This document shows positions 1 to 64,000 of a stretch of 64,000 nt of DNA, in pieces. The position numbers were made by a program, and so were the translations under genes. Positions within the stretch are counted from its first letter, which is position 1; every line of letters begins with the position of its first letter. Source of the stretch: Streptococcus infantarius subsp. infantarius ATCC BAA-102. GTDB taxonomy: Bacteria > Bacillota > Bacilli > Lactobacillales > Streptococcaceae. The stretch spans positions 169,423 to 233,422 of the forward strand of contig NZ_DS572693.1 of the NCBI RefSeq assembly GCF_000154985.1, in the 5' to 3' direction. The notes below the pieces were generated by a model. That model was not told where the DNA came from. It did no database searches and saw nothing but the letters and a program-made list of their open reading frames with translations.

Positions 1-1362
1 ATTATTCGTATTGTTGTGCGTGCACCGCTGACAATCGTTGTTAGTATGATTATGTGTTTTGTGGTGGACCAACGTTTGAGTTTGATTTTCCTTGCGGCTG
101 TCTTGATTTTAGGAGCATCGCTTCTATTTATCATGCGTAAGGCTATGACAAGTTTCAATTACGTTTTCCGTAAATACGATGATTTGAATTCCAGCGTTCA
201 GGAAAATATTTCTGCCATTCGTGTGGTTAAAGCATTTGTACGTGAAAAATATGAAAATAAAAAATTTACGAAGGCTGCTGAAAATATTTACCGTTTATTT
301 GTTAAAGCAGAAAAAATCATCATTTTCAACGTGCCAGTTATGATGTTTATCATCTTTGGTTGTATCATCTGTTTATCATGGTTTGGAGCACAATTCATCG
401 TTGGTGGTACACTGACAACGGGTGAATTGACATCCCTGATGTCTTACATCTTTGCCATGATGATGTCTCTTATGATGTTGTCAATGATTATGGTTATGGT
501 TTCAATGAGTACAGCCAGTGCCGAACGTATTGCAGAAGTGCTTAATGAAAAAGCTGATATCGTGAATCCTGAAAATCCATTGATGGAAGTTCCAAATGGA
601 AACATTGAATTTAACCACGTGCATTTTTCATACAAACACGGTGGTGGAGAAGAAGTGTTATCTGACATTGACCTTAGTGTCAAATCTGGTGAAATCATCG
701 GTGTTATTGGTGGTACTGGTTCTGGTAAGACATCATTTGCTAACTTGATTTCTCGTCTTTATGATGTGGATGCAGGGTCAGTTAAAGTTGGCGGACACGA
801 TGTTCGCGAATACGATTTGGAAGTTCTTCGTGACCAAGTTGCCGTAGTGCTTCAAAAAAATGTCCTTTTCTCAGGAACTATTCTTGATAACCTTCGTTGG
901 GGAAATGAAAATGCGACTGACGAAGAATGTATGGAAGCTTGTCGCCAAGCTTGTGCAGACGAATTTATCGAACGTTTCCCTGACAAATACAATACATGGA
1001 TTGAACAAGGCGGAAGCAACGTCTCTGGTGGTCAAAAGCAACGTCTTTGTATCGCTCGCGCATTGCTTAAAAAACCAAAAGTTTTGATTTTGGATGATTC
1101 AACAAGTGCCGTGGATACTGCCACAGATGCCAATATCCGTCGTTCATTTGAAGAAACAATTCCAGGAACAACAAAAATTATCATTGCACAACGTATTTCA
1201 AGTGTGCAACATGCTGATAAGATTTTGGTGCTTGATGATGGTAAAATCTCAGGCTTTGCTAGCCACGATGAATTATTACAAACAAACGCTATCTACCGTG
1301 AAATCAATGAGGTTCAACAACAAGGTAGGGGTGATTTTGATGAGGAAGGAGGTAATAACTAA
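1..1362 (+). CDS. Heterodimeric ABC exporter, subunit 1 (5' partial)
   Basis: Membrane-embedded half-transporter that should pair with the next gene to export drugs or lipophilic compounds. The reading frame is open from base 1, so the start lies upstream of the window. Visible parts are the last membrane helices and a full nucleotide-binding domain: Walker A GGTGSGKTS (about 710-735), signature VSGGQKQR, and Walker B VLILDDSTSAVD. The catalytic Glu after Walker B is Asp here. That is the degenerate site expected of one half of LmrCD/BmrCD/TM287-288 type heterodimers (family knowledge). The stop overlaps the next start by one base (TAATG), which suggests translational coupling. The substrate cannot be read from sequence. 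Confidence 0.93.
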   Translation: MIRIVVRAPLTIVVSMIMCFVVDQRLSLIFLAAVLILGASLLFIMRKAMTSFNYVFRKYDDLNSSVQENISAIRVVKAFVREKYENKKFTKAAENIYRLFVKAEKIIIFNVPVMMFIIFGCIICLSWFGAQFIVGGTLTTGELTSLMSYIFAMMMSLMMLSMIMVMVSMSTASAERIAEVLNEKADIVNPENPLMEVPNGNIEFNHVHFSYKHGGGEEVLSDIDLSVKSGEIIGVIGGTGSGKTSFANLISRLYDVDAGSVKVGGHDVREYDLEVLRDQVAVVLQKNVLFSGTILDNLRWGNENATDEECMEACRQACADEFIERFPDKYNTWIEQGGSNVSGGQKQRLCIARALLKKPKVLILDDSTSAVDTATDANIRRSFEETIPGTTKIIIAQRISSVQHADKILVLDDGKISGFASHDELLQTNAIYREINEVQQQGRGDFDEEGGNN

Positions 1363-3239
1363 TGTCTCAACCTAAAAAAGAAGTGAACAAACAAGCCACA
1401 CTAAAACGTGTTTTGGCTTATGTGATTAAGAATTATAAATGGCGTTTCATGGCTGTTTTCGTCTTGATTTTGATTGCTGCGCTTTGTATGGTTCGTTTTA
1501 GTTTGTTCATGCAAACCTTGATTGATAGTTATGTCACACCTCTTTTGGCTGCTAAAAATCCTGACTTTTCTGGTTTAGCGCATGCTATTTTCCAACTAAT
1601 CATTATTGGGATTATTGGGGTAGCAAGTACTTACACTTATAACCGTTTGATGGTTTATGTGGGACAAGGAACAATGCGTCGTATTCGTATTGACCTCTTT
1701 ACGCACATGGAAAGCTTACCAATCAAGTACTTTGATACGCATGCTCACGGGGACATCATGTCAATTTATACCAATGACGTTGATACTCTTCGTCAATTGA
1801 TTGGACAAAGTATACCGCAAGTGGTCAACTCAAGCTTTTCGATTTTGACAACTTTTGTCAGCATGTTAGTTCTAAATGTGCCATTATCAGCCTTGTCAGT
1901 TTTCATGGTTATTGTTTTACTTTATGTAGCTCGTAAAATCGCTGCGCAATCATCAAAATATTTCCATGACCAACAAAATGACCTCGGTCGCGTTAATGGT
2001 TTCATCGAAGAAATGATGGATGGTCAAAAAGTCGTTAAAGTCTTTAACCACGAAGAACGTGCTAAAGAAGATTTCCGCAAACTCAACCAAGAACTCCGTC
2101 ATTCGGCTACGAATGCCAATATTTTTGCCAATATCTTGATGCCAGTATCTGCTAACATTGGACACATTTCATATGTTCTTTGTGCTATGCTTGGTGCAGC
2201 TTTGGCACTTCATGGTTATGCTGGTTTGACTTTGGGAACTTTGGTTTCTTTTCTTGCATTGAACCGTGGATTTACTAACCCAATCACGCAAATCAGCCAA
2301 CAAATTAACTCAGTAGTTATGGCGATGGCTGGTGCCAATCGTGTCTTTAAACTGCTTGATGCTGAAATAGAGGTTGATGAAGGTTATGTTGAATTGGTTA
2401 ATGCTAAAGAAGATGCTGATGGAAATCTTCAAGAAGTTGAAGAAGCAACTGGTACATGGGCATGGAAACATCCACATGAAGATGGTACAGTGACTTATCA
2501 CAAGCAAGAAGGTCGCGTGACTTTCACAGACGTTACCTTTGGATACAATGATGATAAGATGGTGCTTCATGACATCAATCTTTTTGCAGAACCTGGCCAA
2601 AAGATTGCCTTTGTCGGTTCAACTGGTGCTGGTAAAACAACCATTACGAACTTGATTAACCGTTTCTACGATATCCAAGAAGGTAAGATTCATTACGATG
2701 GAATCAATATCCGTAAAATTAAAAAAGCAGATCTTCGTCGTAGTTTAGGGATTGTATTGCAAGATACCCACCTTTTCACTGGTACAGTTATGGATAACAT
2801 CCGTTACGGACGTTTAAATGCGACTGATGACGAATGTATCGATGCCGCAAAATTGGCAAATGCGCATGATTTCATTAAACGCTTGCCTGAAGGTTACGAT
2901 ACTGTTTTGACAGGTGACGGAAGTAATCTTTCTCAAGGACAACGTCAATTGCTTGCGATTGCGCGTGCGGCTGTGGCTAATCCACCAGCTTTGATTCTTG
3001 ACGAAGCAACTTCATCAATCGATACACGTACCGAAGTTCACGTTCAAGAAGGTATGGATGCTCTTATGAAAGGTCGTACAACCTTTGTCATTGCCCACCG
3101 CTTATCAACGGTTCGCAATGCGGATTGTATCATGGTACTTGAACAAGGACACATCATCGAACGTGGTAATCACGACGAATTAATTGCCCAAAAAGGACGT
3201 TACTACCAACTCTACACAGGTAACGCTATTAGTGAATAA
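1362..3239 (+). CDS. Heterodimeric ABC exporter, subunit 2
   Basis: Full-length 625-residue half-transporter with an N-terminal six-helix membrane domain and a C-terminal ATPase. Walker A is GSTGAGKTT and Walker B is LILDEATSSID, with the canonical catalytic Glu. The signature is the variant NLSQGQRQ. Degenerate Glu but good signature in partner 1, and good Glu but altered signature in partner 2, is the asymmetric pattern of LmrCD/BmrCD-type exporters. An insertion of about 30 residues rich in acidic residues lies between the membrane domain and the ATPase. The ribosome site GGAAGGAGGT lies inside the end of the upstream gene. Confidence 0.95.
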   Translation: MSQPKKEVNKQATLKRVLAYVIKNYKWRFMAVFVLILIAALCMVRFSLFMQTLIDSYVTPLLAAKNPDFSGLAHAIFQLIIIGIIGVASTYTYNRLMVYVGQGTMRRIRIDLFTHMESLPIKYFDTHAHGDIMSIYTNDVDTLRQLIGQSIPQVVNSSFSILTTFVSMLVLNVPLSALSVFMVIVLLYVARKIAAQSSKYFHDQQNDLGRVNGFIEEMMDGQKVVKVFNHEERAKEDFRKLNQELRHSATNANIFANILMPVSANIGHISYVLCAMLGAALALHGYAGLTLGTLVSFLALNRGFTNPITQISQQINSVVMAMAGANRVFKLLDAEIEVDEGYVELVNAKEDADGNLQEVEEATGTWAWKHPHEDGTVTYHKQEGRVTFTDVTFGYNDDKMVLHDINLFAEPGQKIAFVGSTGAGKTTITNLINRFYDIQEGKIHYDGINIRKIKKADLRRSLGIVLQDTHLFTGTVMDNIRYGRLNATDDECIDAAKLANAHDFIKRLPEGYDTVLTGDGSNLSQGQRQLLAIARAAVANPPALILDEATSSIDTRTEVHVQEGMDALMKGRTTFVIAHRLSTVRNADCIMVLEQGHIIERGNHDELIAQKGRYYQLYTGNAISE

Positions 3240-3382
3240 CATATTAAAACACTTTTTTGTAAGATGGCTCAGCCCTTTTGCAGGAGGTGTTTTTGTTAGT
3301 TTTTTTAGATTGATTTTTCAGGTAAAACGTTTAATTTTATTTTATGGCAAAAATCACTTACGAAGAAAATTTTTTAAGGTAG

Positions 3383-3490
3383 ACTGAATCCTGTTGACTG
3401 TAAACTGGAGTTGATTGGAGAAGTGTTGGAGTAAAAAATCCATTCAGGCACTATCCTAGCGGAGGACATATTGTTGTACGCCGACCTAGG
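3383..3490 (+). other. Possible structured leader upstream of the DUF2798 gene
   Basis: The stretch between the ABC operon and the DUF2798 gene contains nested inverted repeats. CTGAAT (about 3384-3389) can pair with ATTCAG (about 3432-3437). CCTAG (3455-3459) can pair with CTAGG (3486-3490), extended by CGG/CCG. No known riboswitch or T-box consensus is recognised. It could be a leader RNA, an operator region or chance. Confidence 0.25.
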
Positions 3491-3516
3491 TTGAGGGTTG
3501 ATAAAAAATGAGATGA

Positions 3517-3783
3517 ATGGAGAATAAAATGCCTCGTAATTTTAAAGAAGCAATGGTATTTACGTGTTTGATGTGTGGAATGATGGTTTTTGGAATGAGT
3601 ATGTGGAACTTGTTCGTTGCAGGAGCTTTTTCTTGGAAACATGTCTTTTTGGGATTCATTCCAGGGTTTATCGTTGCTTTCATTTTAGATACTTTAATCG
3701 TTGGTCCAATTGCGCGTTTCTTTCTCGGAGAAATTCAAAAACAAGGAATTTTAGCAGAAGTGCCTGTCGAAGTAAAAGAATAA
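3517..3783 (+). CDS. DUF2798-like small membrane protein
   Basis: 88 residues with two hydrophobic segments (about residues 10-32 and 40-62), joined by a short loop containing a Trp and an Asn. The arrangement resembles the DUF2798 family of two-helix membrane proteins, whose function is unknown. The start ATG follows a GGAG at a good distance. The gene stands alone and ends just before a strong terminator. A second frame over the same bases was rejected because it lacks a coherent membrane pattern. Confidence 0.6.
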   Translation: MENKMPRNFKEAMVFTCLMCGMMVFGMSMWNLFVAGAFSWKHVFLGFIPGFIVAFILDTLIVGPIARFFLGEIQKQGILAEVPVEVKE

Positions 3784-3790
3784 AGTAAAA

Positions 3791-3817
3791 GCTGGAAGGT
3801 ATCTTCCAGCTTTTTTT
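3791..3817 (+). terminator. Rho-independent terminator after the DUF2798 gene
   Basis: Perfect 8-bp stem GCTGGAAG/CTTCCAGC with a 4-base loop, followed by seven T. It lies between convergent genes and may also slow transcription from the minus-strand ArsR gene. Confidence 0.9.
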
Positions 3818-3820
3818 GAA

Positions 3821-4120
3821 TTATAAGTTATTAATCAAATTTGTTAACGAATATTTCTCAAGGGTTTCATGATTTAAACGAACAAATTTATTTTGTCCAG
3901 CTTTTCGAGTGATAGTAAGTCCAGCTTCGCGAAGAGTTTTAAAGTGATAAGAGACAGCAGACTTGCTCATACCAAGCAATTCACCAACTTCTCCACACCC
4001 AAGCTCACTTTCTCTCTTCGATAAGATACGAAGAATATTTAATCTGACTGGATCAGCTAAGGCTTTAAAAATTTTGATTAAATCTTCATCATTATAGTTA
4101 GAATATTGTTCAATAGTCAT
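3821..4120 (-). CDS. ArsR/SmtB-family transcriptional regulator
   Basis: 99-residue winged-helix repressor. The N-terminus carries the family's ALADPVRLNILRIL helix. The recognition helix region is SKSAVSYHFKTLREAGL, followed by a beta-wing. A single CG-C pair (LGCGEV) lies before the recognition helix, but the classical metal-binding ELCVCDL motif is not present, so an inducer other than a metal is possible. It is divergent from the broken MFS transporter, and regulation of that gene is the simple reading of the layout (inference). Confidence 0.88.
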   Translation of the reverse strand: MTIEQYSNYNDEDLIKIFKALADPVRLNILRILSKRESELGCGEVGELLGMSKSAVSYHFKTLREAGLTITRKAGQNKFVRLNHETLEKYSLTNLINNL

Positions 4121-4192
4121 ACGAAAATTGTACTATCGGAAGTTTTATTTGTCAATTTATTAAGTGTTTTTTTAATTTTCTGAAAATAAATC

Positions 4193-4221
4193 TTGACAGT
4201 ATTTCCTTTGAGTAGTAATAT
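4193..4221 (+). promoter_or_regulatory. Sigma-70-type promoter of the MFS pseudogene
   Basis: TTGACA (4193-4198), 17-base spacer, TAATAT (4216-4221). It leaves an untranslated leader of roughly 120 bases before the MFS start. That leader holds a small hairpin, GCTGA-TAATA-TCAGC, followed by a short T run near 4299-4325. Confidence 0.7.
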
Positions 4222-4349
4222 ATTACATAATATTTCAAAAGTCTTTGAACTATTGAATTATAGCGAGAGGAGATTGCAAATTTTTGATTGCTGGGTGATG
4301 CTGATAATATCAGCTTGTTTTTCAATTAATAGAAAGTGTGATTTAAAAA

Positions 4350-5497
4350 ATGAAAAAATATGCTTCCATGTTCTTTTTAACAATGTTCATCATTGGAACA
4401 GATACGTTTTTGATTTCTCCATTGTTAACGACTTTATCTAGTCTTTATCATATTGATACGTCAATTTCTGGCTGGATGGTTAGTGCGTATGCTATTGGTT
4501 ATGCTCTATTTGCTTTGGTTTCAGGCCCAATTTCAGATGGAAGAGATCGAAAAAAAGTGATGGTCTATTAGCCTTTACGATTTCAACTTTTTTGTGTGGC
4601 TTTGCCAATTCATTTACTTTGATACTTTTGTTTCGTTTTTTGGCTGGGATTAGTGCCTCTTTTGTGACACCTCAAGTTTGGGCATTGATTCCAGTGGTGG
4701 TTGATAAAAAACACATTGTTCAGGTTATGGGTTATGCAACTGCTGGTTTATCTGTTTTTCAAATGACGGGTGTTCCAATCGGTGGTTATCTGGCGGGAAT
4801 TTCATGGCGTGCACCATTCATTACCATTTCAGCGGCTTCTTTGGTCTTATTACTTCTTATCAATTTTTGTATGCCAAAATTGGAAATTGGAACGTGACAT
4901 AGAATTTCCTTTACAGTAGCTTATAAAAATGTTTTAACGAATAAAAAATCCGTGTCTTATCTTCTAGCTTATTTTGTGTTTCAGACGGGCTCATTTACAG
5001 CAATCACTTTTATTGCGACTTAGTTTAATCATAGCTTTGGTTTGTCTTTAGCTAATATTAGTACAGCAATTATTGCTATTGGTGCTGGTAATCTTGCTGG
5101 ATCACTTTTGGGTAGTTATATTGTTAAACGTTTTGGCTTACAAAAGACATTTAAAACAGAACTGATGATACTTGTTATTCTTTACGTGGCGCTGTTATTT
5201 GTTCATCATTTTTGGATGGTAGAAGTATTATTGACTATTATTTACGTGAACAATGGATTTATTTTCTCATTATTTATGACGATATTGCAAAGTACTGTTG
5301 AAAATGCTCGAAGTACTATTTCGTCATTATCAAATGCCGTGATGTATTTGGGTGAAACCATTGCAGGGATTGTTGGTGGTATCTTATTTGAACAATTTAC
5401 AGGATTTTCAGGAATTGCTGTTTTTGCAGCAGTAATGATTGCTCTTTCGTTGCTATTGTATTATCAAGCAGGAGCTTTTAAGAAGGTTGATAATTAA
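4350..5497 (+). pseudogene. MFS drug-type transporter, disrupted
   Basis: Remnant of a major facilitator (DHA1-like) exporter of about 380 residues. The N-terminus carries GTDTFLISPLL and the loop 2-3 motif SDGRDRKKVM. The first frame ends at 4571 and the rest continues in another frame from about 4573, so at least one frameshift sits next to 4565-4575. In the second frame there are two further stops, TGA at 4895-4897 and TAG at 5021-5023. Both fall where a Trp (TGG) would fit the family, so each is a single transition. Three independent lesions make function unlikely. The divergent ArsR gene appears intact. Confidence 0.85.
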
Positions 5498-5525
5498 TGG
5501 TTCTTTGTTGTAACAAGGTGGGCAA

Positions 5526-6053
5526 ATGAAAAGAAATTTGAAAAAGGTTCTTAGTGATATTTTATTTCAAAATACTGGCTCGACTACTTCAATTTTAGAA
5601 GCAATAACAAATAAAAAGAATAAAAAGGTTGAAGTAGAAATAATTCAAGAACGTATTATTTGTGATAGAGACTATTCTATTCGGTATAATTGGGGAGATT
5701 CTTTGATTTTGCAAGCTACAACATTAAAAGCTGGTGGTATTGTTATTTCAAATAATATTGTTATTTATGATGCTGATAAAGTAAATCAATTGGATGATTT
5801 TCATGTTCAGAATTGTTCAATACCGATTGGTAAAATTTTAGAAAAAATTGATAACAGGAGAGTAATAATTTTTTCTGGCCTAAAAAAACCGGCTTATATA
5901 AGCAAATACTGTAACTTTTTTAATCTAACAACTACAGAGTATCCAGTAAAAGAGTACCAAATTATACATGATGGTGAAGTTTATTTTCATATCATTGAGT
6001 TATATTTAGAAGAAAATTTACTTGATCTTTTGAATGATACGTTAATAATTTAG
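5526..6053 (+). CDS. Chorismate-lyase-like (UbiC/DUF98 fold) protein
   Basis: 175 residues. The layout is like UTRA/chorismate pyruvate-lyase proteins: an N-terminal GSTTSILEAI segment, a central beta-rich part (ILQATTLKAGGIVISNNIVI), a conserved-looking IPIGKILEK helix, and a C-terminal LYLEENLL strand. UbiC-type enzymes split chorismate into 4-hydroxybenzoate and pyruvate. Streptococci make no ubiquinone, so the role here would be different or unknown. The gene is more AT-rich than its neighbours, with no partner genes beside it, which suggests acquisition. The family match rests on pattern only. Confidence 0.45.
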   Translation: MKRNLKKVLSDILFQNTGSTTSILEAITNKKNKKVEVEIIQERIICDRDYSIRYNWGDSLILQATTLKAGGIVISNNIVIYDADKVNQLDDFHVQNCSIPIGKILEKIDNRRVIIFSGLKKPAYISKYCNFFNLTTTEYPVKEYQIIHDGEVYFHIIELYLEENLLDLLNDTLII

Positions 6054-6138
6054 AGTATGTTTTTGTACACATATGAAATGTCTGTTGAAAATGCTTTGAA
6101 AAGCTGACTTCATTTATCTCTTTATTTTTAAAAAGTAG

Positions 6139-6144
6139 TATAAT
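6139..6144 (+). promoter_or_regulatory. Probable -10 box of the P-type ATPase gene
   Basis: Consensus TATAAT about 45 bases upstream of the chosen ATG. No convincing -35 was found at 16-18 bases. Confidence 0.45.
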
Positions 6145-6189
6145 GGCTTTAAGGAAGTGAAACCGTTTTTAGAAATCGAGGAACAAGTT

Positions 6190-8979
6190 ATGAGTGATAG
6201 AACAAATGAAAAAACTGTTCAACTTGACCTTGAAACTTACGCAGCAAAGGATGTTTATCAAGCCGCTGCTACGCAACAATCTGGGCTCAGGCACGAACAA
6301 GTCAAAGAACGTCAAAAACAATATGGTTCCAATCGGCTAAAAGAGGCAGAAAAAGAACCCGTAATTGTGACTTTTATCAAGAATTTCACCAGTCTCATGG
6401 CGATTTTACTTTGGGTTGGTGGTGCTGTGGCGATTTTGTCTCACAGCGTGGAACTCGGTCTTGCCATTTGGTTTGTCAATATTGTCAATGGTGTTTTTAG
6501 TTTTGTTCAAGAATACCGTGCTAGCCAAGCAACCGAAGCTCTTAAAAAGATGCTTCCTTCTTATGCACGTGTTATTCGTGATGGACAAGAAGAAAAGGTA
6601 CCTGCTGAAGAGTTGGTGCCTGGCGATCTTGTTTTGATTGAAGAAGGTGACCGTATCTCTGCAGATGGTCGTGTTATTTTTGCAACAGATTTGCAGGTCA
6701 ATCAATCCGCCCTAACAGGTGAATCAAATCCTGTCTGCAAAAATAGTGATGCTGACACAGATGCTCAAAAAACAGCTCTTGAATACGACAATATGGTCTT
6801 TGCAGGAACGACCGTTTCCTCAGGTTCGGCTAAGATGATTGTCTCAGCAACTGGTATGGCAACCCAATTTGGACAAATCGCTCACTTGACAGAAAATATG
6901 GCTGATGATAAGAGCCCACTTCAAAAAGAATTGGACCACTTGACCAAACAAATTTCAGTTATTGCCATTACGGTTGGTGTTATTTTCTTCATCGCAGCGA
7001 CACTTTTTGTTCATCAACCATTTGCAAAAGCCTTTATTTTCGCACTTGGTATGATCGTCGCTTTTATCCCAGAAGGATTGCTTCCGACAGTTACCCTTTC
7101 TTTGGCAATGGCGGTGCAACGCATGGCTAAGTCCAATGCTTTGGTTAAAAAATTATCATCCGTTGAAACCTTGGGAGCAACCTCAGTCATTTGCTCGGAT
7201 AAAACCGGGACATTGACTCAAAATGCTATGACAGTCAATCACCTTTGGCAAGTGTCTGGTCAATATGAGGTGACTGGTCTTGGTTATGCAGCTGAAGGTG
7301 ATATCAGCAACAGCAATGGCAAGAAAGCTGCGCTTATCGAAAGCCAACCGCTTGAACACCTTGTCCGCTTTGCTCACCTCTGCAGTAATGCTCAAGTCTT
7401 GCCACCGAGTGAGGAAAATGCTTCCTACACAGTTCTTGGTGACCCAACCGAAGCTTGCTTGAATGTCTTAGCTGAAAAAGCAGGTCTAACCCTTGAGAAA
7501 AATAAATCTTGGGGACCACGTTTGAAAGAATTGCCTTTTGATTCTGTGCGCAAGCGCATGACAACTATCAATCGAGTAGATAGTCTAGTTGACGGCAGCT
7601 CTTTGGTGTCAATCACTAAAGGTGCACCAAAAGAAATGGTAGAGCTCTGCCATTTTTACAAAGATCAAAAAGGTATTCATGAAATGACGGCAGACGTTCA
7701 AGCGAGAATCTTAGCTGCCAATGATGTATTTGCTAAGGATGGTTTGCGGGTTTTGGCACTTGCCTATCGAACTTTGGAAAGCGACCGATTGACTCAAGAA
7801 GAACAATGGACGCAAGAAACTCTAGAACACAATATGGTCTTTCTTGGCTTACTTGCTATGAGTGACCCTCCTCGTGAAGGGGTGCGTGAGGCAGTTGAAA
7901 AATGTCATCGCGCAAGTATTCGTATTATCATGGTGACAGGTGACTATGGTTTGACAGCGCTCAGTATTGCTAAGAAAATCGGTATTGTCCGTGGCGACAA
8001 TGCGCGTGTCGTGACTGGCTTAGAGTTGGAAAAGATGTCTGATGAAGCCTTAAAAGAAGCGCTCAAGGGCGAAATTGTCTTTGCGCGTGTGGCACCTGAG
8101 CAAAAATATCGAGTTGTATCAGCTCTTCAAGAATTGGGTGAAGTCGTTGCTGTCACTGGTGATGGTGTCAATGATGCGCCAGCTCTTAAAAAAGCTAATA
8201 TCGGTGTGGCAATGGGACTCACGGGTACTGATGTCGCCAAGGAATCAGCAGATATGATTTTGACGGATGACCATTTTGCATCCATCGTTAAAGCGGTTGA
8301 AGAAGGTCGTGCAGTTTATCATAATATCAAGAAATTCTTGACTTATATCTTTAACTCAAATACTCCAGAAGCCGTACCGTCAGCATTCTTCCTTTTATCA
8401 AGAGGTTTTGTCCCACTTCCGTTGACGATTATGCAAATTCTAGCTGTCGATTTGGGAACTGATATGATTCCAGCACTTGGGTTGGGAGTTGAACCTCCAG
8501 AACCAGGTGTGATGAACCAACCACCTCGTAAATTGACTGACCGTTTGCTGGATAAGAAATTGCTGATAAAAGCTTTTTTATGGTATGGTTTGATCGAATC
8601 AGTTCTTGCCATGGGTGCATTCTTCATCACTTATCTACTTCATAATGGAAACTTAGCGGTGCTTGCAGGTTCAGGTCAATTGTACCAAGAAGCGACAACC
8701 ATGACCTTGGGTGCTATTATCTTTTGTCAAATCGGTATGGTCATGAACAGCAGAACCTCTGACCAATCCATTCGCAAGTTGCAATTATTTGGTAATCCTT
8801 TGATTAATATCGGTTTAGTTGTTGAATTGATTATTTTTGTGACTCTGGTATATTTGCCTGTTTTTCATGATTTGTTCAACACAGCAAGTCTTGGTGTATG
8901 GCACTGGCTTTACCTTATGCTCTGCCCATTCGTCATCGTAGGACTTGAAGAATGGCGTAAGAGACTTATGCGAAAGTAA
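6190..8979 (+). CDS. Cation-transporting P-type ATPase (P2 type)
   Basis: Membrane ion pump of 929 residues. The phosphorylation site CSDKTGTLTQN has its Asp near residue 337. The membrane segment before it reads PEGLLPTVTLSLAMA, closer to the Na+/K+ (P2C) pumps than to the SERCA type. The hinge motif TGDGVNDAPALK and the C-terminal four-helix bundle are present. The N-terminal domain matches cation-ATPase N and E1-E2 domains. The ATG at 6190 is preferred over a GTG at 6157 because GAGGAA lies 6-10 bases before it. The transported ion cannot be fixed from sequence; Na+, K+, H+ or Ca2+ are possible. Confidence 0.93.
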   Translation: MSDRTNEKTVQLDLETYAAKDVYQAAATQQSGLRHEQVKERQKQYGSNRLKEAEKEPVIVTFIKNFTSLMAILLWVGGAVAILSHSVELGLAIWFVNIVNGVFSFVQEYRASQATEALKKMLPSYARVIRDGQEEKVPAEELVPGDLVLIEEGDRISADGRVIFATDLQVNQSALTGESNPVCKNSDADTDAQKTALEYDNMVFAGTTVSSGSAKMIVSATGMATQFGQIAHLTENMADDKSPLQKELDHLTKQISVIAITVGVIFFIAATLFVHQPFAKAFIFALGMIVAFIPEGLLPTVTLSLAMAVQRMAKSNALVKKLSSVETLGATSVICSDKTGTLTQNAMTVNHLWQVSGQYEVTGLGYAAEGDISNSNGKKAALIESQPLEHLVRFAHLCSNAQVLPPSEENASYTVLGDPTEACLNVLAEKAGLTLEKNKSWGPRLKELPFDSVRKRMTTINRVDSLVDGSSLVSITKGAPKEMVELCHFYKDQKGIHEMTADVQARILAANDVFAKDGLRVLALAYRTLESDRLTQEEQWTQETLEHNMVFLGLLAMSDPPREGVREAVEKCHRASIRIIMVTGDYGLTALSIAKKIGIVRGDNARVVTGLELEKMSDEALKEALKGEIVFARVAPEQKYRVVSALQELGEVVAVTGDGVNDAPALKKANIGVAMGLTGTDVAKESADMILTDDHFASIVKAVEEGRAVYHNIKKFLTYIFNSNTPEAVPSAFFLLSRGFVPLPLTIMQILAVDLGTDMIPALGLGVEPPEPGVMNQPPRKLTDRLLDKKLLIKAFLWYGLIESVLAMGAFFITYLLHNGNLAVLAGSGQLYQEATTMTLGAIIFCQIGMVMNSRTSDQSIRKLQLFGNPLINIGLVVELIIFVTLVYLPVFHDLFNTASLGVWHWLYLMLCPFVIVGLEEWRKRLMRK

Positions 8980-9056
8980 GCTTATTTGGGGTGTCTGTCT
9001 TTTCCGTGACACTTTCTGAAAATCTCTGTAAAATTCAAGAGAGTTAGGGGAGAATA

Positions 9057-10238
9057 ATGGCGACAATTAATGGCTATTTAGATTACAACAAAAATCGTTC
9101 TTTCAAAGATTTTGCCTTTAATGAAGCAGATATTCTATGCTTAAATGAGCTTGGTTATTTCTGTTTTGAGGAGTTAGATGCATCGATTGATTTTTCAAAA
9201 GAAGTGAATCTTCACGAGGTCTTAATGCCTTACGTAACAGGTGAAAAACCCTTTAATCATAGTTTTTTAGTGACTGAAGAGCGCGTTAAGCTTTTGCAAA
9301 AAGTTGTGGCTTCAAAACGTTTTGTGAATTTGAATTTGTCTGATTATGTCAATGACGTTGATGCGGAATATGAAAGACAGTTTTCAGCTATGGTCTTTAC
9401 TTTACCTGAAATTAATCATCATCAGCTGGTTTTTCGTGGGACAGATGATACCATGATTGGCTGGAAAGAGGATTTTAAACTGACCTATGTTCAAGAAATT
9501 CCTGCTCATCGTGCAGCTGTGGCTTATCTTGAAGCTTATCTTGAAAAATACTCTGGTAAGGTGACCGTTAGCGGGCATTCTAAAGGTGGAAATTTGGCCC
9601 TTTATGCAGTAGCCCATGTTAATGACCTGCTTCGTGAACAAATCGAAAAAATCTATATGCTTGATGCGCCAGGTTTGCAAGAAAAAGGTCTTGAAAGTGA
9701 TGGCTATAAGGCGATTCGCGAGCGCGTGACGGTGATTCGACCAGAAGAATCTATCGTTGGCATTATGCTTTACAACGACATTGAGCCGATTGTGGTTAAG
9801 AGTAATGCTTCAGGCATCATGCAGCATGCCGTTACGTCGTGGCAATTTAATGAAGAAACAGGTGAGCTAATCTTAGCTGAGCGCCAAACTGATTTAAGCC
9901 AAAATCTTGAGAAGACTTTCAAGCAATGGATGAAGGAATTGTCTAGTCAAGAATTGAAAATACTTTTTGACATTCTCTTTGATACCTTGATGTCAAGCGG
10001 CATTCATAGCATCAATGACGTCACAATCGACCGAGAATTTGGTGCCAGATTAGCTACAAGCATTGCTTCCTTTTATTCTATCGGAACGGAGAAAAAGCTC
10101 TTGCTAGCAAAATCAGCTAAATTATTTTTGCAAGCTTTTGTTGGACACAGTCGCTTGGGCAACTTTAGTAGAGATAAGATAAATTTATCGTTACCTGATT
10201 TCAATAGTCTTTTGTCACGTTTAGATAAGAAGAAATAA
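9057..10238 (+). CDS. DUF2974 (Mbeg1-like) alpha/beta-hydrolase
   Basis: 393 residues. The nucleophile elbow is VSGHSKGGNLALY (G-H-S-K-G), the lipase-type motif with Ser near residue 178. It is preceded by an FRGTDDTMIGWKEDF segment typical of class-3-lipase-like Mbeg1 proteins. No signal peptide is visible, so it is probably cytoplasmic. The start ATG follows GGGGAGAAT. A strong terminator follows the stop, so it appears to be a single-gene unit. Confidence 0.85.
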   Translation: MATINGYLDYNKNRSFKDFAFNEADILCLNELGYFCFEELDASIDFSKEVNLHEVLMPYVTGEKPFNHSFLVTEERVKLLQKVVASKRFVNLNLSDYVNDVDAEYERQFSAMVFTLPEINHHQLVFRGTDDTMIGWKEDFKLTYVQEIPAHRAAVAYLEAYLEKYSGKVTVSGHSKGGNLALYAVAHVNDLLREQIEKIYMLDAPGLQEKGLESDGYKAIRERVTVIRPEESIVGIMLYNDIEPIVVKSNASGIMQHAVTSWQFNEETGELILAERQTDLSQNLEKTFKQWMKELSSQELKILFDILFDTLMSSGIHSINDVTIDREFGARLATSIASFYSIGTEKKLLLAKSAKLFLQAFVGHSRLGNFSRDKINLSLPDFNSLLSRLDKKK

Positions 10239-10242
10239 GAGT

Positions 10243-10270
10243 AAAAAACTTGGGCTTTCTCAAGTTTTTT
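10243..10270 (+). terminator. Rho-independent terminator after the DUF2974 gene
   Basis: A 10-bp stem, AAAAAACTTG/CAAGTTTTTT, with an 8-base loop. The T run forms the 3' arm. Confidence 0.85.
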
Positions 10271-10281
10271 GTGCGATTTAC

Positions 10282-10312
10282 TTGATTTGGAGTTCACTCT
10301 AAGGTATATACT
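10282..10312 (+). promoter_or_regulatory. MerR-type promoter with 19-base spacer and dyad operator
   Basis: TTGATT (10282-10287) and TATACT (10307-10312) are separated by 19 bases, the over-long spacing of MerR-activated promoters. The spacer carries a near-perfect dyad, TTGGAGT-TC-ACTCTAA (10287-10302), which looks like the AdhR/NmlR class of operators. It lies directly before the broken merR gene, so autoregulation is implied. Confidence 0.7.
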
Positions 10313-10340
10313 GTGTTAGAAAGCTGAGAGGAGATGAGTT

Positions 10341-10700
10341 ATGAATATCAAAAAAGTCAATGAGCAAACGGGCATTTCAGCAGATACTATCCACTAATAT
10401 GAGCGTATTGGATTATTGCCTCGAGTGCGTCGAAATAAATCTGGTATCAGGGATTTTTCTGAACAAGATATTGCTGCTCTTGAGTTTATTCGTTGTTTTA
10501 GAAGTGCTGGCATAAGCGTGGAATCTTTGATTGAATACATGAGTTTGGTTGAAGAAGGTGAAGGCACGGAAAAAGCACGAATGAAAATTTTAGAAGAACA
10601 ACGCGAAAAATTAATTTCTCGTATTGCTGAACTGCAAGCTGCCAAAGAACAACTAGATTATAAAATTGAGAATTATAAAAAGTTGATCCTTAAAAAGTAG
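10341..10700 (+). pseudogene. MerR-family regulator with internal stop
   Basis: The reading frame from ATG 10341 gives MNIKKVNEQTGISADTIH, then TAA at 10395-10397, then YERIGLLPRVRRNKSGIRDF and a full MerR body with a C-terminal coiled coil. MerR proteins have a Tyr pair (Y-Y-E) here, so one Tyr codon became a stop. The break falls inside the DNA-binding domain. A TTG at 10416 restarts the same frame, but that product would lack the helix-turn-helix. No metal-binding Cys are present, so the family is AdhR/NmlR-like. Its promoter still looks intact. Confidence 0.8.
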
Positions 10701-10753
10701 TCAGTATTATACCCATCGTGACAATTTCTTTTGACCATGTTAAACTAGAAATC

Positions 10754-11611
10754 ATGATACAAATGAAACACACGAGATTGGTTCGGGCTGGCAAGTTTTT
10801 AAAACTCTTTAAAAAAGATACTCAATACGCCACACCGATTTTTAGAATAGACCAGAAACGAAAAAATTTACAATTTGTTATTGTCTTCAAGCTAGAAGAT
10901 GATGATTTTTATGTCCTTAATCGCTCGGAAAAAGGTTATAGCAAGGAATTAAAACGTATCAAGGTGTTTACGACATCGATGCTTTATAATGCCATGATGT
11001 CTATTCCGATTAAGGCGCGTGAGACGATTCAGATTTTGCAGGTACCAAGTGATAAAAAGTTGCTGAAGGCTTACGTGACCTATTACGATAAGGCAAGCAT
11101 TGATTGGTTGTGCTTTAGCAAGAAAGACAACCTAGATGATGTTTATGATCCCTTTCGTGATGCGCATTCGGCGCTTTTTCACTCAGATGATTCTGACAAT
11201 GCCATCTCTTACGATGATTATCAGGGTATTCAGGATTTCCATCCTTTTTCTCTTTTAGATAATCAATCCGTTGCTCTGCTGTGCTTTTACCAAGACCCGA
11301 TAAAAAACAAGCAAATAGCTCTGCAATTGATGGGCTGGTATTTTCTTGGGCAGCAGCTCAAAATCAGCTGGAAACCCGACAATCAGATCAATGCACGTTG
11401 GCGCTCGTCGGTTGTGGCGATTGACCGAAAGACTCGCCGTTATTTTTTTCAAGGAAATATTTATCAAGAAAAAGGAACTGACCCCGTCTTTTTAGAGAAT
11501 CTTTCATTTGATTGTGATTTGAAAAATAGCAGAGCAGTAAAAGCAGAATTTGACAGATTTATTCAAGAGATAAAAGAACAAGAGCGCGTGGCTTTGCTAA
11601 AGCTGCGCTGA
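10754..11611 (+). CDS. Hypothetical protein, unrecognised
   Basis: About 285 residues, soluble, without signal peptide, membrane helix or known catalytic motif. It is basic at the N-terminus and rich in Asp between residues 110 and 165. The frame is open from a GTG at 10718. ATG 10754 or ATG 10763 are better starts by codon, but none has a good ribosome site. A TTGACC near 10731 with TGATAC around 10755 could be a promoter, which would make the message nearly leaderless. The function is unknown. Confidence 0.6.
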   Translation: MIQMKHTRLVRAGKFLKLFKKDTQYATPIFRIDQKRKNLQFVIVFKLEDDDFYVLNRSEKGYSKELKRIKVFTTSMLYNAMMSIPIKARETIQILQVPSDKKLLKAYVTYYDKASIDWLCFSKKDNLDDVYDPFRDAHSALFHSDDSDNAISYDDYQGIQDFHPFSLLDNQSVALLCFYQDPIKNKQIALQLMGWYFLGQQLKISWKPDNQINARWRSSVVAIDRKTRRYFFQGNIYQEKGTDPVFLENLSFDCDLKNSRAVKAEFDRFIQEIKEQERVALLKLR

Positions 11612-11626
11612 CAATCAAAGAGGTTT

Positions 11627-11655
11627 TTGAGTCCGCTTTTTATTTGTGCTATAAT
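11627..11655 (+). promoter_or_regulatory. Promoter of the Cys-cluster gene
   Basis: TTGAGT (11627-11632), 17 bases, TATAAT (11650-11655), with an extended -10 TGC just before it. Confidence 0.75.
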
Positions 11656-11685
11656 ATTTTCTGACTGAAAACAATATTAGAAAGT

Positions 11686-12192
11686 ATGAAAATGACAGAT
11701 ATTGATATTGAACGTTATCACGAATTAGCACAACAAAAACAAAAAGAACATCGTAAATTTTTGGCAACCCTTAAGAAAAAAGCACCTAAAAACCTTGATA
11801 AAATCACTCAAGAAATTCACACAGAAGTTTTCAATGAGATTGATTGCACAAAATGTGCTAACTGCTGTAAAAGCTTAGGTCCTCTGTTTACAGAAGCAGA
11901 TATCACACGCATTTCAAAAGTCTTTCGCATGAAGCTTGGCGTATTTGAAGAGATGTACCTTCGTGTCGATGAAGACGGCGACAAAGTCTTTCAATCAATG
12001 CCTTGTCCATTTTTAGGCAATGACAACCTTTGCACCATTTACGACGTCCGACCAAAAGCATGCCGTGAATTCCCACACACAGACCGCAAAAAAATCTACC
12101 AAATCAATAATCTAACCATTAAAAACACCCTTTTCTGCCCCGCAGCCTACCTCTTTGTCGAAAAACTCAAAGAACGATTGGAAGGGAAATAA
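11686..12192 (+). CDS. YkgJ-family cysteine cluster protein
   Basis: 168 residues. The Cys motif CTKCANCC (about residues 46-53) and later CPFL...LCTIYDVRPKACREFP place it in the YkgJ/CxxCxxCC family, thought to bind Zn or an Fe-S cluster. No biochemical role is established for the family. A second ATG at 11692 is possible. The gene has its own promoter and terminator. Confidence 0.88.
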   Translation: MKMTDIDIERYHELAQQKQKEHRKFLATLKKKAPKNLDKITQEIHTEVFNEIDCTKCANCCKSLGPLFTEADITRISKVFRMKLGVFEEMYLRVDEDGDKVFQSMPCPFLGNDNLCTIYDVRPKACREFPHTDRKKIYQINNLTIKNTLFCPAAYLFVEKLKERLEGK

Positions 12193-12204
12193 AGATTTAG
12201 AAAA

Positions 12205-12228
12205 CATCTCATTTTGAGGTGCTTTTTT
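12205..12228 (+). terminator. Terminator after the Cys-cluster gene
   Basis: Stem CATCTC/GAGGTG (one T-G pair) with a short loop and six T. Confidence 0.7.
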
Positions 12229-12308
12229 CCAAACCCTTGCTGTGTCTGGGTTTTCATGAAAACGGTAAAATTTGTAATCAAATTAATGTACTTTACCTGA
12301 AAATCAAA

Positions 12309-12318
12309 GTAAGCTTAC
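12309..12318. promoter_or_regulatory. Perfect palindrome upstream of the HrtBA-like operon
   Basis: GTAAGCTTAC is fully palindromic and lies about 27 bases before the permease start. A wider dyad, GGTAAA (about 12265) and TTTACC (about 12292), lies just upstream. They may be operators, but no regulator gene is adjacent. Confidence 0.35.
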
Positions 12319-12344
12319 AGTATTCGAAATAGAGGAGGAAAGTT

Positions 12345-13397
12345 ATGTTTTTAGCATGGAATGAAATGAAACACTCGAAGCTGCGTTATGGATTAGTGGT
12401 TGGAGTGATTTTCTTGATTGCTTACTTGGTCTTTTTCCTGACGGGTTTGGCTAATGGTTTAGCCCAGACCAATCGCTCAGCGGTTGATTCTTGGAAATCT
12501 GATTCTGTCATTTTAAATGAGCAAGCTAATAAAAATCTGCGCATGTCACGCTTTTCAGTCGACTTAAAAAATGATGTTAACGCTGATAAAATGGCAGAAT
12601 TGACACAAGCTTCTACGACAATTAAAGACAAGGAAAAAAATAAAATTAATGTCAATTTATTCGCGATTAAGCAGGATGAATTTCTACGTCCGAAGTTGAG
12701 TGAAGGAAGGCATTTCTCAAAAACAGGAGAAGTCGTCGCTGATAGTAGCTTAAAAAAATCATATCAATTAAAAATTGGTGACAAAATTACTCTTGGAGAT
12801 AGTACTAAAAAGCTAACTGTTACTGGTTTTACAGATAATGCTAGCTTTAATGTTCAGCCAGTCCTTTACATGACAAAAGAAACACTGACAAGCATTCTCG
12901 GTGATAATAGCCAAGCTGCTACCATCAGTGCCCTTGTGGTTCGTGGCAAGGTTAATCAAGTTCCAAAAGGGCTTGAAAGCATGACCACAGCAAGCTTCAT
13001 CGAGAATCTTCCAGGTTATAAAGCTCAAAATCTGACCTTTTCTTTCATGATTGGCTTTTTAATCGTCATCGCTGCTATCGTGATTGGAATTTTTATCTAC
13101 ATTTTGACCCTTCAGAAGAAAGAAATTTTTGGTGTCTTAAAAGCTCAAGGCATTTCTAACGGCTACCTGTCACGAATGGTTTTCGCACAGACTTTCATTC
13201 TGGCACTTTTGGCAGTTGGGTTAGGGCTTTTGGTGACAATGGCTAGCGCTTTAGTGTTGCCAACTAGTGTGCCTTTCCAGATTAATCCTCTTTTCTTTGC
13301 AGGCATCAGCGTGCTGATGATTCTTATCGCTGTGTTTGGTGCCCTTTTCTCAGTGGTAAGCATTGTCAAAGTTGACCCTTTAAAGGCAATCGGTTAG
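12345..13397 (+). CDS. ABC transporter permease, HrtB/DevC (MacB-like FtsX) type
   Basis: 350 residues. One N-terminal helix (about 16-38) is followed by an extracytoplasmic domain of about 190 residues and three C-terminal helices, the FtsX-domain layout. The N-terminus MFLAWNEMKHSKLRYGL resembles streptococcal and lactococcal HrtB haem-efflux permeases. It precedes its ATPase by 9 bases. Haem export is an inference from the family; other small toxic molecules are possible. The start follows GAGGAGGAAAG. Confidence 0.85.
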   Translation: MFLAWNEMKHSKLRYGLVVGVIFLIAYLVFFLTGLANGLAQTNRSAVDSWKSDSVILNEQANKNLRMSRFSVDLKNDVNADKMAELTQASTTIKDKEKNKINVNLFAIKQDEFLRPKLSEGRHFSKTGEVVADSSLKKSYQLKIGDKITLGDSTKKLTVTGFTDNASFNVQPVLYMTKETLTSILGDNSQAATISALVVRGKVNQVPKGLESMTTASFIENLPGYKAQNLTFSFMIGFLIVIAAIVIGIFIYILTLQKKEIFGVLKAQGISNGYLSRMVFAQTFILALLAVGLGLLVTMASALVLPTSVPFQINPLFFAGISVLMILIAVFGALFSVVSIVKVDPLKAIG

Positions 13398-13406
13398 GAG
13401 ATAATT

Positions 13407-14090
13407 ATGACAGCAATTGAATTAATCAATATCAAAAAATATTTCAAAGATGGCCCAGATAAGATTGAAGCTCTGAAAGAGACAAATTTGACGATTAACA
13501 AAGGTGAATTTGTCGCAGTGATTGGCCCATCAGGTTCTGGAAAAAGTACTTTTTTGACCATTATCGGTGGGCTGCAATCACCGTCACAAGGTGAAGTGAG
13601 ATTGAACGGCCAAGCTTTTAGCCAGAAAAAGGAAAAAGCGCGTGCTAAGATGCGTTTTGACCAGATTGGATTTATTCTGCAAGCTTCCAACCTAGTACCC
13701 TTTTTAAAAATCAAAGACCAGCTACGTTTGGTTGATAAGGTGGATAAGGAAAAGCAACGTGAGTCGATTGATAGTCTTTTTGCTCAGCTTGGCATCACTG
13801 ATATCGCAAACAAGTACCCTGAGGAAATTTCAGGCGGGCAAAGGCAACGAGTGGCTATTGCCAGAGCTTTGTACAATGATCCGACTATTATTTTGGCTGA
13901 CGAACCAACAGCGAGTTTAGACACCGAAAAAGCTATGGAAGTTGTCAAAATATTAGCCAATGAAGCCAAAGAAAAGAATAAAGCAGTCTTAATGGTTACA
14001 CACGACAGACGCTTGGTTACTTATTGTGACCGATTGTTGGTCATGGAAGACGGCGTTTTACGAGAAGAAGAGATTGCTGCTTATCAGTAG
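13407..14090 (+). CDS. ABC transporter ATP-binding protein, HrtA/LolD type
   Basis: 227 residues. Walker A is GPSGSGKST, the signature is ISGGQRQR, and Walker B is IILADEPTASLD with the catalytic Glu. It is of the MacB/LolD/HrtA class that pairs with FtsX-type permeases, matching the gene just upstream. Translation is likely coupled through the 9-base gap, and RBS GGAG is present. Confidence 0.92.
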   Translation: MTAIELINIKKYFKDGPDKIEALKETNLTINKGEFVAVIGPSGSGKSTFLTIIGGLQSPSQGEVRLNGQAFSQKKEKARAKMRFDQIGFILQASNLVPFLKIKDQLRLVDKVDKEKQRESIDSLFAQLGITDIANKYPEEISGGQRQRVAIARALYNDPTIILADEPTASLDTEKAMEVVKILANEAKEKNKAVLMVTHDRRLVTYCDRLLVMEDGVLREEEIAAYQ

Positions 14091-14094
14091 TAAT

Positions 14095-14123
14095 TTGTCT
14101 TGAGATGCGATATGTGATATAAT
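14095..14123 (+). promoter_or_regulatory. Promoter of the K+ channel / YjjG unit
   Basis: TTGTCT (14095-14100), 17 bases, TATAAT (14118-14123). The -10 overlaps the most upstream ATG of the channel frame, which decides for the later ATG at 14173. Confidence 0.75.
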
Positions 14124-14172
14124 GAAGTCAAATTTTACTGACTTAAAAAGGGTCGTTAGTAAAGGAGACGTC

Positions 14173-14502
14173 ATGATTACTTTTTTCTTACAAATGCGTC
14201 GGACATTGCGTGTCTTGTGGTCAATCTTTAAGGATGATGAAACCAGAGGAATTGCAGGTGTCACTGCTGTTTTATTGCTCAGTGGGACACTTTTTTATGC
14301 AAATGTAGAACATTTTACTTATTTGGATGCCCTTTATTTTTCATTTACAACTTTAACAACGATTGGCTACGGGGATATTTATCCCGTTACAGCAGCTGGA
14401 AAGATTTTTACCATGATGTATTCAGTTGTCGGATTAGGGGTTATGGGGAGCTTTCTAGCTGTTGTGGTTAAAAAATTGGGTCAATTGGATAAAAAAAAGT
14501 GA
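14173..14502 (+). CDS. Two-helix potassium channel protein
   Basis: 109 residues: one hydrophobic helix (about 28-45), the pore loop with the selectivity filter TTIGYGD, and a second helix ending in a basic tail (KKLGQLDKKK). This is the KcsA-like 2TM ion_trans_2 layout without a regulatory RCK domain. ATG 14173 follows AAAGGAGA and lies downstream of the promoter. The next gene starts 10 bases after the stop. Confidence 0.9.
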   Translation: MITFFLQMRRTLRVLWSIFKDDETRGIAGVTAVLLLSGTLFYANVEHFTYLDALYFSFTTLTTIGYGDIYPVTAAGKIFTMMYSVVGLGVMGSFLAVVVKKLGQLDKKK

Positions 14503-14512
14503 GAGAAGACTT

Positions 14513-15199
14513 GTGATTTATCGTGATTTATTGTTTGATTTGGACCATACTTTACTTGATTTTAACGCGGCAGAAGATGTTGCTCTGACAGAACTTTTGA
14601 CAGAGGCGCACGTGGATGATGTTGAAACTTACAAAGAAGTTTATATTCCCATGAATCGTAAACTTTGGAATGATTTAAGTTTGAAAAAGATTACCAAAAA
14701 AGAATTGGTTGACACCCGTTTTTCTCGTTTATTTGCGCATTTTGGACATGAGGTTGATGGACATGCCTTTGCTATGCGCTATCAAGATTTTCTTAGCCAA
14801 CAAGGTCAGATTCTTCCAGGTGCAGATAAGCTTTTAGATCAGCTAAATCAGGAAGGTTACCGCATTTTTGGTGCAACAAATGGCATTACCAAGATTCAAA
14901 CTGGTCGTATGGCCAATTCAGGAATTAAAGATTATTTTGAACACGTCTTTATCTCTGATGAAGTTGGTTTTCAAAAGCCAGATAAAGGTTTTTATGATGC
15001 GATTTCTGGAGCCATTTCACGATTTAATCAGGAAAAAGCTTTGATGATTGGTGATAATTTGCTGGCGGATATTCAAGGTGGCAATAATGCTGGCATCGAT
15101 ACTGTCTGGTATAACCCAGATAAAAAAATCAATCACACCGCTGCTAACCCAAGCTACACCGTCCATAACTATCAAGAATTGCTAAAATTATTACGATAA
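14513..15199 (+). CDS. YjjG-type HAD hydrolase (pyrimidine nucleotidase)
   Basis: 228 residues. HAD motif I FDLDHTLLDF stands at the N-terminus. Motif II is FGATNG, motif III lies around SDEVGFQKPDKGFY, and motif IV is MIGDNLLADIQGG. The length and cap layout match noncanonical pyrimidine nucleotidases of the YjjG family, which remove phosphate from damaged or unusual nucleoside monophosphates. The start is taken as GTG 14513 (VIYRDLLFDLD) because homologues begin here and GAGAGAAG precedes it. Confidence 0.85.
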   Translation: MIYRDLLFDLDHTLLDFNAAEDVALTELLTEAHVDDVETYKEVYIPMNRKLWNDLSLKKITKKELVDTRFSRLFAHFGHEVDGHAFAMRYQDFLSQQGQILPGADKLLDQLNQEGYRIFGATNGITKIQTGRMANSGIKDYFEHVFISDEVGFQKPDKGFYDAISGAISRFNQEKALMIGDNLLADIQGGNNAGIDTVWYNPDKKINHTAANPSYTVHNYQELLKLLR

Positions 15200-15206
15200 A
15201 AACCAA

Positions 15207-15236
15207 AGCTAGAAGTTTTAACTTCTAGCTTTTATT
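15207..15236. terminator. Bidirectional terminator
   Basis: Perfect 10-bp stem AGCTAGAAGT/ACTTCTAGCT with loop TTTA. There is a T-rich tract on the plus side, and A's before the stem serve the minus strand. It separates two convergent genes. Confidence 0.9.
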
Positions 15237-15237
15237 T

Positions 15238-15909
15238 TTAATAATCAATTTTACGTTCTTCTGTGATAAGTTTAGCCATTTGTTCGGGGTTAATAATTTG
15301 AATCTGATGGCCAGTTTTTTCAATCATTTCTTCAGCGCGAAGTGCTTTTACCATTCGTGTAATAGTCACTGAGTGCATGCCTAGGTAGCAGGAGATTTCT
15401 TGATAGGTAAAGAAGGTATTTAAAGCTAAATGACCTGATTCACATGGCTCAGCTTGGTCAAGTAAGAAGCGGCAGAATTGGACCAAAGCAGGTTCATTTT
15501 TACTGCTGTGAAAATGTTCCATAAGATAGATATGATTTTCAGTTAGTGTGTTTAGCATCAAGCTAACCACGGATGGAAAAACAAGCAATTCTTGAAATTG
15601 ACGACTAGAAATGCGGTAAGCCACGCAAGGCGTTTTGGCAACAATTGAAAATGATTTTTTCCCATAGTAGTTCAAGTGAACAGTATTCATAAGTGGCACA
15701 AAACCAACAAATTGTTGCTTTTTAAAATAAAGGTAAGTAGTTTCTTTGCCATCGCAAGAAATAGATGAAAGAGCACAGATGCCTGAGGATAGGATATAAA
15801 TATCACCGCTTGTTTCTCCAGAGACGGACTGTGCAAGGTTTTCTCCTTTTTTAAAAGACACACGTTCGCCGTATTGATAAAGTTCTGTAATATCCAGTTT
15901 AGATTGCAT
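15238..15909 (-). CDS. Crp/Fnr-family transcriptional regulator
   Basis: 223 residues. The N-terminal cyclic-nucleotide-binding-like beta-roll (GERVSFKKGENLAQ to IVAKTPCVAYRIS) is followed by a C-terminal winged helix with YQEISCYLGMHSVTITRMVKAL. The four Cys of an oxygen-sensing Fnr cluster are not arranged as in Fnr, so the ligand is unknown. The start is the second ATG of the frame, because GAAAGGGC lies just before it. It lies downstream of the LysR gene and in the same direction. Confidence 0.88.
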   Translation of the reverse strand: MQSKLDITELYQYGERVSFKKGENLAQSVSGETSGDIYILSSGICALSSISCDGKETTYLYFKKQQFVGFVPLMNTVHLNYYGKKSFSIVAKTPCVAYRISSRQFQELLVFPSVVSLMLNTLTENHIYLMEHFHSSKNEPALVQFCRFLLDQAEPCESGHLALNTFFTYQEISCYLGMHSVTITRMVKALRAEEMIEKTGHQIQIINPEQMAKLITEERKIDY

Positions 15910-15988
15910 AATTGCCCTTTCTAAAATTAACATAGGCTATATAACTATATAGTTTACGTTAAAAAAGCGTTTTTATCAAGTTAAAATT

Positions 15989-16855
15989 TTAGAAAAAGAG
16001 TTGGAAAATATCTTGATAGTGATTTTTGAAGTGGCTGTTTTTCCGCCAAATAAAGGTAAAATCGTGACTCATGGCAGGAATAGTGAGATTAATTTTTTTA
16101 AGATTTCCAGCAGAAATTTCTTTTTGAACCACGCTTTGGTAGACAAAAGTAATCCCAAGATTTTTTCTAACCAACTCACAGATGGTATTAAGACTCCCAA
16201 TTTCGGTAATTTTACTGAAATCAGAAATGGTGAGATTAGCTTCCTTTAATGTGATTTCAAGCATTTCACGTGTACCAGAGCCTTGTTCGCGAACGATAAT
16301 TGGATAATTGAGGAGTTCTTCCAGAGAATTGCTACCGCTTGCTAGAGGAGAGTCGGGTGAGGTAACAGCGATGAAAGGTTCTGTTCGATAAGGGAGAAAA
16401 TCGTATTTTTCTTTTGAAAAGAAACCTTCAATCAAGGCAAAATCAATCTCGCCCTTATCAATGGCTTTTAATAGTGTTTCGGTATTATCCACCAGCATTT
16501 TGACTTGGAAATTCGGGTGATTTGCCAAAATATCCACTAAAGAATCGGTCAAAACATACTCGCCAATGGTCAAAGTCGCCCCAAAATTTAGTGGTTGCAA
16601 ATCTTGCTTGAGCTGTGTCTTGAAATGCTTAATATCTGTATCCATAGTCGTCAGCAAATCAAGCAATTCTTTACCAATTTGAGTCAGTTGACAATATTTG
16701 CCAGAAAACGTGAAGAGTTTGGTTTGATATTCTGTTTCCAAAGCTTTGATATGCTTAGTGACAGCAGGCTGAGTGATATGCAGTTCTTCTGCGGCTTGGG
16801 TGAAATTAAGCGTTTCGCAGACTTTTATAAAAGTAAACACACGATAATCAAGCAT
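15989..16855 (-). CDS. LysR-family regulator, divergent from the YeiH-like gene
   Basis: 288 residues. An N-terminal winged helix (LNFTQAAEELHITQPAVTKHI) is followed by a two-lobed effector domain. The start is the ATG at 16855, since AGGAGA lies within the longer ORF just before it. In enterobacteria YeiE (LysR) lies next to yeiH and responds to sulfite. The same divergent layout here suggests that this regulator controls the neighbouring exporter (inference). Confidence 0.88.
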   Translation of the reverse strand: MLDYRVFTFIKVCETLNFTQAAEELHITQPAVTKHIKALETEYQTKLFTFSGKYCQLTQIGKELLDLLTTMDTDIKHFKTQLKQDLQPLNFGATLTIGEYVLTDSLVDILANHPNFQVKMLVDNTETLLKAIDKGEIDFALIEGFFSKEKYDFLPYRTEPFIAVTSPDSPLASGSNSLEELLNYPIIVREQGSGTREMLEITLKEANLTISDFSKITEIGSLNTICELVRKNLGITFVYQSVVQKEISAGNLKKINLTIPAMSHDFTFIWRKNSHFKNHYQDIFQLFF

Positions 16856-16909
16856 GACAAATCTCCTTTGCAATTATTATTTGTTATTGTATCATAATAA
16901 ATCATAATT

Positions 16910-16937
16910 TTACATTATAGATTAGACGCGCTATAAT
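16910..16937 (+). promoter_or_regulatory. Promoter of the YeiH-like gene
   Basis: TTTACA (16910-16915), 16 bases, TATAAT (16932-16937). The AT-rich dyads upstream would suit LysR binding. Confidence 0.6.
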
Positions 16938-16961
16938 GAGTGACGTGAAAAGGAGTTCATT

Positions 16962-17988
16962 ATGTTAACAATTCAGAAAAAAGCGCCAGGAGTGATTCTT
17001 TGCGCGATTTTAGCTGTGCCAGCTTGGTTCTTAGGGCAAGTCTTTCCTTTGGTCGGTGCTCCAGTCTTTGCGATTTTGCTTGGCATGTTTGTGGGAACTT
17101 TTTATCATAATCGCAAACAAACCGCCCAAGGCATTGGTTTTACCTCAAAATACATTTTACAGACAGCTGTGGTTTTATTAGGTTTTGGTCTTAATTTAGG
17201 TCAAGTCTTAAAAGTTGGTGCTCAGTCGCTACCAATCATTATTTCAACCATCGCAACGTCTTTAATCGTGGCGTTTCTCTTACAAAAATGGTTGAAGCTG
17301 GACGTTAATACAGCGACTTTGGTCGGCGTTGGGTCATCTATCTGTGGTGGTTCAGCTATTGCAGCGACAGCACCAGTTATCAAGGCAAAAGATGAAGAGG
17401 TGGCTAAGAGTATTTCAGTTATTTTTCTCTTTAACATTCTCGCAGCGTTGATTTTTCCAACTTTAGGAGATTTGATTGGTTTGTCAAATCATGGCTTTGC
17501 CCTATTTGCAGGAACGGCTGTTAATGACACATCATCTGTTACAGCGACAGCAGCAGCTTGGGATGCTATTCACCAGTCAAGTACTCTGGACGGTGCAACT
17601 ATCGTTAAGTTAACTCGTACTTTGGCTATTATTCCTATTACACTTGGCTTGTCATTTTATAAGGCTTATAAAGAATCTAAAAATGGTGGAGCTTCTGAGA
17701 AGACTTTTAGTTTTAAAAAGGCTTTTCCGATGTTTGTCTTGTATTTCTTACTAGCTTCAATTGTGACAACACTTGCGAGTGCACTTGGCTTTGATACAAT
17801 GTCTTTTTGATAATCTTAAAGTGCTATCAAAATTCTTTATCGTCATGGCTATGGGGGCTATTGGACTTAATACAAATCCAGTCAAATTAGTAAAAACAGG
17901 TGGTCAAGCTATCGGTGTAGGTGCTGCTTGTTGGATTGCCATTACTTGTGTCAGTCTTTTGATGCAGCATATTTTAGGTATTTGGTAA
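16962..17988 (+). pseudogene. YeiH/UPF0324 putative sulfate exporter, frameshifted
   Basis: Membrane protein of about 340 residues with about ten helices and the family segments [15 protein letters not shown] and [12 protein letters not shown]. The first frame stops at 17808-17810. The last 60 residues ([15 protein letters not shown] to LGIW) continue one frame over, without a gap, to 17988. The switch falls at TCTTTTTGAT: one T fewer restores SFDNL. A +1 insertion in a T run fits decay, slippage or a sequencing error. The truncated protein would lose about two helices. Confidence 0.85.
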
Positions 17989-17994
17989 CAGAGA

Positions 17995-18028
17995 AGAAGT
18001 TGAGCAGAGGTGCTCGACTTCTTTTTTG
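17995..18028 (+). terminator. Terminator after the YeiH-like gene
   Basis: 12-bp stem AGAAGTTGAGCA/TGCTCGACTTCT with a 4-base loop and a T run. Confidence 0.9.
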
Positions 18029-18048
18029 TTAGAAACCATGCTTAATTC

Positions 18049-18076
18049 TTGAAAACGTTTCCTATAGTGCTATAAT
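18049..18076 (+). promoter_or_regulatory. CcpA cre site overlapping the SSADH promoter
   Basis: TTGAAAACGTTTCCT (18049-18063) fits the cre consensus WTGNAANCGNWNNCW at every defined position. It overlaps the -35 TTGAAA. The -10 is TATAAT (18071-18076) with an extended TGC. Catabolite repression by CcpA is inferred. Confidence 0.75.
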
Positions 18077-18139
18077 GGACACATATGGACTTGCTTTTAG
18101 CGTAAGCTATTGATTCAAGCAAGAGGAAAAGGAGATATT

Positions 18140-19516
18140 ATGGCATACAAAACAACTTACCCTTACACAAATGAAGTTCTAAAAACTTTTGATAACGCGA
18201 CAGATGTGGATTTAGAAGCTGCTTTGGCAAATGGTCATGCGCTTTATAAAAAATGGCGTGCTGAAGGTGGATTGGACGACAGAAAAGTTCAATTACATAA
18301 AATTGCGGAGCTTTTACGTCGTGACGTTGATAAATACGCTGAAGTGATGACAAAAGATATGGGAAAACTTTTCACGGAAGCAAAAGGTGAAGTAGAACTT
18401 TGTGCAGAAATTGCGGATTACTACGCTGATAAAGCAGAGGAATTCCTCAAACCACGTCCGCTAGAAAATATCAATGGTGAAGCTTATTATATCAAGCAAG
18501 CCACGGGTGTATTGGTAGCTGTTGAGCCATGGAATTTCCCATTCTATCAAATCATGCGAGTCTTTGCTCCAAATTTCATGATTGGAAATCCAATGATCTT
18601 GAAACATGCTTCTATTTGTCCAGCGTCAGCTCAAGCTTTTGATGATTTAGTCTTGGAAGTAGGAGCTCCAGTTGGGGCTTTCAAGAATCTTTTCTTGTCT
18701 TACGACCAAGTTTCAAAAGCTATTGCAGACTCACGTGTGGTTGGCGTTTGCTTGACAGGTTCTGAACGTGGAGGTGCCTCAATTGCGGCAGAAGCAGGGG
18801 CTAATCTCAAAAAATCATCAATGGAACTTGGTGGTAATGATGCCTTTATTATCCTAGAAGATGCTGACTTTGACTTGCTTGATAAGACAGTCTTCTTTGC
18901 TCGTCTTTACAATGCTGGTCAAGTTTGTACGTCATCAAAACGCTTTATCGTTGTTGGGCAAGAAAATTATGATAGGTTCGTTGATATGGTGGTTAAACAC
19001 TTTAAGTCAGCGAAATGGGGTGACCCAATGGACCCAGCGACAACTTTAGCCCCATTGTCATCAGCAGCTGCCAAAGAAGAAGTTCTTGATCAAATCAAGC
19101 TAGCTAAAGAAAACGGTGCGACAGTGGTTTATGGTGATGAACCTATTGATCATCCAGGAAACTTTGTCATGCCAACAGTTTTGACAAACATTACCAAAGA
19201 AAATCCAATTTTCAATCAAGAAATCTTTGGTCCAGTAGCTTCTATTTACAAAGTTGATACTGAAACAGAAGCTATTGAATTGGCTAATGATTCAAGTTAT
19301 GGTCTTGGTGGTACTGTCTTTTCTAAAAATCTTGACCATGCTAAAGAAGTGGCAGCCAAGATTGAAACTGGTATGTCCTTCATCAATTCAGGATGGACAT
19401 CACACCCAGAAATCCCATTTGGTGGCATTAAAAACTCAGGCTACGGTCGCGAATTAAGCGAACTTGGCTTTGATGCTTTTGTCAACGAACACCTGGTTTT
19501 TGTCCCAAATGATTAA
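18140..19516 (+). CDS. gabD: Succinate-semialdehyde dehydrogenase-like aldehyde dehydrogenase
   Basis: 458 residues of the aldehyde dehydrogenase superfamily. The catalytic general base motif is MELGGNDAFIIL and the nucleophile Cys is in NAGQVCTSSKRF. The substrate-site patterns PWNFPFYQ and the C-terminal IPFGGIKNSGYGRE fit GabD/YneI-type succinate-semialdehyde dehydrogenases. No GABA aminotransferase lies nearby. The ATG at 18140 has AAAAGGAGA before it; a longer frame from 18110 is less likely. The cre site points to repression on glucose. Confidence 0.85.
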   Translation: MAYKTTYPYTNEVLKTFDNATDVDLEAALANGHALYKKWRAEGGLDDRKVQLHKIAELLRRDVDKYAEVMTKDMGKLFTEAKGEVELCAEIADYYADKAEEFLKPRPLENINGEAYYIKQATGVLVAVEPWNFPFYQIMRVFAPNFMIGNPMILKHASICPASAQAFDDLVLEVGAPVGAFKNLFLSYDQVSKAIADSRVVGVCLTGSERGGASIAAEAGANLKKSSMELGGNDAFIILEDADFDLLDKTVFFARLYNAGQVCTSSKRFIVVGQENYDRFVDMVVKHFKSAKWGDPMDPATTLAPLSSAAAKEEVLDQIKLAKENGATVVYGDEPIDHPGNFVMPTVLTNITKENPIFNQEIFGPVASIYKVDTETEAIELANDSSYGLGGTVFSKNLDHAKEVAAKIETGMSFINSGWTSHPEIPFGGIKNSGYGRELSELGFDAFVNEHLVFVPND

Positions 19517-19547
19517 CCAGCTCTCCTTTTATTAAATCCCATACACG

Positions 19548-19581
19548 AAAACTACTTCCTGAGCCTCGGGAGTGGTTTTTC
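19548..19581 (+). terminator. Terminator after the SSADH gene
   Basis: 12-bp stem AAAACTACTTCC/GGGAGTGGTTTT with G-T pairs, an 8-base loop and a T-rich tail. Confidence 0.75.
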
Positions 19582-19623
19582 TTTTCCTAAATGTCCTAAC
19601 AAGCAATGCCGCAGCCTTTTTGC

Positions 19624-19629
19624 TATAAT
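19624..19629 (+). promoter_or_regulatory. Extended -10 placing the uvrC start at the 5' end
   Basis: TTGCTATAAT: consensus -10 with a TGC extension. The ATG at 19636 begins 7 bases after it, about where transcription should start, and no Shine-Dalgarno precedes the ATG. A leaderless uvrC message is implied. Confidence 0.6.
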
Positions 19630-19635
19630 AAAACC

Positions 19636-21432
19636 ATGAATGAACTGATTAAACATAAATTGGAATTACTGCCAGATAGCCCTGGTTGTTATATCCATAA
19701 AGATAAAAACGGCAAGATTATCTATGTTGGAAAAGCTAAGAATCTGAAAAATCGTGTGCGCAGCTATTTTCATGGTAGCCACAATACCAAGACTGAACTC
19801 TTGGTTTCTGAAATTGAAGATTTTGAATACATTGTCACAGGGTCAAATACAGAAGCCCTTCTTCTTGAAATCAATCTGATTCAAGAAAACATGCCAAAGT
19901 ATAACATCAAGCTTAAAGATGATAAATCTTATCCATTTATCAAAATTACGGTGAATGAGCAGTACCCACGCTTGATGATTACCCGTCAAATCAAAAAAGA
20001 TGGTGCCATGTACTTTGGCCCTTACCCTGATTCAGGGGCAGCGACAGAGATTAAACGACTTTTGGATCGCATTTTTCCCTTTAAAAAATGTACCAATCCT
20101 GCTAACAAGGTTTGTTTTTATTACCATTTAGGTCAATGTAAAGCTCATACCATCTGTCATGTGGACCATGATTATTTTGTTGAAATGGCGCAAGACGTCA
20201 AGAATTTTCTTGATGGCAAAGACAATAAAATCGTCGATGGCTTGAAAGACAAAATGCAAAAAGCGTCAGACATGATGGAATTTGAACGCGCAGCTGAATA
20301 CCGTGATTTGCTGCAAGCCATCTCAACTCTTCGTACTAAACAACGTGTCATGAACCAAGATATGATGGACCGTGATATTTTTGGTTATTATGTCGACAAA
20401 GGTTGGATGTGTGTTCAGGTTTTCTTTGTTCGCCAAGGAAAACTCATTCAACGTGATGTCAACATGTTTCCTTACTACAATGACCCAGAGGAAGATTTCT
20501 TAACCTATGTCGGACAATTTTACCGCGACAGCAAGCATTTTATTCCAAAAGAAATCTTTATTCCTCAGGACATTGACGAAGAATTAGTTAAAGCAGTGGT
20601 AGATACTAAGGTCATTAAACCGCAACGCGGTGAGAAGAAACAGCTGGTCAATCTAGCCATAAAAAATGCGCGTGTCAGCCTGCAACAAAAATTTGACTTG
20701 CTAGAGAAAGATATCCGCAAAACACATGGCGCTATTGAAAATATCGGTGAATTGCTCAATATTCCAAAACCTGTGCGCATTGAAGCTTTTGATAACTCAA
20801 ATATTCAAGGAACAAGCCCAGTTGCTGGGATGGTTGTTTTTGTTAATGGAAAACCAAGTAAGAAAAATTACCGCAAATTTAAGATTAAAACTGTGGTTGG
20901 ACCAGATGACTATGCCAGCATGCGCGAGGTCATTTATCGTAGATACAGTCGTGTCATGAAAGACGGGCTGACACCACCAGATTTGATTATCATCGATGGT
21001 GGTCAAGGTCAGGTTAATGTTGCACGTGATGTCATTGAAAATAAACTTGGACTCGATATTCCAATCGCTGGTCTGCAAAAAAATGACAAGCACCAAACGC
21101 ATGAATTACTCTTTGGTGACCCATTAGAAGTTGTCGAATTGCCACGAAATTCTGAAGAATTCTTCTTGCTTCAACGTATCCAAGATGAGGTTCACCGATT
21201 TGCCATTACCTTCCACCGTCAACTACGTTCCAAAAATTCATTCTCATCAAAACTCGATGGTATTGCTGGCTTGGGACCAAAACGCAAGCAATTACTCATG
21301 AAACACTTTAAGAGCTTGCCAAATGTCCAAAAAGCCGATGTTGAGGATATCATCAATTGTGGCATTCCACGAAATGTTGCCGTAGTTGTTAAGGAAAAAT
21401 TGGCTGAAGAGAAAGCGGATGTTAACCATTAA
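19636..21432 (+). CDS. uvrC: UvrABC excinuclease subunit C
   Basis: 598 residues, the family's normal length. The GIY-YIG nuclease domain is at the N-terminus ([20 protein letters not shown]), followed by a UvrB-binding UVR motif (residues about 204-239, [13 protein letters not shown]). The RNase-H-like second nuclease domain contains [11 protein letters not shown] and [12 protein letters not shown]-terminal helix-hairpin-helix pair ([19 protein letters not shown]) ends the protein. It makes the dual incisions in nucleotide excision repair. The start is chosen at ATG 19636. The next ORF overlaps its end by 14 bases. Confidence 0.97.
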
Positions 21433-21781
21433 ACCGATTACTGAAGAATTTGCTGTTTGCCAAGTTGAGGATTATTCACAAGTCAATCTGGAAAATCCTG
21501 GGGCAACAGATGACGAAAAATCACTTGTTTGTCCGATTGCACTTGTCCCTGAAAATGCTTTGACTGTTGATAAGACTTGGTCAGTTTTTCGAATCGAGGG
21601 TGTTTTAGACTTTTCTTTGATTGGCATTTTATCAAAAATTTCAAGCCTTTTAGCAGAAAATAATATTGGTATTTTCGCTATTTCAACTTATGACACAGAC
21701 TACATTTTAACGAAAACAGCGGATTTTCAAAGAGCGTTGCAAGTGTTAAAAGAGGCAACATACACGATTTTAGAGTTATAA
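21419..21781 (+). CDS. ACT-domain protein
   Basis: 120 residues resembling the CASTOR/ACT_7 family of small ACT proteins. The C-terminal half ([20 protein letters not shown], then [12 protein letters not shown]) has the expected beta-alpha-beta ligand fold. Such proteins are often amino-acid sensors; no ligand is known here. ATG 21419 lies inside the end of uvrC, so translation is probably coupled. Confidence 0.8.
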
Positions 21782-21805
21782 ATAGGGAATTTAAGGAGAG
21801 AAAAA

Positions 21806-22761
21806 ATAAAAATTTTAGTTGTCGGTTTGGGAGTGATTGGGACAACGTATGCTTATCTTTTTGAGAAAGCTGGCCATGAAGTAGAACATTTTATCCGAGA
21901 AGATAGTGATAAGAATAGTATTGAAATGTTAGAGGTTGACTTACTTGACGGACGAACGGATAAGTACGGAAATCAAGTTAGAGATACTTATGATGTCAAG
22001 CATTGTTCTCAAAAGGTTTATGATTTTATTTTTGTTAGTGTACCATCTGGTAGGATAGAGGATATTATTGAAAGCCTTGATAATTCACAGATTAGAGGGA
22101 CAATTATTCTTGCCTGTGGTGTTTGGGAAAATAGAGAATCACTTGACACTCTTATGAGCGGACATGATTACCTGTTAGGTTATCCTGTTGCTGGTGGTAA
22201 GTGTTCTTCGACACATTTAGAAGCTTGTGTTTTTGACCATTTTATGATTGAAAAAGAGGAAAAAACTGAAATTCCGAATTATTCAGATATTGAAACATTA
22301 TTTTCAGATTGTCAGATTTCATTAGAAAAGCCATATGATATGTTGGAATGGATTTGGCTTCACATGGCAATTAAGGCAGCTGTAGTTTCTGTTGCAGGAA
22401 AATATGGAAATATTAATCAGCCAAGTGCTTCTGCGGAAAATTTAATGAATTCATCTACTATTTTGAAACAAGCAGTGGTGGCTATTCGTGAAACTTCAGG
22501 CATTATTGCTGCACGTGGAGTTGCTTTAAAATACTATCGAAATGAATTATTAGCCTATTGGTTTCCGACCTTTATCTCTGTTCCTTTAATGAAAAAATGT
22601 TTGCCAAGAATGTTTTAACACGCAAAATAATGACACTACATGGAAATACAGAGGATTTATTATTTGTCTGTAAATCTGTTTATGATTGTGGACAAATAAG
22701 TCATGTAGAAGCTCCTATATTCTACGACTGTTATAATATATTGTTACCAAAAATAGATTAA
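21806..22761 (+). pseudogene. Ketopantoate reductase-like (ApbA/PanE) gene, disrupted
   Basis: NAD(P)-binding N-terminus KILVVGLGVIGTTYAYLFEKAG, split here only by the start question. A strong ribosome site AAGGAG is followed at the right distance by ATA (21806) where ATG is expected; the next alternative start is TTG 21827, inside the glycine-rich loop. The frame ends at 22618, while the natural C-terminus (MFAKNVLTRKIMTLHG to ILLPKID) continues in another frame to 22761. One extra A in the A6 run near 22590 restores it. With start codon and frame both hit, it is probably a pseudogene. Confidence 0.75.
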
Positions 22762-22820
22762 TTAGTAATTAAATCGCAAATGCATGAACTGAAAACTTTC
22801 ATGAAACTTTCTTTTTCTGA

Positions 22821-22849
22821 TTGTAATCTATTTTAAACTGTGCTAACAT
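22821..22849 (+). promoter_or_regulatory. Promoter of the large membrane protein gene
   Basis: TTGTAA (22821-22826), 17 bases, TAACAT (22844-22849), with an extended TGC. Confidence 0.55.
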
Positions 22850-22875
22850 GGATAGGGATTTTTAAGGAGATACGC

Positions 22876-24594
22876 ATGTTTAAAAAAATGAAGCAAGGCC
22901 TCTCTCAGTTAAGTCAAAAGAGCACTTGGCTTCCAAGCATTGTGATTGTTTTGGTCGCCGTGTTACTCTTGCTTCCCCAATTAACGTCTCGTGGTGTTAT
23001 TGCGGGTAGTGATTTTCTCTTTCACTACAATCGTTTTTATGAGACGGCTATGCAAATTAAGACAGGTAACTTTAGTTATTTTATGTCACTGTATGGCTTT
23101 TACAGTTCAGGTCGAATTGTTAATGCTTTATATGGCCCGTATTTTGCTTATTTTCAAGGGATTTTGGTACTCATCAGCAAAAACTGGTATACCTATCAGC
23201 TTTTGTCACGTTTCTTGTTGAGTGTGATTACTGGCTTTTCGATGTATCGTTTGAATCGCAGAGCTTCTGTCAAACCCAAAATAGCCCTTGGAGTAGCAGC
23301 CTTTTACATGATGACGTTTTCGGTTCAGTACTGGACCTTTAGACAAGGTTTCTCAAGTTGGGGCGCAGCTTTTATGCCATGGTGTTTAATCCCAGCTGTT
23401 GACTTTATCAGAACGAAAAAAGTAGGTGTGCTGCGCTTGGCAGTAGCAGTGGCAGTTATGATGCAAGTCCACATGCTTAGCTGTTTCTTGTTAATCTTGG
23501 CTTACTTGCCATTTTACTTGTACGGATTTTTCAAATCTGACAAGAAAAAAGAAGTCTTTATTAAGGGCGTTCAAGCTGTTTTGCTTAGCCTTTTACTAAC
23601 GGCAAATGTCTGGGCAGCTTTGATTGATGTTGGACGTAGCAACAATTTGGTTGAGCCATTCATCAATTCAAAATTGTACATTATGACCGTCAACCAACGC
23701 AGTATCGAGTGGTTGTTAACGCCTAAGGCGCTTGTTTTGGTACTTTTGTATCAACTGTACTTTTCATTTAGACACTGGCGTCATTTTGATCAATTGCTGC
23801 GCGTGGTGACAGGGGCCTTTTTCCTTTTTTTGGTGCTATCAAGCAGTATTTTCCCTTGGTATACGGTCAACCAATTGAATCTTCCGCTGGTTAATCTGAT
23901 TCAATTTCCATTTCGTTTCTTTGTGCCAGCCACTGTCTTGTTGCTTTTAGCAGCGGCTATGGTTTTGGATCGTTATTTTGATAAAAAATGGTCAAAAATC
24001 GTTACTGTCGGATTAATTGTCATCAATGTTTTAAGCCTAGCACAGTTATCACAATTGCAGAGCGAAAAGATTGATGAGTATTACAATACTAAATACCCAA
24101 TTCAACGTAAGAAGCACACCTTTATCTGGGGAAATCCTGCCGATGTGCGAGCAAGCTTTTACGACTCAGATAAATTTAAACTGCTGGATATTGTGTCAAA
24201 ATCAACGCCAGATTACTTGCCGGCTGACAAATCAAACAAAGAAAACAAGTATGTCTTGTATGAAGAATTTGTCTTAGGGCATACCGATTTATTCAAAAAA
24301 ACACAAGGAGATAATGAGCTAACCTTCACTTGGTATGCAGATACCAGCGATTGGGCGATTATCCCAGCTGTTAAGTATAAGGATACTGAGTTGACACTTA
24401 ACGGCAAAAAACTGAACGATAAGGATTATTCTTTGTCTGGTATTGGCACACCAACCGTGATGCAAAAAGCAGGAAAAAACACGCTAACCATTACCTACCA
24501 CATCAGCACTTGGTTTAAGGCATTGATTGTCGTGAACATCCTCTCATGGCTAGCAACCCTAGCTTACCTCATTAAGAAAAAAACGATGAAATAA
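22876..24594 (+). CDS. Large polytopic membrane protein, GT-C-like
   Basis: 572 residues with about 10-12 hydrophobic helices and a soluble C-terminal part (about residues 390-540). One more helix (about 545-562) and a Lys-rich end (KKKTMK) follow. An early loop, GSDFLFHYNRFYE, carries acidic residues as in GT-C glycosyltransferases that use lipid-linked sugars. The layout resembles YfhO/6-PTPS-related membrane proteins of streptococci. A role in cell-wall or lipoteichoic-acid glycosylation is possible but unproven. ATG 22876 follows AAGGAGA. Confidence 0.75.
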   Translation: MFKKMKQGLSQLSQKSTWLPSIVIVLVAVLLLLPQLTSRGVIAGSDFLFHYNRFYETAMQIKTGNFSYFMSLYGFYSSGRIVNALYGPYFAYFQGILVLISKNWYTYQLLSRFLLSVITGFSMYRLNRRASVKPKIALGVAAFYMMTFSVQYWTFRQGFSSWGAAFMPWCLIPAVDFIRTKKVGVLRLAVAVAVMMQVHMLSCFLLILAYLPFYLYGFFKSDKKKEVFIKGVQAVLLSLLLTANVWAALIDVGRSNNLVEPFINSKLYIMTVNQRSIEWLLTPKALVLVLLYQLYFSFRHWRHFDQLLRVVTGAFFLFLVLSSSIFPWYTVNQLNLPLVNLIQFPFRFFVPATVLLLLAAAMVLDRYFDKKWSKIVTVGLIVINVLSLAQLSQLQSEKIDEYYNTKYPIQRKKHTFIWGNPADVRASFYDSDKFKLLDIVSKSTPDYLPADKSNKENKYVLYEEFVLGHTDLFKKTQGDNELTFTWYADTSDWAIIPAVKYKDTELTLNGKKLNDKDYSLSGIGTPTVMQKAGKNTLTITYHISTWFKALIVVNILSWLATLAYLIKKKTMK

Positions 24595-24604
24595 TAACTG
24601 ATAA

Positions 24605-24633
24605 CCAGAACGCAAGTTCTGGTCTTTCTTTTT
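24605..24633 (+). terminator. Terminator after the membrane protein gene
   Basis: 7-bp stem CCAGAAC/GTTCTGG with a GCAA tetraloop and a T-rich tail. Confidence 0.85.
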
Positions 24634-24736
24634 AAGTCGACTTAATTTTTGGATCAGCAGCCGTGCAAAATAGCTGTAAACTCTTCCAAAAAATGATAAA
24701 ATAAAAGAGCATATAATTAAAAAAGGAGGGTCGCTT

Positions 24737-25339
24737 ATGAAATTTCTAGAATTGAATAAAAAGCGCCATGCCATCAAAACTTTCAATGACAAACCCGTAG
24801 ACTATAAAGATTTGCGTACTGCTATTGAAATTGCCACCTTAGCACCTAGTGCTAATAACATTCAACCATGGAAATTTGTGATTGTTGAAGAGAAAAAAGC
24901 AGAACTGGCTGAACATCTCCCAGATATTAACAAAAAACAAGTTAAAGAAGCTCAATATGTTGTGGCACTCTTTACAGATACTGATTTAGTGCAACGCTCT
25001 CGCAAGATTGCTCGCATTGGTGTCAAATCATTGGACAATGCCAAGCTAGAATATTATATGGAAACTTTGCCAGCACGTTATGCAGAATATGATGACAAAC
25101 GTAAAGGCGAATACCTAGCACTCAATGCTGGTATTGTTGCGATGAATCTGGTTCTAGCATTGACTGACCAAGATATCTCATCAAATATTATTCTTGGTTT
25201 TGATAAATCTCTGCCAAATGATATTCTAGAAATTGACAAACGTTTCCGTCCAGAACTTTTGATAACAGTTGGTTACAGCGATGATAAACCAGAATCAAGT
25301 TATCGTTTGCCAGTGGATGAAATCATCGAACGTCGATAA
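24737..25339 (+). CDS. Nitroreductase-family protein
   Basis: 200 residues. The flavin-binding start is KKRHAIKTFND with LAPSANNIQPWKFVIVEE, and the C-terminal pattern NLVLALTDQDISSNIILGFD is typical. FMN-dependent NAD(P)H oxidoreductase; the substrate is not predictable. The RBS AAGGAGGG is strong. It appears to be a single-gene unit. Confidence 0.9.
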   Translation: MKFLELNKKRHAIKTFNDKPVDYKDLRTAIEIATLAPSANNIQPWKFVIVEEKKAELAEHLPDINKKQVKEAQYVVALFTDTDLVQRSRKIARIGVKSLDNAKLEYYMETLPARYAEYDDKRKGEYLALNAGIVAMNLVLALTDQDISSNIILGFDKSLPNDILEIDKRFRPELLITVGYSDDKPESSYRLPVDEIIERR

Positions 25340-25394
25340 GCAGAACTTTTTAAGCTTTATGCATAAAACTTAGTGAAGAATTTACCAAACTAGG

Positions 25395-25423
25395 TTTACA
25401 AATCTTAAAATATGAGTTACTAT
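25395..25423 (+). promoter_or_regulatory. Probable pepV promoter
   Basis: TTTACA (25395-25400), 17 bases, TACTAT (25418-25423). Confidence 0.5.
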
Positions 25424-25501
25424 TGGTAAGTTGGCTCAAAAGATAAAATGACGTAGATTTTCTGTGAAAGAGAAGCTACATTTATGGAGGAGTTATAAGA
25501 A

Positions 25502-26908
25502 ATGACAGTAGACTTTAAAGCAGAAGTTGAAAAACGTAAAGATGCCATGATGGAAGACCTCTTTGCACTTTTGCGCATCAACTCTGAACGTGATGACAGC
25601 AAAGCTGATAAAGAGCACCCATTCGGACCTGGTCCAGCAAAAGCTTTGGAACACTTCCTTGCAATGGCTGAACGCGATGGTTACAAAACTCGTAATATCG
25701 ACAACTACGCTGGTGACTTTGAATTTGGTGAAGGTGACGAAGTACTTGGTATCTTTGCTCACTTAGACGTTGTGCCAGCAGGTAGCGGTTGGGATACAGA
25801 TCCCTACGAACCAGTTATCAAAGACGGACGTCTTTATGCGCGTGGATCATCAGATGATAAAGGTCCTACAATGGCATGTTACTATGCCCTAAAAATCATC
25901 AAAGATCTTGGTCTTCCAGTATCTAAACGTGTTCGTTTCATCGTTGGTACTGACGAAGAATCAGGTTGGGGCGATATGGAATACTATTTCGCACATAACG
26001 GTTTGAAAGATCCTGATTTTGGATTCTCTCCAGATGCTGAATTCCCAATCATCAACGGTGAAAAAGGTAACATTACTGAATACCTTCACTTCGCAGGTGA
26101 AAACAACGGTGCTTTCACTTTGAATACTTTTGAAGCTGGTCTTCGTGACAACATGGTTCCAGAATCAGCAACAGCAGTATTTACAGCAGACAGCACTTTA
26201 GCTGAACTTCAAGAAAAACTTGCTGCTTTTACGGCTGCTGAAAATCTTAAAGCTGAGCTTGTTCAAGAAGGTGACGCTTTCCGCGTTACAGTAATCGGTA
26301 AATCAGCTCACGGTTCAACTCCAGAACTTGGTCTTAACGCAGCAACTTACCTTGCTAAATTCTTGGATCAGTTTGCCTTTAACGGTGCTGCTAAAGTTTA
26401 CCTTGACACAACAGCTAACGTGCTTCACCAAGACTTTGCTGGTGAAAACCTTGGTGTTGCTTACACAGACGCTAAAATGGGTGCCCTTAGCATGAACGCT
26501 GGTATCTTCAAATTTGACCGCAACTCAGATGACAACACAATCACACTTAACTTCCGTTACCCACAAGGTACTGATGCTCAAACAATCAAAGCTGAGCTTG
26601 AAAAACTTGATGGTGTGACAGCAGTGACATTGTCAGAGCACGAACACACTCCACACTATGTTCCAGCTGATGATCCATTGGTTTCAACACTTCTTTCAGT
26701 TTACGAAAAACAAACTGGCTTGAAAGGTTACGAACAAGTTATCGGTGGTGGTACTTTTGGTCGTCTTCTTAAACGCGGTGTTGCCTTCGGTGCTATGTTC
26801 CCAGACTACGTGAACACAATGCACCAAGCAAACGAATTCGCAGATGTTGAAGATCTTTATCGTGCAGCTGCTATCTACGCTGAAGCACTTTACGAATTGA
26901 TCAAATAA
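25502..26908 (+). CDS. pepV: Dipeptidase PepV
   Basis: 468 residues, M20 metallopeptidase. Zinc ligands appear in [10 protein letters not shown], in [10 protein letters not shown] and in [11 protein letters not shown]. The long lid domain and length match PepV of lactic acid bacteria, a cytoplasmic broad dipeptidase that completes peptide breakdown. The start ATG follows GGAGGAG. Codon use looks highly expressed. Confidence 0.95.
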
Positions 26909-26917
26909 TACAGAAAA

Positions 26918-26962
26918 AAGAAGAGGGTTTTTGCGTTAGCAAAAGACTCTTCTTTATTTTTA
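26918..26962 (+). terminator. Terminator after pepV
   Basis: Long stem AAGAAGAG.GTTTTTGC / GCAAAAG.CTCTTCTT with loop GTTA, then a T-rich run. Confidence 0.85.
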
Positions 26963-26977
26963 GAAAGAAGTGATTGT

Positions 26978-27562
26978 ATGGATAGACTTGAACAATTAGT
27001 GGCTGATATTATGGCTGATGAGCAAAATGCCTCATACACCGAGCAAGGTATTAAGCCACTTTTTACTGTTCCAAAAACCGCTCGTATCAATATTGTTGGG
27101 CAAGCTCCTGGTATTCGAGCGCAAGAATCGGGACTTTATTGGAATGACCCGAGTGGGGATAATTTACGAAAATGGTTAGGCGTTGACCGTGAGACTTTCT
27201 ATAATTCAGGACTTTTTGCGGTGGTACCAATGGATTATTATTTCCCAGGTAAGGGAAAATCAGGTGATTTAGCGCCGCGAAAAGGTTTTGCAGATAAATG
27301 GCACAAGCGTACCCTAGCTTTAGCACCCAATATTGAGTTGCATATTTTAGTTGGTTCTTATGCGCAACGCTATTATTTGAAGCAAAAATCCTCAGCTAAG
27401 CTTACGGATACCGTCAAACACTATAAAGACTATTTGCCAGAATTTTTCCCATTGGTGCACCCATCGCCACGAAATAACATTTGGCAGCGCAAGAATCCAT
27501 GGTTTGAAGAAGAAGTTATCCCAGACCTTCAAAAGCGTGTCAAAGCTATTTTAGAAAAATAG
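26978..27562 (+). CDS. Uracil-DNA glycosylase family protein
   Basis: 194 residues. Motif 1 is NIVGQAPGIRAQESGLYWND and motif 2 is HPSPRNNIW near the C-terminus, as in the UDG superfamily outside the Ung branch. It is probably a DNA- or base-processing glycosylase, but activity on uracil is not certain for this branch. A canonical ung is also present in the window (61.4 kb). The RBS GAAAGAAGTG lies before ATG 26978. Confidence 0.85.
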   Translation: MDRLEQLVADIMADEQNASYTEQGIKPLFTVPKTARINIVGQAPGIRAQESGLYWNDPSGDNLRKWLGVDRETFYNSGLFAVVPMDYYFPGKGKSGDLAPRKGFADKWHKRTLALAPNIELHILVGSYAQRYYLKQKSSAKLTDTVKHYKDYLPEFFPLVHPSPRNNIWQRKNPWFEEEVIPDLQKRVKAILEK

Positions 27563-27570
27563 GTATTAAA

Positions 27571-27597
27571 AAACTCGCCATCGTCTGGCGAGTTTTT
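27571..27597. terminator. Convergent terminator
   Basis: 10-bp stem AAACTCGCCA/TGGCGAGTTT with a 5-base loop, then T. It sits between the UDG-family gene and the end of mnmE and can serve both strands. Confidence 0.88.
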
Positions 27598-27598
27598 C

Positions 27599-28972
27599 TT
27601 ATTTTCCAAGACAGAATTGTGTGAAGAGTTTTGTGATGAGCTCGTCTGGTGCGGCTTCACCAGTGATTTCTCCAAGAATTTCCCAACAACGTGTCAAGTC
27701 AATTTGTAGAAGGTCAACTGGCATACCAGCTTTAAGTCCTTCGTTGACTGATTGCAAGCTTTGTACAGCTTTTTCAATCAAACCGATGTGGCGAGCATTT
27801 GAAAGGTATGTTGCATCTTTTTCAACGATACCAGCGTTGTCAAAGAAGAGTTGGTTGATACGTTCTTCAATCAAATCAATGTTTTGATTTTTAAGAACTG
27901 AAATGCGAATCACATCATCAGGCAATTCATCAGCTTCAATTTTTTCTGGTAAATCAGTTTTATTAAGCAAGATAATGCGGTTGCTATCCTTGCTAAGTTC
28001 AAGAAGAGCACGGTCTTGGTCGGTTAGTGGTTCAGAGCTGTTAAGGACAAGAAGGACCAAATCAGCCTCCTCAAGAGCTTTTTTAGAACGTTCCACACCG
28101 ATTTTTTCAACTACGTCATCTGTTTCGCGAATACCAGCGGTATCAACCAATTTCAAAGGCACACCTTTGATGTTGACGTATTCTTCAATCACGTCACGAG
28201 TTGTTCCTTCGATGTCAGTAACGATAGCTTTGTCTTCACGAAGCAGATTGTTCAAAAGACTTGATTTCCCAACGTTTGGACGACCGATGATAGCAGTTGA
28301 CAAACCTTCGCGAAGGATTTTACCACGTTTTGCAGTAGCCAAGAGATTTTCCAAAAGAGTTTGGAATTCTTGTGTTTTTTCACGAATAAGAGCTGTTGTC
28401 ATTTCTTCTACGTCGTCGTACTCAGGGTAATCAATGTTTACTTCAACTTGAGCTAATGTATTAAGGATTTCTTGACGCGTATCGTTGATGAGCTTTGAAA
28501 GCGAACCATCTAGCTGTTTGACAGCAATATTCATAGCTTTGTCAGTCTTAGCACGGATAATATCCATAATGGCTTCCGCTTGAGTCAAGTCCACACGACC
28601 ATTCAAGAAAGCACGTTTGGTAAATTCACCAGGTTCAGCCAGACGAGCGCCTTGACGAAGAAGGAGTTGCAAGATTTCGTTAGTAACAGCAACTCCACCG
28701 TGCGTATTAATCTCAATGACATTTTCACGTGTGAACGTTTTTGGTGCCAACATGACAGAGACCATAACCTCATCAAGAATTTCATCATTATCAGGATCAA
28801 CAATGTGCCCGTAATTAATCGTATGTGAGGCAACTTTTGACAAATCTTTACCACGATAAACTTTTTGGGCAATAGCTAGCGCGTCAGTCCCAGAAAGTCG
28901 GACAATTCCGATAGCCCCTTCCCCTAAAGGTGTTGAAATCGCAGCAATTGTGTCGAATTCTTTTGTAATCAT
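27599..28972 (-). CDS. mnmE: tRNA modification GTPase MnmE (TrmE)
   Basis: 457 residues. An N-terminal folate-binding domain is followed by a G domain (G1 [13 protein letters not shown]3 DTAGIRET, G4 LNKTD) inserted in a helical domain. The C-terminal end is FCLGK, the C-x-G-K catalytic motif. With MnmG it makes cmnm5U34 in tRNA wobble positions. Length and all motifs are intact. MnmG is not in the window. Confidence 0.97.
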
Positions 28973-29101
28973 TTATGTCATTCCAATCTAGTTTTTCAAA
29001 AAATATCATATTTAATTGTAACGCAAAAAATTTTTTCAAGCAATAGAAGAGGGCTGGAAGTAAAGGAGCATAAAAGCGATTTTTATTATAGAATAACACA
29101 G

Positions 29102-29130
29102 AAAAAACCGGCACCATGTGCCGGCTTTTT
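29102..29130 (-). terminator. Terminator of the Abi-family gene (minus strand)
   Basis: Stem CCGGCA/TGCCGG. The A run at 29102-29107 becomes the U tract on the minus strand; T's on the other side would also let it work in the plus direction. Confidence 0.8.
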
Positions 29131-29181
29131 ATAAACTCAAACGAGCCAAGGGCAAACCTTGTTTCCTTAACAATAATTCTA

Positions 29182-30081
29182 TTATTTACTATCTAAAAAG
29201 TCAACACAAAAGGTCATGAAACGAAAGAATTTTTGAAGCTTAGGTGCAGAAGAATAAAGGTAATCTTCTTTTTTCATTCGATTAAGTAAAACTAAACATT
29301 CATTGTACCGATGCTTATTTAATTCTTTAGAGCATAGTTTTTTATTGTAAAAAAAAAGATTAATGAGGTCGTGAGTTTTGTAATAATAGACCAATCCCTT
29401 TGGAATTTTCATAACTTGAGCATATGATTTTGTTTGGCTATCTGGATGCTTAATATGTGAATTGCGATCAAATAAATTAATAATAAAGACATTATTATGA
29501 GCAGAAGCATTTCTTAAATTTTTAATGTATTTCAATTGTTTTGAAAAGATGATTTTTTGAATATCTGAGTTAGTGTTGGCGTATAACTCACTAATCATTG
29601 TGAAGGTACCAAAATCTGTTATTTCCATTAAAACCCAAATAGGTAAAACTTGTCGTTTTTCAAACATGTCTTTTTTGTATTCAGTGTAGCTGAATTGTTG
29701 ATACATTTTATTATATTTTTGGGGGTAATGGTACTTAAAATCGTTGACAATATGATAACCATCTTCATTATCATTATAGGTTATATCGGTCATTACTTTA
29801 GTTTTAACCATGTGTTCGATATCAAGAGACATATCTAGTATGATTTCTCTGAAGTAGGTATCAATTGATGCTAAGTCAACTAAAGCTTTAAAATCAAGAT
29901 TTATATATTTTTTATCAGGGGTTTTCGGGAAATTTTTTCGATAGCTAGATAGTTTATAATAGTAAGTCTTATTTTCGAGAACATCAATGATTTCTTCTTT
30001 GGAGTGATACTTAAAAGATATCCCCTTATCAGATAAGTGTTTAATAAGATTATTAATACTTAATTTAGGTTTCTTATCCAA
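29182..30081 (-). CDS. Abi-family (AbiD/AbiF, Abi_2) abortive-infection protein
   Basis: 299 residues. Family features are KLSSYRKNFP near residue 45, LPIWVLMEITDFGTF (146-160), and LRNASAHNNVF with an R-x4-H motif (R190, H195) like HEPN ribonucleases. AbiD/AbiF proteins of lactococci stop phage growth by host shutdown (family knowledge). The gene is AT-rich compared with mnmE and rpiA on either side and stands alone with its own RBS (GGAGAC) and terminator, consistent with transfer. No antitoxin partner is visible. Confidence 0.85.
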   Translation of the reverse strand: MDKKPKLSINNLIKHLSDKGISFKYHSKEEIIDVLENKTYYYKLSSYRKNFPKTPDKKYINLDFKALVDLASIDTYFREIILDMSLDIEHMVKTKVMTDITYNDNEDGYHIVNDFKYHYPQKYNKMYQQFSYTEYKKDMFEKRQVLPIWVLMEITDFGTFTMISELYANTNSDIQKIIFSKQLKYIKNLRNASAHNNVFIINLFDRNSHIKHPDSQTKSYAQVMKIPKGLVYYYKTHDLINLFFYNKKLCSKELNKHRYNECLVLLNRMKKEDYLYSSAPKLQKFFRFMTFCVDFLDSK

Positions 30082-30205
30082 ACTGTCTCCTTGTTTAATT
30101 TACTGATAATTTAATGATATTCTACTTAAAAAACAAGAAAAATGCAATATAAAATCATCAGGTAATTTCTTTAGTAATCCATTGTAGCGAAAACACCCTA
30201 AATCA

Positions 30206-30214
30206 TGATATAAT
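30206..30214 (+). promoter_or_regulatory. Extended -10 of rpiA
   Basis: TGATATAAT: consensus -10 (30209-30214) with a TG extension and no clear -35. The leader to the start region is about 50 bases. Confidence 0.5.
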
Positions 30215-30269
30215 AGTTAGTTAGAAATAGGTAATTTTTGTTTTACATATAAATTTAGGTGAGGTTGTT

Positions 30270-30945
30270 ATGGAAAAACTTAAAAAAAATGGCTGGTGTT
30301 ACAGCTGCTCAGTATGTGAAAGACGGCATGGTCGTTGGACTTGGAACTGGTTCAACAGCATATTTCTTCGTTGAAGAAATCGGTCGTCGTATGAAAGAAG
30401 AAGGCCTTAAAGTTGTCGGTGTGACAACTTCAAGCCAAACAACAGCTCAAGCAGAAGGCCTTGGTATTCCTTTGAAAGCTGTTGATGATATCGATGTTAT
30501 CGATGTAACTGTCGACGGTGCTGATGAAGTAGATAAAAACTTCAACGGTATCAAAGGTGGCGGCGGTGCTCTTCTTATGGAAAAAATCGTTGCTACACCA
30601 AGTAAAGAATACATCTGGGTTGTTGACGAATCTAAAATGGTCGACACACTCGGTGCTTTCAAATTGCCAGTTGAAGTTGTGCAATATGGTGCTGACCGCA
30701 TTTTCCGTGAATTCGAGAAAAAAGGTTACAAACCATCATACCGCATGGCAAACGGCGAACGCTTTGTCACTGATATGAAAAACTATATCATCGACCTTGA
30801 CCTTGGTGCTATTAAAAATCCAGTTGAACTTGGTAAAGAATTGAAAGCCATGGTCGGTGTTGTTGAAGACGGTCTCTTCAATGGTATGGTTAACAAAGTT
30901 ATCGTTGCTGGTAAAGACGGCGTTAAAATTTTAGAAGCTAAATAA
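30270..30945 (+). CDS. rpiA: Ribose-5-phosphate isomerase A, start region frameshifted
   Basis: Converts ribose 5-phosphate and ribulose 5-phosphate. Motifs are [22 protein letters not shown] and [14 protein letters not shown], all intact. The natural start ATG 30270, with GAGG before it, opens MEKLKK but then runs out of frame, because an A8 run (30282-30289) has one A too many. Removing one A gives [15 protein letters not shown]. As written, the main frame can only start at GTG 30259 (no RBS at a good distance) or at the ATG straddling the run's end (MAGVTAAQ). See findings. Confidence 0.85.
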
Positions 30946-31030
30946 AGAAAGTTTACAGGAGATGGTTTGACTAAGAATAGCCGATAGTCTCCTGTTTACT
31001 ATGTTATCGCAAAAAATCAAATTATTATTT

Positions 31031-31059
31031 CTAATCCTGCATACCTTGCAGTTGATTAG
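31031..31059 (+). other. Hairpin before deoB
   Basis: CTAATC-CTGCA pairs with TGCAG-TT-GATTAG across a 5-base loop. A second possible stem, GGGTG/CACCC, lies at about 31068-31090. There is no T run, so it is a leader structure or RNA-processing site rather than a terminator. Confidence 0.4.
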
Positions 31060-31103
31060 GAGGTTTTGGGTGCCAACCGTAACCACCCTAGATTAGGAAA
31101 ACT

Positions 31104-32315
31104 ATGTCAACTTTTAATCGTATTCACCTTGTTGTGCTTGATTCAGTTGGAATTGGTGCAGCACCAGATGCCAATAACTTTGTCAATGCTGGTGTTCCTG
31201 ATGGTGCGTCAGACACACTTGGTCACATTTCAAAAACAGTCGGACTTAATGTTCCAAACATGGCTAAAATCGGTCTTGGAAATATTCCTCGTGAAACTCC
31301 TCTAAAAACTGTTCCAGCTGAAGTTCAACCAACTGGTTATGCGACTAAACTAGAAGAAGTTTCTCTTGGTAAAGACACAATGACAGGCCACTGGGAAATC
31401 ATGGGTCTTAACATTACAGAACCATTTGATACATTCCTTGATGGCTTCCCTGAAGAAATCTTGACAAAAATCGAAGAATTTTCAGGATGTAAAGTCATTC
31501 GTGAAGCTAACAAACCATACTCAGGAACAGCGGTTATCGATGATTTCGGTCCACGTCAAATGGAAACAGGTGAGTTAATCATCTATACATCAGCTGACCC
31601 TGTTCTTCAAATTGCTGCGCATGAAGATGTTATTCCAGTTGAAGAACTTTACAAAATCTGTGAATTTGCTCGTTCAATCACACTAGAACGTCCAGCACTT
31701 TTAGGTCGTATCATTGCACGTCCATACGTTGGAGAACCTGGAAACTTCACACGTACAGCTAACCGTCGTGACTATGCATTGTCACCATTTGCACCAACTG
31801 TTCTTAACAAGTTAGCTGATGCTGGTATTTCAACTTACGGTGTTGGTAAAATCAATGATATCTTTAATGGCTCAGGTATCACAAACGATATGGGACATAA
31901 CAAATCAAACATGCACGGTGTTGATACTCTTCTTAAAACAATGCAGTTGCCTGAATTCACAAAAGGTTTGTCATTTACAAACCTAGTGGACTTCGACGCG
32001 ATGTATGGTCACCGTCGTAACGCTGCTGGTTACCGTGACTGTCTTGAAGATTTCGACAAACGCATGCCTGAAATCTTGGAAAACATGAAAGAAGATGACC
32101 TTCTTTTGATTACGGCAGACCACGGTAATGACCCAACTTACACAGGTACAGACCACACACGTGAATATGTCCCATTGTTAGCTTACAGTCCAGCCTTCAA
32201 AGGCAATGGTATCTTGCCAGTCGGACACTTCGCTGATATCTCAGCAACAATCGCCGAAAACTTTGGCGTTGAAAAAGCGATGATTGGTCAATCATTCTTA
32301 GATAAATTAGTATAA
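31104..32315 (+). CDS. deoB: Phosphopentomutase
   Basis: 403 residues, alkaline-phosphatase superfamily. The N-terminal metal site is [12 protein letters not shown], the nucleophile Thr region is [10 protein letters not shown], and the C-terminal metal site is [21 protein letters not shown]. It interconverts ribose/deoxyribose 1- and 5-phosphates, linking nucleoside phosphorolysis (punA and deoD downstream) to rpiA and the pentose pathway. It starts 11 bases before punA's region and likely forms one operon with it. Confidence 0.96.
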
Positions 32316-32325
32316 GAGGTAATAC

Positions 32326-33138
32326 ATGTCTACAATTATTGAAAAAATTGAAGAAGCACGTCAGTTTTTAGTCTCACAAGCTTGTGATGCTCCAGAAATC
32401 GGACTTATCCTAGGTTCAGGTCTTGGTGAACTTGCCGAAGAAATCGATAATGCAGTTGTCATCCCTTACGAAAAAATCCCAAATTGGGGTAAATCAACAG
32501 TAGCAGGTCACGCAGGTCAATTGGTTTACGGTGATCTTGGTGGTCACAAAGTCCTTGCTCTTCAAGGCCGTTTCCACTTCTACGAAGGGAACCCAATGGA
32601 ATTGGTAACTTTCCCAGTACGCGTGATGAAAGCCCTTGGTTGTAAAGGTCTTATCGTAACAAACGCTGCGGGTGGTATCGGCTTTGGTCCCGGTACTTTG
32701 ATGGCTATTTCAGATCATATCAACATGACAGGTCAAAACCCATTGATTGGGGCTAACCTTGATGACTTCGGACCACGTTTCCCAGATATGTCAGATGCTT
32801 ATACAGCAGACTACCGTGCCATTGCTCACAAAGTTGCTGAAAAAATCGGTATCAAACTTGACGAAGGGGTTTACCTTGGTGTGTCAGGTCCTTGTTATGA
32901 AACACCTGCAGAAATCCGCGCTTTCCAAACACTTGGTGCAGACGCTGTTGGTATGTCAACAGTTCCTGAAGTTATCGTTGCCGCTCACTCAGGTTTGAAA
33001 GTCTTGGGAATTTCTGCTATTACAAACCATGCAGCTGGTTTCCAAAGTTCACTTAACCACGAAGAAGTGGTTGCTGTAACACAACAAATTAAAGAAGATT
33101 TCAAAACACTTGTTAAAGCTGTTTTGGCAGAACTTTAA
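32326..33138 (+). CDS. punA: Purine nucleoside phosphorylase, trimeric type
   Basis: 270 residues. Family marks are GLILGSGLGELAEEI, GHAGQLVYGDLGG, QGRFHFYEGN and GPCYETPAEIR. It cleaves inosine and guanosine with phosphate to base and ribose 1-phosphate, which DeoB then converts. It sits 10 bases after deoB. A second, DeoD-type phosphorylase is encoded 2 kb downstream. Confidence 0.94.
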   Translation: MSTIIEKIEEARQFLVSQACDAPEIGLILGSGLGELAEEIDNAVVIPYEKIPNWGKSTVAGHAGQLVYGDLGGHKVLALQGRFHFYEGNPMELVTFPVRVMKALGCKGLIVTNAAGGIGFGPGTLMAISDHINMTGQNPLIGANLDDFGPRFPDMSDAYTADYRAIAHKVAEKIGIKLDEGVYLGVSGPCYETPAEIRAFQTLGADAVGMSTVPEVIVAAHSGLKVLGISAITNHAAGFQSSLNHEEVVAVTQQIKEDFKTLVKAVLAEL

Positions 33139-33175
33139 TTTACAATCTTTAGTCTTTGGATAAAAGGAGTGTGCT

Positions 33176-33880
33176 GTGCGAGTTCATTTTGTTATTCACG
33201 AAGCTTTTGAAGCACCTGGAGCTTATTACGATTGGGCGATTAAGCGAGGTCATGAGGTTAGCCTAACAAAGCTTTATCAAGGAGAGAAGTTACCAGTTGA
33301 CAGCTCTAAAATTGATTTACTCATAGTCATGGGGGGACCGCAGAGCCCTCGTACGACAGTAGAAGAATGCCCGCATTTTGATGCTCAAGCTGAAATAGCT
33401 TTGATTAAAGATGCTATCGCACATGATAAACGCATCATTGGTGTTTGTCTTGGCGCACAGTTACTGGGTGAAGCTTATGGCGCACCAGTTGAACATAGTC
33501 CTGAGAAGGAGATCGGAAATTTTCCAATTTCCTTGACTCAGGCTGGTAAAACTGATAAACGTTTGACATATTTTGGTAAGACGGTGACTGTTGGTCATTG
33601 GCACGGTGATATGCCAGGCATGACAGAAGGGGCGCAAATTCTTGCCGCTAGTCAAGCTTGCCCACGACAAATCACCAAGTATAGTGACAAGCATTACGCT
33701 TTTCAATGTCATTTGGAATTTTCAAAAGACATGGTTCAGGATTTACTGGCTCAAGAAGTTGATTATGATGAACAAGTTGCCACACACCCTTATATCCAGA
33801 CAAAACAAGAAATTTTAACTTATGATTATTCTCAGATGAATCATTTGTTAGAACAATTTTTAGATGCTTATACAAAATAA
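33176..33880 (+). CDS. Class I glutamine amidotransferase-like protein
   Basis: 234 residues. The nucleophile elbow GVCLGAQLLGEAYG and the C-terminal FQCHLEFS (His-x-Glu of the triad) are present, so the triad looks complete. The partner and acceptor are unknown; related stand-alone proteins are annotated as GMP-synthase-like amidotransferases. The start is GTG 33176 with AAAAGGAG before it. The ClC gene overlaps its end by 17 bases. Confidence 0.85.
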   Translation: MRVHFVIHEAFEAPGAYYDWAIKRGHEVSLTKLYQGEKLPVDSSKIDLLIVMGGPQSPRTTVEECPHFDAQAEIALIKDAIAHDKRIIGVCLGAQLLGEAYGAPVEHSPEKEIGNFPISLTQAGKTDKRLTYFGKTVTVGHWHGDMPGMTEGAQILAASQACPRQITKYSDKHYAFQCHLEFSKDMVQDLLAQEVDYDEQVATHPYIQTKQEILTYDYSQMNHLLEQFLDAYTK

Positions 33881-35156
33881 TCGATTTCAAAATTTCAGCT
33901 ATTGTTTACGTTTTGGAGTAGTTTTACTGGCAACTAGTGTGGTGGCTGGTTTAGGTGGTATCTTACTTCATGAATTTTTAGAAATGGTCGAGAAGATTGT
34001 TTTAGGACATAGTGAAGAGACAAAAGTGCTAGCTATTTCCCAAAGACAATTCTTGATGATTGTGATTGCAGGGATGGTCTCTGCGCTTATCTGGTATGTG
34101 CTTCAACGAAAAAATCGTCGTCTTATCTCAGTTGAATCTCAGATGAAGGCTGATAATCCTTGCTCTGAACGCCCAGCTTTAGGGATTCACTTGATGAATA
34201 TTTTCTTACAGGTAGCTTCGGTTGGTGCGGGATCTCCGATTGGAAAAGAAGGAGCGCCACGAGAGCTTGGGGCTCTTGGAGCAGGTCGTATCTCTGATTA
34301 TATGCATTTGAACTTGCCTGATAGACGCCTTGCAATTGCTTGTGGGGCCTCAGCTGGTCTCTCAGCAGTTTATCAAGTACCAATTGCTAGCATCTTTTTT
34401 GCTTTTGAGACTTTAGGTGTTGGGCTCTCATTGATGAATGTTATGGCTGTGTCTCTGACAAGTATTTTTGCTAGCCTTATTGCAGGACTTGTTATATCAG
34501 ATGCACCACTTTATCATGGAGGTCAAATTTCGCTCAATCTTGCCACTTGTCTGCTGGCAGTGTTAGTAGCTGTGTTGATTACCCCTCTTGCAGAAGTTTT
34601 TCGACGTCTAACCCAAAAAGCTCAAGTTGGCAAAGAGACTCATGAAGCCATCTTATGGAAGTTACCTTTAACTTTCTTACTTTTAGCCAGTGTTGCCCTC
34701 TATTTTCCAGAGATTTTGGGGAATGGCGGAGCTTTGGCACAAGCTGTTTTTGATGGCATGACTTTATCTTATGCTATTCCTATTCTTATCATCAAAGCTT
34801 GTCTTGTCTTATTGACGCTAAAAAATGGCGCATACGGAGGTACCTTAACACCATCGTTTTCAATGGGGGTAGTTTTAGGATTTCTATTTGCTGTGCTTTG
34901 TCAGTTAGCTTTTCCAGATATTTCGATGAACTCAGCCATGTTAATTGGGTCAAGTGTCTTCTTGGCCATTACTATGAATGCCCCTTTGACAGCAGTTGGA
35001 CTAGTTGTCTCATTTACAGGACAAAATTTACAAGCCTTGCCAGTTTTACTCATTGCAGTAGCGGTAGCTGTTTGTATAAATAGTATTTTTAAACGTATTG
35101 AAAGGAAAATTTATGTCAATCCATATCGAAGCCAAACAAGGCCAAATCGCAGATAA
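33864..35156 (+). CDS. ClC-family chloride channel / transporter
   Basis: 430 residues, polytopic. Signature segments are [19 protein letters not shown] (anion filter region), a [15 protein letters not shown] helix, and the later [16 protein letters not shown] filter. This is the CLC family core without C-terminal CBS domains. It moves Cl- or fluoride-like anions across the membrane, as a channel or H+ exchanger. It is embedded in a nucleoside-salvage operon and overlaps both neighbours. Confidence 0.93.
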
Positions 35157-35820
35157 AATCTTACTTCCAGGAGACCCACTCCGTGCAAAATTTATCGCAG
35201 AAAACTTCCTAGAAGATGCTGTTTGCTTTAACAACGTCCGTGGTATGCTTGGTTTCACAGGGACTTACAAAGGTGAACGTGTCAGCGTTATGGGAACAGG
35301 TATGGGAATGCCTTCAATCTCAATCTATGCGACTGAACTGATTCAATCATACGGTGTTAAAAAATTAATCCGTGTCGGAACAGCAGGTTCACTTAATAAA
35401 GATGTTCACGTGCGTGAACTTGTCCTTGCGCAAGCAGCCGCAACAACATCAAGCATGATTAAAAACGAATGGCCACAATACGATTTCCCACAAATCGCAG
35501 ACTTCACATTGCTTGATAAAGCTTACCACATCGCTAAAGACCTTGGTATGACAACACATGTTGGTAGTGTTTTGTCAGTTGATGCCTTTTACTCTGATTT
35601 CGCAGAAAACAACATCAAACTTGGTCAACTTGGCGTGAAAGCCGTTGAGATGGAAGCAGCTGCACTTTACTATCTCGCTGCCAAACACGGTGTTCAAGCA
35701 CTTGGTATCATGACAATCTCTGATAGCTTGGTTGCTGACGAAGACACAACAGCTCAAGAACGCCAAACAACTTTCACAGACATGATGAAAGTCGGTCTTG
35801 AAACTCTTATTGCAGATTAA
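35113..35820 (+). CDS. deoD: Purine nucleoside phosphorylase, DeoD type
   Basis: 235 residues, hexameric-type PNP. Features are [35 protein letters not shown] and the C-terminal [12 protein letters not shown] with TISDSL. It is broader than PunA in accepting 6-amino purine nucleosides (family knowledge). ATG 35113 follows AAAGGAAA, and the CDS starts within the end of the ClC gene. The stop shares its last A with the next ATG (TAATG). Confidence 0.95.
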
Positions 35821-36590
35821 TGCAAGAAATATATGAAACAATAGACATTCTTTCGGATGTCTATGCTTATAATCACGCTTGGAAAATAGCAGAGCAGCAC
35901 AGCGATTTTCCAGCGCAAAGTCACTATCTTTTAGAAATGTTAAAAGAGCGTAGGGAACTTAACGTTGACTTTGCTTTTTCACATCCAGCAGAAAATCAAG
36001 CAATTTTAGCCAATTATGGCGTTTCACTCATTAGCAATGCGTATGAGGAAGAACAATTAGCAAATTATATTATGGATTTGGAAGCTAAGGTGAAAAATGG
36101 TAATATCATTGATTTTGTCCGCTCAGTTAGTCCTATTCTATACAGACTTTTTTATCGCTTAGCAAAGCGTGAGATTCCTAATCTAGAAGAGTTTATCCAT
36201 GATGCTAAAAATGATCAGTATGATACTTGGCTTTTTACAGAAATGAAGCAGAGCGACTATCCTATTTTTCATAAGTATTTGGTGATTCGCCGTGATGCAA
36301 AGGTGACGTCTCGTAGTTTAGCAGAGCTCTTGCAATACAGTCAGTTGCCAGATCATATTAAAAACTTAATCACAGAGCTTCGTCAATTTGAGAAATCTGT
36401 CCGAAACCCTCTTGCTCATCTGATTAAATCATTTGATGAAGAAGAACTTCATCGCACAACGAATTTCTCATCGCAAGCCTTTCTAGATAAAATCATTGAT
36501 TTAGCCATTTATGCAGGCGTTAAATATGACACAAAGGCCTTCTATTTTGACAAAATCAATGAGATAATAAAGCATGAATTAAGACAATGA
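35820..36590 (+). CDS. Conserved hypothetical protein with HEPN-like motif
   Basis: 256 residues, all-helical in appearance, no signal or membrane segment. Near the C-terminus KSVRNPLAHLIKSF gives R195-x4-H200, the ribonuclease motif of HEPN domains such as the C-terminal half of Csm6. A CARF-like nucleotide-sensing domain was not recognised. It is translationally coupled to deoD by a one-base overlap. Its function is unknown; RNase activity is inference from one motif. Confidence 0.75.
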   Translation: MQEIYETIDILSDVYAYNHAWKIAEQHSDFPAQSHYLLEMLKERRELNVDFAFSHPAENQAILANYGVSLISNAYEEEQLANYIMDLEAKVKNGNIIDFVRSVSPILYRLFYRLAKREIPNLEEFIHDAKNDQYDTWLFTEMKQSDYPIFHKYLVIRRDAKVTSRSLAELLQYSQLPDHIKNLITELRQFEKSVRNPLAHLIKSFDEEELHRTTNFSSQAFLDKIIDLAIYAGVKYDTKAFYFDKINEIIKHELRQ

Positions 36591-36595
36591 AATAT

Positions 36596-36628
36596 AAAAA
36601 GTTCTTGGACTCTGTCCAAGAACTTTTT
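36596..36628. terminator. Bidirectional terminator between the deoD unit and cpsY
   Basis: 15-bp perfect stem AAAAAGTTCTTGGAC/GTCCAAGAACTTTTT with a 3-base loop; works on both strands. Confidence 0.92.
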
Positions 36629-37535
36629 ATTTATCAAATTGTACTTCTTCAAGTAGATAATCGATAAAACGTTCACCCATTTTTGAAAAATTAGCCTTTT
36701 CGTGGCGAATGTAGACAATATCAATCATATCTTCAACCTCAAGCGGAATTGATACGATGTCATTGCCATTAAGGTTGCTATTTAAGATACCTGTAGCGAT
36801 AGTGTAGCCGTCAAGACCAATCAAGAGATTGAAAAGCGTCGCACGGTCACTGACAACGATTGATTTTTTATGTGGAATTTGTGATAAGATTTCTTCAGAG
36901 AAGTAAAAAGAGTTGTGAATTCCTTGATCGTAGCTAAGGTAAGGAAATTCTTCCAAATCTTCCATAGTCACCAGTGTCTTTTCAGCTAGCGGATTATTTT
37001 TGCTGACAAAAATGTGCGGACGAGTTTTGAAAAGACTGGTATAAGTCAAATGATTGTCATCAAACATCTTTGTCAAGACATCACGGTTGTAGCTGTTTAG
37101 AAAAAGCACCCCGATTTCAGAACGAAAATTTTTGACGTCATCAATGATTTCGTATGTTCGGGTTTCACGAAGAAAAAGCTCATAGCGTGTCATGTCTGTC
37201 TTTTTCAGAAGTGAAACAAAAGCATTCACCACAAAAGCATAGTGCTGCGCAGAGACGCTAAAGAGCTCACGGTTGGTGTTTTTGCTCTTGTAACGTTCCT
37301 CTAAAAGCGCCGTCTGCTCAAGTATTTGGCGCGCATAAGAAAGAAACTCAACCCCGTCTTTTGTCAGAGTGATTCCCTTAGGATTACGAATAAAAATCTC
37401 AATCCCCATCTCGTGTTCCAGGTCACGAACGGCATTTGACAAACTTGGCTGAGTGATGAAGAGTTGTTTTGCAGCCTCGTTCATACTGCCCGTTTCCACG
37501 ATTTTAACGATGTAGTGTAATTGTTGTATTCTCAT
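36627..37535 (-). CDS. cpsY: LysR-family regulator CpsY
   Basis: 302 residues. The N-terminal winged helix is SMNEAAKQLFITQPSLSNAV, followed by a LysR effector domain. Its position, divergent from the capsule/EPS operon and convergent with the deoD unit, is the conserved place of cpsY (also MtaR/MetR-like) in streptococci. In relatives it influences methionine uptake and cell-surface genes rather than only capsule (family knowledge). The stop lies within the shared terminator. Confidence 0.9.
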   Translation of the reverse strand: MRIQQLHYIVKIVETGSMNEAAKQLFITQPSLSNAVRDLEHEMGIEIFIRNPKGITLTKDGVEFLSYARQILEQTALLEERYKSKNTNRELFSVSAQHYAFVVNAFVSLLKKTDMTRYELFLRETRTYEIIDDVKNFRSEIGVLFLNSYNRDVLTKMFDDNHLTYTSLFKTRPHIFVSKNNPLAEKTLVTMEDLEEFPYLSYDQGIHNSFYFSEEILSQIPHKKSIVVSDRATLFNLLIGLDGYTIATGILNSNLNGNDIVSIPLEVEDMIDIVYIRHEKANFSKMGERFIDYLLEEVQFDK

Positions 37536-37656
37536 AGCCTTAGTTTAGCTCAAAATCGCAAATCCCGCAAGTAGTGGAAATGTAGTAGATGTGAAAGCGA
37601 TAAAAAAACGAACTTTTCAATTAAAAGTTTAGACAAAAATAGAATGATTTTTTCTA

Positions 37657-37767
37657 ATGATTGCGCTTGCCGTTTTAATAGTGGGAATAATGTTTGGTTT
37701 GGAAATATTCTCTAAAAATGGACAAAATTTTAAAAATGTACAAAAAGAAGTATCTAAAACCGAATAA
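37657..37767 (+). CDS. Possible 36-residue membrane peptide
   Basis: Within the 450-base gap between cpsY and cpsA, an ATG at 37657 opens 36 codons. They give a hydrophobic helix (MIALAVLIVGIMFGLEIF) followed by a polar, Lys-rich tail. No good ribosome site is visible, which argues against translation or for a decayed gene end. The composition looks protein-like rather than random. Confidence 0.3.
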   Translation: MIALAVLIVGIMFGLEIFSKNGQNFKNVQKEVSKTE

Positions 37768-37914
37768 TTACATAAAGATGACTTTTTTTCGAAAATGTAA
37801 CCAAAACGTAACAAGTGCATAAAACGGTATTTTTAAAGGCGGTAAAACGTTGTTAAAACTAATATTTATTAAAAGTATACGAATTATCATGTAAAATTTC
37901 AGATTTTTTTGAAA

Positions 37915-37943
37915 TTGCAATAACTCTTATAAAGTGCTAAAAT
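37915..37943 (+). promoter_or_regulatory. Promoter of the eps/cps operon
   Basis: TTGCAA (37915-37920), 17 bases, TAAAAT (37938-37943) with an extended TGC. It lies about 40 bases before the cpsA start. The remainder of the 37536-37984 gap is AT-rich, with no further gene beyond the small ORF listed. Confidence 0.7.
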
Positions 37944-37984
37944 AAGAACGTTAACAATTAATTAGGAAGCGGAGATTTATTAAA

Positions 37985-39511
37985 ATGCCGACTCACTCAC
38001 ATCATCATAATAGTTACCATGGTCACCATCACAGTAGTCATCATAAGCACCATAAGAGCTCACGGCGGCGCTCTAGGTTTGCTGATTTGAAGATTGTGAA
38101 TGCGGCGCTTTTAGTCTTGTATGCTGTGCTTGCTGGTCTTGCCACTTATATGATGTATGCGCATCATATCTTGGCATTTAGACATCTTAACGTTGTTTAT
38201 ACTATTATATTAGTAGCTGTTTTTGCTTTGTGTTTAACATTAAGTATTCTTAAAAAGAGCAGAGTTCTAACAACAGTCCTTTTGGTTGTCTTTTCAATCA
38301 TTGCTGCAGTATCCCTCTTTGCCTTTAAGTCATTGGTCGATGTAGCACATAATATGAATGAAACGGCTTCTTACTCAGAAATTGAGATGAGTGTGGTTGT
38401 TCCAAGTAATAGCTCAGTTAATGATGTATCTGACCTCACAAGTGTTCAAGCACCGACAGATGCTGACGGTAGCAATATCAATGAACTCTTGTCTCACATT
38501 AAGTCAGAAAAAGGAGTAGACTTAGCGACAGAAAAAGTTGATTCTTATCAAGCTGCTTATGAGAACTTAGTTAACGGATCAAGTCAAGCTATGGTCTTTA
38601 ACAGTGCTTATTCAAGCTTGCTTGAAATGTCTTACGAGAATTTCCAATCAAATCTTAAAACTATCTATTCTTATAAGATTAAGACAAGTATCAAAGACGA
38701 AGCCAAAGCACATGATTCAAATGTCTTTAACATTTACATTAGTGGTATTGATACATATGGTTCTATCTCAACCGTATCGCGTTCAGATGTCAACCTAATC
38801 TTAACAGTCAATATGAATACTCATAAGATTTTGATGACGGAAACGCCTCGTGATGCTTATGTTAAGATTCCAGATGGTGGCGCTGATCAATATGATAAAT
38901 TAACCCACGCTGGTATCTATGGTGTTGAAACCTCAGAGAAGACTCTTGAGAATCTCTATGGTATCACCATTGACTACTATGCTCGCCTAAACTTTGATTC
39001 GTTTATGAATTTGATTAATTCCCTTGGAGGAGTAACGGTTTATAATGACCAAGAATTTACAATTAATTTAGATACAGGAAATACTTATTCATTCCCTGTT
39101 GGTAATGTTGATTTAACATCTGGTGAGCAAGCTCTTGCCTTTGTTCGTGAGCGTTATGATCTTAAAGGTGGTGATTATGACCGCGGTAATAATCAAATGA
39201 AGGTCATCCAAGCTATCCTTAACAAATTGACTTCATTAAACTCAGTTTCTAATTACTCAACGATTATTTCGAATGTTCAAGATTCTATCCAGACTGATAT
39301 GAAATTAGATACCATGATGAAGTTAGTCAATACTCAATTGGACTCAGGTAAGAAATTTACTGTAACCTCACAAGAAGTAACAGGTACGGGTTCAACTGGT
39401 GAGTTGACTTCGTATGCGATGCCATCATCAAGTCTTTATATGATTAAGCTAGATGATGCTAGTGTGGCAAAAGCTTCGCAAGCAATCAAGGATGTCATGG
39501 AAGGTAAGTAA
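37985..39511 (+). CDS. cpsA: LytR-CpsA-Psr family protein CpsA/Wzg
   Basis: 508 residues. A cytoplasmic N-terminus is followed by three hydrophobic segments (about 32-110), an extracytoplasmic accessory domain and a catalytic LCP domain with ETPRDAYVKIP, DKLTHAGIYG and ALAFVRERYDLKGGDYDRG. LCP enzymes attach capsule or wall polymers to peptidoglycan. The first 23 residues contain 12 His, a striking metal-binding-like tail. First gene of the operon; ATG after GGAGATTTATTAAA. Confidence 0.95.
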   Translation: MPTHSHHHNSYHGHHHSSHHKHHKSSRRRSRFADLKIVNAALLVLYAVLAGLATYMMYAHHILAFRHLNVVYTIILVAVFALCLTLSILKKSRVLTTVLLVVFSIIAAVSLFAFKSLVDVAHNMNETASYSEIEMSVVVPSNSSVNDVSDLTSVQAPTDADGSNINELLSHIKSEKGVDLATEKVDSYQAAYENLVNGSSQAMVFNSAYSSLLEMSYENFQSNLKTIYSYKIKTSIKDEAKAHDSNVFNIYISGIDTYGSISTVSRSDVNLILTVNMNTHKILMTETPRDAYVKIPDGGADQYDKLTHAGIYGVETSEKTLENLYGITIDYYARLNFDSFMNLINSLGGVTVYNDQEFTINLDTGNTYSFPVGNVDLTSGEQALAFVRERYDLKGGDYDRGNNQMKVIQAILNKLTSLNSVSNYSTIISNVQDSIQTDMKLDTMMKLVNTQLDSGKKFTVTSQEVTGTGSTGELTSYAMPSSSLYMIKLDDASVAKASQAIKDVMEGK

Positions 39512-39516
39512 GTTAG

Positions 39517-40248
39517 ATGATAGATATTCACTCGCATATTGTTTTTGATGTAGACGATGGACCATCTACTATAGAAGAAAGTTTAGCTCTGATTGGCGAA
39601 AGTTATCGCCAAGGGGTAAGAACTATTGTTTCAACCTCTCACAGAAGACCTGACTTGTTTAAAACACCAGAAGAGAAGATTTGGACAAACTTTAAGCAGG
39701 TTAAAGAGGCCGCAGAAGCTAAGTTTAAGGATTTAGAAATCTTATATGGTGGAGAACTCTACTATAATAATGCGCTGCTTGAAAAACTAGATGGGCATAA
39801 AGTTCCTCGCATGAATGATACGCAGTTTGCTTTAATAGAGTTTAGTATGACAACTCCATGGAAGGAAATCCATACAGGACTTAGTAAAGTTCTTATGCAT
39901 GGAGTTACTCCAATTATCGCTCACATCGAACGTTACAATGCTCTTGAAAATAACGAGGAGCGCGTGCGAGAGTTGATTAATATGGGCTGCTATACTCAGA
40001 TTAACAGCGCCCATGTCTTAAAACCAAAGCTTTTTGGAGATAAATACCGTGTCTTTAAAAAACGTGCACGCTATTTCTTAGATAAGAACTTAGTTCATAT
40101 CGTTTCTAGTGACATGCATAATCTAAATGCTCGTCCGCCTTATATGGATCAGGCACGAGAAATCATCATGAAAGATTTTGGAAGCAAGCGAGCTTATAAC
40201 CTTTTTGAAGGAAATGCGAAAACCTTATTAGAAAACAAAGATTTATAG
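39517..40248 (+). CDS. cpsB: Tyrosine-protein phosphatase CpsB/Wzh
   Basis: 243 residues, PHP-family phosphatase. The N-terminal metal motif is MIDIHSHIVFDVDDGP, with later TSHRRPD, IAHIERY and SSDMHN ligands. It removes phosphate from the tyrosine tail of the CpsD kinase to tune polymer length and output. Five bases separate it from cpsA and eight from cpsC. Confidence 0.95.
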   Translation: MIDIHSHIVFDVDDGPSTIEESLALIGESYRQGVRTIVSTSHRRPDLFKTPEEKIWTNFKQVKEAAEAKFKDLEILYGGELYYNNALLEKLDGHKVPRMNDTQFALIEFSMTTPWKEIHTGLSKVLMHGVTPIIAHIERYNALENNEERVRELINMGCYTQINSAHVLKPKLFGDKYRVFKKRARYFLDKNLVHIVSSDMHNLNARPPYMDQAREIIMKDFGSKRAYNLFEGNAKTLLENKDL

Positions 40249-40256
40249 GAGTATAT

Positions 40257-40946
40257 ATGAACACAAATGATAATGCAAGTATCGAAATTGACGTTCTCTA
40301 CTTGCTAAGAAAGTTATGGAGTAAAAAATTCTTTATCGTATTTGTTGGTCTTCTTGTTGGGACAATTGCTTTATTAGGTAGTGTTTTCTTCATTAAACCA
40401 AAATATACTTCGACAACACGTATCTACGTTGTTAGCCGAAGTAGTGATGCAACTCTTACGAACCAAGACCTTCAAGCTGGTTCTTACTTGGTTAATGATT
40501 ACAAGGAAGTTATTACGTCAAGTGAAGTTTTGTCATCAGTTATTGATCAAGAAAAGCTCTCAATGTCTGCTGGTGAACTTTCTAAAGAGATTGCAGTAAC
40601 TATCCCAACAGATACTCGTGTTATTTCAATTTCTGTGACTGATACGGATGCACAAAGAGCTTGTGATATTGCAAATACTGTTCGTGAAGTTGCGGCTGAA
40701 AAGATCAAAGCTGTTACAAAAGTTGATGACGTGACAACCCTTGAATCTGCGACAAAACCAAGCCACCCATCATCACCAAATGTTAAGAAAAATGCTGTTA
40801 TTGGTGCTTTAGCTGGAGTTTTCTTAGCTATCGTAGGAATCTTGGTAGCAGAAGTACTTGATGATCGTGTACGTCGTCCAGAAGATATCGAAGAAACACT
40901 TGGTATGACACTTTTAGGAGTTGTACCAGATATTGATAAATTATAA
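40257..40946 (+). CDS. cpsC: Chain-length determinant / kinase adaptor CpsC/Wzd
   Basis: 229 residues. Two membrane helices (about 25-45 and 180-200) flank an extracytoplasmic Wzz-like domain. It activates the CpsD kinase in the membrane. Only 14 bases precede cpsD. Confidence 0.94.
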   Translation: MNTNDNASIEIDVLYLLRKLWSKKFFIVFVGLLVGTIALLGSVFFIKPKYTSTTRIYVVSRSSDATLTNQDLQAGSYLVNDYKEVITSSEVLSSVIDQEKLSMSAGELSKEIAVTIPTDTRVISISVTDTDAQRACDIANTVREVAAEKIKAVTKVDDVTTLESATKPSHPSSPNVKKNAVIGALAGVFLAIVGILVAEVLDDRVRRPEDIEETLGMTLLGVVPDIDKL

Positions 40947-40960
40947 GGAGAAAAATTGTA

Positions 40961-41701
40961 ATGCCACAGTTAGAATTAGTGAGAGCTAAAGCTCAAATGG
41001 TTAAGTCTATGGAGGAATATTACAATTCTATCCGTACCAATATTCAATTTAGCGGACGTGATTTAAAAGTCATTACGTTGACTTCAGCTCAATCTGGCGA
41101 AGGAAAATCAACAACGTCTGTTAACCTTGCAATTTCTTTTGCGCGTGCAGGTTTCCGTACACTTTTGATTGATGCGGATACACGTAATTCAGTCATGTCA
41201 GGAACGTTTAAATCTAATGAACGTTATCAGGGGTTGACAAGTTTCTTGTCTGGAAATGCAGAGTTGTCAGATGTTATTTGTGACACAAGTATTGATAATT
41301 TGATGATTCTTCCTGCTGGGCAAGTTCCACCAAATCCAACATCATTGATTCAAAATGATAACTTCAAATCGATGATTGAAACTGTTCGTGGACTTTACGA
41401 CTATGTTATCATTGATACACCACCGCTTGGTTTGGTTATTGATGCTGCTATCCTAGCACACCATTCAGATGCTAGCTTGCTTGTAGTAAAAGCGGGAGCT
41501 GATAAACGCCGTACGATTACGAAACTAAAAGAACAACTAGAACAAAGTGGTTCAGTTTTCCTTGGCGTTATTTTGAATAAATATGATATTCACTTAGATA
41601 AGTATGGTTCATATGGTAGTTACGGTGGGTACGGTAGTTATGGCAATTACGGAAAGAGTGACGAAAAATCAAAAAATGGTAGAGGTAAACGAAAAAAATA
41701 G
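40961..41701 (+). CDS. cpsD: Tyrosine-protein kinase CpsD/Wze
   Basis: 246 residues, BY-kinase. Walker A is SAQSGEGKSTTSVN, Walker A' is TLLIDADTRN and Walker B is YVIIDTPPLG. The C-terminal tail is a Tyr-Gly cluster (YGSYGSYGGYGSYGNYG), the autophosphorylation site. With CpsB and CpsC it controls polymer export and chain length. Confidence 0.96.
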   Translation: MPQLELVRAKAQMVKSMEEYYNSIRTNIQFSGRDLKVITLTSAQSGEGKSTTSVNLAISFARAGFRTLLIDADTRNSVMSGTFKSNERYQGLTSFLSGNAELSDVICDTSIDNLMILPAGQVPPNPTSLIQNDNFKSMIETVRGLYDYVIIDTPPLGLVIDAAILAHHSDASLLVVKAGADKRRTITKLKEQLEQSGSVFLGVILNKYDIHLDKYGSYGSYGGYGSYGNYGKSDEKSKNGRGKRKK

Positions 41702-41739
41702 CTGATACTTTTACCTTAGAGTAGGGAACAGGGGGTTAT

Positions 41740-43116
41740 ATGTATAGCGAAGATTCGAAAAAGAAAGTTTATTACCTTTTGTCAGATATTATAGCTTTAG
41801 TGGTAAGTTACCTCATCTTAGCACAATTTTATCCTTATCATTTTTTTGATAGTAAATTCTTTGCAGTTGTTTTTGGGATTTTAATTGTGATTGTTGGTGT
41901 TTTGAGCGATGAATACTCTTCAATTACAAATCGTGGTTATTTAAAAGAATTAAAAGCATCTGTGATTTATGGTATGAAAGTTTTAGTTTTATTTACTTTT
42001 GTACTGATACTTGGAAAAATTCGTTTTATCCATGACATTTCACAGATGTCTTATTTCTTCTTGGGGCAAATTTTTATTTTAGTAGCGCTGTTTGTATTTA
42101 TTGGACGAATTATAGCAAAAAATCTTTTTAGAAGCCATACACCTATTACTAAAGAGATTCTCTTTGTTACAGATTTTAAAAATGACAAGGAGGTCACTAA
42201 AGACCTTAACAATTCCAATTACCATATTGCTGCTTATATCAGTCGTCGTGATAATCCTGACATTTCACAGCCTACCTTAAAAAGTACTAAAGAAATTAGA
42301 GATTTTGTGGCAAATCACCAAGTTGACGAGATATTTGTTGCCAAAAATCACCAAGATGATTTTATAGAATTTGCTCATTGCTTAAAATTGTTAGGAATTC
42401 CAACGACAGTAGCTGTTGGGAATTATTCGGACTTCTATGTTGGAAATAGTGTTCTAAAAAAATTAGGTGATACGACCTTCATAACGACAGCATTCAATAT
42501 TGTAAAATTCCGTCAAATTGCTTTAAAACGTCTTATGGATATTGCAATGGCTTTAGTTGGCTTAGTGATTACTGGGATTGTAGCTATTATTATTGCACCG
42601 ATAGTCAAGAAACAATCACCAGGACCTCTAATCTTTAAACAAAAACGTGTTGGTAAAAACGGTAAAGTTTTTGAAATTTACAAATTTAGAAGCATGTACA
42701 CCGATGCCGAAGAACGCAAAAAAGAATTATTAGCACAAAATGATTTGGATACTGACTTAATGTTTAAGATGGAAGATGACCCTCGTATCTTCCCATTTGG
42801 ACATAAGTTACGTGATTGGTCACTTGATGAATTACCACAATTTATCAATGTCCTAAAAGGTGAAATGTCTGTTGTGGGCACGCGTCCACCAACGCTTGAT
42901 GAGTATCATCACTATGAGTTACATCATTTCAAACGCTTAACAACCAAACCAGGAATCACTGGCTTATGGCAAGTTAGCGGTCGTAGTGACATTACCGACT
43001 TTGAAGAAGTCGTGGCACTTGATATGAAGTATATCCAAAATTGGAGCATCAGTGAAGATATTAAAATTATTGCCAAAACATTTGGAGTCGTACTAAAAAG
43101 AGAGGGAAGTAGGTAG
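41740..43116 (+). CDS. cpsE: Undecaprenyl-phosphate sugar-1-phosphate transferase CpsE
   Basis: 458 residues. Four N-terminal helices and a CoA-binding-like middle part are followed by a C-terminal bacterial sugar-transferase domain (FKQKRVGKNGKVFEIYKFRS and SLDELPQFINVLKGEMSVVG). It starts the repeat unit by placing a sugar phosphate, usually glucose, on the lipid carrier. The gene ends the intact, typically streptococcal part of the operon. A hairpin lies just after its stop. Confidence 0.93.
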   Translation: MYSEDSKKKVYYLLSDIIALVVSYLILAQFYPYHFFDSKFFAVVFGILIVIVGVLSDEYSSITNRGYLKELKASVIYGMKVLVLFTFVLILGKIRFIHDISQMSYFFLGQIFILVALFVFIGRIIAKNLFRSHTPITKEILFVTDFKNDKEVTKDLNNSNYHIAAYISRRDNPDISQPTLKSTKEIRDFVANHQVDEIFVAKNHQDDFIEFAHCLKLLGIPTTVAVGNYSDFYVGNSVLKKLGDTTFITTAFNIVKFRQIALKRLMDIAMALVGLVITGIVAIIIAPIVKKQSPGPLIFKQKRVGKNGKVFEIYKFRSMYTDAEERKKELLAQNDLDTDLMFKMEDDPRIFPFGHKLRDWSLDELPQFINVLKGEMSVVGTRPPTLDEYHHYELHHFKRLTTKPGITGLWQVSGRSDITDFEEVVALDMKYIQNWSISEDIKIIAKTFGVVLKREGSR

Positions 43117-43125
43117 GGTCCCTCT
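43101..43125 (+). other. Hairpin at the end of cpsE
   Basis: AGAGGGA (43101-43107) pairs with TCCCTCT (43119-43125). No T run follows, so it is more likely an RNA-stability or attenuation hairpin than a terminator. Confidence 0.4.
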
Positions 43126-43148
43126 TCATTCTTGTATTGGGAGAAAAA

Positions 43149-43970
43149 ATGAAAAGTGTCTATATTATAGGTTCAAAAGGAATACCAGCAAATTATGGTG
43201 GGTTTGAAACCTTTGTAGAAAAACTAACTGAAAATCAAAAAAATAAAAATATTAAGTATTTCGTGGCTTGTACAAGGGAAAATTCAAAGAAATCTAATAT
43301 TAGTGAAGATTTTTTTGAATATAATGGTGCAACTTGTTTCAGCATAGATGTTCCAAATATTGGTCCAGCTAAAGCAATTGCATATGATATTGCTGCATTA
43401 AAAAAAGCAATTGAGATTGCAAAAGAAAATCGTGATAAAGAACCTATTTTTTATATTCTAGCTTGTCGTATTGGTCCATTTATTGGTCACTATAAAGTGT
43501 ATGGTCCTGCAGGTCGTCCGGACATGGCCTACTTCGGATTCACCAACAAGCTGGTGAAGGGCGAAACCATCAAGATTTTCAACTATGGCAACTGCAAGCG
43601 TGATTTTACTTATGTGGATGACATCGTTGAGAGTGTTGTCCGTGTGATGAAGAAAGCACCGGACAAGAAAAATGGTGAAGATGGTTTGCCGATTCCGCCG
43701 TATGCAGTTTACAACATTGGTAATCAGAACCCTGAGAACCTGCTAGATTTCGTGCAGATTCTGAGTGAGGAGTTAGTAAGAGCGAAAGTTCTGCCGGAAG
43801 ATTATGACTTCGAGGCACACAAGGAACTTTTTCCGATGCAGCCGGGTGATGTGCCTGTGACCTATGCAGATACCAGCGCACTGGAGCGTGACTTCGGATA
43901 CAAGCCGAGCACAAGTCTGCGGACTGGATTAAGAAATTTCGCTGAGTGGTACGCTGAGTTTTATAAATAA
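43149..43970 (+). pseudogene. Chimeric ORF: WchF-type rhamnosyltransferase N-terminus fused to nucleotide-sugar epimerase C-terminus
   Basis: Residues 1 to about 116 match the DUF1972 start of WchF/CpsF-type rhamnosyltransferases (GSKGIPANYGGFETFVEKL, then LACRIGPFIGHYK). At about 43497 the sequence changes without loss of frame to the C-terminal half of a UDP-glucuronate 4-epimerase-like SDR enzyme (VYGPAGRPDMAYFGFTNKL, RDFTYVDDIVESVVRV). The first part is AT-rich and streptococcal. The second is richer in GC, with CTG and GCG codons. The glycosyltransferase lacks its donor-binding half, and the epimerase lacks its NAD-binding Rossmann start and YxxxK site, so neither activity is expected. 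Confidence 0.8.
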
Positions 43971-43991
43971 AAGAATTAGAGGGATAGAGAA

Positions 43992-44333
43992 ATGAGAGAG
44001 TTTAAAGATTTAAAGATTGCTGTGGCTGGTACTGGTTATGTTGGTCTTTCTATTGCTACGTTGCTGTCTCAGCATCACAAGGTGACGGCAGTAGATATCA
44101 TTCCTGAGAAAGTAGAGCTGATCAATAACAAGAAGTCTCCGATTCAGGATGAGTACATTGAAAAGTATCTGGCAGAAAAGGAGCTGGATCTGACTGCAAC
44201 GTTGGATGCGAAGGAAGCATACAGTGATGCTGATTTTTTCGTAATCGCTGCACCGACAAATGTCTACTCAACAAACCGTATTGACGTTACATCGTCAAAA
44301 AGAGCCTGTTTTGTACACTATATAGGGTGCTGA
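43992..44333 (+). pseudogene. UDP-glucose 6-dehydrogenase, truncated after the N-terminal 90 residues
   Basis: The dinucleotide-binding start [20 protein letters not shown] and the following [12 protein letters not shown] match UDP-glucose/UDP-ManNAc dehydrogenases, which are about 390-430 residues long. Homology ends near 44262. The remaining codons ([17 protein letters not shown]) belong to the repeat mosaic that begins there. The catalytic Cys domain is missing. Base use resembles the epimerase part just upstream, so both come from the same foreign uronic-acid module. Confidence 0.8.
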
Positions 44334-44990
44334 AATTGGTTATATTTCACAGCTATATGAACTGTAAATGCAAGATATTTATACAAAACGCTGAACTTTT
44401 GACCCCTGTGGCACAAAATAGGCACAACTTTTTCAGATGTTATGAGGGAATGGCGAAAAACAGGAGAAAACAACAAAAATCCATGAGTTTATCATTAATG
44501 TCTGAAACTGCTGTTGAGTACACTATCTGACTCGCTAATGACACCAACATCATAACGGTTTGTTGAGTCATGAAAAATAGAGAAAAACAGATGATTTCTA
44601 CTTCAAAAAACAGCTGTTGAGTAGAGCATGAATGGTGATGATAATTACATGTTTTGAGTGGTTAAAGTGAATGATTTGTTCATAACGAACAATGAATGGT
44701 GAGAATTGGACTGGATGATATATACAGTTTTAACAAAACTCATGCCCCGACAGGGTTCGATTCAACAATCCAACACTTAGAAAAACGTCATTGCAGGGTA
44801 TACGGGGTTCGACTGTATAAATCAACACTTCGGTTATAGAGGAATAGAGACGAGTGTACTCAACGGATGTTTTATGAAGTAGAAACATGATTGCGGGGGT
44901 AATTGGATACGACAGTATAAGAAAACACTTAGCCGTGTGAGTGGCAAGAGGAAAAAGAGATACTATCTGTGAAGAACAGATGTGTACATA
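44261..44990. repeat. Gene-free mosaic of short inverted and direct repeats
   Basis: No credible gene lies here. A GTTGAGTA motif recurs: reversed at 44265-44272 and 44857-44864, forward at 44513-44520 and 44616-44623, with a variant at 44562-44569. ACTCAACAAACCGT (44266-44279) is the exact inverse of 44555-44568. GTTGAGTACAC (44513-44523) is the inverse of 44854-44864. A second family, GGTTCGA-11 bases-AACACTT, occurs at 44754-44778 and 44806-44830, with a related copy at 44905-44930. ATGAATGGTGA is repeated at 44628 and 44692. TTGTTC/GAACAA forms a dyad at 44676-44692. The pattern is like transposase- or integrase-binding ends of a lost element (inference). Confidence 0.6.
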
Positions 44991-45026
44991 GATAAAAATT
45001 TGAGGGATCAGTGGAGGAAGAAATCT

Positions 45027-46112
45027 ATGGCGGAGAAAAAGAAAATACTGTACATAGTCGAAGCTATGGGCGGAGGCGTTTTTACTTACATAGTTGATTT
45101 GGCAAATGAGCTGGTCAATTCCTATGATATGTACATTGCTTACGCGGTGCGAAAGCAAACGCCGGAAAATTATAAGGATTACTTTGACAAGCGAATTCAT
45201 TTGATTGAAGTCAAAAACTTTGGACGTGCAATTGATCCGGCGAAAGATATCGCCGCATTTTTTGAAGTTAAAAAAATAGCGGCAAAAATCAAGCCTGATG
45301 TAATCCATCTACATAGTAGTAAAGCTGGTGCAATTGGTCGGGTTGCGTTCAATGGAAAAATCCCAATGTTCTATACCCCGCACGGTTATAGTTTTCTGAT
45401 GGAAAATTATAAGCCGATGAAGCGTAGAATGTTTAAGGTGATTGAATCGGTGTGTGCAAAGCGAAATTGTACTACCATCAGTTGCAGCGTGGGTGAGCAT
45501 CAAGAATCTTTGAAACTTACTAGGCGTTCTACTTATGTGAACAATGGCATCAACATGGCAGAACTTCAGGAGATTATTGATAAGACGGAAAAAGTAGAGC
45601 ACTCATTCACAGTTTACACACTGGGAAGAATCTGCTATCAGAAAAATCCCACACTGTTTAATAAGATAGCCGAATCACTTCCAGATGTGAAATTTGTCTG
45701 GATTGGTGATGGTGAACTTCGAGACCAACTTACAAGCGAGAATATCGAAATCACAGGATGGGCTGACCGAAGCACTGCAATTAGATATGCAGTTAATGCA
45801 GATGTTTTTCTTTTACCAAGCAGATGGGAAGGACTTCCAATTTCTCTACTTGAATCCATGTATATGAAGAAAGCATGTGTGGTAAGTAATGTAATTGGTA
45901 ATTGGGATGTTATCCATAATGGTGAGAATGGCTTTGTGTGTACGAAAGTGGAAGACTTCGTAAAGGCTATCGAAGAATGTCAGGTTGAAGCTGAAAAACT
46001 AACAGAACATGCATATCAGGATATTCTAAAGATGTATAACACAAAAGTAATGGCGCAAATGTACATCAAAAAGTACGAAAATGCTCTGAATGAACGGGGG
46101 GGTACAGCATGA
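45027..46112 (+). CDS. Glycosyltransferase family 4
   Basis: 361 residues, GT-B fold. The N-terminal domain contains HLHSSKAGAIGRVA. The C-terminal donor site has YTLGRICYQKNP, WIGDGELRDQL and FLLPSRWEGLPISLLESM with the E-x7-E pattern. It transfers a nucleotide-sugar-derived residue to the lipid-linked repeat unit on the cytoplasmic side. ATG 45027 follows GTGGAGGAAG. A run of seven G's just before the stop (ERGGTA) makes the exact C-terminus uncertain. Confidence 0.88.
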   Translation: MAEKKKILYIVEAMGGGVFTYIVDLANELVNSYDMYIAYAVRKQTPENYKDYFDKRIHLIEVKNFGRAIDPAKDIAAFFEVKKIAAKIKPDVIHLHSSKAGAIGRVAFNGKIPMFYTPHGYSFLMENYKPMKRRMFKVIESVCAKRNCTTISCSVGEHQESLKLTRRSTYVNNGINMAELQEIIDKTEKVEHSFTVYTLGRICYQKNPTLFNKIAESLPDVKFVWIGDGELRDQLTSENIEITGWADRSTAIRYAVNADVFLLPSRWEGLPISLLESMYMKKACVVSNVIGNWDVIHNGENGFVCTKVEDFVKAIEECQVEAEKLTEHAYQDILKMYNTKVMAQMYIKKYENALNERGGTA

Positions 46113-46209
46113 CTTAATTCGTTTTATTGCGGTTATCAGGCCGTACACCCTTGCATACTCTGTTAGCATTGAGCCAGATAGTTATGGCACTGCAAAGGCG
46201 GTGGCATGA
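46113..46209 (+). pseudogene. Open tail fragment after the GT4 gene
   Basis: In the frame one over from the GT4 gene, codons stay open from the G7 run to a TGA at 46207-46209, ending with IRFIAVIRPYTLAYSVSIE and about ten more residues. It could be a frameshifted natural end of the GT4 protein or the tail of a deleted gene. It was not recognised. The TGA overlaps the next ATG. Confidence 0.3.
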
Positions 46210-46478
46210 TGAAAAAGATAAGGATTTTACATGTAGCGCAAGCTGCTGGCGGCGTGGATCGCTACATCCGAATGCTTCTCAAGTATTTGGATAAGGAAAA
46301 ATTTGAGAATATACTGGTTTGCTCACAGGATTTCCTTGAGGAAGATTATAGAGGACTGAAGGGCGAGTATAAGGGCAGCGCAAGTGCTGAAGGCTACACG
46401 CTGAAAGATGGTACTGCATTGAACTTGAGCGATAAGGACCAGAAGTGGCTGGGACTGAAAGATACTTTAAAATTTTAA
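46206..46478 (+). pseudogene. Chimeric ORF: GT4 N-terminus fused to RmlC (RfbC) C-terminal tail
   Basis: About 52 residues match the start of a GT4 glycosyltransferase (RILHVAQAAGGVDRYIRMLL). Near 46362 the frame passes directly into a piece that resembles the last 38 residues of dTDP-4-dehydrorhamnose 3,5-epimerase (GEYKGSASAEGYTLKDG, then NLSDKDQKWLGLKDTLKF). Only stubs of both enzymes remain, so no activity is expected. This is the second in-frame joint of unrelated sugar enzymes in the locus. Confidence 0.65.
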
Positions 46479-46494
46479 GGATAAGGAATAATCG

Positions 46495-47337
46495 ATGAAG
46501 ATATGTTCAATAGTGGTTCTATATGAGCCTAATAACAAAGAAATAGAAAATATTCTGGATTATTATGACAGCGTTGATAAAGTATATATTTTAGACAACT
46601 CAGTTGAAAGCAGAGAAGCAATTGTAAATGATGTTTTATCGAAGCGTAGTGGGCATGTCAAAGAAAAAGCGGAGTACATCCATTTCCATAAAAACATTGG
46701 TTTATGTAAAGCATTAAACCATGGAATGAAACTGGCGGCAGATGAAGGCTTTGAATGGGCTCTTATTATGGATGCCGATAGTACCTTCAATACTAATGTT
46801 GTGAAAGTATATAAAGATTATATCCAAAAGAATAACTGCAGTAAAATAGGTGTCCTTGCGCCAGTACATCTTCATGATAGAAACCTTGAGAGTAAATTTG
46901 AAGGACAAAGAGATGTGTCTTGGGCGATGACATCTGGATGCTTTTATAATATCAGCGTGTTTGAAACTGCTAATGGGTTTAAAGAGGAACTTTTTGTAGA
47001 CGGTTTGGATATAGATTATTGCTATAAAATGCATAGATATGGGTATCGCGTAGTAGAACTTGCGGATGCCCGAATTAATCATTTGCCAGCTGAAACTCGC
47101 ATGTTTAATCTTGGTGGATTTAAAGTAAAATATGGTGTGGCTTCACCGTGGCGGTATTACATGCAAGCTAGAGCAATAGTTTGGTTGGCACTGGAGTATA
47201 AGTCGCTAAGGGAGGTAGCTCGATACTGCGTGAAATGGGGAAAGGTACTTCTCTTGTTTGATAATAAGACGGATTACATAAAACAACTTATGCATGGAAC
47301 TAAAGATGGGATAAAACTATGGAGAAGTATTCACTGA
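46495..47337 (+). CDS. Glycosyltransferase family 2, rhamnosyltransferase-like
   Basis: 280 residues, GT-A fold. Features are SIVVLYEPN at the N-terminus, HKNIGLCKALNHGMKLA, the metal site LIMDADST (D-x-D), and FVDGLDIDYCYKMHRYGYR near the catalytic base. The layout matches RfbF/RfbN-type rhamnosyltransferases. It probably adds one sugar to the EPS repeat. The start ATG follows AAGGA. Confidence 0.85.
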   Translation: MKICSIVVLYEPNNKEIENILDYYDSVDKVYILDNSVESREAIVNDVLSKRSGHVKEKAEYIHFHKNIGLCKALNHGMKLAADEGFEWALIMDADSTFNTNVVKVYKDYIQKNNCSKIGVLAPVHLHDRNLESKFEGQRDVSWAMTSGCFYNISVFETANGFKEELFVDGLDIDYCYKMHRYGYRVVELADARINHLPAETRMFNLGGFKVKYGVASPWRYYMQARAIVWLALEYKSLREVARYCVKWGKVLLLFDNKTDYIKQLMHGTKDGIKLWRSIH

Positions 47338-47433
47338 GTGGAATAGTTTTATGACGTTTTATTATGATTTAGACATAGTTATTATCAGAAATAGATAAAA
47401 TACCGTATCAATTCAATGGAGGATATATTACAC

Positions 47434-48273
47434 ATGGACATATCAGCGGGCATTGTCCTTTTCAACCCAGACATTAAAAGATTAAAAGAGAACATAGATG
47501 CTGTTATTGTTCAGTGTACTCATGTGTATCTGGTGGATAATGGGTCAAAGAATATTAGTGAAGTGATTGAAATGTTGAATGGATTTAATTCTTCGCAGTT
47601 TTCTGTAATTCTCAATTTAGAGAATCAAGGAATTGCAAAAGCACTTAATCAGCTTACAATTGCTGCGCAGAAGGATGGATATGAGTGGATTCTCACATTA
47701 GATCAAGATTCAGTTTCTCCATCAAATATCATAGATGAGTTTGAAAATTACACGGCATATCAGAATGTTGGAATGCTATGTCCGGTTATTTACGATAGAA
47801 ATAAAGGCGAAGAAATAAAAGCCAAGGAAGGCTGTACAGAGATTGATGAATGTATTACGTCTGGATCACTTTTAAATATTGAAGCATGGAATAACATTGG
47901 TGGCTTTGATGAGAATATGTTTATTGATGGTGTCGATTTTGATATTTGTTATCGATTAAGACAAAGTGGATATAAAATTTTGTGCATTCAGAGCGTTATA
48001 CTTCTGCACGAATTAGGACGAATCGAATATCATCGTTTTCTCTTTTGGAGAGTTCTTGTGAAAAATCACTCAGCGTTTCGCAAATATTATATAGCTAGAA
48101 ATATTATTTATACTGCCAAGAAAAGAAGAAGTACGCTGCTGGTTGTAAAAGGACTATTGCAAGAAATTAAAATGATTGGCATTGTAATTTTTTATGAAGA
48201 AGACAAGTTAAATAAAAGCAGGTGCATCTGTAGAGGAATATATGACGGCTTTAAGGGAAAGGTTGGTGAATGA
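47434..48273 (+). CDS. Glycosyltransferase family 2, second rhamnosyltransferase-like
   Basis: 279 residues, same subfamily as the previous gene. Features are SAGIVLFNPD, NQGIAKALNQLTIAA, TLDQDSVSPS and FIDGVDFDICYRLRQSGYK. ATG 47434 is chosen because GGAGGA lies just upstream, inside the longer frame that begins at 47416. The stop overlaps the next gene (ATGA), so the polymerase is translationally coupled. Confidence 0.86.
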   Translation: MDISAGIVLFNPDIKRLKENIDAVIVQCTHVYLVDNGSKNISEVIEMLNGFNSSQFSVILNLENQGIAKALNQLTIAAQKDGYEWILTLDQDSVSPSNIIDEFENYTAYQNVGMLCPVIYDRNKGEEIKAKEGCTEIDECITSGSLLNIEAWNNIGGFDENMFIDGVDFDICYRLRQSGYKILCIQSVILLHELGRIEYHRFLFWRVLVKNHSAFRKYYIARNIIYTAKKRRSTLLVVKGLLQEIKMIGIVIFYEEDKLNKSRCICRGIYDGFKGKVGE

Positions 48274-49556
48274 TTATGGTTGCATTAGAAGGCTTTATTG
48301 TAGCATATTCGTTCATTAATCTCATATTAATGATTAAAAAGTACAAAAGATTTCATAGTATATATCCGGTTATAGCTGTTTTTGACTTAGTTATGGTAGT
48401 TCCACTTTTTCTAGAGATGTATTTTGGCATCCCAGATATACCAAGGGATGTATATATGAATTTTGTTCGAGCTATGGAGGATCAAACTACATTACTAATA
48501 TACTGCTTATTTGTTCTTCTGGCTCAGTTGATGTTTACATATGAATTAAGAAGAATCAAGAGATTAGATCGAAGCGTAACAAGAACTAACGATATACAAG
48601 AGTTTCTGCTGTTTATTCAAGATTTCAAATATCGTAAGATAGTTGTAGGAATATGTTACATTATTGTTGCAGCAAGTGTATTTTCTGTTATAGTTGCACC
48701 TAATCCAATGTACTATTTGACATTCCGAAATGTTCATATTCAGGTATCAGATTCAATTGCTAGATACTCGGAGCATGTTATTGGGCCATTATTTAATTTA
48801 CTTGTTGGTGCGATAATCGCCTTGAAGTTATTTGATTCTAAAAATAAAATTGGTGGAGTTATTTTTAGGATAGTCTTAATAGTTTTTTTTACAGTGGTAA
48901 ATGGAAAACGAACATATCTGATGATAATAATTGGGGTGTTCTTTTTGATTGATCTTCTTAAGGAAGGTTCACTAAAAAAGATTGCTCCAAAATATGTGTT
49001 TTTATTTGGTATGGTTGCGGTTTATTTTTATGCATATATGTACATAACAGATAAAATTAGTTTTAATAGTGATTGGTATTACGAGATGCAGGAGTATATT
49101 TTCCGCTCAATGCATGTCAGATTCTCTATATATGCAACGCTTCATCCTGAAAAGCTTCATATTTTGGATTATCCGGGACAATCGATGTTATATAGTTTGT
49201 TTTTCTTTATCCCAAGAGCAATATGGATAAGTAAGCCGAGACCATACATTGATTATTATATGCGTGGAGTATTGGGGTCATCTTCATTAAGCGATGTGAC
49301 ATATCATATGCCAGCTTCTTATTATCCAGAGTTTGTTTCAAACTTTGGAATTTTGGGTCTGGCTCTTTCTTTAATATTTACAATATGGATTATGAGATAT
49401 TTTGATAAAAGAAAAACAGCATGCAAACTATTGGGAACTGGATTGATAGCATTACTTAATGTCTATTATTACAATGATTTGCTTAAGATTGTGGCAATGT
49501 TTATTCTCTATTTATGTATCACTGAAAAGTATAGATTTGTGATAGGAAGGAGATGA
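48270..49556 (+). CDS. Wzy-like oligosaccharide repeat-unit polymerase
   Basis: 428 residues with 10-12 hydrophobic helices and a large outer loop (about 265-350) containing the Arg-rich FRSMHVRFSIYATLHPEKL. This is the usual layout of O-antigen/EPS polymerases, which join lipid-linked repeats outside the membrane. Sequence conservation in this class is too low for a firm subfamily. AT-rich, as Wzy genes usually are. It is the only polymerase candidate in the locus. Confidence 0.75.
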   Translation: MIMVALEGFIVAYSFINLILMIKKYKRFHSIYPVIAVFDLVMVVPLFLEMYFGIPDIPRDVYMNFVRAMEDQTTLLIYCLFVLLAQLMFTYELRRIKRLDRSVTRTNDIQEFLLFIQDFKYRKIVVGICYIIVAASVFSVIVAPNPMYYLTFRNVHIQVSDSIARYSEHVIGPLFNLLVGAIIALKLFDSKNKIGGVIFRIVLIVFFTVVNGKRTYLMIIIGVFFLIDLLKEGSLKKIAPKYVFLFGMVAVYFYAYMYITDKISFNSDWYYEMQEYIFRSMHVRFSIYATLHPEKLHILDYPGQSMLYSLFFFIPRAIWISKPRPYIDYYMRGVLGSSSLSDVTYHMPASYYPEFVSNFGILGLALSLIFTIWIMRYFDKRKTACKLLGTGLIALLNVYYYNDLLKIVAMFILYLCITEKYRFVIGRR

Positions 49557-49562
49557 TTTGGA

Positions 49563-50705
49563 ATGAAGTATAAATACAAAAAACAACTGACCAAAATTAA
49601 GCGGATATTTCAGAACCCAGGGGACTTTAAATATCTTAACGTGAACAAAAAGGTTAAGCAATCTGGAATGCTCCTTGTTATTCATGAATCACAAGAATTA
49701 GGTGCAAGTATTTTAGCATTGCATATTGCTGAGGAACTTAAGCATCAGGGAGTAGATGTCTATATTGTCTCAAGGCAATTTGGCGTGATGAATGAAAAAT
49801 ATAATAAAGTTGCACCCCTTCAGATTGCACTGAACACAAAATCATATGAGGTAATATGCCGTAATCTTTATAAAAAAGGCTATAGAAAAGCATTAATCAT
49901 TACAGCTTCAAATGGAGATCTAGTGGAAATTACAAAAAAATGTGGTTTTAAAGTGATATCTATGATTCATGAATTAGAGCAAGTTATTAAGATGCTTCAT
50001 TTGGAAGATGCAACAAGAGATATGCTGGTGTACTCTGATAAAATTTTGTTTTCAACTACAATTGCAAAAAATCAGATTTTAAGTCTCTGTAAAGTTTGTG
50101 ACAGTCAGAAGATATCTATAAAGCCGCAAGGAACGTATTTGAAAAAGCCCTCATCGGAAGAGATAAAAAGACAAAGAGAGAAGATTGCAGAAGCTTATCC
50201 CGTTTTAGACTGTGGCAAAAAAGTGATAGCAGGCGTAGGCAACACAACGGAGAGAAAGGGATTCGACATTTTCCTTCAGACAGCAGCATTAATACCGGAA
50301 TGTGAATTTATTTGGGCTGGAAAGAAGGAAAATTACTACGATGAGGCAATTGAGAAAAACGGAAATCCATCCAATTTTATTTTTCTTGGTTCACTTAATG
50401 CCGAGCAATTGTCTGGGGTATATTCTCTTGCTGATATATACTTAATGTGTTCGCGATTTGATACGTTGCCATCAACTATTTTAGAAGCGTTACTGTTTGG
50501 TACTCCTGTTATAGGGGCAAAAAATTCAGGTGGAATTGTGGACATTATAGATTCAGATAATGGATTTTTAACAGAAACGGCTGATAGTAAGCAGTTTGCA
50601 GAGGCTATAAAGGTAGGCCTTACTAGGAATTATAAAATTGAAGAGATAGACGGATCATTTGCAGAATATGTGGCATATGTGCTTTCGTTATATGAGGATG
50701 AATAA
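49563..50705 (+). CDS. Glycosyltransferase family 4
   Basis: 380 residues. The acceptor half is SGMLLVIHESQELGASILAL. The donor half has AGVGNTTERKGFDIFLQTAA, FIFLGSLNAEQLSGVY and MCSRFDTLPSTILEALLFGTP with the E-x-E pattern, all typical GT4. The start follows GGAAGGAGATGATTTGG. The stop overlaps the next ATG by one base. Confidence 0.85.
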   Translation: MKYKYKKQLTKIKRIFQNPGDFKYLNVNKKVKQSGMLLVIHESQELGASILALHIAEELKHQGVDVYIVSRQFGVMNEKYNKVAPLQIALNTKSYEVICRNLYKKGYRKALIITASNGDLVEITKKCGFKVISMIHELEQVIKMLHLEDATRDMLVYSDKILFSTTIAKNQILSLCKVCDSQKISIKPQGTYLKKPSSEEIKRQREKIAEAYPVLDCGKKVIAGVGNTTERKGFDIFLQTAALIPECEFIWAGKKENYYDEAIEKNGNPSNFIFLGSLNAEQLSGVYSLADIYLMCSRFDTLPSTILEALLFGTPVIGAKNSGGIVDIIDSDNGFLTETADSKQFAEAIKVGLTRNYKIEEIDGSFAEYVAYVLSLYEDE

Positions 50706-51637
50706 TGCTGATAACAGAAGATAAATATTTTATTTTTGATAAACCAAGAAATGAAAATTTTGTATACAAGACAAAATATTGCATAACAGTTATGCAATGC
50801 ATTGGATATAAAGTGTTGAAGACTATTTTTCGTAAAAAAGCGAGCGATGATAAAAAATATTATGTTTCAATTTGTGGTATTTTTAAAGATGAAGCTTTCT
50901 ATTTGAAAGAATGGATAGAGTACCATAAAAAGGCTGGAGTAGATCATATTTATCTTTATAATAATAACTCGACGGATAATTATCTGACGATCATTAAGCC
51001 ATACTTGGAGGAAAGATATATTGATTTAATTGATTGGCCGAAAAGTCAAGCCCAAATGGAAGCCTATCATGATTGTTTTAATCGATTCAGAAATGAAACT
51101 AGTTGGCTGGGGTTTATTGATATTGATGAATTTATTGTACCGATTGAAAATAAAAGTGTAAAAGAATATTTCAAAGAGCATGCTTATGAGCAGTCTATTT
51201 TAATATATTGGAAGATGTTTGGATCAAATGGTCTTATTCACAGGGATACAAAAAGACCAGTGACAAAAGACTTTACTTCCTGTTGGTATAAATATGATGA
51301 CATAGGAAAGTGCTTTATTAATACTGAATTTGAAATTTCGGATAAACAACCAATTTTACACCATATGTTATGGACAAAAAGAGGGGTGTTTAATATGCCT
51401 CCAGTAAACTGCTGTGGAAAAATTTGTCCAAGAGACTGGTATAATCCAGCTGATAGAGATGTCTTTCCGATTCAAATAAATCATTATGTGCTCAAATCAT
51501 ATGATGAATATATGAGTAAGGTGAATAAGAGTGATGTTATGTTCACTCAAAATCCAAAAGGAGAAGAGCACTTTAGAAGACATGATAGGCCATCGACGAG
51601 TACAGACTTTACAATTTCAAAATTTTTAGAAAAATGA
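50705..51637 (+). CDS. Glycosyltransferase family 92-like
   Basis: 310 residues. The pattern VSICGIFKDEAFYLKEWIEY, then HIYLYNNNSTDN and WLGFIDIDEFIVP (D-x-D in IDIDEF), fits the GT92/DUF23-like family found in bacterial EPS loci. The C-terminal half carries CCGKICPRDW and INHYVLKSYDEYMSKV. Sugar and acceptor are unknown. It is coupled to the previous gene. Confidence 0.8.
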   Translation: MLITEDKYFIFDKPRNENFVYKTKYCITVMQCIGYKVLKTIFRKKASDDKKYYVSICGIFKDEAFYLKEWIEYHKKAGVDHIYLYNNNSTDNYLTIIKPYLEERYIDLIDWPKSQAQMEAYHDCFNRFRNETSWLGFIDIDEFIVPIENKSVKEYFKEHAYEQSILIYWKMFGSNGLIHRDTKRPVTKDFTSCWYKYDDIGKCFINTEFEISDKQPILHHMLWTKRGVFNMPPVNCCGKICPRDWYNPADRDVFPIQINHYVLKSYDEYMSKVNKSDVMFTQNPKGEEHFRRHDRPSTSTDFTISKFLEK

Positions 51638-51660
51638 GTTATACAAGGGAAAGTTTATAT

Positions 51661-52044
51661 ATGGAGAAAAAAGTTTATGCACCGATGTTAATACCAACGC
51701 TTTGTAGAGACCAACACTTTATGCGGTGCATAGAAAGTTTAAAGAAGAATACTTGGGCTAAATATACAGATGTCTATATTTGGCTTGATTATCCGCTCTT
51801 GGCAACAAAAAATGGCGGTTCGGAAGAGATTTTGGAAGATGGTCGTTTCGGTGAATTGATTGAAAATACGGGGGATGTGTCTACGTTGTCTGCTAATGTA
51901 TTGGGTGCTGTAAACAACGTGAAAGATTTAAAAAGCAAAGCACTATCCGCACAGAGTCATTTTTCAATGGCGAAAGTTTTGAGTGAATATACTCGATTAA
52001 TTGATAAAGTTTCGGTAGATAGGAATACGTTAAAAAATGAATAG
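51661..52044 (+). pseudogene. Chimeric ORF: glycosyltransferase N-terminus fused to GT4 C-terminus
   Basis: The first 45 residues (VYAPMLIPTLCRDQHFMRCI, VYIWLDYP) look like the start of a GT-A-type glycosyltransferase. At about 51796 the frame runs without a break into a GT4 C-terminal end (LATKNGGSEEILEDGRFGEL, HFSMAKVLSEYTRLIDKV). The whole is 127 residues against 300-380 for either parent. The GT4 donor-site core is missing, so activity is unlikely. ATG 51661 follows AAGGGAAA; an ATG at 51634 overlapping the previous stop is the alternative. It is the third in-frame joint in the locus. Confidence 0.7.
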
Positions 52045-53548
52045 AACTAAGCGAGCAAAATTAAATGTAATGGTTACGTTAATAACTTATTTTGTACAGT
52101 TGTTTCTTATGATGATTGTACGTGTGGTGTTCATTCAAAAGTTAGGTAACGATTACCTAGGATTAAATGGCGTATTAACAAGCACTTTGTCAATGTTGTC
52201 ACTAGTTGATTTAGGATTGGATTCTGTCTTTGTGTACACTCTTTTTCAGCCATTAAAAGAAAAAGATGCAAAAAAAATCACAGCGGTCATGCGACTTTAC
52301 AGGAATACCTTTAGATGGATTGCAATTATTGTAACTGTTTTAGGAGTAATTTTAGTAGCGTTTTTGCCTGAAATAATAGGGAATGCAGGCATGAAATTAC
52401 CGGATGTTTATACCATTTACTTTTTATTTCTAGCGAATACAGTTTCAAGTTATTTGCTTGGTTATAATCGATCTGTATTAAATGCAAACCAGCAAGGGTA
52501 TATTGTGAATGGAGTAACTTCGCTTAGCTTTGTAGTTGTAAATCTGGCTCAGCTGATTAGCTTAATGATTTTTAAAAATCCGGTTTTGTATGTGTCTATA
52601 CAACTAATGGGAACTATTGTTTCGAATGTAATTATTACTGTAATTGCGCGGCATGAGTTTCCTTTTTTGAAGGTTACTGACCGAGTTCTTCTTGATTCTT
52701 CAGAAAAATCCAAAATTTTTAAAAATGCGGTTGGTGGGTTTTCAAGTAAAATAGGGAGCTTGATCGTTTTTGGTAGTGATAATATTATTTTGTCGCTATT
52801 TACTAATCTAGCCACTGTTGGTATCTATTCAAATTATTCAGTAATAACGAATGCTATACAGACAATTCTGCAAAAAGTTTCCAGCGCGTTAGCCCCGAGT
52901 GTTGGACATTTAGGTGTTGAAAGAGATTCTGAAAAAAATAGAATTGTATTAACAGAAATAATTTTTATTTTCTATACATTAATCGCGGGTGGATATGCAA
53001 TTTATTTAGTTGTACTTTCGCCATTTATGCGCATGTGGGTAGGAGAAAAATTTGTATTTTCTGTTCACACGGAAACTTTGATTTCTATTGTACTTATTTT
53101 GCAGTTAGTTCGTGTGCCATTTTGGATATACATTGATGCTTTTGGATTACAATGGGTTCAGAGGTGGAAGTCGATCATAGAGTCTTTTGTAAATATCTTC
53201 TTAACGTTGCTGTTCGTTGGTCCATTTAAGCTGGGGGTGAATGGGGTATTGCTAGGAACGATACTGTCCACAGCAATGACCGTATCATGGATAGAACCAT
53301 TCGTTATTTACAAGTATCCTTTGAAAGGAAATTTTCAAGGTGTGTCAGAACTATTGTGTAAGTTTGGATTGCTATTCGGTATTCAAACTTTCCTTGGTTA
53401 TTTAGGCAAGGCGTACTTGGGTGGTAATTCATTAATTTCAATAATGGGAAAAGTTGCCACGATGCTTTTGGTAAGCGCTGCAATGATTATCATAATGTTT
53501 GGCCGAAGCAACTATTTTTGGGCATTAAAAAAGCGTCTGTTCAATTAA
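52037..53548 (+). CDS. Wzx-like polysaccharide flippase
   Basis: 503 residues with 12-14 helices of the MATE/PST family. The N-terminus is LITYFVQLFLMMIVRVVFI, followed by LGNDYLGLNGVLTSTLSMLS, as in streptococcal Wzx proteins. It moves lipid-linked repeat units to the outer face for polymerisation. It overlaps the previous ORF by 8 bases and is followed by the operon's terminator. Confidence 0.9.
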   Translation: MNRTKRAKLNVMVTLITYFVQLFLMMIVRVVFIQKLGNDYLGLNGVLTSTLSMLSLVDLGLDSVFVYTLFQPLKEKDAKKITAVMRLYRNTFRWIAIIVTVLGVILVAFLPEIIGNAGMKLPDVYTIYFLFLANTVSSYLLGYNRSVLNANQQGYIVNGVTSLSFVVVNLAQLISLMIFKNPVLYVSIQLMGTIVSNVIITVIARHEFPFLKVTDRVLLDSSEKSKIFKNAVGGFSSKIGSLIVFGSDNIILSLFTNLATVGIYSNYSVITNAIQTILQKVSSALAPSVGHLGVERDSEKNRIVLTEIIFIFYTLIAGGYAIYLVVLSPFMRMWVGEKFVFSVHTETLISIVLILQLVRVPFWIYIDAFGLQWVQRWKSIIESFVNIFLTLLFVGPFKLGVNGVLLGTILSTAMTVSWIEPFVIYKYPLKGNFQGVSELLCKFGLLFGIQTFLGYLGKAYLGGNSLISIMGKVATMLLVSAAMIIIMFGRSNYFWALKKRLFN

Positions 53549-53593
53549 ACGTATTACTTTTTAGGGTACGGATTGATTACGAACGTAAAAAAA

Positions 53594-53642
53594 GGTATCG
53601 CACAAGCCGACTTTTGGGTTAGTTTGTGCGATGCCTTTTTAT
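53594..53642 (+). terminator. Terminator of the EPS operon
   Basis: 12-bp stem GGTATCGCACAA/TTGTGCGATGCC (one T-G pair) with an 18-base loop and five T. Confidence 0.85.
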
Positions 53643-53656
53643 TGGTGATAAATTAG

Positions 53657-54225
53657 GGCTCTTTGTCAACTGTAGTGGGTGACTTATAGCTAAGCACGAG
53701 AGGAGACGAAATGCGTCTTCTCTTTTTGCATGTTTAAAGCGATAAAGATACGTTTTTTAAAATTGTCAAAGTTCCTGAATCCAAAGGCATTACGCTTGAT
53801 GTCTTTGATGAGTTTGTTGGTTGCCTCCAGTTTGGCATTAGAATAGGGAAGTTCAATGGCATTGGTAATGTATTTCTTATACCAAACGAAAGTTGTTAGA
53901 GTTGTTTTTAATGAGCGATTGAGTTGATGTAAAACTTCCTGAATTAATCCAAAAAATTATTCGGTATGCTGTTCTTGTAAGTGAAAAAGAAGTAATTGAT
54001 AAAGGTTGTAGTATTTTTTAAGTTGCGGAACGTGTTTAAAAATCTTGTCTAAACACTCTCTAGGCGTTAACGTTTCTCTGAAAGTCCTTGAATAAAAAGC
54101 ATTAGGCGATAGTTTTCGACGATACTTTTGATGAGTTAGAACGCTGTAATGGATATTTGGATGTTTTAGAACATGTGCTTGATGTAGCTTCTTTTTGATA
54201 TAAGGTCGAAAAAAGAATTGTTAAA
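53657..54225 (-). mobile_element. ISL3-family insertion sequence remnant
   Basis: GGCTCTTTGTCAACTGTAG (from 53657) looks like an ISL3/IS1193-type terminal repeat. On the minus strand, codons from about 54222 down to the TAG at 53700-53702 give a transposase C-terminal part (KYRRKLSPNAFYSRTFRETL, AFGFRNFDNFKKRIFIALNM). An in-frame stop interrupts it near 53950 (QEQHTE-stop-FFGLIQE). The other end and the N-terminal half of the transposase are missing. It marks the right border of the variable EPS region. Confidence 0.8.
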
Positions 54226-54375
54226 GCTTGGAATAGTAAGCATCTTTGTTAAATTTTTAGAATTATTTCTAGGAATTTCTGCTCCTTACTGCTTTTTCTG
54301 TAAAAATAGTGTAAAATAGTAGGGAATGATTTAAAAGGTTTACAGGCCTTTAGATATGATAAAAGGAGTGCTAAA

Positions 54376-55230
54376 ATGATTTTAGTTACAGGTGCCAATG
54401 GGCAATTAGGAACAGAGTTACGTTATCTTTTGGATGAACGTGGTGAGGAGTATGTAGCGGTTGACGTTGCAGAAATGGACATCACTAATGCTGAAAAAGT
54501 TGATGAAGTATTTGCACAAGTAAAACCAACACTTGTTTACCACTGTGCGGCATACACTGCGGTTGATGCGGCTGAAGATGAAGGTAAAGAACTTGACTAC
54601 GCCATCAACGTGACAGGTACTGAAATCGTAGCTAAAGCTGCAGCAAAATATGGTGCAACTCTTGTTTACATTTCAACTGACTATGTTTTTGATGGTAAAA
54701 AACCAGTTGGTCAAGAATGGGAAGTTGATGATACTCCAGATCCTCAAACTGAGTACGGTCGTACAAAACGTTTGGGTGAAGAAGCAGTTGAAAAATACGC
54801 TGAAAAATTCTACATCATCCGTACAGCTTGGGTATTTGGTAACTATGGTAAAAACTTTGTTTTCACAATGCAAAACCTTGCCAAAACTCATGACACATTG
54901 ACTGTTGTTAATGACCAACACGGTCGTCCAACTTGGACTCGTACGTTGGCAGAATTCATGACTTACTTGACAGAAAACCAAAAAGAATTTGGTTACTACC
55001 ACTTGTCAAATGATGCTGATGAAGATACAACTTGGTATGACTTCGCGGTTGAAATCTTGAAAGATACTGATGTTGTCGTTAAACCAGTTGATTCAAGCCA
55101 ATTCCCAGCAAAAGCAAAACGTCCACTTAACTCAACAATGAGTCTTAAAAAAGCAAAAGCTACAGGTTTTGTCATTCCAACTTGGCAAGAAGCTTTGCAA
55201 GAATTCTACAAACAAGACGTTAAAAAATAA
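54376..55230 (+). CDS. rfbD: dTDP-4-dehydrorhamnose reductase
   Basis: 284 residues, SDR family. The NAD(P)-binding start is VTGANGQLGTELRYLL, the catalytic STDYVFDGK with YGRTKRLGEEAV (Y-x3-K) follows, and RTAWVFGNYGKNFV is characteristic of RmlD. It makes dTDP-L-rhamnose, a likely sugar for the rhamnosyltransferase-like genes upstream. The other rml genes are not in the window, apart from the RmlC tail in the chimeric ORF. A TAAAAT (54312-54317) upstream suggests its own promoter. Codon use is of the highly expressed streptococcal type, unlike the EPS genes. Confidence 0.95.
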   Translation: MILVTGANGQLGTELRYLLDERGEEYVAVDVAEMDITNAEKVDEVFAQVKPTLVYHCAAYTAVDAAEDEGKELDYAINVTGTEIVAKAAAKYGATLVYISTDYVFDGKKPVGQEWEVDDTPDPQTEYGRTKRLGEEAVEKYAEKFYIIRTAWVFGNYGKNFVFTMQNLAKTHDTLTVVNDQHGRPTWTRTLAEFMTYLTENQKEFGYYHLSNDADEDTTWYDFAVEILKDTDVVVKPVDSSQFPAKAKRPLNSTMSLKKAKATGFVIPTWQEALQEFYKQDVKK

Positions 55231-55245
55231 TCTTGATAAATAGAA

Positions 55246-55276
55246 GAAACTGAATTACGACTCGGTTTCTTTTTTT
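55246..55276 (+). terminator. Terminator after rfbD
   Basis: 8-bp stem GAAACTGA/TCGGTTTC with an 8-base loop and seven T. Confidence 0.85.
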
Positions 55277-55399
55277 GTTTAAACATATCGTTCGGTTTTT
55301 TTATTTTCAGTCTTCTTATCTTTTTTCATTGTCCTTTTACCTATTATGTGATATATTAGTAGTAACGTACTGTAATAGAAATGTAATATAAGTTATAAG

Positions 55400-56983
55400 G
55401 TGAGTGTGGTGGTAGCGATGAAAGATACAAACTCAAATGGGCATCGTTTATTAATTCAAAAATTACTTGTCAGCATTCATTACCTAACACTTTTCAGAGA
55501 TGAAATTGTTTTGGTTGAGAAGACCCCATCTTTATTGGGGGCTTCTTTTTCGCCAAATATTGTGCAATCAGAGTTATGTGAAATTTTGGCAGCAGTGGAT
55601 GCGCTTTCTAAGCAAGAAAAGTTGATTAAGTCAACTTTTTGGTATGATGAAGCGTCATTCAGATTGATGAATCACTCTTTGGATATTGTCGGTACTTGGG
55701 TTCGTGGGATTGATAACGTCTTGGAAATTTGTGAGTCTAAGTCTGTTTTCCATGCGATTTTGGGTGATAATCGTCAACGCGTTTTTGGTGTTTTGATTGA
55801 TGTCTTTACCTCTCTTCGTGTAACAAATTTATCAATCAAAGAAGAATCTGAATACCCTCTTTTGGTTGATCCGTTACAAGTTGTGGAATACAAGAAAAGA
55901 GAAGTCAAAAAAGTAGAGCTAATGGCTAAGATTGATGCTTTGACACCGAGAAAATCTGAAGAAGTTTATGATGACAGTGAAGACGAAAAAGTTGACTCTA
56001 TTCCAGAATTAGTAGAAAAAGAATTAGCTAAAGAAAAAGCAGCTAAGTCCGAAAAAGTCCTTGGACCAGGTGAATTAAAAGAAGTTGTTAAAGGAAATGA
56101 CGAAGTAGCCGATAACAAAGGAGACGCTGAGGAAGTCCTTGAACCTGTCGTTGCTGACGAAGCAGAAACTGTTGAAACTACTGATGCTGAAGAAGATGCT
56201 CCTCAAACTGAAGTAAGCCCAGAAGAAGTAAGTGAATCAGTTGATGAAGAACCAGTTGTTGAGGTAGAGGTGGAAAATTCTGACGAAGACAGCGAAGAGC
56301 AAATTCAAGAAGAAGTGACTCAATCTCCTGAAGAAGAAACTGAACAAGAAGTCTCAGAAGAAGCTGAGCTTGAGGAAGCTTCTGATGAAAATGAAGAAAT
56401 TGAAGAAACTGCAGAACTAGAAGTTGAAGACGACCTTGTCGAGGCAGAAGAGCCTGAGACAGTTGAGTTGGAAGAACCAGCTGATGAAGTTGCCACGAGC
56501 GATGAAAAACAAGTTAGCGATAACGAAGTGGTTGAGAAAGTCCTTCTTGACGAAGAATCTGAGAAAGAAGAAGTCAAAGAGTCTGATTTTCCAGTAATCA
56601 GTCGTGATGAGGCTGTTAAGCAGTTCCGTCACTTCCTTTTCGACCATAAAGGCTTGGTATGTGTCTTGGATGCTGGAGATGATTTGAAGCGCGAGATTAA
56701 CTTCTACAATGCGTTTGATCGTTTTTATGGTGCAGTAGATAATATCTCAGATTGCTTGGTTATCCTTGAAAATGTTTTGGATGAATTACGCCGCCGTAAA
56801 AAAGAAGTCTTTGATGCAGAAGGAAACTTGATTAGCGAACCGACTGAACCAATTAATCTATTGATTTATGGTCAAAATATCTTGCTAAAAGATAGTCGCT
56901 TTGAAACCTTGATGTCAGAAATCGCCCCATTTACCGGACGCTCTGATTTAAACATCTATTCTTATGCAGCATATCTAGATTAA
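55400..56983 (+). CDS. Conserved hypothetical protein with long acidic linker
   Basis: Up to 527 residues. The N-terminal domain (about 1-185) contains FWYDEASFRLMNHSLDIVG and the C-terminal domain (about 395-527) contains FRHFLFDHKGLVCVLDAGDD. Between them lie about 210 residues made mostly of Glu, Asp, Val, Ser and Thr, probably disordered. No signal, membrane helix or wall anchor is visible, so it should be cytoplasmic. The start is GTG 55400 or ATG 55418; neither has a strong ribosome site. The family was not recognised. Confidence 0.75.
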   Translation: MSVVVAMKDTNSNGHRLLIQKLLVSIHYLTLFRDEIVLVEKTPSLLGASFSPNIVQSELCEILAAVDALSKQEKLIKSTFWYDEASFRLMNHSLDIVGTWVRGIDNVLEICESKSVFHAILGDNRQRVFGVLIDVFTSLRVTNLSIKEESEYPLLVDPLQVVEYKKREVKKVELMAKIDALTPRKSEEVYDDSEDEKVDSIPELVEKELAKEKAAKSEKVLGPGELKEVVKGNDEVADNKGDAEEVLEPVVADEAETVETTDAEEDAPQTEVSPEEVSESVDEEPVVEVEVENSDEDSEEQIQEEVTQSPEEETEQEVSEEAELEEASDENEEIEETAELEVEDDLVEAEEPETVELEEPADEVATSDEKQVSDNEVVEKVLLDEESEKEEVKESDFPVISRDEAVKQFRHFLFDHKGLVCVLDAGDDLKREINFYNAFDRFYGAVDNISDCLVILENVLDELRRRKKEVFDAEGNLISEPTEPINLLIYGQNILLKDSRFETLMSEIAPFTGRSDLNIYSYAAYLD

Positions 56984-56984
56984 A

Positions 56985-57190
56985 AAAACAGTCCAGTGGA
57001 CTGTTTTTTCATGAGCCTGAAAACAGAAAAGCGAATAAGTCCAGTGGACTGTTTTTTCATGAGCCTGAAAACAGAAAAGCGAATAAGTCTAGTGGACTGT
57101 TTTTTCATGAGCCTGAAAACAGAAAAGCGAATAAGTCCAGTGGACTGTTTTTTCATGAGCCTGAAAATAGAAGAGCGAGCTAAGTCCATC
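56985..57190. repeat. 48-bp tandem repeat, four copies, each with a terminator-like hairpin
   Basis: Copies begin at 56991, 57039, 57087 and 57135 (exact 48-base period). Each starts GTCCAGTGGACTGTTTTTTC (copy 3 has T for C), followed by ATGAGCCTGAAAACAGAAAA. Copy 4 has a few changes, and a partial fifth AAGTCCA follows. The first copy can form AAAAAACAGTCC-AGT-GGACTGTTTTTT, a strong terminator for the upstream gene; the others keep the AGTCC/GGACT stem and T6. Open frames through it on both strands exist only because 48 is a multiple of 3. Confidence 0.92.
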
Positions 57191-57208
57191 AGAAACTTAC
57201 AAAAATAA

Positions 57209-57237
57209 TTGACAAGCAAATGAAAACGCGTTATAAT
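57209..57237 (+). promoter_or_regulatory. Promoter of pyrK-pyrDB
   Basis: TTGACA (57209-57214), 17 bases, TATAAT (57232-57237): full consensus. Confidence 0.9.
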
Positions 57238-57251
57238 AGTAAAAATTTGAA

Positions 57252-57384
57252 AACCTTTAATTAAGTCCAGAGAGACTTTCAAGGTTACTGTAAAAAAGAG
57301 TGTTATCTCTGATAAAGGGTATGAGTGTACTTTGGTGTGCTCTGCTTATTTTGCTGTAACCTTGCCTTCTGGCGAGGTTTTTTT
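57252..57384 (+). promoter_or_regulatory. PyrR-dependent attenuator upstream of pyrK
   Basis: The PyrR-binding hairpin is AACCTT (57252-57257)/AAGGTT (57281-57286), with the inner AGTC/GACT stem and the conserved loop CCAGAGAGA. The terminator is AACCTTGCC-TTCT-GGCGAGGTT with a T run (57358-57384). UMP-bound PyrR should stabilise the first hairpin and allow termination. Confidence 0.9.
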
Positions 57385-57400
57385 GTGTGAAAGGAACACT

Positions 57401-58207
57401 ATGAATTCAAGTTGTAAAGACAAAACTTCTGTGTTAAAAGAAGATTTACTGATTGTTAGTCAACGTGAGATTGCCCCACGCATTTTTGAGATGAAGCTTT
57501 CTGGTGAGATGGTCTTGGACATGGCACCTGGTCAATTTTTGCACTTGCGTGTGCCGGACCCTAGCAAACTTTTACGACGTCCGATTTCGATTTGTCAGAT
57601 TGATAAGGTCAATAAAGTGGCAACGATTGTTTACCGAGTAGAACGCGCTGGGACAGCTATTTTATCTCAGCTAAATGCTGGTGATCGCGTTGATACCATG
57701 GGACCTCAGGGTAATAGCTTTGATTTATCAGTCATCTCAGCTGGTCAAACAGCTCTTCTCATTGGTGGGGGTATTGGTGTTCCGCCTTTGGTTGAAACAG
57801 CTAAGCAGCTTGCTGCTAAGGGTGTTGAAGTCGTTTCTGTGCTTGGCTTTGCGACTAAAGATGCTGTAATTCTAGAAGAGGAATTGTCAGCTTACGGTAA
57901 GGTTTATGTGACAACAGATGATGGATCATATGGAACTAAAGGATATGTATCAACGGTTGTTGATGATTTGGTTGAAAAGCAGTCGTTTGATGCCATTTAT
58001 TCATGTGGTGCGCCTGGCATGCTAAAATATGTGGATAAGAAATTTGAAAATCACCCACATGCTTATTTGTCAATGGAATCACGTATGGCTTGTGGCATGG
58101 GAGCTTGCTACGCTTGCGTAGTACATTTGCGAAATGCTAAAGAAGCAGCCAACAAGCGCGTGTGTGAAGATGGTCCAGTCTTTGAAACTGGTCAAATCAT
58201 TTTGTAA
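57401..58207 (+). CDS. pyrK: Dihydroorotate dehydrogenase electron-transfer subunit
   Basis: 268 residues. The FAD-binding part is LLRRPISICQI, the NAD-binding part is LIGGGIGVPPLVETAKQL, and the C-terminal [2Fe-2S] cysteines are in ESRMACGMGACYACVVH. It passes electrons from dihydroorotate via PyrDB to NAD+. ATG 57401 follows AAAGGAACACT, after the attenuator. PyrDB follows 12 bases later. Confidence 0.95.
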   Translation: MNSSCKDKTSVLKEDLLIVSQREIAPRIFEMKLSGEMVLDMAPGQFLHLRVPDPSKLLRRPISICQIDKVNKVATIVYRVERAGTAILSQLNAGDRVDTMGPQGNSFDLSVISAGQTALLIGGGIGVPPLVETAKQLAAKGVEVVSVLGFATKDAVILEEELSAYGKVYVTTDDGSYGTKGYVSTVVDDLVEKQSFDAIYSCGAPGMLKYVDKKFENHPHAYLSMESRMACGMGACYACVVHLRNAKEAANKRVCEDGPVFETGQIIL

Positions 58208-59164
<957 letters not shown>

Positions 59165-59197
59165 GCTCTGCTATTTGATTAAAAAGTCAGTAAATTT

Positions 59198-59226
59198 TTG
59201 ACTTTGATTGTAAAAAAAGATATACT
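59198..59226 (+). promoter_or_regulatory. Promoter of pyrF-pyrE
   Basis: TTGACT (59198-59203), 17 bases, TATACT (59221-59226). The attenuator follows at once. Confidence 0.75.
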
Positions 59227-59240
59227 ATTAACAACTGAAT

Positions 59241-59360
59241 AACCTTTAATTGAGTCCAGAGAGGCGAGAAAGGTTCGTGAAAAAAAGAAGATATAATCTT
59301 TGATAATGGGGTGTTTGCTACCCTGCTTTTCGTGTAACCTCGCCCTCGGGCGGGGTTTTC
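59241..59360 (+). promoter_or_regulatory. PyrR-dependent attenuator upstream of pyrF
   Basis: The PyrR box hairpin is AACCTT (59241-59246)/AAGGTT (59270-59275), with the loop GAGTCCAGAGAGG. The terminator is AACCTCGCCC-TC-GGGCGGGGTT, then TTC (59336-59360). It has the same design as the attenuator before pyrK. Confidence 0.9.
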
Positions 59361-59381
59361 TTTATAGAAAAAGGAGAAAAA

Positions 59382-60074
59382 ATGCACGAAAGTCGTCCGA
59401 TTATTGCTCTTGATTTTCCATCATTTGATGATGTAAAATCATTTCTTGCTTTGTTTCCTGCAGATGAGAAGCTCTATGTCAAGATTGGTATGGAACTTTA
59501 TTATGCTGAAGGGCCAGAGATTGTTCGTTATGTGAAATCTCTTGGACACTCAGTCTTCCTAGATTTGAAATTGCATGACATTCCGAATACGGTTAAATCT
59601 GCAATGCGTGTGCTTTCAAATCTTGGTGTTGACATGACTAATGTTCACGCAGCTGGTGGTGTTGAGATGATGAAAGCGGCGCGTGAAGGGCTTGGACAAG
59701 GTCCAAAATTAATTGCGGTAACACAGTTAACATCAACATCAGAAGAGCAAATGAAAGAAGATCAAAATATCCAGACAAGTTTGGTTGATTCTGTGCTTCA
59801 TTATGCGAAAAAAGCTGAAGAAGCTGGTCTTGATGGCGTTGTCTGCTCGGCTTGCGAGGTTGCTGTTATCAAAGAGGCAACGTCAGATGATTTTGTTTGT
59901 TTGACACCAGGTATTCGCCCAGCAGGAGCTTCGGTTGGTGACCAAAAACGCGTCATGACGCCAAGTCAAGCATCAGCTATCGGATCAAGTTATATCGTTG
60001 TTGGACGACCAATTACTAAAGCTGAAGATCCAGTGGCAGCTTACAAAGCGATTTACGGCGAATGGAACGCTTAG
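59382..60074 (+). CDS. pyrF: Orotidine 5'-phosphate decarboxylase
   Basis: 230 residues. Features are the N-terminal [10 protein letters not shown], the catalytic [13 protein letters not shown] (D-x-K-x2-D) and the C-terminal phosphate site YIVVGRPIT. It converts OMP to UMP. ATG 59382 follows AAAGGAGAAAA. Confidence 0.96.
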
Positions 60075-60127
60075 TATTTTAATACTAAAGTGAAAATTGA
60101 TTTTTGAGTTTAGAAAAGAGGAATAAA

Positions 60128-60757
60128 ATGACTTTAGCATCACAAATTGCATCAGATTTGCTTGATATTCAAGCAGTTTACTTAAAACCAAATGATCCAT
60201 TTACATGGGCATCTGGAATCAAATCACCAATCTACACAGATAACCGTGTGACTTTGTCTTACCCAGAAACACGTACTTTGATTGAAAATGGGTTTGTTGA
60301 CAAAATCAAAGAAGAATTTCCAGAAGTTGAAGTGATTGCCGGAACTGCAACAGCTGGTATCCCACATGGTGCTATTATCGCTGACAAGATGAATCTTCCA
60401 TTTGCTTACATTCGTAGCAAACCAAAAGATCACGGTGCTGGAAATCAAATCGAAGGTCGTGTAAGAAAAGGTCAAAAAATGGTTGTCGTTGAAGACCTTA
60501 TCTCTACTGGCGGTTCAGTCCTTGAAGCTGTTGCGGCTGCAGAACGTGAAGGTGCTGATGTTATCGGTGTGGTAGCCATCTTCACTTATGAATTGCCAAA
60601 AGCAACTGAAAACTTTGAAAAAGCAGGTGTAAAACTTGTAACACTTTCTAACTACACAGAGCTTATCAAAGTGGCTAAAGTGCAAGGTTACATCACTGCT
60701 GATGATTTGACATTGTTACGTAAGTTCAAAGAAAATCAAGAAACTTGGCGTGACTAA
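60128..60757 (+). CDS. pyrE: Orotate phosphoribosyltransferase
   Basis: 209 residues. The PRPP-binding motif is [17 protein letters not shown] and the flexible loop lies near [17 protein letters not shown]. It makes OMP from orotate and PRPP, just before PyrF. ATG 60128 follows AGAGGAATAAA; an upstream start at 60104 lacks support. Confidence 0.96.
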
Positions 60758-60771
60758 TTGAGTTAGTATTT

Positions 60772-60805
60772 GGCTACTAAGGTGAAAAAACTTTGGTGGC
60801 CTTCT
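60772..60805 (+). terminator. Possible weak terminator after pyrE
   Basis: GGCTACTAAGG/CTTTGGTGGCC can pair over 11 bases with G-T pairs and an 8-base A-rich loop. The tail is only TTCTT, so read-through is likely. Confidence 0.5.
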
Positions 60806-60831
60806 TGGTTTAAACATGGAAAGGGGTTATA

Positions 60832-61332
60832 ATGAAACTATCATCACCATTTAAAGATAATGTTTTACCAGATACCTATGCTAAAGGGGCTAGTGTTCAA
60901 GTGAGAGGAAACGCTGTGATTTCTTTTCCTTTTACGATTGAGGATGCTCCCAAAGGAACAAAGACATTTGCTTGGACCTTTGTCGACTATGATTCTATCC
61001 CAGTTTGTGGCTTTGCTTACATTCACTGGGTAGTGGCTAATGTGCCAGCAGATATAACAGCTGTTCCTGAAGATTTCTCTCGTTTGGATGTTAAACATAC
61101 ACATGGTAAAAATAGCTTGGTTAGCAAGTTTTTAAATGAGGATAACTCAGATATTTATGATGGTTATATGGGACCATATCCACCGGATAAAGACCATGTT
61201 TATACCCTTACGGTCTATGCTTTGGATTGTGAATTGCCACTTGAAAATGGTTTTTACATGAATGATTTGCGACATGCGATAGAAGGACATGTCTTGGCAA
61301 AAGAGGTGCTAGATTTAGTAGGGAAATACTAA
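60832..61332 (+). CDS. YbhB/YbcL-family (PEBP, Raf-kinase-inhibitor-like) protein
   Basis: 166 residues. The PEBP fold marks are WTFVDYDSIPVCGFAYIHWVV (D and H of the ligand pocket; the string is abbreviated in its middle in some homologues), MGPYPPDKDHVYTLTVYALD and the C-terminal HVLAKEVL helix. The bacterial function is unclear. It is probably read from the pyr unit or its own weak promoter. RBS AAAGGGG. Confidence 0.9.
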   Translation: MKLSSPFKDNVLPDTYAKGASVQVRGNAVISFPFTIEDAPKGTKTFAWTFVDYDSIPVCGFAYIHWVVANVPADITAVPEDFSRLDVKHTHGKNSLVSKFLNEDNSDIYDGYMGPYPPDKDHVYTLTVYALDCELPLENGFYMNDLRHAIEGHVLAKEVLDLVGKY

Positions 61333-61350
61333 AACTAACGAGGAGTGAAC

Positions 61351-62004
61351 ATGCAACATTCAACTTGGCATGAATTAATTAAAAAGGAATTACCAGAGCA
61401 TTATTTTGGGCAAATCAATCAGTTTATGGACTTCGTCTATCAACAAGAATTGGTTTACCCACCACGTGAAAAAGTCTTTAACGCGATTCAGACAACAGCA
61501 CTAGAAAATGTAAAAGTTGTCATCATTGGTCAGGATCCTTACCATGGTCCGAATCAAGCACAAGGCTTGTCATTTTCAGTACCAGAAGACATTCCAGCTC
61601 CGCCATCTTTGCAAAATATTTTGAAAGAATTGGCAGATGATTTGGGGCAACGTGATCACCACGATTTAACACCGTGGGCACAGCAAGGAGTGCTTCTTTT
61701 AAATGCCTGTCTGACGGTTCCAGCTGGTCGTGCAAATGGTCACGCGGGGCAAATCTGGGAACCTTTCACAGATGCAATTATCAAGGCGGTTAACCAAAAA
61801 GAAACACCTGTTGTCTTCATCTTGTGGGGCGGCTTTGCACGTAAGAAAAAAGCTCTCATTACCAATCCTATCCATCATGTCATTGAAAGTGCACATCCAA
61901 GTCCACTCTCAGCTTATCGAGGATTTTTTGGCAGCCACCCTTTCTCAAAAACTAACGCTTATTTGACAGAGGATGGCCTCGAACCAATTGATTGGTTGAA
62001 ATAA
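61351..62004 (+). CDS. ung: Uracil-DNA glycosylase
   Basis: 217 residues, family 1 UDG. The catalytic motif [18 protein letters not shown], the uracil pocket LLLNACLTV and the DNA-intercalating loop [13 protein letters not shown] are all intact. It removes uracil from DNA at the start of base excision repair. ATG 61351 follows CGAGGAGTGA. Confidence 0.97.
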
Positions 62005-62012
62005 TTTTTAAG

Positions 62013-62735
62013 ATGATTTATTTTTTGGCGAGTAAGCCCTTGGATTATAAAACGAAGCGCCTAAATCCTGCTAATGGTTTTATTAATCTCTTGAAACAAC
62101 ATCTTTCTAGTGAAGTTAGAGCGCTGTTTATTTGTGCTGATCCACAAGCGTATGATTTCAATGACTGTTATGCTGCAGATGTAAAGGAAGCATTTGAAGT
62201 AGAAGGAATCATTTTTTCATCATGTGGGGTTTTAGATAATCGATCAGCATATCAAGCAGGGAGATTAGTTGAAAGAGCTGACCTCATTTTCTTAGCAGGT
62301 GGTCATGTTCCAACACAAAATGCATTTTTGAATTCTATTGATTTAGCTAATCTTTTAAAGAATAGCCAACAGGTTTTAGTTGGAACAAGTGCTGGCTCAA
62401 TGAATGCTGCTGAATGCGTTTATGCTCAACCAGAAGAACCTGGTGAAGGTATTTCAAAAGATTATAGGCGTTTCTTAAACGGTCTAGGTATAACGAAAAT
62501 TCAATTAATTCCCCATTATCAAGACACAAAAGATTATCTACTTGACGGTCTTCGTCTATTTGAAGATATTACTTATCCGGATAGTATCGGACACAACTTT
62601 TATGCTATTTGTGATGGTAGTTACCTCTATGGTAATGGTAGTGAGGAAAAAGTATTTGGCGAGGTATTTCGTATTAAGGACGGTGTTTTGTCGCACATAA
62701 GTAGCGATAATTGTATTTATCAATTTAGAAAGTGA
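62013..62735 (+). CDS. Peptidase S51-family (PepE-like) protein
   Basis: 240 residues. [13 protein letters not shown] and the nucleophile motif [10 protein letters not shown] (Ser) match dipeptidase E/cyanophycinase-like S51 enzymes with an amidotransferase-like fold. It is probably an Asp-dipeptidase or related hydrolase. It sits between ung and pyrC, eight bases after ung; ATG 62013 has only a weak RBS (TTTTAAG). Confidence 0.85.
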
Positions 62736-62742
62736 GTTTAAC

Positions 62743-64000
62743 ATGTTACTTATTAAAAATGGTCGTGTTGTTGATCCGAAATCTGGTTTTGATCAGGTAG
62801 CGGATGTACTTGTCGATGGTAAAAAAGTTGTTAAGATTGCGGATGCAATTGAAGAAGCTGGCGCTGAAGTGATTGACGCTACTGGTCTTGTTGTGGCACC
62901 TGGCTTGGTGGACATTCACGTACACTTCCGTGAACCAGGTCAAACGCATAAAGAAGACATTCACACAGGTGCATTAGCAGCGGCAGCTGGTGGCTTCACA
63001 TCAGTTGTGATGATGGCAAATACCAACCCTACCATTTCTGACGTTGAGACTTTGAAAGAAGTTTTAGCCAGTGCAGCTAAGGAGAACGTTCACGTTTACA
63101 CTAATGCAACCGTAACGAAAAACTTTGACGGCAAGACTTTGACTGATTTTAAGGCTTTGCTTGAAAATGGTGCTCTTAGCTTTTCTGACGATGGTATTCC
63201 GCTTCAAAGCACAAAAGTGTTAAAAGAAGCCTTGGATTTGGCTAAAGCAAACAACACATTTGTGGCTGTGCACGAAGAAGACCCAGAATTAAACGGCATC
63301 CTTGGATTTAACGAAGGTATCGCACGTGATAAATTCCATTTCTGCGGAGCAACAGGTGTGGCAGAATACAGCATGATTGCGCGTGATGTTATGATTGCCT
63401 ATGACCGTAGAGCTCATTTGCATATCCAACACTTGTCAAAAGCTGAATCAGTGAAAGTGGTTGAATTTGCTCAACAATTGGGAGCAAACGTCACTGCAGA
63501 AGCAGCACCGCAACATTTCTCAAAAACAGAGGATTTGCTTTTGATCAAAGGCTCTGCAGCCAAGATGAATCCACCTCTTCGTACTGAAAAAGACCGTTTG
63601 GCGGTTATTGAAGGCTTGAAATCTGGTGTCATTTCAGTGATTGCGACTGACCACGCGCCACACCATGCCGACGAAAAGAATGTCGATGACATCACAAAAG
63701 CCCCATCAGGTATGACAGGGCTTGAAACGTCGTTATCACTTGGTTTGACAAACTTGGTTGCGACAGGCGACTTGACGCTTTCAGAATTGCTTGCTAAGAT
63801 GACCATTAATCCATCATCTATGTATGATTTCGATGCAGGTTATTTGGCTGAAAATGGCCCTGCAGACATCGTCATCTTTACTGACAAAGAAGAACGTGTC
63901 GTGTCTGACCACTTTGCTTCTAAAGCTTCAAATTCACCATTTATCGGTGAAAAACTTCAAGGTGTTGTCAAATACACTATCTGCGATGGTAACATTGTAT
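62743..64000 (+). CDS. pyrC: Dihydroorotase (3' partial)
   Basis: The frame is open from ATG 62743 to the right edge, 419 codons, so only a few residues should be missing. The metal site [17 protein letters not shown], the later [14 protein letters not shown] and ATDHAPHH (metal and catalytic Asp) belong to type-I dihydroorotases. It cyclises carbamoyl-aspartate, the step before PyrK/PyrDB. No PyrR attenuator precedes it here; it likely shares a message with the S51 gene seven bases upstream. Confidence 0.95.

Follow-up and report, generated by a model that had tools for sequence, protein, structure and literature searches.

Three fused reading frames in an EPS locus of Streptococcus infantarius subsp. 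infantarius ATCC BAA-102 are, with a probability that we put at about 80%, scars of the mosaic assembly of this locus, and are most likely what cassette exchange and short-repeat deletion left behind, not new enzymes. They are found in a window of 64,000 nucleotides (the whole stretch of DNA analysed), where a sequence-only reading had reported them together with their joints; both were confirmed, and all three fusions are in frame. An EPS block of 8.3 kb (43459..51796, forward strand), collinear by blastn with Lactococcus plasmids, sits inside a streptococcal cps operon; ORF 1 marks the left edge of the block and ORF 3 the right, and ORF 2 is carried inside. The identity of 98-99% across genera indicates that the exchange seen in the window is recent, and these cassette-exchange scars show a route by which in-frame "chimeric enzymes" can appear in polysaccharide loci.

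Composition of the fused reading frames and of the operon

All features described here lie on the forward strand. ORF 1 (43149-43970) starts with residues 1-116 of a DUF1972 protein, a Cps2T-type rhamnosyltransferase (43149..43496; Pfam DUF1972, 7e-52), and continues in frame into the C-terminus of an NAD-epimerase (43497..43970), a gene 3' part with 98% DNA identity to the Lactococcus plasmids L093 and L095 and 97% protein identity to Faecalibacterium gallinarum (L021). ORF 2 (46206-46478) joins in frame the first 51 aa of a second GT4 glycosyltransferase (46206..46358), 88% identical at the protein level to a 373-aa GT4 that is intact in F. longum (L013), and the last 39 aa of RmlC (46359..46478), which match the RmlC C-termini of Lachnospiraceae, Faecalibacterium and others at 68-95% identity; the last 4 bp or so of the left part, up to 46358, are common to both parents. 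ORF 3 (51634-52044) links in frame 54 aa from the N-terminus of a glycosyltransferase-like gene (51634..51796), which in plasmids L094 and L095 runs on as a 134-codon remnant and is frameshifted in L093, to a C-terminal fragment of a GT4 gene (51797..52044), which gives weak NCBIfam matches to GT4 C-termini and is absent from the plasmid relatives.

Between ORFs 1 and 2, only codons 1-90 of ugd, coding for UDP-glucose dehydrogenase, are present (43992..44261), followed by non-coding DNA and by an intact GT4 gene, GT4a (45027..46112; Pfam); the order GT4a and then the GT4 of ORF 2 is also found in F. prausnitzii (L017). The GT2, GT2, Wzy-like, GT4 and GT92 genes behind ORF 2 are all intact (46495..51637). 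The Wzx flippase gene (52037..53548; Pfam PF01943), which lies outside the imported block, had no match at a cut-off of 1e-100 in 147 Streptococcus genomes and a best plasmid match of 40%, and no partner for the right flank beyond 51,796 was found in any set searched.

An EPS block shared with Lactococcus plasmids

Identity by blastn to plasmid L093 is 97.97% over 43496-46248 and 99.14% over 46455-51796, and 3 of the 72,556 plasmid records surveyed cover 75-77% of 43000-53600 at 98.7%, so that the collinear order at more than 95% DNA identity expected of a Lactococcus-type plasmid eps cassette is observed. Plasmids pJM3C, pIBB109_AgSa_5 and pUCCL641A have the same genes in the same order, with 98-99% DNA identity across 43.5-51.8 kb, and share with the window the truncated ugd and the same non-coding element; pJM3C carries a truncated DUF1972 gene in addition to its truncated ugd, and its host, L. 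lactis JM3, has been described as mucoid (PMC6458302). Unlike the window, however, the three plasmids keep most of the 5' half of the epimerase gene, have a lactococcal cps front end and a more eroded version of ORF 2, and lack ORF 3. The exact end points are not shared either, 682 bp being missing at the left of the window and a new partner being present at the right. That Lactococcus and S. thermophilus have exchanged eps genes is published (PMC9576995); as in that account, lactococcal plasmid eps genes are here homologous to streptococcal eps loci, but in the window the edges of the exchange fall inside genes and give in-frame fusions.

The switch from streptococcal to lactococcal DNA occurs within the DUF1972 gene, near 43,458: the part from 43149 to about 43458 is of streptococcal type and the 38-bp tail at 43459-43496 is Lactococcus-like, with 100% identity to L093. 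Just upstream of 43459, identity to L093 is about 70% and that to four streptococcal homologues is 71-79%. One streptococcal homologue, that of genome G140, is identical (100%) over the first 80 bp of the DUF1972 part and not over its middle, and a stretch of 51 bp matches four other lactococcal plasmids at 94%. This unevenness, together with a segment of the non-coding element (44278-44456) that is more diverged from the plasmids than its surroundings, argues for more than one clean exchange in the history of the block. The cps flanks are streptococcal, with 94-96% identity to G140 on both sides and 98.6% to G062 upstream, and identity to the plasmids is lost after 51,796.

Joint 1 (43,496/43,497) corresponds to a loss of 682 bp between the DUF1972 and epimerase genes relative to L093-L095. 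In these plasmids the DUF1972::epimerase junction is out of frame, and it is for this reason that a loss whose length three does not divide gives an in-frame fusion in the window. The microhomology that had been proposed as a check was found: five joints have short matches, of 1 bp (joint 1), about 4, 8, 9 and 5 bp. Recombination that joins EPS genes inside their coding sequence, one of the explanations offered by the sequence-only reading, is supported, in the form of an imported cassette and of deletions at such short matches. That reading's picture of a streptococcal and Lachnospiraceae mosaic holds in half, since the near source found is the Lactococcus plasmids and the clostridial relatives are placed further back.

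These data suggest the following history. The donor would have been a plasmid of Lactococcus or something closely related to such a plasmid, both its identity and the direction of transfer being inferred; the left switch inside the shared DUF1972 gene matches what would be expected of a homologous crossover, after which the 682 bp would have been lost. ORF 2 arrived with the block, as an old GT4/rmlC deletion scar whose erosion goes on in Lactococcus. The open frames would reflect chance and weak filtering, and the short proteins would be without function. ORF 3 and wzx share 8 bp at the stop of the one and the start of the other, and consequently keeping ORF 3 in frame may bring a mild benefit.

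Reading frame at the joints

The main alternative, which we hold to be improbable, is that selection has acted on each joint to hold it in frame, letting ribosomes get through to the coupled start downstream and preventing polar effects. It draws on the fact that all three fused ORFs of the window are in frame, on the overlap of ORF 3 with wzx, and on the loss of 682 bp, which made open a junction that is out of frame in the plasmids. The sequence-only reading had supported it by a probability of about 4% for three of three joints in frame, a count that took in only joints leaving an ORF. The ugd cut (44,261/44,262) is a fourth joint, left out of that count, at which no fused frame remains; with it, three of four are in frame (P = 0.11), and joints 1 and 3, as the two ends of one imported block, are not independent. 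Furthermore, relatives have five comparable joints, of which three are out of frame. On these three grounds we reject the 4% argument. Coding-coding joints in the window and its relatives together are in frame in 5/8 cases, above one third (P = 0.088), which agrees with a weak form of frame selection and does not establish it.

The individual joints also speak against selection. The homologue of ORF 2, for which the claim of a selected frame is not supported, is frameshifted by a 142-bp deletion in two of the Lactococcus plasmids (L093 and L095) and removed in the third (L094), yet the downstream GT2 genes are intact; DUF1972::epimerase is out of frame in all three, and ugd runs into non-coding DNA ahead of the next gene. 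An independent rmlA::rmlC scar in F. longum (L013) is out of frame as well. Frame selection is easily overstated when only open joints are counted.

That the joints are assembly artefacts or Lactococcus contamination, as near-identity to plasmids of another genus might suggest, is very unlikely: in none of the three plasmids found is ORF 2 as complete as in the window, 1-2% of divergence separates the block from them, and the DUF1972 switch is separate from the deletion joint. Least probable of all is a function of the fusion proteins themselves, for example as non-catalytic partners of other glycosyltransferases. The ORFs, of 90-277 aa, are open and have changed little since the split from Lactococcus, but none contains a complete catalytic domain, ORFs 1 and 3 matching profiles in part and ORF 2 matching none (Pfam, NCBIfam), and divergence is too low for a signal of selection, the epimerase part of ORF 1 having one synonymous and one non-synonymous substitution, too few for a pN/pS test. 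Nor was the same fusion seen in a relative: among the matches listed from 147 Streptococcus genomes none spans both parts of ORF 1, and in the 72,556 plasmid records ORF 3 is covered to at most 50%, in three plasmids, none of which spans both parts. For these two ORFs in these sets, the normal, widespread full-length protein that the sequence-only reading had named as evidence against itself was not encountered.

A conserved non-coding element behind ugd

The DNA that follows the truncated ugd is a conserved non-coding element of 732 bp (44262..44993), repeat-rich and predicted to be strongly structured. It is 87-95% identical in Faecalibacterium, Blautia and Lactococcus and present in several Clostridia. 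In three alleles it abuts the same nucleotide of ugd, at the codon 90 boundary, and these alleles differ at 67-82% of synonymous sites. It was found in 0/147 Streptococcus genomes (E 1e-10), in 5 of 299 genomes of the Blautia family (E 0.001; two of them strong), in 1/148 of the Faecalibacterium family and, at class level, in 2 of 391 (E 1e-10).

Two simple origins were rejected. Phage DNA gave 0 matches in 50,697 phage records, and a search of viral contigs with one 30-base pattern of the element gave no match. As for a simple insertion, a search for the lost 3' part of ugd in the F. gallinarum and F. longum contigs, the window and the plasmid regions did not recover it; F. gallinarum has an intact second copy of ugd and a degenerate copy upstream, and nothing more of the 3' part, and in locus L183 the element is followed by that locus's own ugd. 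Rfam gave, for 40-56 kb, one sub-threshold match outside the element and none at the gathering score, and no known family in L038, L156 and L013. Covariation within the element is weak (double changes in 7 of 221 predicted pairs), so that inverted repeats in DNA explain its fold as well as an RNA does.

It is conceivable, though we rather doubt it, that the element is of a new mobile structured non-coding kind with site-specific entry into EPS loci, at the boundary of ugd codon 90, and that as the leader of sugar-nucleotide operons it moves among gut Clostridia, Lactococcus and Streptococcus; the Clostridial leaders would at times be coupled to nuclease-dead TnpB proteins of a clade of their own, with guide-like RNAs that control polysaccharide operons. 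If this is true, the element at one ugd nucleotide in three highly diverged alleles and the dead-TnpB clade before polysaccharide operons would connect the switching of EPS with a mobile element and with RNA-guided regulation, and both findings would matter more than the fusions.

Nuclease-dead TnpB genes upstream of polysaccharide operons

In Blautia the element sits behind a gene for a nuclease-dead TnpB with a covarying guide-RNA-like scaffold, and this TnpB family is located upstream of polysaccharide operons. At RuvC-I, placed by eye, the Asp is absent in 16/16 sequences, with a mostly conserved D four residues on; at RuvC-II, 15 of 16 have P at the position of the Glu of 7wju, and four have an adjacent E; at RuvC-III the Asp is absent in all 15 readable sequences (L147 ends early, and L019 has a D one residue earlier). 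The candidate guide scaffold contains a 6-bp helix (G-U allowed) with 10 pair combinations in 18 of 19 loci, the motif having been drawn from the same loci. A target search with 2 of the 18 putative guides, whose boundary is uncertain, gave 13 near matches besides self; the five examined all fall inside unrelated genes. A literature search for TldR or TnpB with polysaccharide, with most subscription papers outside its scope, returned no polysaccharide-linked TldR.

TldRs are TnpB-like nuclease-dead repressors (PMC13418256). The Blautia-type proteins, and not the window, resemble those described there in the loss of the RuvC catalytic residues and in a structured guide RNA candidate, predicted computationally, directly behind the gene. 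Both show a recurrent link to an operon that is not part of a transposon, which is fliC or csrA for the TldRs of that study and polysaccharide operons for the dead TnpB described here.

Structure of the EPS locus and a block shared with Lactococcus plasmids

The three chimeric EPS ORFs described by the sequence-only reading, and the joints placed within them, are present in the window. In profile searches ORF 1 (43149-43970) consists of DUF1972/Cps2T residues 1-116 followed by the C-terminus of an NAD-epimerase. ORF 2 (46206-46478) gave no match in profile searches, and by similarity joins GT4 residues 1-51, 88% identical to an intact 373-aa gene of Faecalibacterium longum, to the last 39 residues of RmlC. 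ORF 3 (51634-52044) carries a glycosyltransferase-like piece of 54 residues and a weak GT4 C-terminus. A fourth joint had been left uncounted: ugd, which follows ORF 1 and precedes the next intact gene, stops after codon 90 and continues into non-coding DNA.

The 732-bp non-coding element behind ugd (44262-44993) matches four Lactococcus plasmids among 72,556 plasmid records, and window 43,496-51,796 is collinear with three of them, pJM3C, pIBB109_AgSa_5 and pUCCL641A. In a near search of plasmid records with 43,000-53,600, which matched nine records, the same three plasmids cover 75-77% of the query at 98.7%. The alignment to pJM3C is interrupted at ORF 2 and has 97.97% identity across 2,758 positions and 99.14% across 5,342. 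The flanks are streptococcal: 41,183-43,119 is 94.4% identical to Streptococcus genome G140, 42,612-43,119 is 98.6% identical to genome G062, and on the right 53,719-55,978 is 96.0% identical to G140. Because of this collinearity, the joints at 43,497 and 51,796, which had been counted as separate events, lie beside or at the ends of a single block. The best reading is an ordinary one, a recently imported EPS cassette bearing scars of recombination and deletion.

Within the block, changes in the Wzy-like polymerase gene (48270-49553) number 19 non-synonymous and 3 synonymous relative to pJM3C, and 18 and 3 relative to pUCCL641A, more than in its neighbouring genes; the GT92 gene differs from pUCCL641A at 10 non-synonymous and 0 synonymous positions.

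Edges of the block

On the left, the 38 bp that end the DUF1972 part (43,459-43,496) match lactococcal DUF1972 at every position, and the stretch just before them is about 70% identical to it and 71-79% to four streptococcal homologues; the 51 bp at 43,446-43,496 are 94% identical in four further lactococcal plasmids. The lactococcal end and the divergent stretch before it therefore place a genus switch close to 43,458, within a gene common to both genera, as a homologous crossover would leave it. The DUF1972 part is itself patchy, since its first 80 bp (43149-43228) are identical to G140 and the next 230 bp are not (68-85%), and this edge may be another mosaic switch within the gene. The joint at 43,496/43,497, where 682 bp are missing relative to all three plasmids, is a second event, apart from the genus switch. 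This length is not divisible by three, and because the DUF1972::epimerase junction is out of frame on all three plasmids, it was the loss that opened the frame in the window.

On the right, the 51 bp ending at 51,796 differ by one mismatch from pIBB109_AgSa_5 and pUCCL641A, and the sequences diverge beyond. The gene supplying the left part of ORF 3 runs on to codon 134 in these two plasmids and is frameshifted in pJM3C; no counterpart of the right part turned up in the plasmids searched. The adjacent wzx has no match at 1e-100 among 147 Streptococcus genomes, and its best plasmid match is 40%. Many Streptococcus genomes contain copies, often several each, of the stretch 53,653-54,137 between wzx and rmlD, which is probably an insertion-sequence remnant. 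Farther right, a small ORF at 56996-57208, with four similar 16-residue units (DCFFMSLKTEKRISPV...), is mirrored on the minus strand and is a short intergenic tandem DNA repeat.

Deletion scars and the reading frame

In F. prausnitzii (L017) GT4a is followed by an intact second GT4, an order from which ORF 2 looks like the scar of a cluster formerly of this type. Microhomology at the joints amounts to 1 bp in ORF 1 (43,496/43,497) and about 4 bp (ACTG) in ORF 2, the latter common to the nearest GT4 and rmlC relatives. The scar has eroded further in the plasmids. In pJM3C and pUCCL641A a 142-bp deletion between 8-bp repeats frameshifts ORF 2, which then stops early, and 54 bp are deleted between 9-bp repeats; in pIBB109_AgSa_5, 369 bp are gone with 5 bp common at the joint, giving GT4a a new in-frame end. 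A scar of separate origin, an out-of-frame rmlA'::'rmlC fusion, occurs in F. longum.

The sequence-only reading took three in-frame joints of three, about 4% by chance, as a sign of frame selection, of recombination joining EPS genes within coding sequence, or of functional short products. A need for intact DUF1972 and ugd is spoken against by Lactococcus lactis JM3, the carrier of pJM3C, described as mucoid in a passage of PMC6458302: both genes are cut in pJM3C, where the epimerase is nearly whole. We take the chimeric ORFs of the window as non-functional scars. As to frame selection, the observation of three in-frame joints is real and the statistic drawn from it is biased. Five of the eight coding-coding joints observed in the window and its relatives are in frame (the three ORFs and the 54-bp and 369-bp deletions; P of at least five at one third, 0.088) and three are not (the plasmid DUF1972::epimerase junction, the 142-bp deletion and rmlA::rmlC). 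Adding two joints that end in non-coding DNA, ugd to the element and, in plasmid pUCCL626B, a sugar-transferase piece to the element, gives 5/10 (P 0.21). Weak frame selection is neither needed nor excluded by these counts. Relative to pJM3C the epimerase part has one synonymous and one non-synonymous change and the ugd piece two and one, too few to inform on frame selection.

The non-coding element

The element is repeat-rich and occurs in EPS loci of Lactococcus, Faecalibacterium and Blautia, with identities of 95.4% (pJM3C), 94.1% (F. longum, L013), 92.1% (F. gallinarum, L021), 91.4% (Blautia schinkii, L038) and 87.5% (loci L110/L183), and with partial copies at L023, L024, L096 and L185. 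Its left end lies at the same position behind ugd codon 90 in three ugd alleles; at L038, L183 and L184 other DNA precedes it. Among the three stumps (window/pJM3C, L021, L013), 67-82% of synonymous sites differ and pN/pS is 0.03-0.14, so that they diverged as working genes; the element that follows them shows 4-8% divergence overall and 7-14% in the first 240 bp. Two histories would fit: three or more insertions of the element into ugd at the same nucleotide, or an exchange of stumps by recombination precisely at that boundary. Window and pJM3C elements are 87% identical over 44262-44500 and 99% on either side; the differences cluster in 44278-44456, between inverted repeats 44266-44288 and 44546-44568, and this tract looks like a swapped allele.

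The element has no match to any Rfam family. None of 20 shuffled sequences folds as stably as its predicted RNA (z -4.15), whose first and last bases pair. Since the long helices hardly vary among copies, an RNA function is a candidate suggested by the predicted fold, not a proven one.

In pUCCL626B (L096:11940-12502) the element is joined at a 5-bp match (AATGG) to the sugar-transferase fragment, identical there to pJM3C, with a phospho-sugar mutase operon next, a further EPS context on a Lactococcus plasmid. The end of the element-bearing F. longum contig (L190:10021-13089) holds ParB-like and ImpB/UmuC-like genes (families assigned by eye), which suggests an integrative element nearby.

Dead TnpB genes and a candidate scaffold RNA

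The B. schinkii copy of the element follows a TnpB-like gene (L038:27-1205; Cas12f1-like TNB domain, E 1e-10). A search at E 1e-20 among 299 genomes of the family to which B. schinkii belongs gave 18 matches in seven genomes. Neighbourhoods were counted for 15 of these 18 (L144-L158); at 12 of the 15, the next sizeable same-strand gene is a polysaccharide or nucleotide-sugar gene; one further locus has a DUF4422 gene next with GT4 behind, and the exceptions are L151 (next genes oppositely oriented) and L148 (contig end). Among 16 aligned proteins RuvC-I, placed by eye, has no Asp and RuvC-II no conserved Glu, and the RuvC-III Asp is absent in all 15 readable.

Directly behind the TnpB-like gene lies a candidate scaffold of 68-106 nt with a closing 6-bp helix. 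Of 19 loci (the 18 search matches and L019:4015-5160), 18 have the whole helix, with ten different, covarying pair combinations, and G290 fails; the motif was derived from the same 19 loci. Run on other sequence, the scan gave 14 scattered matches, of which two lie in the window but apart from the element, and its reversed control gave 22. Lost RuvC residues and a scaffold of this kind fit what is described for TldRs, TnpB-like nuclease-dead repressors (PMC13418256), but two of the 18 putative guides were searched, with no credible target among five near matches examined. Searches found no TnpB-like gene in the window, in the plasmid regions (pJM3C and pUCCL641A) or in the Faecalibacterium loci covered, and these genes therefore bear only on the origin of the leader. 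Adjacency of element and dead TnpB gene was seen in a single genome, that of B. schinkii, where one of the two loci has a fragmented element. Both the element and the clade of dead TnpB genes are leads that deserve a second look.
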